DNA of 31,818 bases from a virus. The notes beneath the pieces are model-generated. The model was not told the DNA's origin. It did not search any database and worked only from the letters and a program-made list of their open reading frames with translations. Below, in pieces: positions 1-31,818 of the stretch. Made by a program: the position numbers and the translations under genes. Positions within the stretch are counted from its first letter, which is position 1. Every line of letters begins with the position of its first letter. The stretch lies in IMG/VR virus record IMGVR_UViG_3300035698_002048, positions 1 through 31,818 of that record. One strand, 5' to 3'.

Positions 1-2
1 AA

Positions 3-290
3 GCAACGATCAAAACAATGGTTGAGGCTACCAGGAACGACAAAGAAATTGGGGGTACAAAGTATAAGGAGAGTCTGTCCTTTGCTGCAAAGGGAAGGGA
101 TAAGTTCAGTAACCCGGAGCTAAATAAAGTCTTTGATGTTACACATCTAGGCAGTCACCCGGAGATAGTAAGGCTTTTTGTAAATATAGGTAAAGCTATA
201 TCAGAAGACAAGTTCTTAACAGGTGGTGATATTGGCGAAGGTGTTAAAAGGAACGAAACAGGCGAACCAATGTTAAAGTTTGACGAATAA
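3..290 (+). CDS. C-terminal part of a scaffold-like capsid assembly protein (5' truncated)
   Basis: The frame is open from the left edge of the window, so the gene begins outside it; the ATG at 18 is probably internal. The visible 95 codons end in TAA just before the major capsid gene. The C-terminal pattern (a helix around SHPEIVRLFVNIGKAISED, then a charged, flexible tail) resembles the end of scaffolding or assembly proteins that sit immediately upstream of the capsid gene in podoviruses. The family assignment rests on this short pattern and on position only. The gene would act in the procapsid and be absent or processed in the virion. An alternative is another head-morphogenesis protein. 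Confidence 0.6.
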   Translation, partial: ATIKTMVEATRNDKEIGGTKYKESLSFAAKGRDKFSNPELNKVFDVTHLGSHPEIVRLFVNIGKAISEDKFLTGGDIGEGVKRNETGEPMLKFDE

Positions 291-308
291 AAATCTATAG
301 GAGGATTT
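286..308 (+). repeat. 23-nt direct repeat, copy 1 (leader and RBS of the capsid gene)
   Basis: This stretch is identical base for base to 1291-1313. It covers the end of the upstream gene, a CTATAGGAGGATTT core with GGAGG at 300-304, and ends shortly before the capsid ATG at 314. The other copy lies at the same place before the cement gene. Confidence 0.9.
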
Positions 309-313
309 GAAAA

Positions 314-1276
314 ATGCCTAATTTAGTATTACAAAACCAGCTAACTCTACTTGAGATAGCTAAAAGGAAAGACCCGAACGGTAACTTTGCTGTAATTGCA
401 GAGATACTTGACAGAACAAATGCGATAATGAAAGACGTTCCTTACATAGAAGCTAACGGAGCACATTATCACAAGATCGTAAAAAGACACAGCTTGCCAG
501 CAGGTGAGTGGAGAAAACTTAACGCTGGTGTAGGAACAGCAGCTAGTGATACTACTGAAGTAACTGAAACAATCGGTATGCTTGAGCAGTATTCAGAAGT
601 TGACAAGGTTCTTATTGACATAGCAGCTAACCCTTCACAAGCTCGTATGTCTGAAGCAGCAGCTTTCTTGGAAGGTATGGGCCAGACTTGGGTTGAGACT
701 TTGTTTTATGGTAACGGCGGAACAGACCCAGAAAAGTTTACAGGACTTATGCCTAGACTAAACGACATAACTCTTACAAACGTTCTTGGTTGCCTAGGTA
801 CAGGTTCAGATTTGACATCAGCTTATATAGTAGCTTGGGGTCAGGGTAAATGCTTCGGTATATATCCTAAAGGCCACCCTACGGCAGGTGTTGAGCATAA
901 GAGTTTAGGAGAACAGACAAAGGTTCTTACTTCAACTCAGTATCAGATATACAGAGACCACTTCAAAATTTATGGTGGATTGGCTGTAGCTGATGACAGA
1001 CACATAGCAAGACTTTGTAACATAGAGTCTTCTGGTCCTGCTAACTTGTTCAGTGATGATAAGTTGATCCAGTTGTTAAATGGTATGCCAGCTAATGCTA
1101 TGCCAGTAATCTATGTAAACAAAACTCTTAAAACACAAATGGACATAGACGCAAAAGACAAAGCCAATGTTAACTACACAACTGCTAATGTTTGGGGCGT
1201 TCCAACATTGATGTTCAGAGGCGTTCCTGTAAAGATTTGCGAAGGCATAGTAAATACAGAAGACGAGTGTGTATAG
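314..1276 (+). CDS. Major capsid protein, epsilon15 gp7 / BPP-1 type
   Basis: This 320-residue protein would form the icosahedral shell. The pattern of the family is visible: an N-terminal LTLLEIAKRKDPNGNFAVIA segment, a 'DRTNAIMKDVPY' stretch, the 'LPAGEWRKLNAGVGTA' stretch, and a central region with SEAAAFLEGM followed by TLFYGNGGTDPEKFTGLMPR. The length is close to the roughly 335 residues known for epsilon15 gp7. It starts at an ATG 9 nt after a perfect GGAGG (300-304). A cement-type gene follows, which is the arrangement expected for this capsid lineage. No HK97-type protease or delta domain is visible. The assignment is by recognition of sequence pattern, not by search. Confidence 0.9.
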   Translation: MPNLVLQNQLTLLEIAKRKDPNGNFAVIAEILDRTNAIMKDVPYIEANGAHYHKIVKRHSLPAGEWRKLNAGVGTAASDTTEVTETIGMLEQYSEVDKVLIDIAANPSQARMSEAAAFLEGMGQTWVETLFYGNGGTDPEKFTGLMPRLNDITLTNVLGCLGTGSDLTSAYIVAWGQGKCFGIYPKGHPTAGVEHKSLGEQTKVLTSTQYQIYRDHFKIYGGLAVADDRHIARLCNIESSGPANLFSDDKLIQLLNGMPANAMPVIYVNKTLKTQMDIDAKDKANVNYTTANVWGVPTLMFRGVPVKICEGIVNTEDECV

Positions 1277-1290
1277 TAGGTTAATGGTTA

Positions 1291-1313
1291 AATAAAAATC
1301 TATAGGAGGATTT
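1291..1313 (+). repeat. 23-nt direct repeat, copy 2 (leader and RBS of the cement gene)
   Basis: Exact copy of 286-308, placed in the 41-nt gap between the capsid stop and the next ATG at 1318. GGAGG is at 1305-1309, 8 nt from the start. Unlike copy 1, it is entirely non-coding here, so its identity is not explained by protein conservation. Confidence 0.9.
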
Positions 1314-1317
1314 TAAA

Positions 1318-1746
1318 ATGTTAGATAGTAAATTGATTTTTTCAGCCGATCAGGATTTGGCGCAAACAGTTGGTGACTACGACAGTACGTCAGACCTTGA
1401 TAAGGGTACTGGTTATGATTGTTGGGACGCAGCTATAATTGCAAACGAAATAGGAGACCTTTGGTTTAACTGCATAGTAACAGAGACCTTCACTTCAACT
1501 GGTGCAGCTACTCTAAAAGTAGCTCTTCACGACTCTGCTGATGACATAACTTATACCTCAACAGGTATAGAAGTTCCATTGGCAAACAACACATTAGCTG
1601 ACCTTGTAGCAGGAAAGGTTCTTATATCTGTTCCTATTCCACAGGGCTTGAAAAGATACTTGAAAGTTGTTTATTCAATAGGGACACAAACAACGACAGC
1701 AGGAAAGGTTGATACCTTCCTAGCTGGCCCAGTAAGAGTTGTGTAA
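1318..1746 (+). CDS. Capsid cement (decoration) protein, Bbp16-like
   Basis: This 142-residue, beta-rich protein probably sits on the outside of the capsid lattice and stiffens it, as Bbp16 of BPP-1 and gp10 of epsilon15 do. Visible features are an N-terminal 'SADQDLAQTVGDYDST' segment, alternating short beta strands with a 'VALHDSADDITYTST' stretch, a 'VPIPQGLKRYLKVVYSI' segment near the C terminus, and a closing strand. The 'PIPQGLKRYL' pattern (small, polar, then hydrophobic strand) is typical of the Bbp16 family. It follows the capsid gene directly and shares its 23-nt leader, which suggests matched high expression. The alternative is another virion decoration fold. Confidence 0.8.
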   Translation: MLDSKLIFSADQDLAQTVGDYDSTSDLDKGTGYDCWDAAIIANEIGDLWFNCIVTETFTSTGAATLKVALHDSADDITYTSTGIEVPLANNTLADLVAGKVLISVPIPQGLKRYLKVVYSIGTQTTTAGKVDTFLAGPVRVV

Positions 1747-1763
1747 CTAAGGAGAATTGAATT

Positions 1764-1997
1764 ATGGCTAAATTTATTTGTACGGTTAAAAGTGTTTTAA
1801 ATGGTCGGCTTTACAACCAGGGTGAAGAGTTTGTTGGTGACAAATGTCCTAATAAGCATTTCAGGCCTGAGAAAGAAGTTTACGCTAAAGAACCAGAAGC
1901 ACCAAAGGAAGAGGAAACTCTTGCAACGGTAACTGGAAAAGCAACAAGTAACTTCAAGGGTAAAAAGGCCGTTAAGGTACAGAACACCGAAGAGTAA
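1764..1997 (+). CDS. Small head-region protein of unknown function
   Basis: This 77-residue protein starts at ATG with GGAG 8-9 nt upstream. The first 40 residues (ICTVKSVLNGRLYNQGEEF...) look like a compact beta hairpin module, with cysteines at 6 and about 29. The second half is rich in Glu, Lys and Thr and probably disordered. Similar short genes often lie between capsid and adaptor genes in podoviruses, but I cannot name a family. It is the last gene before a hairpin at 2011-2034. Confidence 0.7.
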   Translation: MAKFICTVKSVLNGRLYNQGEEFVGDKCPNKHFRPEKEVYAKEPEAPKEEETLATVTGKATSNFKGKKAVKVQNTEE

Positions 1998-2010
1998 AAA
2001 GTTCCAGGTG

Positions 2011-2040
2011 GGCGGTTTGTTGGTTCAGACCGCCTTCTCT
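2011..2040 (+). terminator. GC-rich hairpin between head and tail genes (possible weak terminator)
   Basis: GGCGGTTTG (2011-2019) pairs with CAGACCGCC (2026-2034), giving a 9-bp stem with one G-U pair and a 6-nt loop. The tail after it is only TTCTCT, so it would be a weak intrinsic terminator or an mRNA processing or stability element. It lies in the 63-nt gap between 1997 and 2061. Confidence 0.55.
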
Positions 2041-2060
2041 GGTAAAATCTGGAGGGCAAT

Positions 2061-2690
2061 ATGTCGGCAGTAGATATTTGTAATCTAGCATTAAGTAATC
2101 TAGGAGCCAAAGTTATTGCTTCTATGACTGAAGATAGTAAAGAGGCAAGAGCTTGTAACAGGCATTACGATATTATCAGACAATACTTGTTAAGAAAATA
2201 TAAATGGGACTTTAACACCAGGATAGTAGCCTTAGCTTTAACTACAGACGCATTAGTAGATGGCTGGGAATACTGTTACGGGTATCCTAATAACGCATTA
2301 GCCGTTAGAAGGATTATAGATTTACACGGAACAGATGTAGCTTTAAAATATAAATATCAAATAATGATAGACTCAACTCTAACACAAAAGATAATTTATT
2401 GTGACGTTGCAGACGCTGAAATGGAGTATGCTGTAGACCTTGAGAATACAGACATATTCGGAGCAATATTTAAGAAGGCTTTGGCTTATTCTATCTCTTC
2501 AGAAATAACTATGGAGATAGTTGGGGATCCTTCGGTAAAAGACAAAATGACTTCTTATGCTATGTCGTTTCTTGCTCAGGCAGAAGCAGCAGACGCTAGG
2601 GAGAGTTATAACCCTCCACAGCACACCTCGGACTTAATAACTTGCAGAGGTGGCGGAGTATTGCAAACTGACGAAGAGTTGGGTTTATAA
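2061..2690 (+). CDS. Head-to-tail adaptor (gp11-like tail tubular protein A)
   Basis: This 209-residue protein would form the ring that joins the portal to the tail nozzle. The N terminus (MSAVDICNLALSNLGAKVI, then 'EDSKEARACNRHYDIIRQYLLRKYKWDF') is the helical signature of the T7 gp11 / P22 gp4 type adaptor group: an Ile-Cys-Asn-x-Ala-Leu start, then a helix carrying a conserved Tyr and an aromatic end. GGAGGG is 5 nt upstream of the ATG. Its stop is one nucleotide before the start of the nozzle gene, so the two are probably translated together. Context (capsid before, nozzle after) supports the call. Confidence 0.85.
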   Translation: MSAVDICNLALSNLGAKVIASMTEDSKEARACNRHYDIIRQYLLRKYKWDFNTRIVALALTTDALVDGWEYCYGYPNNALAVRRIIDLHGTDVALKYKYQIMIDSTLTQKIIYCDVADAEMEYAVDLENTDIFGAIFKKALAYSISSEITMEIVGDPSVKDKMTSYAMSFLAQAEAADARESYNPPQHTSDLITCRGGGVLQTDEELGL

Positions 2691-2691
2691 G

Positions 2692-5271
2692 ATGAAAAAT
2701 CTTTACCCTCCTCAAGTATCTTTCAATGGTGGAGAGATAAGTTCTGCTCTATATGGAAGAACGGATCTTGCTAAGTACAAAAACTCTCTAAAACAAGCTG
2801 AAAATATGTTTATCCATACTTACGGCGGAGCTTCTAACAGGCCCGGGACGAAGTATATTGGTGAAGCTTATAGCAGTACAACTCAGTCCAGGCTTATACC
2901 GTTTACTTATTCAGTAAGTCTTGCGTATGTATTTGAAATTGCACACAAAACAGTTGGTATAGTAGAGAGTACAATTATAAGGGTTATAAAAGAAGACGCT
3001 TTTTTAGAGGTACTTGGTACTCCTATTGAAATAGTTTTAAGTGCTTCACAGCATTTAAGTCTAGCTGATGTATATTATGCTCAGACTGCAAATTTAATGA
3101 TAATAACACACCCCTCTCAAGCTCCAGTTCAAATTACAAGAGATCCGGTTGTTGAAACAACTTGGAGTAGTCCGCCTATAACCTTTGGCTCAGACCTTGC
3201 AGCTCCAACTGCTCCGGTAGTGACTGCTGGTATTCCAGCTCCACCACAAACAGGAAAGGACTATTACTATAAAATAACAAGAGTTGATAGCGATACAGGT
3301 GCAGAAAGTTTACCCTCAGTACAGGCTACATTAAACTGGGGTTATCCATTAGCTGTTGATAACTGGCTAATTTTAACTTGGGTTGCTGATGTGGCCCCAA
3401 CAGATGTAACTGGATATAATGTATATAGAAAAGAAGCAGGGGTATGGGCCTGGACTGGATATGCTGAAAACCCAGGTGTAGGTAACGTAACATTTAATGA
3501 CGACGGTATAGCTGCCGATATGTCAGACACAGCTCCAGTTGCAACAACACCCTTTGCTAGTCCTGAGTTCCCGGCTGTTGTAGGTTTTTACGAGCAGAGA
3601 TCTATATTTGCAACCACACCTTCAGAGATACAGAAGATGTGGCTTTCCGAGACATCTAATTATTTTAATTTCAATACAAGGGTTCCTTTGAACGCTTCGG
3701 ATCCTATGAACTTCACAGTTGCAGCAGACAAGATTAACGAGATTAGGCATTTTGTCTCACTTGGTAGTTTGTTTATGCTTACTTCAGGTGGGGAGTGGCT
3801 TATAACAGCAGAGGGAGTTTTAAGTCCTTCAACTATAAGCATACAACAGCAATCGTACTGGGGTAGCTCTAGCATAAAACCGATAGTAACTGGGTCAACA
3901 ATTCTGTTTGTAGAAAGGGGCGGAGACAAAATAAGAGACTTAACGTTCTCAAGTGAAGCTGGAGGTCTTGTAGGTAGTGAAGTATCTGTAATGACGCCTC
4001 ATTTATTTAGAGGATTTGAGGTAGTAGACTGGACGTTCCAGCAGAAGCCGAACTCAATAGTTTGGATAGTCCGGGACGACGGTATGTTAATAGGTTGTAC
4101 TTATGTAAGAGAGCAGCAAGTTAACGCCTTTCATCATCATACTACACAAGGAGAATATGAAAGCGTTTGCTCTATCCCTACAGGAACAAAAGATGAATTA
4201 TATGTAGTTGTAAATAGAACGACTGGTAGATTTATTGAAAGGTTTATGCCAACGATCTTGGAAGAAGGAGATGTTGAGGACTGTTTCTATGTAGATAGTG
4301 GCTTAACTTTTGATGGTTCCGCAAGAGGCACAGCAGCAGTAGCAACAATTACTTTAGCTTCACTTACAGCCAAAGGATATATTTCAGACTTCAGCCTCGC
4401 TGATGGAGGGTCTGGTTATTCTGTAGGAGATGTTTTAACAGTTGTCCAAACTGGTGCAAGTGGTGGTACTATTACTGTAACAGGAGTTGATGGTGTTACA
4501 GGAGCCGTGACAGGTTTTGGCCTAACAACTGCTGGTATTGATTATGAAATTGAGTCAAACCTTGCAACGACTGTCCTCCCGGCTGGTGGTACTGGTTGTT
4601 TAGTAAGTACAACAGAAGTTGGAACCGCGGTAGTATCTGACCAGAACGTGTTTGGTGCTGGTGATGTTGGGGACAGAATTACAGTAGACGGAGTTGGGAT
4701 AGGACTTATAATTGATTATACAGACGCAAAAAATGTAGATATATTTATAGAAACTACTTTTGAAGCATTAGTTCAAGTCTATGGGGCTTGGTATATAACT
4801 ACCGAGACGATTACAGGTCTAACACACCTTATAGCACAGACAGTCGCGGTATATGCAGACGGGAACGTGTTTCCTACAGATACTGTGTCTGGGGCCGGGA
4901 CTATAACTCTTAGTGGATATACTTCTTATTGCACAGTTGGATTACCGTACAGATCATATATTCAGCTTTTGACATTAGATTTTAGTCAAGTTCTTGACGA
5001 GTTTAGTGTAAATAACAGAAGAGTGAGCAGGGTTGACGCTAAATTAGAAAAGACCAGAGGTATGCTTGCAGGATACGATCTTGACAATTTAATTGCACAG
5101 AAGATAGAATATCTCCAGTACGGTGTAGCTCCAGCTCTTTATAACGGAGACTGGGACTTAGTTATTGAAGGCCAATGGGATAAGGACGGTTCTATAATAA
5201 TAGCTCAGGAAGATCCTATTCCGTTGAATTTAATATCACTTACTCCGGAGGTATCAGTTGCAAAACGTTGA
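2692..5271 (+). CDS. Tail nozzle / tail tubular protein B (gp12-like), 859 residues
   Basis: This protein should form the hexameric nozzle. The N terminus holds the family signature: FNGGEISSALYGRTDLAKYK, then 'NMFIHTYGGASNRPGTKYI' (the Gly-rich plus RPGT element). Residues about 182-280 form a fibronectin-III-like insertion (DYYYKITRVDSDTGAES...). Residues about 542-645 are a Gly/Val/Thr-rich insertion with repeated GYSVGDVLTV-like strands. The C-terminal quarter returns to the family pattern (GLPYRSYIQLLTL onward). I chose ATG 2692, coupled to the preceding stop at 2690. A GTG at 2650 in the same frame would overlap the adaptor by 41 nt and lacks a ribosome site. Its length is near T7 gp12 (about 794) plus insertions. 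Confidence 0.85.
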   Translation: MKNLYPPQVSFNGGEISSALYGRTDLAKYKNSLKQAENMFIHTYGGASNRPGTKYIGEAYSSTTQSRLIPFTYSVSLAYVFEIAHKTVGIVESTIIRVIKEDAFLEVLGTPIEIVLSASQHLSLADVYYAQTANLMIITHPSQAPVQITRDPVVETTWSSPPITFGSDLAAPTAPVVTAGIPAPPQTGKDYYYKITRVDSDTGAESLPSVQATLNWGYPLAVDNWLILTWVADVAPTDVTGYNVYRKEAGVWAWTGYAENPGVGNVTFNDDGIAADMSDTAPVATTPFASPEFPAVVGFYEQRSIFATTPSEIQKMWLSETSNYFNFNTRVPLNASDPMNFTVAADKINEIRHFVSLGSLFMLTSGGEWLITAEGVLSPSTISIQQQSYWGSSSIKPIVTGSTILFVERGGDKIRDLTFSSEAGGLVGSEVSVMTPHLFRGFEVVDWTFQQKPNSIVWIVRDDGMLIGCTYVREQQVNAFHHHTTQGEYESVCSIPTGTKDELYVVVNRTTGRFIERFMPTILEEGDVEDCFYVDSGLTFDGSARGTAAVATITLASLTAKGYISDFSLADGGSGYSVGDVLTVVQTGASGGTITVTGVDGVTGAVTGFGLTTAGIDYEIESNLATTVLPAGGTGCLVSTTEVGTAVVSDQNVFGAGDVGDRITVDGVGIGLIIDYTDAKNVDIFIETTFEALVQVYGAWYITTETITGLTHLIAQTVAVYADGNVFPTDTVSGAGTITLSGYTSYCTVGLPYRSYIQLLTLDFSQVLDEFSVNNRRVSRVDAKLEKTRGMLAGYDLDNLIAQKIEYLQYGVAPALYNGDWDLVIEGQWDKDGSIIIAQEDPIPLNLISLTPEVSVAKR

Positions 5272-5734
5272 GTATAGATTTCCCGAACCTAAAGATATAG
5301 ATTATCTTGCTAAGAATATGAGCGAGATATGTATTCAAGAAGGGTCTGAAGTTAATCAACTTAAAAAAGGCAAAGACATACTGGGTTATTATATGAAGTG
5401 GAACGAACAGGTTATTGCTATAATAGTAGACGGGAATTGTGTAGCTATTATGGGCTACGAAGAACCAAATGCCGAAACTGCTGCGATCTGGCTTGTTACT
5501 TCTAGCAAAATCGCAAAATATCCTTTAATATTATGCAAGACTATAAAAAAGAGTTTGGAGTTTATAAAAGGAATGTATAATTATATTTTTACCTATATGC
5601 CAGACAACACAACTGAAGGCCACAAAAAATGGGCTAAGTTACTAGGGTTTGATATTACAGGCGACGAAGTTATGTTTGGTAAACATAAATACAGAAGAGT
5701 ATATTATACTGGAGGTGCAAGTGATAAAGCTTAG
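5258..5734 (+). CDS. gp13-like GNAT-fold protein, first copy
   Basis: This 158-residue protein has a TTG start supported by GGAGG at 5247-5251, 6 nt away; it overlaps the nozzle gene by 14 nt. The pattern is that of the T7 gp13-position proteins (DUF2833-type, GNAT fold): 'FPEPKDIDYLAKNMSEI' at the N terminus, 'VDGNCVAIMGYEE', 'AAIWLVTSSKIAKYP', and the C-terminal 'HKKWAKLLGFDITGDEVMFG' resembling the last GNAT strand. In T7 the gene at this position is needed for proper internal core assembly. Here it lies directly before gp14-, gp15- and gp16-position genes. No evidence for acetyltransferase catalysis is visible. Confidence 0.75.
   Translation: MQNVEYRFPEPKDIDYLAKNMSEICIQEGSEVNQLKKGKDILGYYMKWNEQVIAIIVDGNCVAIMGYEEPNAETAAIWLVTSSKIAKYPLILCKTIKKSLEFIKGMYNYIFTYMPDNTTEGHKKWAKLLGFDITGDEVMFGKHKYRRVYYTGGASDKA
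5711..5723 (+). promoter_or_regulatory. RBS plus GTG that set the start of the second gp13-like gene
   Basis: GGAGG at 5711-5715 is followed by 5 nt and a GTG at 5721. The frame is open further upstream with an ATG at 5649, but that would lie inside the first gp13-like gene and give an N-terminal extension absent from its paralogue. Confidence 0.75.
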
Positions 5735-6173
5735 ACCTTCCAAATCATCAGATGTAAAACACCTTGCCAAAACAATTAGGACTATATGTTCTGACGAGAT
5801 ATATGCAGTAAACACAGCTTTAACTCCAGAGCTTCTTTTAAAAGCTTCTTTGGATAGTAGTAAAGAAACTTTCAGTATAATTAAAGACGGGAAATGTGTT
5901 GCTATGCTTGGATATAATGAATTACCAGAAAAGACCGCATTAGTCTGGCTTGTTACTTCAGAAGAGATATTGGCTATGCCTATAACTTTAGTTAAAATAT
6001 TAAGGAAATGCTTTTCTTATTTAAAAAAAGAACACAACGAGATTGTAGGGTATATAAAATCCTCAGTAATAAAGTCTATGGGTCGTTGGTATAAGTGGCT
6101 GGGTTTTGAAGTAATAGAAGAAGATGTTGCGATAGGTAATGGGTCATTTGCTAAGATTATCTATAGGGGGTAA
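5721..6173 (+). CDS. gp13-like GNAT-fold protein, second copy (tandem paralogue)
   Basis: This 150-residue protein starts at GTG. It aligns by eye along its length with the gene before it: RPSKSSDVKHLAKTIRTIC matches PEPKDIDYLAKNMSEIC; 'DGKCVAMLGYNE' matches 'DGNCVAIMGYEE'; 'ALVWLVTSEEI' matches 'AAIWLVTSSKI'; 'WYKWLGFEVIEEDVAIGNGSFAKIIY' matches the end. It overlaps the first copy by 14 nt, the same overlap that copy has with the nozzle gene. This points to tandem duplication followed by divergence. Both copies may enter the virion core, or one may have become a specialised chaperone. Function is inferred from position and fold pattern. Confidence 0.75.
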   Translation: MIKLRPSKSSDVKHLAKTIRTICSDEIYAVNTALTPELLLKASLDSSKETFSIIKDGKCVAMLGYNELPEKTALVWLVTSEEILAMPITLVKILRKCFSYLKKEHNEIVGYIKSSVIKSMGRWYKWLGFEVIEEDVAIGNGSFAKIIYRG

Positions 6174-6176
6174 AAT

Positions 6177-6827
6177 ATGTGTTTTTCTTTAATAGCAGCA
6201 GGGGTTGGTATGGCAGTAGGGATTGGCTCCACGGCGGCCGGTATGTACGCAAATTCTCAAGCTCAGAGTGCCGCCGAAGAACAGGCTGCCGCTCAAAAAG
6301 AAGCTAACGACAAGGCTGCAAAGGCCAAAGCAGAGCTATTAACTTACGAAGCTATGCAAGATGATATAAACGCAAAAATGGCCGATCTTCAGAAAATTGA
6401 CACACTTCAAGCTGGACTTGACAAGTCAAATCTAATGGCTGCAAATGCAGGTTTTACTAAATCTATGCAGAAAGTATCAGTAGCAGCTAATGGTTTTATA
6501 ACAACTGACGGAACGGCTGTGGACATTCAGTCAGATACAGATATTAAAAACTCAATAGACACGTTTATAATGAAGTCTAATGTATCAAAACAAGCTTGGG
6601 GGATAGGACTTCAGGCTGATGACTACAGAGCTAAGGCTAGGTATAAGAGACTTGCAGCTCAGAAAGTTCTTGAAGCTGGAGCAGACTTTAATCCTGGACA
6701 ATATGTCGGGTCAAATTGGGCTGCACAGGCTGGAACAGTATTGGGCGGAGCTTCTCAGATGATAAGCCAGGGTTTTAAATACTTCGGCACACCTGCACCA
6801 GCAAGTCCGGTAATTACTAACACATAG
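6177..6827 (+). CDS. Internal virion protein, gp14-like
   Basis: This 216-residue protein starts MCFSLIAAGVGMAVGIG: a short cysteine-containing, Gly/Ala-rich hydrophobic N-terminal segment (about residues 4-25), as in gp14-type ejection proteins. After it comes an Ala/Gln/Lys-rich helix (residues 27-60, coiled-coil-like), and a mid part (AANGFITTDGTAVDIQSDT) seen in many gp14-position proteins. The GGGGG ribosome site overlaps the stop of the previous gene. In T7-type particles gp14 forms the outer-membrane part of the DNA ejection channel. It precedes the gp15- and gp16-position genes. Confidence 0.8.
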   Translation: MCFSLIAAGVGMAVGIGSTAAGMYANSQAQSAAEEQAAAQKEANDKAAKAKAELLTYEAMQDDINAKMADLQKIDTLQAGLDKSNLMAANAGFTKSMQKVSVAANGFITTDGTAVDIQSDTDIKNSIDTFIMKSNVSKQAWGIGLQADDYRAKARYKRLAAQKVLEAGADFNPGQYVGSNWAAQAGTVLGGASQMISQGFKYFGTPAPASPVITNT

Positions 6828-6838
6828 GAGACAACGAT

Positions 6839-8821
6839 ATGCCTAAAGTTCCACTAACGAATTTAACTCAAGATCCAAATGCTGTATCTAATTACAGGGC
6901 TAATCTTTCCGCTCCACCTGAAGCTTTTGGTTCTGAAGAAGCAAAGACTATAGCTATGAACGCAAATGCTCAGGCAGCAGGTAATAATAGAGATATAGCA
7001 AACACAAGAAGTCTTGGTAGTGGTCTTGACAAAATGGCTGCTGTTATTACAAACAGAGCTATAGAATTAAGGATTGAAGCTGACAAAGCTGAAGCTATGG
7101 ACGCGTTGAATAATGCCTCTGCTGAACTATCGGCTTTTTTTTCTAACGAAACTAACACTAAAAAAGGTAAAGACGCCCAGACAGTAGTAAAAGATACTAC
7201 TAACAAGGCCCGTGAGATTTCTGATAATATATATGGAAAGCTTGAGACTAATAGGCAGAAAAAACTATTTAATGAGTCCTGGTCTAGGCATACTTCGGCA
7301 AAGCTTGAGACGGCTTCTTCGTACCAGAGCCAGCAGTTTGAGGCATTTAAAAAACAAGTTGAAATATCAACTATAGAAAATGCTAAAAATATGGTGTCAG
7401 CAGACCCTTACAACTCTACTCTTGCAGCAGACCAATGGGAGAACGTAAAAAACTCAATATTTATAAATAATGTTGGTGGAGACCCTAGTTTAAGTATAGA
7501 AGAAAATGCTAAAAATCAAGGAATTAAAGTAGAAGATTATAAATCAAAATATGGTTACGGCGACGCTGTTATGCAGAAAAAGCTTCTTGACGCCAGAAGT
7601 GGTTTTGAAAGCTCAAGGGTATTAGGCTTTTTAGCAAGGGGTAATCCTTATGCTGCTCAAGAATATTTTGACCAAAACAACAAGTTAATAGAGCCAAAAG
7701 AAAGGGAAGTTTTAAGAACTAAGGTAAGGGAAGAGAAAGTTAAATTTCAGGCCCAGGACATAGTTAGTAATATTATGTCAACTCCTGCTGATTTAGGTCT
7801 TTATACAAAAAAGGTTATGGACGCTACGAAGAAAGATCCTTTTTTAAGAGCTGAAGCTATGTCGTTGCTTACATCACAATGGGGTATTAGGGAAAAGAAC
7901 GAGAAAGATATGGAAAGCCGTTCCGTTAGAGGGTTTGCAGAGGTAGCTTTTAATAATCCTTATGCAAATAAAGATATGATCCCTGAGCTTGTAGGGCCAA
8001 AACAAAAGGCTGCTTTTGAAAACTATTTTATAAAACGAGATACTGACACATTAGAAACAGATTGGGACGTTTATTATTCATTACAAGACGGTATTATAAA
8101 AGGTAAGCTTACGGTTAATGATATTACAATGAATTGTGACAAACTAGATAATGTTAAAAGAAGAGAGCTTGAAAGCCTTGCTAAGAAAGGAGAAGAGGAG
8201 AGAATAAATCGTGTTTCAAAGGTAAGGCCATCATTAGAAACCGAGATTAAAAAAAGCTGGGAATTTTACCGCCACACTAAGTTTAAGAATACTATGTCAG
8301 AAGATAAGAGGGTTGATTACGAAAATTTCAAGGACTCTGTATATCAAAATGATGACCCAGCAAGCAATAAATCAGACGATCAAAGAGTTTCTGAAGCTGC
8401 AAAGGCGTATTTTAGACCTGTAAAAGTCTCGTCGTTAGACAAGGCTAATAGTTTTATGGCAAGATGGAGTCCTATATCTGGCTTTTTACCTAGTTTGTTT
8501 GGCTCTAGTAGTGACATTCCTGACTACGGAACAGGCCTAGCTGTAGGAGAGTCTCATAATATAACCCCTGGCCTGACAGCATTAGAAGAGAGGATAACGA
8601 ATTTTCCTTCTTATAGAACTGTCCGGGACTCTTTTGACTTTAAAAAGCTAGAACAAACTTTTGGCCGGGAAATTACTGAAGCTGAATTTATTAGCCAATA
8701 TTATAAACCGACAATAGATAGGTTAAATAAAGAAGGTAGAAGGACTGACCCGGAACTTGTTACACAGATAATACTTAATACTATGAAAAATAAAATAAAC
8801 AAACTTAAAGGAAACCAATAA
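6839..8821 (+). CDS. Internal virion protein, gp15-like (ejection core)
   Basis: This 660-residue, mostly helical and highly charged protein lacks membrane spans. After about 20 polar residues it has long amphipathic helices (residues 60-190) and then recurring 'ARGNPYAAQEYFDQN' type helix pairs (around 265-300), in the manner of gp15-type core proteins (T7 gp15, 747 residues, forms the periplasmic tube). The start has GGAG 8 nt upstream; its TAA overlaps the next ATG by one base (TAATG), coupling it to the giant protein, which is the usual gp15-gp16 order. Sequence similarity to T7 itself is not obvious; position carries much of the call. Confidence 0.7.
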   Translation: MPKVPLTNLTQDPNAVSNYRANLSAPPEAFGSEEAKTIAMNANAQAAGNNRDIANTRSLGSGLDKMAAVITNRAIELRIEADKAEAMDALNNASAELSAFFSNETNTKKGKDAQTVVKDTTNKAREISDNIYGKLETNRQKKLFNESWSRHTSAKLETASSYQSQQFEAFKKQVEISTIENAKNMVSADPYNSTLAADQWENVKNSIFINNVGGDPSLSIEENAKNQGIKVEDYKSKYGYGDAVMQKKLLDARSGFESSRVLGFLARGNPYAAQEYFDQNNKLIEPKEREVLRTKVREEKVKFQAQDIVSNIMSTPADLGLYTKKVMDATKKDPFLRAEAMSLLTSQWGIREKNEKDMESRSVRGFAEVAFNNPYANKDMIPELVGPKQKAAFENYFIKRDTDTLETDWDVYYSLQDGIIKGKLTVNDITMNCDKLDNVKRRELESLAKKGEEERINRVSKVRPSLETEIKKSWEFYRHTKFKNTMSEDKRVDYENFKDSVYQNDDPASNKSDDQRVSEAAKAYFRPVKVSSLDKANSFMARWSPISGFLPSLFGSSSDIPDYGTGLAVGESHNITPGLTALEERITNFPSYRTVRDSFDFKKLEQTFGREITEAEFISQYYKPTIDRLNKEGRRTDPELVTQIILNTMKNKINKLKGNQ

Positions 8822-11800
8822 TGGAAGACTTAAAAGTTACAACGGCTACAGGCCAAGAACCAGTAGTTAAAACAGAAACTTCATATCAAGAGTCAGGAAA
8901 TCCTTTTGGCGTAACAGAAGAAGCCCAGACAGATAATGACACCGCTGTTAAACCTTTAGTAGAGGACGACGACTATATTGACACTTCTATAGCACCTTTA
9001 AGACAAGATGACGACGACATAGATACTTCTATAGCTCCAACTTATGCAGAGTCCGCCAGGGAGTCTTATGCTGCAACCCGTGGTATTTCCCCAGACCACG
9101 CAGCTAAGGTTGTGAACCTTGCTAATTCTACTGGTGAAACTGAAGCTATTGTAGAAGAGAATATGGTCACAGCAGAAGAGTTAAACAACGAGCCAGACTG
9201 GGATATAGTTGAAAAAGAAAGCCCAGTTCTGTTTAAAGTTATATCAGAAGACGCAAAAAAAATGGCTCTTAGTAAAGATGATATTGATGTTTTAAAAGAC
9301 ACAGAAATAGACATAAGAGACGCTGGGTTTGCGAGTAAGGTGTTTCCTCTTTTAATGTCAGGAACGGCAAATATAGACGCTGGACTTGCAAGGCTTCCGG
9401 GCTTTGCTTGGGACGTGGCTCTTTATCCTCAGAACATATTATATAAGTCTATTGGACACCCTGAGTGGCAAGCAAAAGCTCCTGAAATAATGTATAACAA
9501 CCAAATAACAAGATACTACGAAGAGCAAGCTAGTGCTTGGTCTGCACAAGTAGAAAGAAAAGGAGCAGTTTTAGACCTTATTAAACAAGGCGATTATTCT
9601 GGAGCAGCAGAGGAGGCTCTACTTACAGCCGTAGAAAGCGCACCTTTTATGTTACTTGTTCTATCTATTCCAGTTTACGGTGTAGCTGTTGCTGCCGGAA
9701 CATCTGGTTCTAATGAAATGGCTGTTTCAATGAAAGCCGGAGAAGAGGGAACTGGTACTACAGACTATGCTTCACAAACAGCTAATGCTGCGAACAATGC
9801 GCTGTTTGAGTATATTGGAGAGAGGATTTTCGGAACAATACCAGCTTTTAATAGAATAAAAAAAGCTATGTCTAGTGGAGACTTTAAGATATTCTCTGCA
9901 AAGTTTTTAAAAAAACTAGCCACAGCAATTCCTATGGCTTCTGGAGAAGAAGCGTTAGGAGAAGGTTTTACACAGGCCGGGCAGACTTTAAGTCCTTACT
10001 TGTCTGGAACTAATCCTAAATCTATGGAAACTTTTTCTTCTGATATGGTACAGGCTATGTCGTCAGCTCTTATTATGGGTGGTGGTATGGTTGCCACTTC
10101 TGCTACAATGTCTGGGGTTATAAAACAAGCTCAGTCAAAGAAGGAAACTACCCTTTATGAAAAGGTAGGTAAAGCTGCAAACAAGTCAAAAACAAACGAA
10201 AGGACTCCTGGAGAGTATAAAGAGCTAATACAACAACAACTAGAAACTAACGGAATATCAGAAGTATATATCCCAGTAGAAAAGTTTGACGAATATTTCC
10301 AAAGCATAGGGATTGCTCCTGAAGTAATCATTCAAGATATTGGAGCTATTGAGGGTTATAAGTTTGCAAAAGAAACAAACGGTAACATAAAGATAAATTA
10401 TGCTGATTGGATTTCCAAGATGTCCAAGACTAAACATTATAACGCTTTAAAAAATGATGTTAAGTTTACCCAGGAAGGCTTTACGCCAAACGAAGCAAAG
10501 TACGAATTAGAACAGCAAAGCAAGATAGAGAAAGGATTAAAAGAAGAAGTTGGTTCTTCAAGTAAAAAAATAGTAGAAAACGAAGACGAAAAAATAAACA
10601 GAATAAAAGCTGAGGAATATTACCGTACTGAATTAAATAAAATAGCAAAGCCAGAGAAGATGAAAGATAAAGAATGGAATATCCAAAAAGAAAACTTGGT
10701 TATATCTTCTGCTGCATACGCCGTTAGACAGTCATCAAGACTTAAACAACCTATAGAAAGGTATTTAGAAGGAAAACAAGCTCTTACTTATTCAACAGAA
10801 GGTATGCAAAATATTGCAGACCCAAGTCATAAGGCCGTTACTATTCAAAGGGCCGAAGCTGACATATATAAAATACCAGTACAAGATATAAATATAGACG
10901 CTGAGACGTACCAATTTAAAGAAGGTGGAGACGAGTTTGGTGTATTACCTAAGCTGTCAGATGTTGGTGTGTGGGATCCATACCTGGCAGATTTTGTTAC
11001 TTTATACGAAGATAAGAACGGGAAGCTATGGGTTGTAGATGGACACCAGAGGGTAGGTCTTGCTAAAAAACTTATGGCTGGTGGACATAAACAAATAGAA
11101 GTTAATGCTATTATATTAAGAGAAGTAGACGGTATAACAAGAGAAGACGCTATGATTAAGGCTGCTGAAAAGAATATTGTAAATAATAGTGCAACATTAA
11201 AAGATAGTGCAAAAATATTTAGGCTAACAGGTGGTAAAACAAATTTATCAATACCAAACACGCCTTTAGTTAAACAAGCTAAGTTCATAGCCAAACTTTC
11301 AAAGTTTAGTTATTTTGCTTTTGTAAATGATAAGGTACAGGGTAATTACTCCGCTGTTACAGGAGAACTCGCAGCAGGAAACGAAGAGCTACAAGATGTT
11401 ATTACAGAGGTATTTATAAAGCAAAGTCCTGAAAACGTAGAACAAGCTAAGGCTATGGCCAGAAACATAATTGCAGATGTAAATAACCTTGTAGAAGAAG
11501 ACGGGTTCCAGGGTGCGTTTGATGTATTTGGAGCCAATAACAAAAAGGCTATATTTTTTGAAAGGGGTAAAATACTAACAGACACTATTAAAGATTTAGC
11601 TAAAGACAAAAAGATATTTAATAGTCTTATCAACAACAACGACGACATAACCAGAGTTGGTAATGAATTAAAAAAAGAAACAAATAAAGACGTAGTTAAT
11701 AAAAAGGCTATGGCTATTGATATTCTGGGAATAGAAGCTAACACGGTTGGTAGTGAAATATCTGCAAAACTTAGTGAGTTTGCTAAGGAACTTAAAAAGG

Positions 11801-14800
11801 GTGGGAAAAAGGCCACGATCATAAAGAAGTTTAAAACTTTCTTGTCTAAGAAAATAGAAGAGGGTTATTTTGATAAAGTTATTCTTGGCAAAGGTGAAGA
11901 GGCTTCAATAAAAGAAGAGGCAATACTAAGAACTGAAAGCCTGATTACTACTAAGACTGAAGTTATATCTAAACCAGAGTCAAAAGAAACTATAACCAGA
12001 GAGACGTTTGTAAATAAAGATACCGGAAGACAAACTACAGAAATATATCTTGTAGACGAGAAAGATATACCTCAGCCAGCGGCTAAAGAGTTAAAACAGC
12101 CTATAGACTTGGGTACCGTAACAGTAAACGCTAATGAAGACGTTGCAGACGAAGAAGAGCTATTTCAGTTTGGAGGATACAATGCAGCTCTAACAGCTAA
12201 CAGGGATATGTTCTTTAGAGCTAATGATCTTGAAAACCAAAAGGTTGATAGTGAAACCATAAGACAAGAGACCGGCTGGGTAAGGGGTGCTGATAAAGAA
12301 TGGAGATTTGAGATAAGTGATTTTGAAGCTTATATGAAACTCAGTCCTGAAAAGCTTGAGTCTGTATTGTTAAACAGTAAAAAGCCAGTTGTGTTGTCTG
12401 ATATTTTAGGACACGACAATTTATATGCTGCATACCCGGAGATAGCTAACATTGAAATAGTTGTTAGTCTTAACAAGGGCAACGCTGTATATATGAAAGC
12501 CAAGGACGGGAACCCTGCATACATAGGTTTAAGTTTTGACGCTATAAGAGACGGTGTATTTGACGGGGCGTTGATAGGATTACTTCACGAAATACAACAC
12601 GACATACAAAAGACAGAAGGGTTTGCTCCCGGAGGAAGTTTTGAAAAGGCTAAGGCTTTTGCTCCTGCAACTCTTGAAAAGGATAACGTAACATTTAAAG
12701 GTATTATAGATAATATAAAAAGATTAACAGAAGAGCCAAACGAGAACACTAAATTACTAATTAAAAATGAAATAAAAAAGATCGTGAGGCTCTTCAAAAA
12801 GTACGACTTGAATTATTCAGACTATATATCTGAAGAGATTGTTCAAGGTAAGGTAGATTTAACAAGAGTAAAAGTTGATGATATTTATATGTCCTTTGCT
12901 GGAGAGATAGAAGCTAGGCATACTGCTTCCAGAATGAACCTTACTGAAGAGGAGAGGAGGCAAATCCCCCCTAATTTTAATCCTGAAGATAAGGCTATAG
13001 TTTGGGACGGAGTTGAGTCAGACCTTACTTATGACCTCCTTGGTGGAGATACTATTTATTATCCGGGTTCCAGAACTGAGGAAGGGGTTAATATAGTCGG
13101 TAAGTTTAAAAATAAAGATGTAGCTGTAATAGAAGCTATTGATATACCTAAAGGGATTGAGAACAGAGAGGCTGCAGCTATGAAGGCTGTTAAGAACTTT
13201 GAAGACTGGGCGCAAGGACAAGGAGCGCAAACAGTTGAATTGCAGGACAAGATTGAAGAGAAGCTATTAAGTAGACTTGGATATAAGAACGGTGAGAAGT
13301 ATATATCTTCAAATACATTGTTCCAAAGTGAAACTATCCCTGAATATATGGGATCACACGAAGCCCCAACAAATGACGGCTATAGTAAGTCTCTTAATGA
13401 TATGCAAGACATATATCCTGAAGATATTTATAGTTCTAATGGTGCAAGATATTATGGAGACGGACACCCTTACGATCAGGCGGCTATTAGTATATTTAAT
13501 TCTGTTAGAGGAAAACCAAATGCTCCTGTAAAGATATATAGAGCTGTGCCAAAGGTTTTATCTAATTCTGAAAAAATAAACGAATATGAAAAACAAAAAG
13601 CATATATTCTAAAGACAGGTAAAATACCCAAGAGTGTTACTAATTGGGATAATAAAAGCGAGTATTACGATTTTATATCAAATGAAATAGACAAGTTAAA
13701 AGATCTACCAGAAACAACGGAAGACAAGTTTGGAATAAATGCTGGGGACTGGGTAACAATAAGCAGGGAATATTCTAAAGAACACGGGAAAAGCACACTT
13801 AACGGACAGTATAAAATAATATCAAAAACAGTTAAAGCTAGTGAAGTATTTACTGATGGAAACTCTATACACGAACAGGGTTACGACCCTAATCCTAAAA
13901 CATTATATCAAGACAATGTTACAGAGCAGGGCGTTCCTTTGTTTCAAGGAGCGAAGGTTGATGATTATAAGTTTGGCAATAAGAGAAGGGCGAAGTTTGA
14001 GCCTATTAGGAACCTTATAACCTTCCTAAAGGACGCAAATGCTTCTTCAGGTATTCACGAAACAGGGCATTATTGGCTTGAGGACATATTTGATATTGTT
14101 AATTCCGGGATTGCAACTCCTGAATTTGTTGATGACTGGAATATCGTAAAGGAATATCTTGGGATAAAAGAAGGACAAGAAAAGATAACAAGAGAACAGC
14201 ACGAGAAGTTCGCTAAGTCTGTAGAAGCATATTTCAGAGAAGGTACTGCTCCTAGCTCAAGACTTAAAGAAGTCTTTGAGAACTTCAAAGCTTGGCTACT
14301 TGACCTTTATAAAAGCATAAAGGCTATTGGCCTTGAGAACAATATCTCTGATGATATGAGGGGAGTATTTGACAGGCTTCTTGCAACAGAAGAGGAAATA
14401 AATGCAGCTAAGGGTGATATGCGAGAAACTGACCCAAACATATATGGAGAAGGTGTAGCCTCAAAGATAAGGGAATTGCAGAATAAATCAACAGAAGAGG
14501 CAAAGGTTGATCTTCTTGCAGAGCAAATGAAGGAGTCTACTAAAAAATATAGTCTATTGATTAAGAAAGAAGAGTCCGACGCTAGGGATAGAATAGAAAA
14601 GGACACAGAAAATAACGAAACGTACAGGGCTTCAAAAGAATTATCAGAGGCATTTAATGGCCAGAACGCAAAAGAACTTGCCGATATGTTTATAGCCGGA
14701 ACCTTAACAGAAGAGCAGAAGAACATATTTGATGATATTGCTCTTATAAACGCATACCCTTCTGGAGGTAATTTAGCTCAGGTTATTGCAGACAGTCCTA

Positions 14801-17757
14801 GCTTTGAAGAGTTTGTTGGACAACAACTCCAGGAGTATATGTCTAAATTTGCTCCTATGAAGGACACAAACGCTATTAAAGAAGAAGCTATGAAGTTGGC
14901 TCATAACGAAACATCTTCAGAAGCTATGTTTATTGAGTTATCAGCAATAGAACAACTTAACAAAGGCACAAGGCCAAAGGATATTGCCGGAAGACTTAAA
15001 AGAGACCAGGCTAGAAGGAACGCCAAGTTTGCAAAGATAAAGGCTAAAGAGATACTTGATAATAGTATATTAAAGGACGCAACAGCTTTTTTAGTATTCT
15101 CAAAAGCTGAGATAGAGGCAGCCAAGAAGTTTGAGAAGGCTATGGCCAGGAAAGATTTTAAGTCCGCTATGAGGTGGAAACAAAGCCAGATACTTAATCA
15201 CGCCTTAGTAAGGCAAGCTCTTGAGAACAAAAAAGAAATAGCTGTTACAGAAAGGTACATAAAGAAAATAACAAAAAAGACAGATGACCTTAAAAGGTCT
15301 CCTTATGCCTTTAATAAGCACATAAACAATATTATGGCCAACGTAGGTATGGCCCAGCTACAAGAAGAGAATATTGAAACTATGCAAACTGTGGCTCAGA
15401 ATATGGAAGCGGAGCAATTTGAGTATAACGATATTGCAAATGCTACAGGCCTTGTCAAGACTGAGGGCGGACAGTGGAAGGAGGAGTCTTTAGCTGATTT
15501 TGTAACTAGGCAAAACGATAACTACTCTCTGCTTCAACTACCTAAGAGTGTAATCTTTCAGAAGCAAACACCTTATAAGCAACTTACTGTTAAAGAGTTA
15601 AGAGATGTTAAGAACAGTGTCAAGGCTATAGACAAGCTTGGTAGAAATCTTAATTCCTTTATAAGCAATTATGTTAAGGGCAACATAAAAGAAGCCGGGG
15701 CTGAGTTTAGGAAGCAAGTAGAAGCTAACTGGAAGAGTAGATATGCTGAGAGAAGACAGATAGGTACAAAGAAGGGAAAGGGTAAGTTTAAGAAACTACT
15801 TGAGAGGGTCGGGGATATTCCAGATGTTGTAATAATGCCAGGATTAGTAAACGTGTTAAATATATGCGAAATACTAGATCTATCAGAAAAGGAAGGCCTT
15901 GCTAAAACTTACATTTATAGGCCTTTTGCTGAAGCGGAAGCTTGGAAGATAAACCGCAAATCCAAAGTAGTTAAGGATATGAACGAGATTATAGCTAGGC
16001 ATTTCAAAAATAAATCTTTTGAAGGCCTGGAAAAAACAAGTAAATACTTCCCTGAAATAGAAAGGGAACTAACTAACGACGAAGTGTTGTCTATGATACT
16101 AAACCAGGGGAACCAGACTAATAAGGACAGGCTTCTGGCTGGGTATGGGCTTACACAGGAACAGGTAGACTCAATAATAAATACCGCTCCTAGAAATTAC
16201 TTTGATTTTGCTCAAGACGTTTGGAAATACTATGATACTTTCTGGGGAGAAATAGTAGCTTTGGAAATGAAGGCCGGTGGTTTTGAGCCAGTAAAGGTAC
16301 AACCAACAGAAGTTGTAACTAAATATGGTATTTATGAAGGCGGTTATCACCCTATATCTTATGACATTAGAAAGTCTGTAGAAGCTTACAAAAACGCCGA
16401 AGAGAGGAACGCTCTTTACAAACAATACTCAACTGTCAATTCTATGACAGAACACGGGCATACTACTCCTAGACTTGATTACGTTAAAAGACCTCTTAAC
16501 CTTTCAACAGATGTAATATTTAATCACCTTGAAAATGTTACACACGATCTTGCGTATAGAGCTGCCGTTATTGATGTTAATAGGTTCTTAAATGATGTAA
16601 ATGTTAAGGAAGGAATAATCAATGCTATTGGTAATAGGGGTTATACTACTATATCAAAATGGGTTAAAGCAATAGCAGCAGACCAGAACGAAAACCTAAA
16701 CGGCCTTGACACTGGAATACGTTGGCTAAGATTTAAGTCAACTTATTCAAACCTTGCGTTTAAGACAATAAACTTCCCTCTTGACCTTACAAGTAATGCG
16801 GCTAACGCTATGTGGGAACTTGGGGAAATTGAGTTCGCAAATGCTATAAGAGACTTTATAGGGAACCCTGCTGAACTTATTAGAACAATAAACAGCAAGT
16901 CTCCTCGTATGAAGGAACGTGCAACATATAGAGATAGAGACCTAAACAATATGCGTAATAAGTGGAAGGGTAAAGAAGGCAAGTTAAAAACTTACGCCTT
17001 TGTTACAATGGCTCTATCAGATCAAATTATGTCTTATCCTTCCTGGTGGTTGGTATATAGTAAGAACGCTGGAAAACTTGGAGAAGCTAAAGCTGTAAAT
17101 TTAGCTAACGAAATGGTTACAAAAACATTCTCTTCTGGTTCAATTTTAGATCAGGTGGCTTGGCAAAGGGGTTCCGAGGCTCACAAAATTTGGACTTGGT
17201 GGTACACTTGGTCATCAATGATGTTTAACCGAGTATACCTTAGTGGCAAAATGGCTCAGAGCAATTTACAGAAGGGAGACTATACGAAGACTATAGCAAT
17301 ACTAGCTAGAGCTGCTGTGTATGGCTGGGTTATACAGTCAATAAACGATAACTTCTGGAGAGAGTTTCTTAGAAATAGTGACGACGACGACGAAGAGGCT
17401 AGAGCAACGCGTATTCTTTCAAGGACGCTTACATCTCCTTTACAATATGTCCCCATAGCTAGGGAAGTTGGAGGATATGCAATAAACAAGGCTATTGGTT
17501 CTTATGCTAGAATAGGCCTCCCGGCTCTTTCAACACTAGAGACAGTTTCAAAAACTGCTGGAAACTTTGGAAAGATGATGTTTGACGAAGACTTTGAGAT
17601 GAACCAAAGGTTCGTTGAAGACCTTGCAGCTACTACTTCTATTATGTTTGGGTACTCTAAACAGTTTAATATAGCAGCTTTTAACTTACTTGATGTTATA
17701 AATGATGAAGGAGAATTATCTATAAAAGACTTGTTTACAAGAAAAATAAAAGAATAA
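8821..17757 (+). CDS. Giant injected polyvalent protein (gp16 position): ParB-like, HExxH, GNAT-like, ART-like and membrane-active segments
   Basis: This 2978-residue protein occupies the gp16 ejection-protein position. Domains seen in order: an acidic N terminus with a 14-residue repeat (DDDYIDTSIAPLRQ, 49-76); hydrophobic Gly/Ala segments (about 268-292 and 407-434) that could insert into membrane; a ParB/DdrB-like nuclease domain (about 680-805, VVDGHQR around 738-744); an LPD23-like region with LLHEIQHDIQ (H1256, E1257, H1260) and GEIEAR (1361-1366); a GNAT-like stretch (about 1410-1500); an ADP-ribosyltransferase-like domain (about 1508-1697: YRAVP R1574, GDWVTIS around 1644-1648, IHEQGYDP E1685); a second HExxH (HETGH, 1746-1750); long charged helices (1860-2330); a Trp-rich hydrophobic C-terminal part (about 2640-2900). 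I see no lytic transglycosylase motif of T7 gp16. Domain limits are approximate and all activities are inferred. It may be proteolysed after packaging. Confidence 0.85.
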   Translation: MEDLKVTTATGQEPVVKTETSYQESGNPFGVTEEAQTDNDTAVKPLVEDDDYIDTSIAPLRQDDDDIDTSIAPTYAESARESYAATRGISPDHAAKVVNLANSTGETEAIVEENMVTAEELNNEPDWDIVEKESPVLFKVISEDAKKMALSKDDIDVLKDTEIDIRDAGFASKVFPLLMSGTANIDAGLARLPGFAWDVALYPQNILYKSIGHPEWQAKAPEIMYNNQITRYYEEQASAWSAQVERKGAVLDLIKQGDYSGAAEEALLTAVESAPFMLLVLSIPVYGVAVAAGTSGSNEMAVSMKAGEEGTGTTDYASQTANAANNALFEYIGERIFGTIPAFNRIKKAMSSGDFKIFSAKFLKKLATAIPMASGEEALGEGFTQAGQTLSPYLSGTNPKSMETFSSDMVQAMSSALIMGGGMVATSATMSGVIKQAQSKKETTLYEKVGKAANKSKTNERTPGEYKELIQQQLETNGISEVYIPVEKFDEYFQSIGIAPEVIIQDIGAIEGYKFAKETNGNIKINYADWISKMSKTKHYNALKNDVKFTQEGFTPNEAKYELEQQSKIEKGLKEEVGSSSKKIVENEDEKINRIKAEEYYRTELNKIAKPEKMKDKEWNIQKENLVISSAAYAVRQSSRLKQPIERYLEGKQALTYSTEGMQNIADPSHKAVTIQRAEADIYKIPVQDINIDAETYQFKEGGDEFGVLPKLSDVGVWDPYLADFVTLYEDKNGKLWVVDGHQRVGLAKKLMAGGHKQIEVNAIILREVDGITREDAMIKAAEKNIVNNSATLKDSAKIFRLTGGKTNLSIPNTPLVKQAKFIAKLSKFSYFAFVNDKVQGNYSAVTGELAAGNEELQDVITEVFIKQSPENVEQAKAMARNIIADVNNLVEEDGFQGAFDVFGANNKKAIFFERGKILTDTIKDLAKDKKIFNSLINNNDDITRVGNELKKETNKDVVNKKAMAIDILGIEANTVGSEISAKLSEFAKELKKGGKKATIIKKFKTFLSKKIEEGYFDKVILGKGEEASIKEEAILRTESLITTKTEVISKPESKETITRETFVNKDTGRQTTEIYLVDEKDIPQPAAKELKQPIDLGTVTVNANEDVADEEELFQFGGYNAALTANRDMFFRANDLENQKVDSETIRQETGWVRGADKEWRFEISDFEAYMKLSPEKLESVLLNSKKPVVLSDILGHDNLYAAYPEIANIEIVVSLNKGNAVYMKAKDGNPAYIGLSFDAIRDGVFDGALIGLLHEIQHDIQKTEGFAPGGSFEKAKAFAPATLEKDNVTFKGIIDNIKRLTEEPNENTKLLIKNEIKKIVRLFKKYDLNYSDYISEEIVQGKVDLTRVKVDDIYMSFAGEIEARHTASRMNLTEEERRQIPPNFNPEDKAIVWDGVESDLTYDLLGGDTIYYPGSRTEEGVNIVGKFKNKDVAVIEAIDIPKGIENREAAAMKAVKNFEDWAQGQGAQTVELQDKIEEKLLSRLGYKNGEKYISSNTLFQSETIPEYMGSHEAPTNDGYSKSLNDMQDIYPEDIYSSNGARYYGDGHPYDQAAISIFNSVRGKPNAPVKIYRAVPKVLSNSEKINEYEKQKAYILKTGKIPKSVTNWDNKSEYYDFISNEIDKLKDLPETTEDKFGINAGDWVTISREYSKEHGKSTLNGQYKIISKTVKASEVFTDGNSIHEQGYDPNPKTLYQDNVTEQGVPLFQGAKVDDYKFGNKRRAKFEPIRNLITFLKDANASSGIHETGHYWLEDIFDIVNSGIATPEFVDDWNIVKEYLGIKEGQEKITREQHEKFAKSVEAYFREGTAPSSRLKEVFENFKAWLLDLYKSIKAIGLENNISDDMRGVFDRLLATEEEINAAKGDMRETDPNIYGEGVASKIRELQNKSTEEAKVDLLAEQMKESTKKYSLLIKKEESDARDRIEKDTENNETYRASKELSEAFNGQNAKELADMFIAGTLTEEQKNIFDDIALINAYPSGGNLAQVIADSPSFEEFVGQQLQEYMSKFAPMKDTNAIKEEAMKLAHNETSSEAMFIELSAIEQLNKGTRPKDIAGRLKRDQARRNAKFAKIKAKEILDNSILKDATAFLVFSKAEIEAAKKFEKAMARKDFKSAMRWKQSQILNHALVRQALENKKEIAVTERYIKKITKKTDDLKRSPYAFNKHINNIMANVGMAQLQEENIETMQTVAQNMEAEQFEYNDIANATGLVKTEGGQWKEESLADFVTRQNDNYSLLQLPKSVIFQKQTPYKQLTVKELRDVKNSVKAIDKLGRNLNSFISNYVKGNIKEAGAEFRKQVEANWKSRYAERRQIGTKKGKGKFKKLLERVGDIPDVVIMPGLVNVLNICEILDLSEKEGLAKTYIYRPFAEAEAWKINRKSKVVKDMNEIIARHFKNKSFEGLEKTSKYFPEIERELTNDEVLSMILNQGNQTNKDRLLAGYGLTQEQVDSIINTAPRNYFDFAQDVWKYYDTFWGEIVALEMKAGGFEPVKVQPTEVVTKYGIYEGGYHPISYDIRKSVEAYKNAEERNALYKQYSTVNSMTEHGHTTPRLDYVKRPLNLSTDVIFNHLENVTHDLAYRAAVIDVNRFLNDVNVKEGIINAIGNRGYTTISKWVKAIAADQNENLNGLDTGIRWLRFKSTYSNLAFKTINFPLDLTSNAANAMWELGEIEFANAIRDFIGNPAELIRTINSKSPRMKERATYRDRDLNNMRNKWKGKEGKLKTYAFVTMALSDQIMSYPSWWLVYSKNAGKLGEAKAVNLANEMVTKTFSSGSILDQVAWQRGSEAHKIWTWWYTWSSMMFNRVYLSGKMAQSNLQKGDYTKTIAILARAAVYGWVIQSINDNFWREFLRNSDDDDEEARATRILSRTLTSPLQYVPIAREVGGYAINKAIGSYARIGLPALSTLETVSKTAGNFGKMMFDEDFEMNQRFVEDLAATTSIMFGYSKQFNIAAFNLLDVINDEGELSIKDLFTRKIKE

Positions 17758-17815
17758 TAAAAAAGTTCTTGTTTTTAAACAGAGTTTTGTTGCAGAATTG
17801 GGGGTAGAGGGAAAT

Positions 17816-19186
17816 ATGTCATTAACAACAACTTCTAATAAAGTACAGTATAATGGTAACGGCGTCGCTATAAACTTTGGCTATGCCTTTAGAATAGACC
17901 TAATCACAGATGTTGTGGTTGTATATACCAACACAAGTACAGTAGATACAATTCTAACTACTGCTGAGTTTGATATTAACGGACTTGGCGACGACTCCGG
18001 CGGAATAGTAACATACCCTAAAGGTGGTATTGGTACTAAGCTCCAGGTCGGAGAATTGATTACTATAACAAGGTCTGTACCTATAACTCAGACTACAGAT
18101 ATAACAAACCAGACTTCTTTTCTAGCAGAAGTTGTAGAAGATAGCATTGATAAAAGAACAATGGTTGAGCAACAGCTTAACGAATTGATCTCCAGATGTT
18201 TTGTTATGCCGGTTGGGTCTACATTAGATCCGGCTGATTTGTTTATTCAAATACAAGCTTATGTAACATTGGCAGGAGCTTCGGCAGCAGCAGCTCTAAT
18301 TTCAGAAAACAATGCAGCACAGTCTGTACTTGATTGCCAGGCTGAAGTAGTGCTTGCTCATAACGAAGCATTAGCAGCAGCAGCTTCGGCATTAGCAGCA
18401 GCAGCTTCGGCTTTGTCAATATCTTCTCTTGTTGAAACAGCAGATACAAAACATACAACTAGGGGAACTCTGAGTACTGGTTGGATATGGGCTAGTGGTA
18501 AAACAATAGGAGCCGTAGGTTCTAACTCTACAGAAAGAGAAAACGCAGATACAGAAGACTTATTCACAATATACTTTGATGACTATACAGATACAGAACT
18601 GCCAATATTAACAAGTGCTGGCGGAGCAACTACAAGGGTTGCACAGACTAATGCTGCTACTGCTTGGGCTGCAAATTGTCAAATGTCAGTACCAGATTTA
18701 AGGGGTAGAAGCCTTGTTGGTAGAGATGATATGGGAGGGGCGGCTGCTAGTAGAATTACTGTAGGAGAAAGCTTAATAGTTGGGTCTACACTTGGGGCCT
18801 CCGGTGGTGTTGAAACTCACTTACTTGCTGGGCTAGAAAGTGGGTCGGCTGTCCATAGTCACGGCAATACTATAGTTTTTGCTAACCCAGCTATTACTGG
18901 TAGTATTGGCTCGGCATTGGGTAACGTGGATGCTCCGCTTGATAATAATGTTGGTGCTCAATTAGGTAATGGTGTAGCTGCTAATATATACTCTTGTGGT
19001 GATTTAACTGGAGTTGTAACCTCTGGTATTAGGTGGGCATTAGCACATACGCATACCAGTTCATCGTTAATAGCAACTCAGGGTACTAAGTCAGGTGGTG
19101 TTACTGACAACACTGTTGTTGCAGCAACAAATAAACACCAAAACACACAGCCTAGTTATATTTGTAATATTATGATTAAACTATAA
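17816..19186 (+). CDS. Tail fibre with C-terminal collar domain
   Basis: This 456-residue protein starts at ATG 17816, 4 nt after GAGGG; an upstream in-frame start at 17798 has no better site. The N terminus (TTTSNKVQYNGNGVAINFGYAFRI) matches the virion-attachment domain found on many podovirus fibres. The middle carries an Ala-rich helix (residues 150-210) containing two identical ALAAAAS heptads. The C-terminal half is a phage collar domain: 'PDLRGRSLVGRDDMGG', GASGG, HSHG, THTS and a final 'PSYICNIMIKL'. In the particle it should attach to the tail and bind the host surface. The DDMGG and His-rich positions are typical of the collar family. Confidence 0.85.
   Translation: MSLTTTSNKVQYNGNGVAINFGYAFRIDLITDVVVVYTNTSTVDTILTTAEFDINGLGDDSGGIVTYPKGGIGTKLQVGELITITRSVPITQTTDITNQTSFLAEVVEDSIDKRTMVEQQLNELISRCFVMPVGSTLDPADLFIQIQAYVTLAGASAAAALISENNAAQSVLDCQAEVVLAHNEALAAAASALAAAASALSISSLVETADTKHTTRGTLSTGWIWASGKTIGAVGSNSTERENADTEDLFTIYFDDYTDTELPILTSAGGATTRVAQTNAATAWAANCQMSVPDLRGRSLVGRDDMGGAAASRITVGESLIVGSTLGASGGVETHLLAGLESGSAVHSHGNTIVFANPAITGSIGSALGNVDAPLDNNVGAQLGNGVAANIYSCGDLTGVVTSGIRWALAHTHTSSSLIATQGTKSGGVTDNTVVAATNKHQNTQPSYICNIMIKL
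18368..18409 (+). repeat. Tandem repeat, two perfect 21-nt units inside the tail fibre gene
   Basis: Units at 18368-18388 and 18389-18409 are identical and encode ALAAAAS twice. The run lies in the Ala-rich helical stalk, so unit gain or loss would change stalk length by 7 residues without a frameshift. Confidence 0.9.
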
Positions 19187-19194
19187 GGAGCAAA

Positions 19195-19431
19195 ATGAAA
19201 AGATACAAAATAACATTTACTTTTTTATATTTCTTTACTCAAACTTTTAAAGTCGTTTCCCATAAGTATATATGTTCTCTGACAGGTAGAGAAAGCTTTA
19301 AAGATATAGAAGCTATAGAAATGTTGTTAAAAAACGGGTCTATAATAACTGTTAATGTATCAAAATATACTAGCTGGCATATTAAAAAAGACTTTACAAA
19401 TAAAACGGAGGAAAAACAAAATGGGGAATAG
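19195..19431 (+). CDS. Small protein of unknown function after the tail fibre
   Basis: This 78-residue protein has AAGGAG 4 nt upstream of its ATG. Residues 5-25 are aromatic and hydrophobic (ITFTFLYFFTQTFKVVSHKYIC). The rest is polar, with a basic and acidic C terminus that overlaps the next gene by 11 nt. The family is not recognised. A fibre assembly partner is possible from position only; the hydrophobic segment is short for a membrane span. Confidence 0.6.
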   Translation: MKRYKITFTFLYFFTQTFKVVSHKYICSLTGRESFKDIEAIEMLLKNGSIITVNVSKYTSWHIKKDFTNKTEEKQNGE

Positions 19432-19768
19432 GTATGTTCAAACTCTTAAAGTTATAGAAGACGGAGATATGTCCGCAAATATAACTTCAGCAGTTGAGAT
19501 AGAGACTAAGAACTACGAGAACTTCGGCATAGTGGTTCAATGGGTTGGTACTGCTCCGGTTGGAGAAATGAAAGTTGACGCTAAGAACGGTGCAAGTAGC
19601 TGGAGTAATCTCACGCTAGACCCTCTTGCTCAGATAACAGGCAATACCGGAGATCTCACAATAAATATGTCGGCTGTTCCTTTTGAAAAGATAAGACTTA
19701 GCTTTGCAAGGACTTCGGGAATAGGAACGCTTCAGGCATACTTAACAGCAAGACAAATGGAGGCTTAA
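19421..19768 (+). CDS. Small beta-sandwich virion protein
   Basis: This 115-residue protein starts at ATG 19421 with GGAGG at 19407-19411; an upstream in-frame ATG at 19355 would lie deep in the previous gene. The sequence alternates beta strands and turns (NFGIVVQWVGTAPVGEMKV, 'ASSWSNLTLDP', 'FEKIRLSFARTSGIGTLQAYL'), the pattern of small jelly-roll or cement-like proteins found in many phages, with the conserved 'W...L....I.G..G....N' layout. It probably decorates the capsid or the fibre network. Its place among fibre genes argues for an appendage role, but I cannot distinguish the two. Confidence 0.65.
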   Translation: MGNRYVQTLKVIEDGDMSANITSAVEIETKNYENFGIVVQWVGTAPVGEMKVDAKNGASSWSNLTLDPLAQITGNTGDLTINMSAVPFEKIRLSFARTSGIGTLQAYLTARQMEA

Positions 19769-19772
19769 CAAT

Positions 19773-20381
19773 ATGGGACAAACTTCGTTCTACCCCAAAA
19801 AGGGAACTGGGGGAATAGATCATTACTTAGGCTGGTTCTTAGATTATGCAGCCTTAGTAGCAGCTTACCCTACGGCTGTAGACGGAGACTATGCGATATT
19901 AGGCTCAACTGACACGGTATGGATTTGGGATACGGCAACTATGGGTTGGATAGATAGCGGTGTTGTAAGTGCGGCTCTTGATGTAAAAGACGAGGGCGTG
20001 CTAGTAGAGCCAGGTGTTGATGAAATGGACTTCCAGGGAAGCAACATAGCAGCAACTCCCAATGGTGCTGGCAAGGTAATAGTAACAGTAACAGGACACC
20101 CTGCTGTATTAAAAACCACAAGCATTTCAGCAACAGGATCAATCCTTAGTGGTGCTGTATATGATGTTACAACTGGATTTGTTGGAGTAGATTACACAAC
20201 TTCTGGAGACACAGGAGACCTTAAAGCTACGGCTTCTTTGTTTAACAATAACGAAGGGGTTATGGTCTTCTTAAACGGTATGTATCTTATTAAAGGTGTT
20301 GATGTAGTTTGGGCTACCGCTACAACGTTTGTATTAAACTTTGAAATAGATAATACAGATGAAATTATAGCATTAAGTTAA
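19773..20381 (+). CDS. Beta-rich tail appendage protein
   Basis: This 202-residue protein has GGAGG at 19759-19763 inside the end of the previous gene. Residues about 24-65 ('DYAALVAAYPTAVDGDYAIL', then TDTVWIWDTATMGWIDSG) form a module common in phage fibre and tail-tip proteins, where a Trp-x-Trp-Asp element closes a small beta domain. The C-terminal 'GVMVFLNGMYLIKGVDVVW...FEIDNTDEIIAL' is a second common appendage module (strand-NG-strand). It probably forms part of a branched fibre complex with its neighbours. Exact function is unknown. Confidence 0.7.
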   Translation: MGQTSFYPKKGTGGIDHYLGWFLDYAALVAAYPTAVDGDYAILGSTDTVWIWDTATMGWIDSGVVSAALDVKDEGVLVEPGVDEMDFQGSNIAATPNGAGKVIVTVTGHPAVLKTTSISATGSILSGAVYDVTTGFVGVDYTTSGDTGDLKATASLFNNNEGVMVFLNGMYLIKGVDVVWATATTFVLNFEIDNTDEIIALS

Positions 20382-20403
20382 AAAATTTTAGGAGGAAAAT
20401 TAA

Positions 20404-21309
20404 ATGAGTAAGATTAACGAAAGGCAAATTGGTTTAAAGACGGGTGGTAACTTTACACTGTTAAAGGACTACCTAGACAAGAGACAAGTAAAGATGTCTC
20501 CTTTTTCAGAAACAGTATTGACAGTATCTTCAGCTAGTTTTATAGAACTACCGGCAGCAACTTGGGCTGGGTTCCTAGCAGTTGGAGCAGCTACTACAGA
20601 AAACGACGGTGCGGTTATGACAGGTATTGGTCTCTGGGCTATCGGTACTCCAGCATTTAGTGCAGTAACAGCAGTAGATGGTTACGGTAATGTGTTGAAC
20701 TTGGTTGACATAAGAGAAGCAACAAGCCACGATCCTATCTACGACACAGACGGAAAGAAAGTTTATGGTATGCTAACTTCAGCAGCAACATCTTCAGACG
20801 GAGACGCTGTTGGTGCTACTGGTGTAACAGCTAACTTTGAAGTATCATTTGTTAAAAATGACGGCTCAGGAGTTTTTGTAGCAGTAACATTAGATGGTAC
20901 TTACGAAATTCATCTTAACAAAGTTTATCAAGCAAGATTTGATGAAACTATTGAGTTGGCAGGTGGAGCTAAAGAAGTTGACGTTATTGCTGATTTAACA
21001 ACAGTTCATTATTCAGATTTATTAGTAACAGCAGACTTTGCAGCAGCAGAAAATATTACTATAGCTTCTGGAGCTGGTTCTGTATCAGGTACTTCAACAA
21101 GAGGTGGTGACGGTACAGCTATTACTCTTAATGCTTCTGCAGCAGCTTTTGTAGCAGACAACACTTGTAAAATGACACTTAATGGTATCAAAGGAACTAA
21201 AGGTTTAGCAGCAGGGGGCAAAGACTTTGATTATGTAAGTGCAACAGTATTTACAACAAACGGTGCATTAGACATAGGCGACATAGTAGGAATAGAAAGA
21301 AAGTATTAA
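20404..21309 (+). CDS. Beta-rich virion structural protein of unknown role
   Basis: This 301-residue protein has a near-ideal AGGAGG site 7 nt before ATG. The N terminus (MSKINERQIG) resembles the start of the following fibre protein (MINQKQIS), suggesting a shared attachment peptide. The rest is rich in Ala, Gly, Thr and Val, with 'DPIYDTDGKKVYGML' and 'GTYEIHLNKVYQARFDE' elements recurrent in phage appendage proteins. Codon choice (many GCA and ACA, few rare codons) and the strong ribosome site suggest high expression. The gene is followed by a hairpin. It is probably a fibre or tail-tip component; a head fibre cannot be excluded. Confidence 0.65.
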   Translation: MSKINERQIGLKTGGNFTLLKDYLDKRQVKMSPFSETVLTVSSASFIELPAATWAGFLAVGAATTENDGAVMTGIGLWAIGTPAFSAVTAVDGYGNVLNLVDIREATSHDPIYDTDGKKVYGMLTSAATSSDGDAVGATGVTANFEVSFVKNDGSGVFVAVTLDGTYEIHLNKVYQARFDETIELAGGAKEVDVIADLTTVHYSDLLVTADFAAAENITIASGAGSVSGTSTRGGDGTAITLNASAAAFVADNTCKMTLNGIKGTKGLAAGGKDFDYVSATVFTTNGALDIGDIVGIERKY

Positions 21310-21330
21310 ATTTTCAAACACTTATTGGTG

Positions 21331-21350
21331 GGCAGGGAAACCTGCCTTCC
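21331..21350 (+). terminator. GAAA-tetraloop hairpin in front of the large fibre gene
   Basis: GGCAGG (21331-21336) pairs with CCTGCC (21341-21346) around a GAAA loop. Only TTCC follows, so it is either a weak terminator or an mRNA stability or processing element. It lies in a 65-nt gap, like the hairpin at 2011. Confidence 0.5.
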
Positions 21351-21374
21351 ATATTACCTTTGGAGGGTATATAG

Positions 21375-24194
21375 ATGATTAATCAAAAACAAATTAGTAA
21401 ATTCTCGGTAGCTACGATTGCTGAATTAGAAGCAATAAAAGGTGGCGTAAACCCCAACAACCTTATGTGCTTTTGTGCAGAAAATAAAACTCTTTATATG
21501 TATGTATCTTCTGGCGCTATTTACACAGTAAACCATATTCAAATATGTGCTACTGGCGATAGTGTTTTAGTTCCAAACTCTCGTTGGGTAGGAATAGCAG
21601 GAATAGCTAACTATTTCGGTTTAGCAGCAGGAAACGATACAGAGATACAGATAAATGATACTGGTCTTTTTGGTTCATCACCTAATTTAATATTTAATGC
21701 AACGTCTAGTATGTTCACAACCTCTATTACCAATGGTGGTACTGCTACTACTTATAAATTAATTACAGAAAACAATATGTTAGGTTACGGTATGTACTCT
21801 TCAGGAGCTTTTGCTTCTAAAGGAGTTGACGTTGCTTTCAATGGTATATATGACGCTACTGCTTTCGGTAACTCAAGTCTAACGGCTGGTATTATCAAAA
21901 TGGACGGTACTACTGGACAGTCAGCTCTTGTTACTGTGGACACAGATAGAATTACATTATCAACTGATAAAAATCATTTAGAACTAGAAGAGTCATTAGG
22001 TATAAGGATACGAGCAAATAGTGCTTTAGCTAACAGCTTAAAACTTGGCGATGATAATGATAATGATTTAATGGTTCTTAATAGTGGAGTTTGGAATTAT
22101 AAAGCTTCTGCACCAGGTAGAGCTGTTATGAACATACCTACTGGTGTTTATCCTACAACTCCTGCAGTTGGAGATATAGTTGTAGAAAGTAATTATATGT
22201 ATAGATGGGACGGTCTTTCTTGGTTATCAATAGCTTCTCCTCAAGTTATGCCTACAACTTTTGTAGATAGTACATTTGCTATATATGATGATGGCAATCC
22301 AACAAGAACAATGAATTTTCAAGTTGGAAATATAACAGCAGGACAAACTAGAACAGCTGTAATGCCAGATAGAAACTTTTATATGGACGTTATAACAAAT
22401 AATATTACAGAAACAAGCATACCAACTAATGCCGTAATGTTTGTTGATGATACTTCTGGTAATGTAACAGGTAACGCTAACGAATTAAGTTATTACAACG
22501 GTTCTAAAGTCTTTAAGTATGCAAAAAGTGCTATTGCTGGTACAACAGCAGATAACTTTTTAATATCTAATAGTACAGTTGCTACAAGTGGAGTACAACA
22601 ATTTTCACCTTCATTATCTTTTTATGGAAGTCAATGGAACGGAGTTACTGCTGGTAGTCACGTCAAACGTATACAATCTTTTAGTAATGAAGATGACCAT
22701 TATCTAGGAATTGTTAGTGGTTCTGGCGTTGGTTCAAACTTTGGTTTTGGAGAATTACAAATAAGATCGTATACCAATACAGGTATATATTTCAACGACA
22801 CTTTTGCAGTAGACGGTAATGGTGATATGAGGATTAAGCACGACGCTACAGAAGGGCAGTTTCGTTTTCAATGGTATGACAGTGGTTGGACAGATTTGCT
22901 AACCGTAGATACAGACGGAACAGTAGCAGTACCCGGAACATTATCTACTCTCAACCTTACAATAACAGAAGACCTAACAGTAACAAAAGATATTATGCTA
23001 GGGGAAGCTTTCCAAAGAAAATATAACCAAATCACTTACTGGAGAGCAACTTTTGATACAGATACAGACGGAGATATTAGAGTAGTTCACAACAGCACAA
23101 ATAATGCAATTGAATATTATTTCAGAGACGCCGGTTCTTGGGCTTCTTCTCAAATAACATTAGATGTAGATGGAGCGAACATAACAGTTCTTGGTAACTT
23201 AGGCGGAGCAACTCTAACAACAAGTGGTCAAGCAGAGATAACAGGAACTTTAGAGTCTAAAGGTTTAACAAAACTTTGGCAAGAAGTCAGAACACTTAAC
23301 ACACAATACCATACTTTTTTTCAAGCTATGGGTGGTGTTAGTAATACAGACGCTAGGTTTTATTATGATAGGAATACGGCAGAATTTCAGTTTAGTTATT
23401 ATGATGGTGGTGTTTGGGAAACTCAGACAATAGCTTTAAATCCTAACACTGGTAGAATTACGACAACAAGCACAATAAAATCAACAGGCGGAGATATATG
23501 GGCTGGTTTAGCAGTTCTATCAAGTGGTGGTATGCAAACACTTGCAGACCAAGCTTATTCTTTTAGAGACGCTATAGGTGCAGAAACCGATACTGACGCT
23601 CGTATTGAATATAATTCAACTACTTCTATTATGGGGCTTTCTTATTATAATAGTGGGTGGGTAACTTCTAAAATAAATTTTAATATAGAAGATGGAGATA
23701 TAGATATAGACAGAAATATGACAGCGGGTGGTAAGGTTTTACAAGACGGTATATTCGGAGAGCTATATATCTCAAATGGTTCTACCGCTCAGACAATACC
23801 TACAGGCACTACATATACTAAAATGACTAGTTGGGCTTCAATAGGTCAAAGTAGTAATATGGCACCTTCTGGAGTTAACAGTAAGATCGTTATAACAGAA
23901 GTAGGCAGATATAAAGTAACTGTATTTATGAACGGACAAATTGATACAGCTAATACAGAAATGGAAATGATTGTTTATCTTGGTGGAACTTTACAAAATA
24001 CACTTCATTGTGTAAACGAGTTTGTTTTAAACAATACAAACTACTCAACTTGTATATCTGGAATAATAGATGTTACAGATGTTACTGGAACAAACGGAGA
24101 AGTAGACACAAGGATAAGACACGATGACGGTGGCGATGTAGATTTTACAATGGTTAATGCCAATATGACAATAGAATACTTGGGAAGAACATAG
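21375..24194 (+). CDS. Large repeat-built tail fibre / receptor-binding protein
   Basis: This 939-residue protein starts at ATG after GGAGGG. The N-terminal 80 residues hold an attachment-like module (SVATIAELEAIKGGVNPNNL, then a beta domain ending 'SRWVGIAG'). The middle and C-terminal half contain four degenerate repeats of about 37 residues at roughly 485-521, 567-603, 660-696 and 741-777, each of the form D(I/A)R..(H/Y)(N/D)....(Q/Y)F..YD(S/G)GW....L..D.DG, spaced 80-93 residues apart; they should form a trimeric shaft. The last 140 residues (GELYISNGSTAQTIPTGTTY...) look like a C1q/TNF-like beta-sandwich tip, the likely receptor-binding end. The call is by composition and pattern; no catalytic (depolymerase) motif is evident. 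Confidence 0.75.
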   Translation: MINQKQISKFSVATIAELEAIKGGVNPNNLMCFCAENKTLYMYVSSGAIYTVNHIQICATGDSVLVPNSRWVGIAGIANYFGLAAGNDTEIQINDTGLFGSSPNLIFNATSSMFTTSITNGGTATTYKLITENNMLGYGMYSSGAFASKGVDVAFNGIYDATAFGNSSLTAGIIKMDGTTGQSALVTVDTDRITLSTDKNHLELEESLGIRIRANSALANSLKLGDDNDNDLMVLNSGVWNYKASAPGRAVMNIPTGVYPTTPAVGDIVVESNYMYRWDGLSWLSIASPQVMPTTFVDSTFAIYDDGNPTRTMNFQVGNITAGQTRTAVMPDRNFYMDVITNNITETSIPTNAVMFVDDTSGNVTGNANELSYYNGSKVFKYAKSAIAGTTADNFLISNSTVATSGVQQFSPSLSFYGSQWNGVTAGSHVKRIQSFSNEDDHYLGIVSGSGVGSNFGFGELQIRSYTNTGIYFNDTFAVDGNGDMRIKHDATEGQFRFQWYDSGWTDLLTVDTDGTVAVPGTLSTLNLTITEDLTVTKDIMLGEAFQRKYNQITYWRATFDTDTDGDIRVVHNSTNNAIEYYFRDAGSWASSQITLDVDGANITVLGNLGGATLTTSGQAEITGTLESKGLTKLWQEVRTLNTQYHTFFQAMGGVSNTDARFYYDRNTAEFQFSYYDGGVWETQTIALNPNTGRITTTSTIKSTGGDIWAGLAVLSSGGMQTLADQAYSFRDAIGAETDTDARIEYNSTTSIMGLSYYNSGWVTSKINFNIEDGDIDIDRNMTAGGKVLQDGIFGELYISNGSTAQTIPTGTTYTKMTSWASIGQSSNMAPSGVNSKIVITEVGRYKVTVFMNGQIDTANTEMEMIVYLGGTLQNTLHCVNEFVLNNTNYSTCISGIIDVTDVTGTNGEVDTRIRHDDGGDVDFTMVNANMTIEYLGRT

Positions 24195-24203
24195 GAGGAT
24201 ATT

Positions 24204-24389
24204 GTGGCTAAAGGAATACCAAGCACGACCCTTGGAATAAGTGTAGACGGAGCTACAATAACAGGTGCAGGCACAATCGCAAATCCATTGATAGCTACTA
24301 GCCCAACACCTGTTGATCCTGGTACAGCACAAGGACAAATGTTGTTTTGGGATAATGGTAACAGTAAATGGACACATACTGAAACATAA
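24204..24389 (+). CDS. Small fibre-associated protein
   Basis: This 61-residue protein has a GTG start, 5 nt after GGAGG (24194-24198). The sequence has a 'TTLGISVDGATITGAGTIANPL' stretch, then GTAQGQMLFWDNGNSKWTHTE. Both are modules common in fibre and tail-tip proteins; the second resembles the Trp-Asp beta element of the protein at 19773. It may be a detached tip or adaptor. The frame ends two bases before the ribosome site of the next gene would be complete, so the two are probably coupled. Confidence 0.65.
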   Translation: MAKGIPSTTLGISVDGATITGAGTIANPLIATSPTPVDPGTAQGQMLFWDNGNSKWTHTET

Positions 24390-24399
24390 GGAGTTTGAA

Positions 24400-24636
24400 A
24401 TGGAATGCAAATGTAACGAACACTCTAAGCTTATATCCAGTATAAGTATAATTGAAACTGATGTTAAGTGGTTAATAGCTGATCGTAAACACCAGATGGC
24501 AAGGTACGATAAAAGAAAATCTAATCTTTTTAAAGTAAAACTTGCTGTTGCCAGTATTCTTTTCACAGGGTTTGGGTACTTGTTTAAAAATAAGGACGTT
24601 TTAAAGGCTTCTTTAAAAGCTTGGCTTGAGTGCTAG
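24400..24636 (+). CDS. Single-span membrane protein of the lysis cassette (holin-like candidate)
   Basis: This 78-residue protein starts at ATG 24400 with AAGGAG at 24388-24393; a longer in-frame start at 24313 would overlap the previous gene. Residues 1-40 are polar with a helical heptad look (HSKLISSISIIETDVKWLIADRK). Residues about 47-63 (VKLAVASILFTGFGYLF) form one membrane span, with lysines on both sides. This layout (N-terminal coil, C-terminal span) resembles the XhlA group of lysis-associated proteins. The amidase gene follows 10 nt later. Holin activity itself is inferred. Confidence 0.65.
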   Translation: MECKCNEHSKLISSISIIETDVKWLIADRKHQMARYDKRKSNLFKVKLAVASILFTGFGYLFKNKDVLKASLKAWLEC

Positions 24637-24646
24637 AGGGTATAAT

Positions 24647-25051
24647 ATGAAGGATATTAAGTATATTGTAATCCATTGTTCAGATAGTCCAGATGATATG
24701 AACGTCCACGCTAAAGATATAGATCGTTGGCATAAAGAGAGGGGTTGGAACGGAATAGGTTATCACTTTGTTATATGCAGAAATGGTAATATTGAAAAGG
24801 GCAGGGCAATAGACGTTCCTGGAGCGCATTGTTACGGAGTCAACTCAAAGTCTTTAGGGATTTGTTTAATAGGTAGAAAAAACTTTACAGAGGAACAGTT
24901 TATTTCTTTGTATGGGCTATGCACAGACCTAAAGTTTGAATATCCCGGAGCTACTATTAAAGGACATCACTTCTTTAACAAACGTAAAACCTGTCCCAAT
25001 TTTAAAGTTTTAGAACTACTTGGCAAAGATCTATGCCAGCCGAGTCTATAA
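24647..25051 (+). CDS. N-acetylmuramoyl-L-alanine amidase (T7 lysozyme-like endolysin)
   Basis: This 134-residue enzyme of the Amidase_2 / T7 lysozyme family cleaves the bond between muramic acid and L-alanine in peptidoglycan. Visible motifs: IVIHCSDSP (zinc ligand H10), GYHFVI (Tyr39, matching the catalytic Tyr46 of T7), and HHFFNKRKTCPNF with H108, K114 and C116 spaced exactly like H122, K128 and C130 of T7 lysozyme. The start is ATG 24647 after GAGGG; a longer in-frame start at 24626 would overlap the previous gene. It has no signal peptide, so it needs a holin for export. T7 lysozyme also inhibits its RNA polymerase, but no such polymerase is present in this window. Confidence 0.92.
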   Translation: MKDIKYIVIHCSDSPDDMNVHAKDIDRWHKERGWNGIGYHFVICRNGNIEKGRAIDVPGAHCYGVNSKSLGICLIGRKNFTEEQFISLYGLCTDLKFEYPGATIKGHHFFNKRKTCPNFKVLELLGKDLCQPSL

Positions 25052-25052
25052 A

Positions 25053-25253
25053 ATGAACAGAATATATAACTGGTGTGGCGGTCGCAAAATATTCTTTTTC
25101 TTTTTCTTATTCGTTACTAATTTTTTAACCTTACTGAGTGGTAAATGGGAAGAGGGCTTTGGGTATTTTAGTATTGGTTTGTATAGTGTGGTTGTGTTAG
25201 GTATAGAAGGAAACAAATACATTATAGGTAAAAATGATAAAGGTAATTCTTAG
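25053..25253 (+). CDS. Two-span small membrane protein, holin-like
   Basis: This 66-residue protein follows the amidase stop by one base. It has two hydrophobic segments, about residues 11-28 (KIFFFFFLFVTNFLTLL) and 34-52 (FGYFSIGLYSVVVLGIEG), linked by a polar loop with KWEE, and a charged tail KNDKGNS. Phage holins of 60-75 residues with this layout are common beside endolysins. The ribosome site is poor, and translation may be coupled to the amidase; an in-frame TTG at 25020 is the alternative start. It overlaps the next gene by 20 nt. Confidence 0.65.
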   Translation: MNRIYNWCGGRKIFFFFFLFVTNFLTLLSGKWEEGFGYFSIGLYSVVVLGIEGNKYIIGKNDKGNS

Positions 25254-25662
25254 TAACAAGTATGTTCGGCTAGTCCTGATCCTTTCAGTATCCTTTACCG
25301 CCGGGTACTTATATTGCCTTGCTAAAAGGGACACCAAGATCATAACAGTTGAGAAGGAAAAGGTTGTTGTCAAATATCTTAAAGCTAAAAGAATTGAGAT
25401 AAAGCCTGATGGAACTACTATAGCTACTGGGGGCGTCTCACTTGACAGTAACGAACAGGAGACTACTGACTCTCATACTATTATAAATCCTCATTATACT
25501 GTTGTTATGTTTGGAACCAAGATAAATTTGGACGGTATTGCCGGGTATGACGGTAGAGTCCAACACGATATTATAGATAACTTTGGGGTCTATGCTGGGG
25601 CTGAATACTTCACAAGAACTAAGTCCTTTTACTTTCCTGTAGGAGTCAGTTTAAAGTTCTAA
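25234..25662 (+). CDS. Membrane-anchored periplasmic protein at the end of the lysis cassette
   Basis: This 142-residue protein has a short basic N terminus and one membrane span (about residues 11-29: VRLVLILSVSFTAGYLYCL). The rest has an EKEKVVVKYLKAKRIEIKPDG stretch and a beta-rich end ('GVYAGAEYFTRTKSFYFPVG', closing strand SLKF). Proteins with this layout recur at the end of podovirus lysis cassettes, at the place where spanin genes lie. An inner-membrane spanin-like role is possible, but the C-terminal beta strands are unlike Rz. Its last 17 bases overlap the 3' end of the opposing gene. Confidence 0.6.
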   Translation: MIKVILSNKYVRLVLILSVSFTAGYLYCLAKRDTKIITVEKEKVVVKYLKAKRIEIKPDGTTIATGGVSLDSNEQETTDSHTIINPHYTVVMFGTKINLDGIAGYDGRVQHDIIDNFGVYAGAEYFTRTKSFYFPVGVSLKF

Positions 25663-25936
25663 GTAATATAAATTCTAAATCTATACTAATAAACTTTACA
25701 GGGTAATCAGAGGTAGTCAAACCTCCGCCAGCTCTATGTTCCATAAAATCTAAGTCTAGCTTTTCTTTACCTATATAATCTTTTGGGGTGGTTATTATAA
25801 TATAGTTTCTTAATAGGTAAGTTAAAACCCAGTCAGCAAAAGACAATAAATATTTTATGTCTTCTTTATCTACATCAGGCACAAGTATACGAGAACTCAG
25901 TACTAGCGATAGGACTTCTCTTTCTGTTAAACTCAC
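25646..25936 (-). CDS. Last gene of the leftward operon, unknown function
   Basis: This 96-residue protein has a GTG start at 25936, 5 nt after GGAGG (25942-25946); an in-frame GTG at 25948 has no ribosome site. It is rich in Leu, Ile and Val with a hydrophobic helix (KYLLSFADWVLTYLLRNYII, about residues 27-46) and a Gly-rich turn EHRAGGGLTTSDYPVKF. The family is not recognised. It starts two bases after the upstream gene ends and runs into the opposing lysis gene at its 3' end. Confidence 0.65.
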   Translation of the reverse strand: MSLTEREVLSLVLSSRILVPDVDKEDIKYLLSFADWVLTYLLRNYIIITTPKDYIGKEKLDLDFMEHRAGGGLTTSDYPVKFISIDLEFILLRTLN

Positions 25937-25938
25937 AA

Positions 25939-26133
25939 CTACCTCCACTTCTTGGCTTTGCGGCAGGTTGAGCTGTGAAATGAAGTCATATCCTTGTCCA
26001 CAAGAACAGACCTCCCTTTCATATCCTTGAACTTATAGACGATCTTATTACAAGAAGGGCAACGGTACCTGGGGATAGTAATATCCCTAAAGACTGATAT
26101 TCCCAAGATGTTATAACTAATTTGTATTTTCAT
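25939..26133 (-). CDS. Small zinc-binding protein
   Basis: This 64-residue protein has Cys25-Pro-Ser-Cys28 and His53...Cys57, a CXXC...HX3C arrangement that should hold one zinc ion. The C terminus is basic (RKAKKWR), suggesting nucleic acid contact. The ribosome site is GGGGG. It overlaps the end of the HNH gene by 17 nt. No specific family is recognised. Confidence 0.7.
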   Translation of the reverse strand: MKIQISYNILGISVFRDITIPRYRCPSCNKIVYKFKDMKGRSVLVDKDMTSFHSSTCRKAKKWR

Positions 26134-26362
26134 ATATGCCCCCGGATTTACTTCTGACCTTTATTCCTATATTGTCGCAAAACTCCTGCTCTGTTTGTTT
26201 GTCTACTGGCTTATTGTGATGACAGTCGTAGCACAAGTTTTGCAAATTACTAGGGTGATGTATTAACCCACCGTACAATTTCTTGGCCCACTTTGTCTGT
26301 GAAAATAAATGGTGTCTTTCTGTAGCTACGTTTACTCCGCACTTCTCACAAGGGACCCTCAT
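26117..26362 (-). CDS. HNH endonuclease, minimal form
   Basis: This 81-residue protein holds a full HNH motif: Cys5-x2-Cys8, His17-His18 (first catalytic H), Asn39/Asn42 in 'SNLQNLCYDCHH', Cys44-x2-Cys47 and His48. The C-terminal 30 residues are charged. HNH proteins of this size cut DNA and, when beside the terminase, aid packaging; here the gene lies in the early leftward block, so a repair, homing or host-DNA role is equally possible. I chose ATG 26362 because it forms an ATGA overlap with the preceding mini-gene and has AGGG upstream. A longer in-frame reading from a TTG at 26479 would duplicate that mini-gene region in another frame. Confidence 0.8.
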   Translation of the reverse strand: MRVPCEKCGVNVATERHHLFSQTKWAKKLYGGLIHHPSNLQNLCYDCHHNKPVDKQTEQEFCDNIGIKVRSKSGGIYENTN

Positions 26363-26463
26363 ATTTCCCTGCCTATAAGTATATTGATTACATAGTTTAT
26401 TGTTACCACTATTACGGCAACTATCATAGCTACAGTTGCAAATATTACATAAGCCACTTTCAT
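26359..26463 (-). CDS. 34-residue single-span membrane peptide
   Basis: The peptide begins MKVAYVIFATVAMIVAVIVV and continues with a short polar end (NILIGREI): one strongly hydrophobic span (residues 3-30) with Lys2 and Arg32 at the ends. Its ATG follows the stop of the HTH gene directly (TAAATG) and its TGA overlaps the HNH start (ATGA). Such perfect joints on both sides argue for a real gene. Its role is unknown; small phage membrane peptides may alter membrane potential, block superinfection or help release. Confidence 0.7.
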   Translation of the reverse strand: MKVAYVIFATVAMIVAVIVVTINYVINILIGREI

Positions 26464-26694
26464 TTAGTAAATCCACCAATCCTTTACTGTTTTGTTTTTA
26501 TAACTATTGATAACGGCGACATCTTCCGGTGATAGTAGATAGTAAGTAAGTCTTACTCTGTCTATTGTAACTGGCTTTATAAGCCTGAACTTAATCATAC
26601 GGTGGAGCTTGCTGGTTGCTGTTTCTGTAAGCCTTGCCGCCTCTTGTAACGAGATATGATCTGGATAATTTTTCTTAATCTCTGTTAAAGTCAT
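26464..26694 (-). CDS. Small HTH DNA-binding protein (MerR/excisionase-like)
   Basis: This 76-residue protein has an N-terminal helix-turn-helix: PDHISLQEAARLTETATSKLHRMIKFRLIKPVTIDRVRLTYYLLSPEDV, where the 'ISLQEAARLTETATSKLHRMI' part is the recognition unit and the following 'VTIDRVRLTYYL' strand pair forms a wing as in excisionase and MerR heads. The ATG has GGGGG 4 nt upstream and overlaps the stop of the previous gene. It could be an excisionase-type factor or an operon regulator. The first option would need an integrase, which is not in this window. Confidence 0.75.
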   Translation of the reverse strand: MTLTEIKKNYPDHISLQEAARLTETATSKLHRMIKFRLIKPVTIDRVRLTYYLLSPEDVAVINSYKNKTVKDWWIY

Positions 26695-26843
26695 TTTTCC
26701 CCCTGTTGTCCTACCTTTCCACACCTTATGCACTCAAGTTTTACATAAGAGAACTTACTACACCCCGGGGCTATAAGGTTAACCGTTACAGTTTCAAACT
26801 TATGACCCAAAAAAAAGCAGATTATACTTTTAAAAAACCTCAC
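26691..26843 (-). CDS. 50-residue cysteine-rich (zinc ribbon) protein
   Basis: The protein begins MRFFKSIICFFLGHKFETV and ends with VKLECIRCGKVGQQGEK. Cys28, Cys38 and Cys41 with the GHK at 13-15 recall the small 'LxGHKW...CxxCGK' zinc proteins common in phages. The GTG start at 26843 has AAGGA 4 nt upstream; its first base is the last base of the preceding stop (TAGTG), and its TGA overlaps the HTH ATG (ATGA). It is too short for most gene finders. Function is unknown. Confidence 0.7.
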   Translation of the reverse strand: MRFFKSIICFFLGHKFETVTVNLIAPGCSKFSYVKLECIRCGKVGQQGEK

Positions 26844-27186
26844 TACTTCCTTCTACCGGAGCCAGACTTCTTTGTGGTTGCACAGCCGCCTCTACCTTGA
26901 TTTCCCCTTCTACCCTGTCCTGAACCGTCCTTTTTTGGTGTTCCTTTTTTAGCCATTTGTAATCCCTCCTTTTATTGTCTATAAATACTTCTTCACAAAT
27001 CCTTAACGGGTGTCTCTTTATCTTTTCCTTCCAGAAGTTGCAGTAGTCTTTGTCAGTCCCAGCGATACGTTCCTTAAAAGAACAGTCCTCGCATTTACCT
27101 TCCGGATCGCAAACGTTTCTGAACCTAATCCAAAGGTGTTTGGCCTTATTTGTTTGGGTTGTAGTCAAACAATTTTTTGAACTCAT
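26830..27186 (-). CDS. 118-residue cysteine-containing protein, 3' part overlapped by another gene
   Basis: The ATG at 27186 has GGAG 8 nt upstream. The N-terminal 75 residues look genuine: 'KAKHLWIRFRNVCDPEGKCEDCSFKER' and 'DYCNFWKEKIKRHPLRICEEV' form a CX5CX2C...C cluster that may bind zinc or an Fe-S group. The last 40 residues are low in pattern and coincide with the 37-residue gene in another frame. The family is not recognised. It overlaps the end of the upstream membrane gene by 41 nt. The true C terminus is the reading given, unless a sequencing error is present. Confidence 0.6.
   Translation of the reverse strand: MSSKNCLTTTQTNKAKHLWIRFRNVCDPEGKCEDCSFKERIAGTDKDYCNFWKEKIKRHPLRICEEVFIDNKRRDYKWLKKEHQKRTVQDRVEGEIKVEAAVQPQRSLAPVEGSSEVF
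26843..26956 (-). CDS. 37-residue Gly/Lys/Arg-rich protein nested in the upstream gene
   Basis: The sequence starts MAKKGTPKKDGSGQGRRGNQ and ends in a basic, glycine-rich tail with one cysteine (GGC). The 'GTPKKDGSG' opening is a recurrent motif of small phage proteins. AGGAGGG lies 7 nt before the ATG, one of the best ribosome sites in the block. The whole gene lies inside the 3' part of the 118-residue frame (26830-27186) in another frame. The composition suggests nucleic acid binding, which is inferred. Both frames may be used. Confidence 0.65.
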   Translation of the reverse strand: MAKKGTPKKDGSGQGRRGNQGRGGCATTKKSGSGRRK

Positions 27187-27349
27187 TTTGCTGTCTCCTA
27201 TTCATAAGATTATAACAAACGCTTCTGCTTCTATTGAGAGTTTTAATTTCACTTTGAAGCCTGGACACAGTTGTTACTAAGAACAAAAAATATAACACAA
27301 CCCCTATCATTAGAACCGACAGTACATAACCCAGCTTTGTTAAACGCAT
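27146..27349 (-). CDS. 67-residue membrane protein with a coiled-coil tail
   Basis: It starts at ATG 27349, 5 nt after GGAGG (27355-27359). Residues about 6-29 (LGYVLSVLMIGVVLYFLFLVTT) form one membrane span, followed by a heptad-like stretch (VSRLQSEIKTLNRSRSVCYNLM) and a basic, Gln-rich tail. The layout (N-in, coiled coil outward) recalls an i-spanin fragment, but it lies in the early leftward block, not in the lysis cassette. Its role is unknown. Confidence 0.65.
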   Translation of the reverse strand: MRLTKLGYVLSVLMIGVVLYFLFLVTTVSRLQSEIKTLNRSRSVCYNLMNRRQQNEFKKLFDYNPNK

Positions 27350-27351
27350 AA

Positions 27352-27663
27352 CTACCTCCACTCTTTGTGATAGACTCTATATTCTTTTATTTCTCTGTGG
27401 AACTTAGGTACGTCCTTCCGAAGTATAAACACAGTTCTCCAGCAGCTATGGCTTATAACCTTTAACCTTAGCTTACTGGTCTTCACTACTTCTTTTATTG
27501 TCTTAGGGTCGCATTTGACACTATTGATGTTTACATAATCGTTATGATCTAGCCAACGCTCAAATTCCTGAAGAGCTGTATCTGAGTTTATAGCTTTAGC
27601 TTTTATCTCGGCGAGTTTTTCTTTAACGTCTTTAAACTCTACCTTTCCTAGCAAGTTGCTCAA
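27352..27663 (-). CDS. 103-residue protein of unknown function
   Basis: It has a TTG start at 27663 with a GGGGG run 8 nt upstream. It is a basic, mostly helical protein: a helix at residues 11-40 (FKDVKEKLAEIKAKAINSDT), then a beta-alpha part ('LRLKVISHSCWRTVFILRKD') and a Lys/Arg-rich end (HREIKEYRVYHKEWR). No family is recognised. Its last codons hold the ribosome site of the next gene. DNA binding is possible from the charge only. Confidence 0.6.
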   Translation of the reverse strand: MSNLLGKVEFKDVKEKLAEIKAKAINSDTALQEFERWLDHNDYVNINSVKCDPKTIKEVVKTSKLRLKVISHSCWRTVFILRKDVPKFHREIKEYRVYHKEWR

Positions 27664-27677
27664 CCCACAGTCCCCCT

Positions 27678-27779
27678 TTAAAATGAATTAATTATTGCTA
27701 TTATAGCAGAAATCATAACTACTGCATAAAAAATTAAAGCCCACTCAACTAATGTAGGCGGTCTGGTAGTTAAAAACAT
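27678..27779 (-). CDS. 33-residue single-span membrane peptide
   Basis: The peptide begins MFLTTRPPTLVEWALIFYAV and continues hydrophobic to an INSF end, forming one span (about residues 10-31) after a short polar head. Its ATG shares the A of the RusA gene stop (TAATG), so it is read by coupling to that gene. The ribosome site of the next gene follows its stop. Its role is unknown. Confidence 0.65.
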   Translation of the reverse strand: MFLTTRPPTLVEWALIFYAVVMISAIIAIINSF

Positions 27780-28144
27780 TACTGATTTTCCTCTACACGA
27801 ACAGACAACTCTTCAGGTTGACCCCTTTTAATAGTAGTCTTTTTAATTACAACTAAAGTTATCTGCTTATCGTCTCTGTAAACAAGCCCATTCATACTAT
27901 CCAACACAGCCTTAACAACACAGTCAACGTCCTTGCTTGTCTTAACATCAATGCTTACAGATACTGAACCGAGCAATAACTCTTTAGGTCTCACTATAAC
28001 CTTCTGAAAGGCTTTGAGTTGTTTTCTGTAATCATTTGACAAGATCAGTATAGGAACTATCCTACCGTTAATTCTTTTTTGGGCTACGGAATAACGTTTA
28101 TTTATCCCGATTAAGTGAGTATTGGATATATGGATAACTTTCAT
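27779..28144 (-). CDS. rusA: RusA-like Holliday junction resolvase
   Basis: This 121-residue enzyme of the RusA family resolves four-way DNA junctions. The C-terminal signature is clear: SVSIDVKTSKDVDCVVKAVLD, then 'GLVYRDDKQI', then a strand 'LVVIKKTTIKRGQ'. Asp72, Asp74, Lys78 and Asp91/Asp92 match the order and spacing of the metal-binding Asp70, Asp72, Lys76 and Asp91 of E. coli RusA. The usual DxDN is here DVDC. The ATG has GGGAG 6 nt upstream. Its neighbours are ERF and an exonuclease, so it completes a phage recombination set. Confidence 0.85.
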   Translation of the reverse strand: MKVIHISNTHLIGINKRYSVAQKRINGRIVPILILSNDYRKQLKAFQKVIVRPKELLLGSVSVSIDVKTSKDVDCVVKAVLDSMNGLVYRDDKQITLVVIKKTTIKRGQPEELSVRVEENQ

Positions 28145-28162
28145 TTTAGACTCCCTGGGCGA

Positions 28163-28588
28163 TTACATAAAATGTTTAATAATTTCCAAGTTGTTTACTG
28201 TTATGTTTTCTTTATCTTTAATCATAGGACTTGTTATCTTCTCAAAATCAAAGGTAACTTTCTTGTTGTAAAGACCGCTTAGTTCTTCCCCTTTATCTTC
28301 AATAGATTTCTTAACTTCAGGGTACTTCTTTTCCATTTCTTCTTTTACTTTAGCTTTGTCTTCTTCTTTAATCCCTTCAAAGGCCGCATTGTATTTGTCT
28401 TCATTTACAACTTTCCTTTCCATAATCTTTTTCTGCACTGCCTCAACCAGTTTCATTTCTGTTTTGATTAGTTCTGCGTTGGCAAGGATAGCCTCAGCCA
28501 ATTCAAATCCCTTTAAGTCTCCAGTTTTAGATAAGCCCATTAGCAACTGCCTGGCCTCAATTCTTTTCATTTCTTTTTTAACTTTCAT
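28163..28588 (-). CDS. Highly charged helical protein, unknown function
   Basis: This 141-residue protein starts at ATG 28588 with AAGGAG 8 nt upstream; an in-frame start at 28663 would run through the hairpin at 28625. About 30 percent of residues are Lys or Glu. Long helices span residues 8-80 ('MKRIEARQLLMGLSK', AEAILANAELIKTEMKLVEAVQKKIMERK) and a coiled-coil look continues to 105. The C-terminal 35 residues are more beta-like (KKVTFDFEKITSPMIKD). Such proteins occur in phage recombination regions and may be accessory factors. I cannot name a family. Confidence 0.65.
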   Translation of the reverse strand: MKVKKEMKRIEARQLLMGLSKTGDLKGFELAEAILANAELIKTEMKLVEAVQKKIMERKVVNEDKYNAAFEGIKEEDKAKVKEEMEKKYPEVKKSIEDKGEELSGLYNKKVTFDFEKITSPMIKDKENITVNNLEIIKHFM

Positions 28589-28624
28589 TTCAAAAACTCC
28601 TTTTTGTTTGCCTCTTTTTAATTT

Positions 28625-28648
28625 GGGAAGGGCGCTGCACCCCTTCCC
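28625..28648 (-). other. 8-bp GC-rich hairpin in the leader of the charged-protein gene
   Basis: GGGAAGGG (28625-28632) pairs with CCCTTCCC (28641-28648) around an 8-nt loop. In the leftward transcript it is followed by AAATTAAAAAG, not a U run, so it is not a normal terminator. It may shape mRNA processing or protect the upstream message. It lies in the 71-nt gap between the alpha-CTD-like gene and the next gene. Confidence 0.6.
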
Positions 28649-28659
28649 GAGAGGTAAGT

Positions 28660-28953
28660 TCAACGGTGATATATTACTTTATAATCCAAGTAAGACTTAT
28701 AAAATATAAAACCTTTTGCCTCTTCGGGCAACTCTTCTTCTATAAATCTAAGACAGTCCTTAATGGCAACCCAGCCGAACCCCTTTGTTTTTAGTAACTG
28801 TGTAAAACTCATATTAAGAAGTTGTCCCACTGAGGCTATGCCGTTTCTGTGAAGGTTACAAAAAGTTCGTCCCGTCATTTTGCTATGAGCAAAAGACCAG
28901 TCTTCTAACTTGCCAGAGGGTTCGTCGTATAAATGGTTTAATTTGTTTCTCAC
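28660..28953 (-). CDS. RNA polymerase alpha-CTD-like / helix-hairpin-helix protein
   Basis: In this 97-residue protein, residues about 28-74 ('GRTFCNLHRNGIASVGQLLNM', then SFTQLLKTKGFGWVAIKDCLRFIEEE) follow the pattern of the alpha subunit C-terminal domain: a helix 'SVRTxNxLKNAGI', then 'TVGDLLxxSxxxLLKIKNFGxKSLxEI'. The Leu-Leu-Lys-x-Lys-Gly-Phe-Gly element is close to LLKIKNFG. That domain binds UP-element DNA and activators. A phage version could compete with or steer host polymerase, or be a DNA repair HhH. The GTG start overlaps the exonuclease stop by 4 nt. Confidence 0.7.
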   Translation of the reverse strand: MRNKLNHLYDEPSGKLEDWSFAHSKMTGRTFCNLHRNGIASVGQLLNMSFTQLLKTKGFGWVAIKDCLRFIEEELPEEAKGFIFYKSYLDYKVIYHR

Positions 28954-29783
28954 TTTGTTATCTCCATTACTGGTTTTTCCAGCTTTTTAATAAGATACCA
29001 AAGCTTACAAGCGGCTTTAAATATATCATAAGATTTTATACTATCATCTACCCCCCAAGCTTCGCTATCTATTCTTCCAGGTTCGCTTCTGGAAACATAC
29101 ACATTCATAAGAACTACGTCTTTTAGGTTCCCTACTCCTTCAGCAGCAGCATAAGCTGATAACTGATAAGAGTTGTCTGGAGATATAAAGATCTTCCCAC
29201 CTGGCTTAGTGTTCTTAGTCTTCCAGTCTGCAATTACACGCCTACCACCTTTTAAAAACCCTTTAAAATCTCTTGTACCGGCATAACCTATGTCTAGGTT
29301 GACAATACTTCGCTCTGTTTCATAAGGCATTGTTAGGTCAAAATGCTCTGTAACGAACTTCTTAATAGCTTCCTGGGTCTCTTCTGGGATCTTGTCCAGC
29401 TCCTCTAGCTCAACGGCTGATAGTTCCTGCCCCAGAACATACTCAAAATATAGATGTATAAGAGTTCCCATCTCTGCTGCTTCCTTTGTGTAAGCTAACG
29501 CGTCCTGGGCTATTCTGGTAGCATACTCTTTAGCCCCCTCCCCTTCCTTTATAGGAAGAGTCAAGGCTGCAAGAAGGACTTGTTCCTGCTTCCAGGCCTC
29601 AAGTTGTGGTTTGGCTATTATGTTTAGAATACTTGTTACTGAAGGCACTAGGTTTAACTTCCTCGCGTCTCTAAGGTCTACGTTTCTAAGGCCCGACTTG
29701 TCTTTCTTTTCTATCTGGTGACAAGGTGTCCCGTCTGTTTTGTACCAATGTGCTGACTGGTTCGTCTTAATATACTCTATCAT
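28950..29783 (-). CDS. PD-(D/E)XK exonuclease of the phage recombination module
   Basis: This 277-residue protein resembles phage RecB/Cas4-like nucleases. Motifs: SVTSILNIIAKPQLEAW (48-64), EMGTLIHLYFE with His110, GYAGTRDFKG with Asp172, VIADWKTK with Asp186 and Lys188 (the D-x-K core), and YQLSAYAAA with Gln207 and Tyr211. All five elements of the family are present, so it should be active. In such phages it resects double-stranded ends so that ERF can anneal the single strands. The start is ATG with AGGAGG 5 nt upstream. It is two genes downstream of ERF, with one membrane peptide gene between. Confidence 0.88.
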   Translation of the reverse strand: MIEYIKTNQSAHWYKTDGTPCHQIEKKDKSGLRNVDLRDARKLNLVPSVTSILNIIAKPQLEAWKQEQVLLAALTLPIKEGEGAKEYATRIAQDALAYTKEAAEMGTLIHLYFEYVLGQELSAVELEELDKIPEETQEAIKKFVTEHFDLTMPYETERSIVNLDIGYAGTRDFKGFLKGGRRVIADWKTKNTKPGGKIFISPDNSYQLSAYAAAEGVGNLKDVVLMNVYVSRSEPGRIDSEAWGVDDSIKSYDIFKAACKLWYLIKKLEKPVMEITK

Positions 29784-29792
29784 TTCTGCCTC

Positions 29793-29954
29793 CTATTTAC
29801 ATATCTCACTTATTTCTACAACAGTAAAGTTTGTTGTTTTTGCCAGATCCTTTCTGCAAGAACGAAGACTCGTCTCGTAAAAAAAGGCCCCTATAACAAA
29901 GGCAAACACAGCAACCAATAACAATGCTCCTACTATCTTTTCTGTTCTATCCAT
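29793..29954 (-). CDS. 53-residue single-span membrane protein
   Basis: It begins MDRTEKIVGALLLVAVFAFV and continues with a short aromatic end of the span (IGAFFYETSL), then a polar tail with Cys33 and Cys52. The ribosome site is GGGGGG, 4 nt before the ATG, overlapping the stop of the ERF gene. Its own stop is followed by the exonuclease ribosome site. It sits between ERF and the exonuclease, an unusual place for a membrane protein. Function is unknown. Confidence 0.7.
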   Translation of the reverse strand: MDRTEKIVGALLLVAVFAFVIGAFFYETSLRSCRKDLAKTTNFTVVEISEICK

Positions 29955-29963
29955 ACCGCCCCC

Positions 29964-30638
29964 CTAACATAAACTATCTTTATCTTTGACTGGTGTAGCT
30001 TTTACCTCTTCTTCCTTACTAAAATACCCACACTCTACCTTCTTACAAATTGCTTCGTAGTGTTCCTTCTTTATATCCCGGGAGCTATCATAACCATAGG
30101 CCGTCTTTATAAAAGCTTTAACCTTATCGTGTGGAGCTTTAACAGAAGAGCAGAGAGCATATAATCTCTTTGCCTGGGCTTCTGATATAAGATCAGCCGG
30201 AGCTTGGGACGCTTGGGACGCCTTTTTCTCAGTTGTTTTATCTATTGGTTTTCCTGATGTTGCGTCAGAGACATCATTCTCTGAAATCTCAAACGCGTTG
30301 ATAAACAGATAACGCCTGAGATACGTTATACAAGCCCCTAAATTCTGTGTAGCATTAGTTCCCCTTAGCTCAGGAATAATGCAAGGAACCTCAAAGCTGA
30401 CCTGTCCTATGGCATTAGTCTCAGTATCTCTAATCTCTAGGACAGCTTTTTCCATTGTTAGGTTAAATACAGAAATTAACGAGTTGTCCTTCATAAGCTT
30501 GTTGATCGTAGGGAGGAAATCGTCTAACTCGTAATACTTAAAATGAGCAAACGGGTTCTCTCCAGACTTCTTTAACTGAGAGTTCTGCAAGGCTACTCTA
30601 ATACTTTGCAGTCTTTCAAATACACTAATCTTTTCCAT
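29964..30638 (-). CDS. erf: ERF-family single-strand annealing recombinase
   Basis: This 224-residue protein belongs to the ERF family, which binds single-stranded DNA ends and anneals complementary strands. Motifs: KKSGENPFAHFKYYELDDFL (23-42), the ssDNA-binding core 'ELRGTNATQNLGACITYLRRY', then 'AFEISENDV'. Residues 130-150 are a Lys/Ala-rich linker, and residues 155-205 form a second helical domain (AQAKRLYALCSS, then 'YGYDSSRDIKKEHYEAIC') as in many ERF proteins, often a partner-binding tail. The ribosome site is GAGAGG. With the exonuclease and RusA it forms a complete recombination set. Confidence 0.9.
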   Translation of the reverse strand: MEKISVFERLQSIRVALQNSQLKKSGENPFAHFKYYELDDFLPTINKLMKDNSLISVFNLTMEKAVLEIRDTETNAIGQVSFEVPCIIPELRGTNATQNLGACITYLRRYLFINAFEISENDVSDATSGKPIDKTTEKKASQASQAPADLISEAQAKRLYALCSSVKAPHDKVKAFIKTAYGYDSSRDIKKEHYEAICKKVECGYFSKEEEVKATPVKDKDSLC

Positions 30639-30651
30639 TTTGTTTACCTCT

Positions 30652-30936
30652 CTATTTTATTTGCTTGACCCTAACTTCTATACGCAGGTCGTCTCGTACC
30701 CCAACCGCTATCCTTCTCCTTTCTTTTTTTTGTTTAATATAAATAGTTTCTATTTCTCTATCAAAATTAAAACCCAGACGATCATAACCACACATAAGCC
30801 TGTCTCTGTCCAGCTCGGACATAAACACAACCCCAGTCTCTAACTGTGATAATCTGCTCTGAGTCATACCGCATTTTCTAGCAACTGCATATTGAGGATA
30901 CCTAGCCACCTCAGTTCTTAATGTTTTTAAATTCAT
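30652..30936 (-). CDS. Cro/CI-type HTH regulator at the head of the leftward operon
   Basis: In this 94-residue protein, residues about 9-45 (EVARYPQYAVARKCGMTQSRLSQLETGVVFMSELDRDRLM) form a Cro/CI-type helix-turn-helix, in which the 'AVARKCGMTQSRLSQLE' part is the recognition unit. The remainder is basic and polar and may serve dimerisation; there is no LexA-type peptidase part, so it is more Cro-like than CI-like. It has GGAGG 9 nt before ATG and is transcribed from the promoter at 30970-30998. Being the first gene behind the promoter fits autoregulation. No second repressor is seen in the window. Confidence 0.75.
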   Translation of the reverse strand: MNLKTLRTEVARYPQYAVARKCGMTQSRLSQLETGVVFMSELDRDRLMCGYDRLGFNFDREIETIYIKQKKERRRIAVGVRDDLRIEVRVKQIK

Positions 30937-30966
30937 ATTATGTTACCTCCAAAATTGTTTAATATA

Positions 30967-30979
30967 TATGTTATAATCC
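30967..30979 (+). promoter_or_regulatory. Candidate operator copy 1 (in the leftward promoter)
   Basis: The motif is TATG followed by TTATAATCC, overlapping the -10 box of the leftward promoter. It matches the copy at 31219-31232 except for one inserted base. A protein binding here would block leftward initiation, so the HTH regulator may act on itself. This is inferred from similarity alone. Confidence 0.4.
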
Positions 30980-30998
30980 TTTTAAAAAGCCTTGTAAA
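30970..30998 (-). promoter_or_regulatory. Leftward early promoter (TTTACA, 17 nt, TATAAC)
   Basis: On the minus strand the -35 box TTTACA (30993-30998) and -10 box TATAAC (30970-30975) are 17 nt apart and lie about 35 nt before the HTH regulator gene. It should drive the whole leftward block. Both boxes are close to the sigma-70 consensus. Confidence 0.7.
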
Positions 30999-31029
30999 GA
31001 ATAATTTTATATTTTCTATATATATAATG

Positions 31030-31071
31030 TATGGGTGTAAAATAACGTTTTTTAGCTATTTAACACCCATA
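31030..31071. repeat. 15-bp imperfect inverted repeat between the two early promoters
   Basis: Arms 31030-31044 and 31057-31071 are complementary at 14 of 15 positions (core GGGTGT and ACACCC) around a 12-nt centre. No U run follows on either strand, so it is unlikely to be a terminator. It may be an operator for a dimer, a replication element or an extruded DNA hairpin. Confidence 0.8.
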
Positions 31072-31184
31072 GAAGCAATATCAACTACTTACATCACAAT
31101 ATACGATAAAAGGGGCTTTTGTTTTATATAATATATTGCCATCACCCCTTCCTAAGTTTTTTTTATTACTTTTAAAAAAAGGGT

Positions 31185-31213
31185 TTGACTTTGCAAAAAG
31201 AAATCTATATAAA
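31185..31213 (+). promoter_or_regulatory. Rightward early promoter (TTGACT, 17 nt, TATAAA)
   Basis: The -35 box TTGACT (31185-31190) and -10 box TATAAA (31208-31213) are separated by exactly 17 nt. The transcript would begin near 31220 and carry a leader of about 140 nt before the first gene. It is the best sigma-70-like site seen in the window. Confidence 0.75.
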
Positions 31214-31218
31214 TGTAG

Positions 31219-31232
31219 TATGCTTATAATCC
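31219..31232 (+). promoter_or_regulatory. Candidate operator copy 2 (at the rightward start site)
   Basis: The motif TATGCTTATAATCC lies at the expected start of the rightward transcript. It resembles copy 1 at 30967-30979. A third, inverted copy lies at 31281-31294, with core GGGTTATAAGCA. Binding here would block the rightward promoter. Confidence 0.4.
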
Positions 31233-31280
31233 AAAATAAAAACATTTATAAAGTTTGCAATTACGACGTTGAACCTATCA

Positions 31281-31294
31281 GGGTTATAAGCACA
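31281..31294 (-). promoter_or_regulatory. Candidate operator copy 3 (inverted)
   Basis: Reading on the minus strand gives TGTGCTTATAACCC, differing from copy 2 at few positions. With copy 2 it makes an inverted pair about 60 nt apart (12-base arms with 11 matches), which would allow looping or a leader RNA structure. Confidence 0.35.
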
Positions 31295-31306
31295 GCGTCG
31301 TTTGCC

Positions 31307-31339
31307 GGGGCTGTTTAGACTTATGGACTAGACAGCCTC
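31307..31339 (+). other. 12-bp hairpin in the rightward early leader
   Basis: Arm 31307-31318 (GGGGCTGTTTAG) pairs with 31328-31339 (CTAGACAGCCTC) with two G-U pairs and a 9-nt loop. It ends about 10 nt before the GGGAGGG ribosome site of the first gene. It has no U run. It may be an antitermination, translation-control or mRNA-stability element. Confidence 0.65.
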
Positions 31340-31359
31340 GTATATTCTGGGAGGGATAT

Positions 31360-31683
31360 ATGGGTATTGCTAATGATTTAGAAAAGACATCAGGTTTAGT
31401 AAGGGAACTACTTAGAGACTATCCAGAACTTCGTGACTGTAACACAAAACTAACACTGGCAGTTTTAAACAAAAAAGGTCTAAGGTGTATTCTTGGTTCG
31501 TATGCTTACGGTTTATTAAAAGAATTTTTGTTAGATAAAGATACTCCTGACCTTGAGAGTATCAGGAGAAACAGAGCGAAGATCCAAAACACTGAAGGCT
31601 TATACAAGAGTCAAAAACAAATCCAAAAGGCTAGGGAAAAAGAAGAGAAGTTGGTTCGTTGTAATTTAGATTATAATTACTAA
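31360..31683 (+). CDS. First rightward early gene, unknown function
   Basis: This 107-residue protein starts at ATG with GGGAGGG 4 nt upstream. The pattern is that of a common phage early protein: 'GLVRELLRDYPELRDCNTKL' (an LLxxYPxxRD helix), a middle hydrophobic part, and a basic C-terminal helix 'ESIRRNRAKIQNTEGLYKSQ' then 'QIQKAREKEEKLVR'. In many phages such proteins (IRRxRxKIQ motif) lie near replication or regulatory genes and their function is not established. The basic end suggests DNA or RNA binding. It is followed by a gene starting at 31694. Confidence 0.75.
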   Translation: MGIANDLEKTSGLVRELLRDYPELRDCNTKLTLAVLNKKGLRCILGSYAYGLLKEFLLDKDTPDLESIRRNRAKIQNTEGLYKSQKQIQKAREKEEKLVRCNLDYNY

Positions 31684-31693
31684 GGGAGTTAAA

Positions 31694-31818
31694 ATGAAAA
31701 AGTTAAAAGCTAAGGTAATGGAGATGATGGAGAACGCAAAGGACGATAACAATGACCACAAGGCTGGTTATTACGAGGCTATCCTGGAACACGTTGTAAC
31801 AGAGCTAGGCTACCTGAC
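31694..31818 (+). CDS. Start of a further rightward early gene (3' truncated)
   Basis: ATG 31694 has GGGAG 5 nt upstream. The visible 41 residues (MKKLKAKVMEMMENAKDDNN, then HKAGYYEAILEHVVTELGYL) are helical and charged. The frame is open to the window edge. The family cannot be recognised from this fragment. Confidence 0.65.
   Translation, partial: MKKLKAKVMEMMENAKDDNNDHKAGYYEAILEHVVTELGYL

Follow-up and report, generated by a model that had tools for sequence, protein, structure and literature searches.

The DNA analyzed here (referred to as the window) is the whole of the 31,818-base IMG/VR virus record IMGVR_UViG_3300035698_002048. As shown in Table 1, it contains a giant gene which starts with ATG, is uninterrupted by internal stop codons and overlaps the stop codon of the upstream gene by 1 base. 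The 2978-residue ORF given in a preliminary description of this DNA, made from the sequence alone, is real and intact.

The capsid gene (positions 314–1276) matches the GP7 family (PF20911); about 46% identity has been reported between gp7 of epsilon15 and the BPP-1 capsid protein (PMC3863775). Matches to internal virion proteins fill the genes between the tail tube gene and the giant gene, and a tail fibre gene is located downstream. The corresponding gene order is annotated in Pseudomonas phage AF, Cobetia phage Carin1, Bordetella phage BPP-1, Pseudomonas phage PfDIW6, Caulobacter phage SR18 and others, and blastp pairings backed the two small ejection proteins and, weakly, the lysozyme-like protein. 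The giant protein occupies the final ejection position in a podovirus of the BPP-1/epsilon15 type and is a homologue of Bbp10 of Bordetella phage BPP-1.

The preliminary description had assigned the protein to the place of T7 gp16. With respect to position this is correct: as with gp16, its gene is the final ejection gene ahead of the fibre genes and lies downstream of a gp14-family gene. A lysozyme-like gene is also located upstream in the window's ejection cassette. Homology with gp16 was not detected, hhalign against the single T7 sequence giving a probability of 2%; the family is that of BPP-1 Bbp10. The endolysin-like match of the cassette belongs to the upstream gene, and the giant protein itself has no lysozyme-like match.

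Several features were observed in the distal part of the window. A 939-aa protein encoded after the fibre genes (21375–24194) has no credible family match and is possibly a tail spike or adhesin, and an Amidase_2 endolysin is encoded at 24626–25051 (PF01510, E 4e-17). At about 25.5 kb the coding strand switches and the GC skew reverses (25646–30936). The minus-strand genes, inspected by eye, resemble an early/recombination module, with ERF-like (29964–30638), RusA-like (27779–28144) and PD-(D/E)XK-like (28950–29783) members.

Table 1. Features of the giant gene and its upstream neighbours; residues refer to the giant protein and positions to the window.
Feature	Residues	Positions	Strand	Basis
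Neighbour: internal virion protein A-like		5649–6173	+	phrog_308, blastp pairing
Neighbour: T7 gp14-family ejection protein		6177–6827	+	PF24072; matches Bbp12
Neighbour: ejection protein at structural-lysozyme position, endolysin-like		6839–8821	+	phrog_10475; weak match to AF_015
Giant ejection-position (Bbp10-like polyvalent) protein, whole gene		8821–17757	+	2978-aa ORF
Chassis: LPD22 domain	80–173	9058–9339	+	Pfam PF18834, E 3.5e-14
Chassis: strongly hydrophobic stretch	265–296	9613–9708	+	Hydropathy peak
Chassis: Nc block, left border of slot	386–566	9976–10518	+	Iterated HMM, 75 ORFs
Variable cargo slot	567–1725	10519–13995	+	Length and identity comparison over relatives
Cargo: ParB-like core (DGHQR 740–744, N785)	687–992	10879–11796	+	AlphaFold2, Foldseek, VIA
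Helix-turn-helix part of ParB-like core		about 11188–11487	+	VIA match to Noc/ParB HTH domain
Cargo: LPD23	1115–1170	12163–12330	+	Pfam PF18838, E 8.1e-14
Cargo: HExxH metallopeptidase (HEIQH 1256, GEIEAR 1361)	1190–1400	12388–13020	+	Motif conservation
Cargo: GNAT-like stretch	1405–1502	13033–13326	+	Preliminary description; no profile support
Cargo: YRAVP/GDWV domain, initially called ART-like (R1574, T1646, E1685)	1508–1690	13342–13890	+	84 relatives; AlphaFold2 pLDDT 93.5
Chassis: CLCA_X-type zincin (HETGH 1746, E1795, E1802), right border of slot	1726–1863	13996–14409	+	HExxH and E1795 conservation; alignment to CLCA_X seed region of Bbp10
Chassis: C1 block	1884–2294	14470–15702	+	Iterated HMM
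Chassis: C2 block	2342–2945	15844–17655	+	Iterated HMM; phrog_9880

Chassis and slot of Bbp10-type proteins

Searches with tblastn and profiles placed the giant protein in the Bbp10 family (phrog_9880). Scans of viral contigs together with phage records yielded 252 loci of relatives (L numbers below), and HMMs were iterated over their ORFs. In the 84 proteins with a C2 block (that of the window included), LPD22, Nc, the CLCA_X zincin, C1 and C2 occur in this order wherever the protein is complete, with few exceptions. The window protein carries all five in the same order, which identifies it as Bbp10-type.

LPD22 is present in 63 of the 65 complete relatives, a set that includes a few duplicates (L006 = L197, L219 = L222). 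In these 65 proteins the N part measures 545±41 aa and the C part 1248±29 aa, the constancy of the latter being favoured by the gathering of all relatives through C-terminal similarity. The slot enclosed by these parts measures 602±427 aa (range 95–1840) and accounts for 99% of the length variance (total length versus slot length, r2 0.99). Its left border is approximate, and its first 70–90 aa, which are often common to relatives, probably belong to the chassis. The strongly hydrophobic stretch of the N part is a possible membrane segment. A PDB sequence profile search with the C-terminal alignment returned nothing useful.

Bbp10 and its homologues (Pseudomonas AF, Caulobacter SR18, Xanthomonas CP2 and Cobetia Carin1; phrog_9880) share the chassis domains, gene order and zincin of the window protein, with 21–34% identity over the aligned parts. 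They differ in the slot, which comprises about 260 aa in Bbp10, with none of the cargo profiles of the window protein, and about 405 aa in AF, with LPD23 and the metallopeptidase. The window slot has 1160 aa and holds five segments: a ParB-like core, LPD23, an HExxH metallopeptidase, a GNAT-like stretch and the YRAVP/GDWV domain. Loci L192 and L194 are 98% identical in the flanks on both sides (93–95% as DNA), whereas the slot of L194 contains one more ART-PolyVal domain and terminates in PBECR5; L192 has other sequence there. In the cultured Vibrio phages 1.021 and PS25B.1, identity reaches 97% in the N part and 96% in the C part, but the slots, of about 138 aa in 1.021 and about 303 aa in PS25B.1, do not align. 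The giant proteins of PS25B.1 and Vibrio phage 1.185 have the same chassis as the window protein and carry a YRAMP/GDW domain directly before the zincin, in the same place as in the window, but have no profile match for the ParB-like core, LPD23 or second metallopeptidase, and have G in place of T1646. Slot content has recently been exchanged between near-identical relatives; the content delivered by a phage could therefore change by the swapping of one gene segment.

Pfam analysis of 38 slots revealed ART-PolyVal as the commonest named cargo (12 slots), with PBECR1/3/5, MuF_C, GGDEF, RadC, GNAT and LPD1/3/5 as further cargo, domain types listed for polyvalent proteins by Iyer et al. 2017 (PMC5512222). 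The existence of relatives with slots of about 95 aa and the seemingly degenerate GNAT-like stretch of the window protein would be consistent with a purely structural protein that tolerates the slot as filler, the domains in it being inactive relics. We consider this improbable, as the swapped segments are whole domains and the ParB-like, metallopeptidase and YRAVP motifs are intact in the window copy and invariant across their respective families.

The window protein is a polyvalent protein of the known type, which combines several unrelated domains (LPD22, LPD23, HExxH zincins, ParB fold) in one large polypeptide. Its membership of this class, as suggested in the preliminary description, is borne out by the detected LPD22, LPD23 and metallopeptidase domains and by the location of the gene among virion/late genes (capsid, tail tube and gp14-family neighbours). 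The polyvalent protein study (PMC5512222) reports the same layout, a large multidomain protein encoded next to late genes and equipped with LPD domains and a zincin-like metallopeptidase; its available portion does not describe a chassis with a single slot. The preliminary description mentioned neither LPD22 nor the second of the two zincins (HETGH, CLCA_X family), nor the chassis/slot organization.

Domains within the slot of the window protein

The characteristic motifs of ParB are of the GERR and ENIQR types. The ParB-like core contains GHQR and KNI, invariant in G, R and N, with Q at the first arginine of GERR. The ParB-like segment noted earlier, with VVDGHQR at residues 738–744, lies exactly where it had been placed, and DGHQR and N785 are invariant in 83/83 relatives. 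When an AlphaFold2 model of the core (pLDDT 85) was compared with the PDB using Foldseek, the best 24 matches were all ParB/Noc/Spo0J (probability about 1). VIA aligned model residues 1–103 with PadC 6ryk (ParB N-domain; Z 7.6, rmsd 2.7 over 87) and residues 104–203 with Noc 6y93 (HTH DNA-binding domain; Z 8.5, rmsd 3.0 over 93); these Z values are moderate, the top matches agree and both domains are covered. The predicted model thus supports a ParB/Noc N-domain plus HTH fold, which is more than had been claimed.

A PDB sequence profile search with the ParB-like alignment gave nothing useful, and among the 25 of 38 Pfam families listed for 39 relatives there was no ParB-type model (DdrB-like ParB included). 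A second podovirus lineage (L013, SI2) has the same ParB-like domain in proteins at the ejection position; its gene set comprises a phrog_376 tail protein, a phrog_418 internal virion protein, the ParB protein and a phrog_684 virion structural protein. This recurrence, as well as the DNA-binding HTH fold predicted for the core, would suit an anti-restriction function like that of the phage P1 Dar proteins, with the ParB-like core coating the incoming DNA and shielding it from host nucleases. However, no ParB-type Pfam model stood among the families listed, and the giant protein revealed neither a methylase nor a helicase segment; anti-restriction is regarded as a tentative possibility.

The protease-like segment of the preliminary description is upheld by conserved metallopeptidase motifs, the giant protein containing two HExxH sequences. 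In the slot metallopeptidase the H, E and H are conserved in 10/10 relatives and GE in 9/9 non-gapped ones, and its combination with LPD23 is common to the window, AF and others. The HExxH at residue 1746 and the downstream glutamate E1795, as found in zincins, are conserved in 88/88 relatives. This HETGH region aligns to the part of Bbp10 (residues 700–1000) used as a seed for defining the CLCA_X family (Lenart et al. 2013, PMC3650047). The reported CLCA_X consensus has D as the fourth residue after HExxH, whereas here it is mostly E (75/88).

The presence of two zincin motifs within one protein, together with the cleavage of P1 DdrB before packaging (PMC5512222), might indicate that processing removes the cargo, either ahead of packaging or in its course, so that the chassis alone enters the cell and the slot works in assembly. 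This is unlikely in view of the ejection position, and the rapid exchange of toxin-like domains suits host conflict better.

The GNAT-like segment of the preliminary description did not withstand analysis in the window copy, where a Pfam search of the slice 13081–13440 to E 10 gave no match. Comparison with other GNAT stretches of relatives detected no similarity, and the alignment was uninformative. The sole support for the GNAT-like reading is context: in the giant relatives L123 and L154, Pfam GNATs are separated by 50–70 aa from the domain that follows.

The segment initially described as ART-like belongs to a discrete family, YRAVP/GDWV, which often occurs solo or in small proteins and also in other giant proteins. 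The proposed ART set R1574, T1646, S1648 and E1685 is placed as claimed, and R1574 and E1685 are invariant in 84/84 non-gapped relatives. Position 1646 is T/S in 82/84 (T/S/A overall; G in the Vibrio YRAMP/GDW versions), whereas position 1648 is variable (S/T/N/V/D and more), which makes the set weaker than described. In a 42-row alignment Y1509, H1513, R1574, D1643, W1644, H1655 and E1685 are invariant.

Fold matching on AlphaFold2 models, which bore out the ParB assignment by Foldseek and VIA, gave no PDB match for the ART assignment. For the YRAVP model, Foldseek returned no PDB match with E < 0.001, its list being filled by an inserted helical hairpin, and VIA likewise aligned mainly this hairpin (73–126); neither listed an ART. 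Nothing useful was obtained in a PDB sequence profile search with the YRAVP alignment and nothing credible in NCBIfam and Pfam, and hhalign against one ART-PolyVal domain gave no match. A BFVD search revealed 14 YRAVP relatives fused to many phage proteins, none pointing to function. The profile phrog_2579, named “ParB C-terminal domain”, best matches the YRAVP domain and not the ParB-like core, and its name may be misleading.

The invariant R1574 and E1685 and the T/S at 1646 make the YRAVP/GDWV domain a possible R-[ST]-E transferase on sequence grounds. One could envisage an Alt-like role, in which the domain would modify host proteins as a divergent ADP-ribosyltransferase of the R-[ST]-E type; true ART-PolyVal, the commonest named cargo in related slots, shares polypeptides with YRAVP/GDWV (L145, L169). 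Such a role is rather doubtful, given the variable position 1648, the G at the 1646 position in Vibrio versions and the missing PDB and ART-PolyVal matches. Moreover, the ART clade reported in polyvalent proteins by Iyer 2017 (PMC5512222) is H-Y-D. The YRAVP/GDWV residue set lies outside this clade and does not show the H-Y-D active site. Another difference from the polyvalent proteins of that study is the ParB module of the window protein, which matches ParB/Noc including the HTH.

Possible role during infection

Ejection position, a conserved chassis and exchangeable enzyme-like cargo are, taken together, best read as those of a delivered effector protein. We think it probable that Bbp10-type polyvalent ejection proteins combine a conserved delivery chassis with one exchangeable cargo slot. 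The giant protein would be packaged in the capsid and leave it before the DNA, and the chassis would take part in forming or anchoring a passage across the envelope. Release of the cargo would fall to the invariant zincin that immediately follows the slot, assisted in the window protein by the slot metallopeptidase. Once free, the ParB-like core may bind the incoming phage DNA, and the YRAVP/GDWV domain may act enzymatically on a target that is either a host component or nucleic acid. The location of a conserved protease next to a variable slot agrees with the cargo-release proposal of Iyer et al., according to which such proteases free polyvalent domains (PMC5512222); autoproteolysis is suggested here by analogy with that proposal (Iyer 2017). 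The presence of the giant protein in the virion, its injection and all of its activities are putative: the literature search found virion proteomics showing a Bbp10-type protein for no member, and the BPP-1 structure paper identifies two capsid proteins only (PMC3863775). More speculatively, and with little likelihood in our estimation, the ParB-like core could be a DNA clamp that is gated by a nucleotide and travels in the ejection apparatus. After zincin cleavage this clamp would load on the entering DNA, spread, and protect or pull it, so that these podoviruses would bring in a partition-like clamp of their own ahead of all gene expression.

Polyvalent protein membership and Bbp10 homology are already known. 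A review of ejection proteins (PMC8954989) covers their mosaic exchange of domains and the varying size of gp16; its available portion does not describe a cargo slot of the Bbp10 type, and a search of the literature on Bbp10, LPD22 and polyvalent ejection proteins found no work on the chassis/slot layout. As far as the literature found shows, the new elements are (i) the chassis-and-slot layout, in which near-identical phages have recently exchanged content, (ii) LPD22 as a chassis part, (iii) the unnamed YRAVP/GDWV family and (iv) the occurrence, in two lineages, of a ParB core with a predicted HTH in ejection-position proteins.

If the delivery reading is right, one gene segment decides what a podovirus group injects with its DNA, and matched natural pairs (same chassis, different cargo) would allow comparison of early-infection effectors with few other changes. 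Two podovirus lineages would also have a ParB core, DNA-binding half included, at the place of the ejection proteins. YRAVP/GDWV, an unnamed domain widespread in phages, has invariant R, H and E residues and is open to biochemical testing.

Slot domains in other phage proteins

Arrangements related to those of the window slot were observed at several other loci. In L120 a YRAVP/GDWV protein (2668–3570) is directly followed by a gene with LPD23 and the metallopeptidase (3573–4949), which are fused in the window protein. Two small phage proteins, inspected by eye and without Pfam matches, pair YRAVP/GDWV with a ParB-like motif stretch (L160:2695–3549) or a GNAT-like stretch (L101:2233–3621), pairs that also occur in the window protein. 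A phage protein of 1848 aa (L162:409–5952) contains InPase, GGDEF, GNAT and YRAVP/GDWV domains.

The ParB-like domain of L051, L078 and L013 matches phrog_21, a portal profile, at about residues 1013–1337 of the latter; this points to ParB-portal fusions elsewhere among phages. Dunaliella viridis virus SI2 (L005) is recorded as an algal virus; its phrog_376, 418 and 684 matches represent the gene content of a short-tailed bacteriophage.
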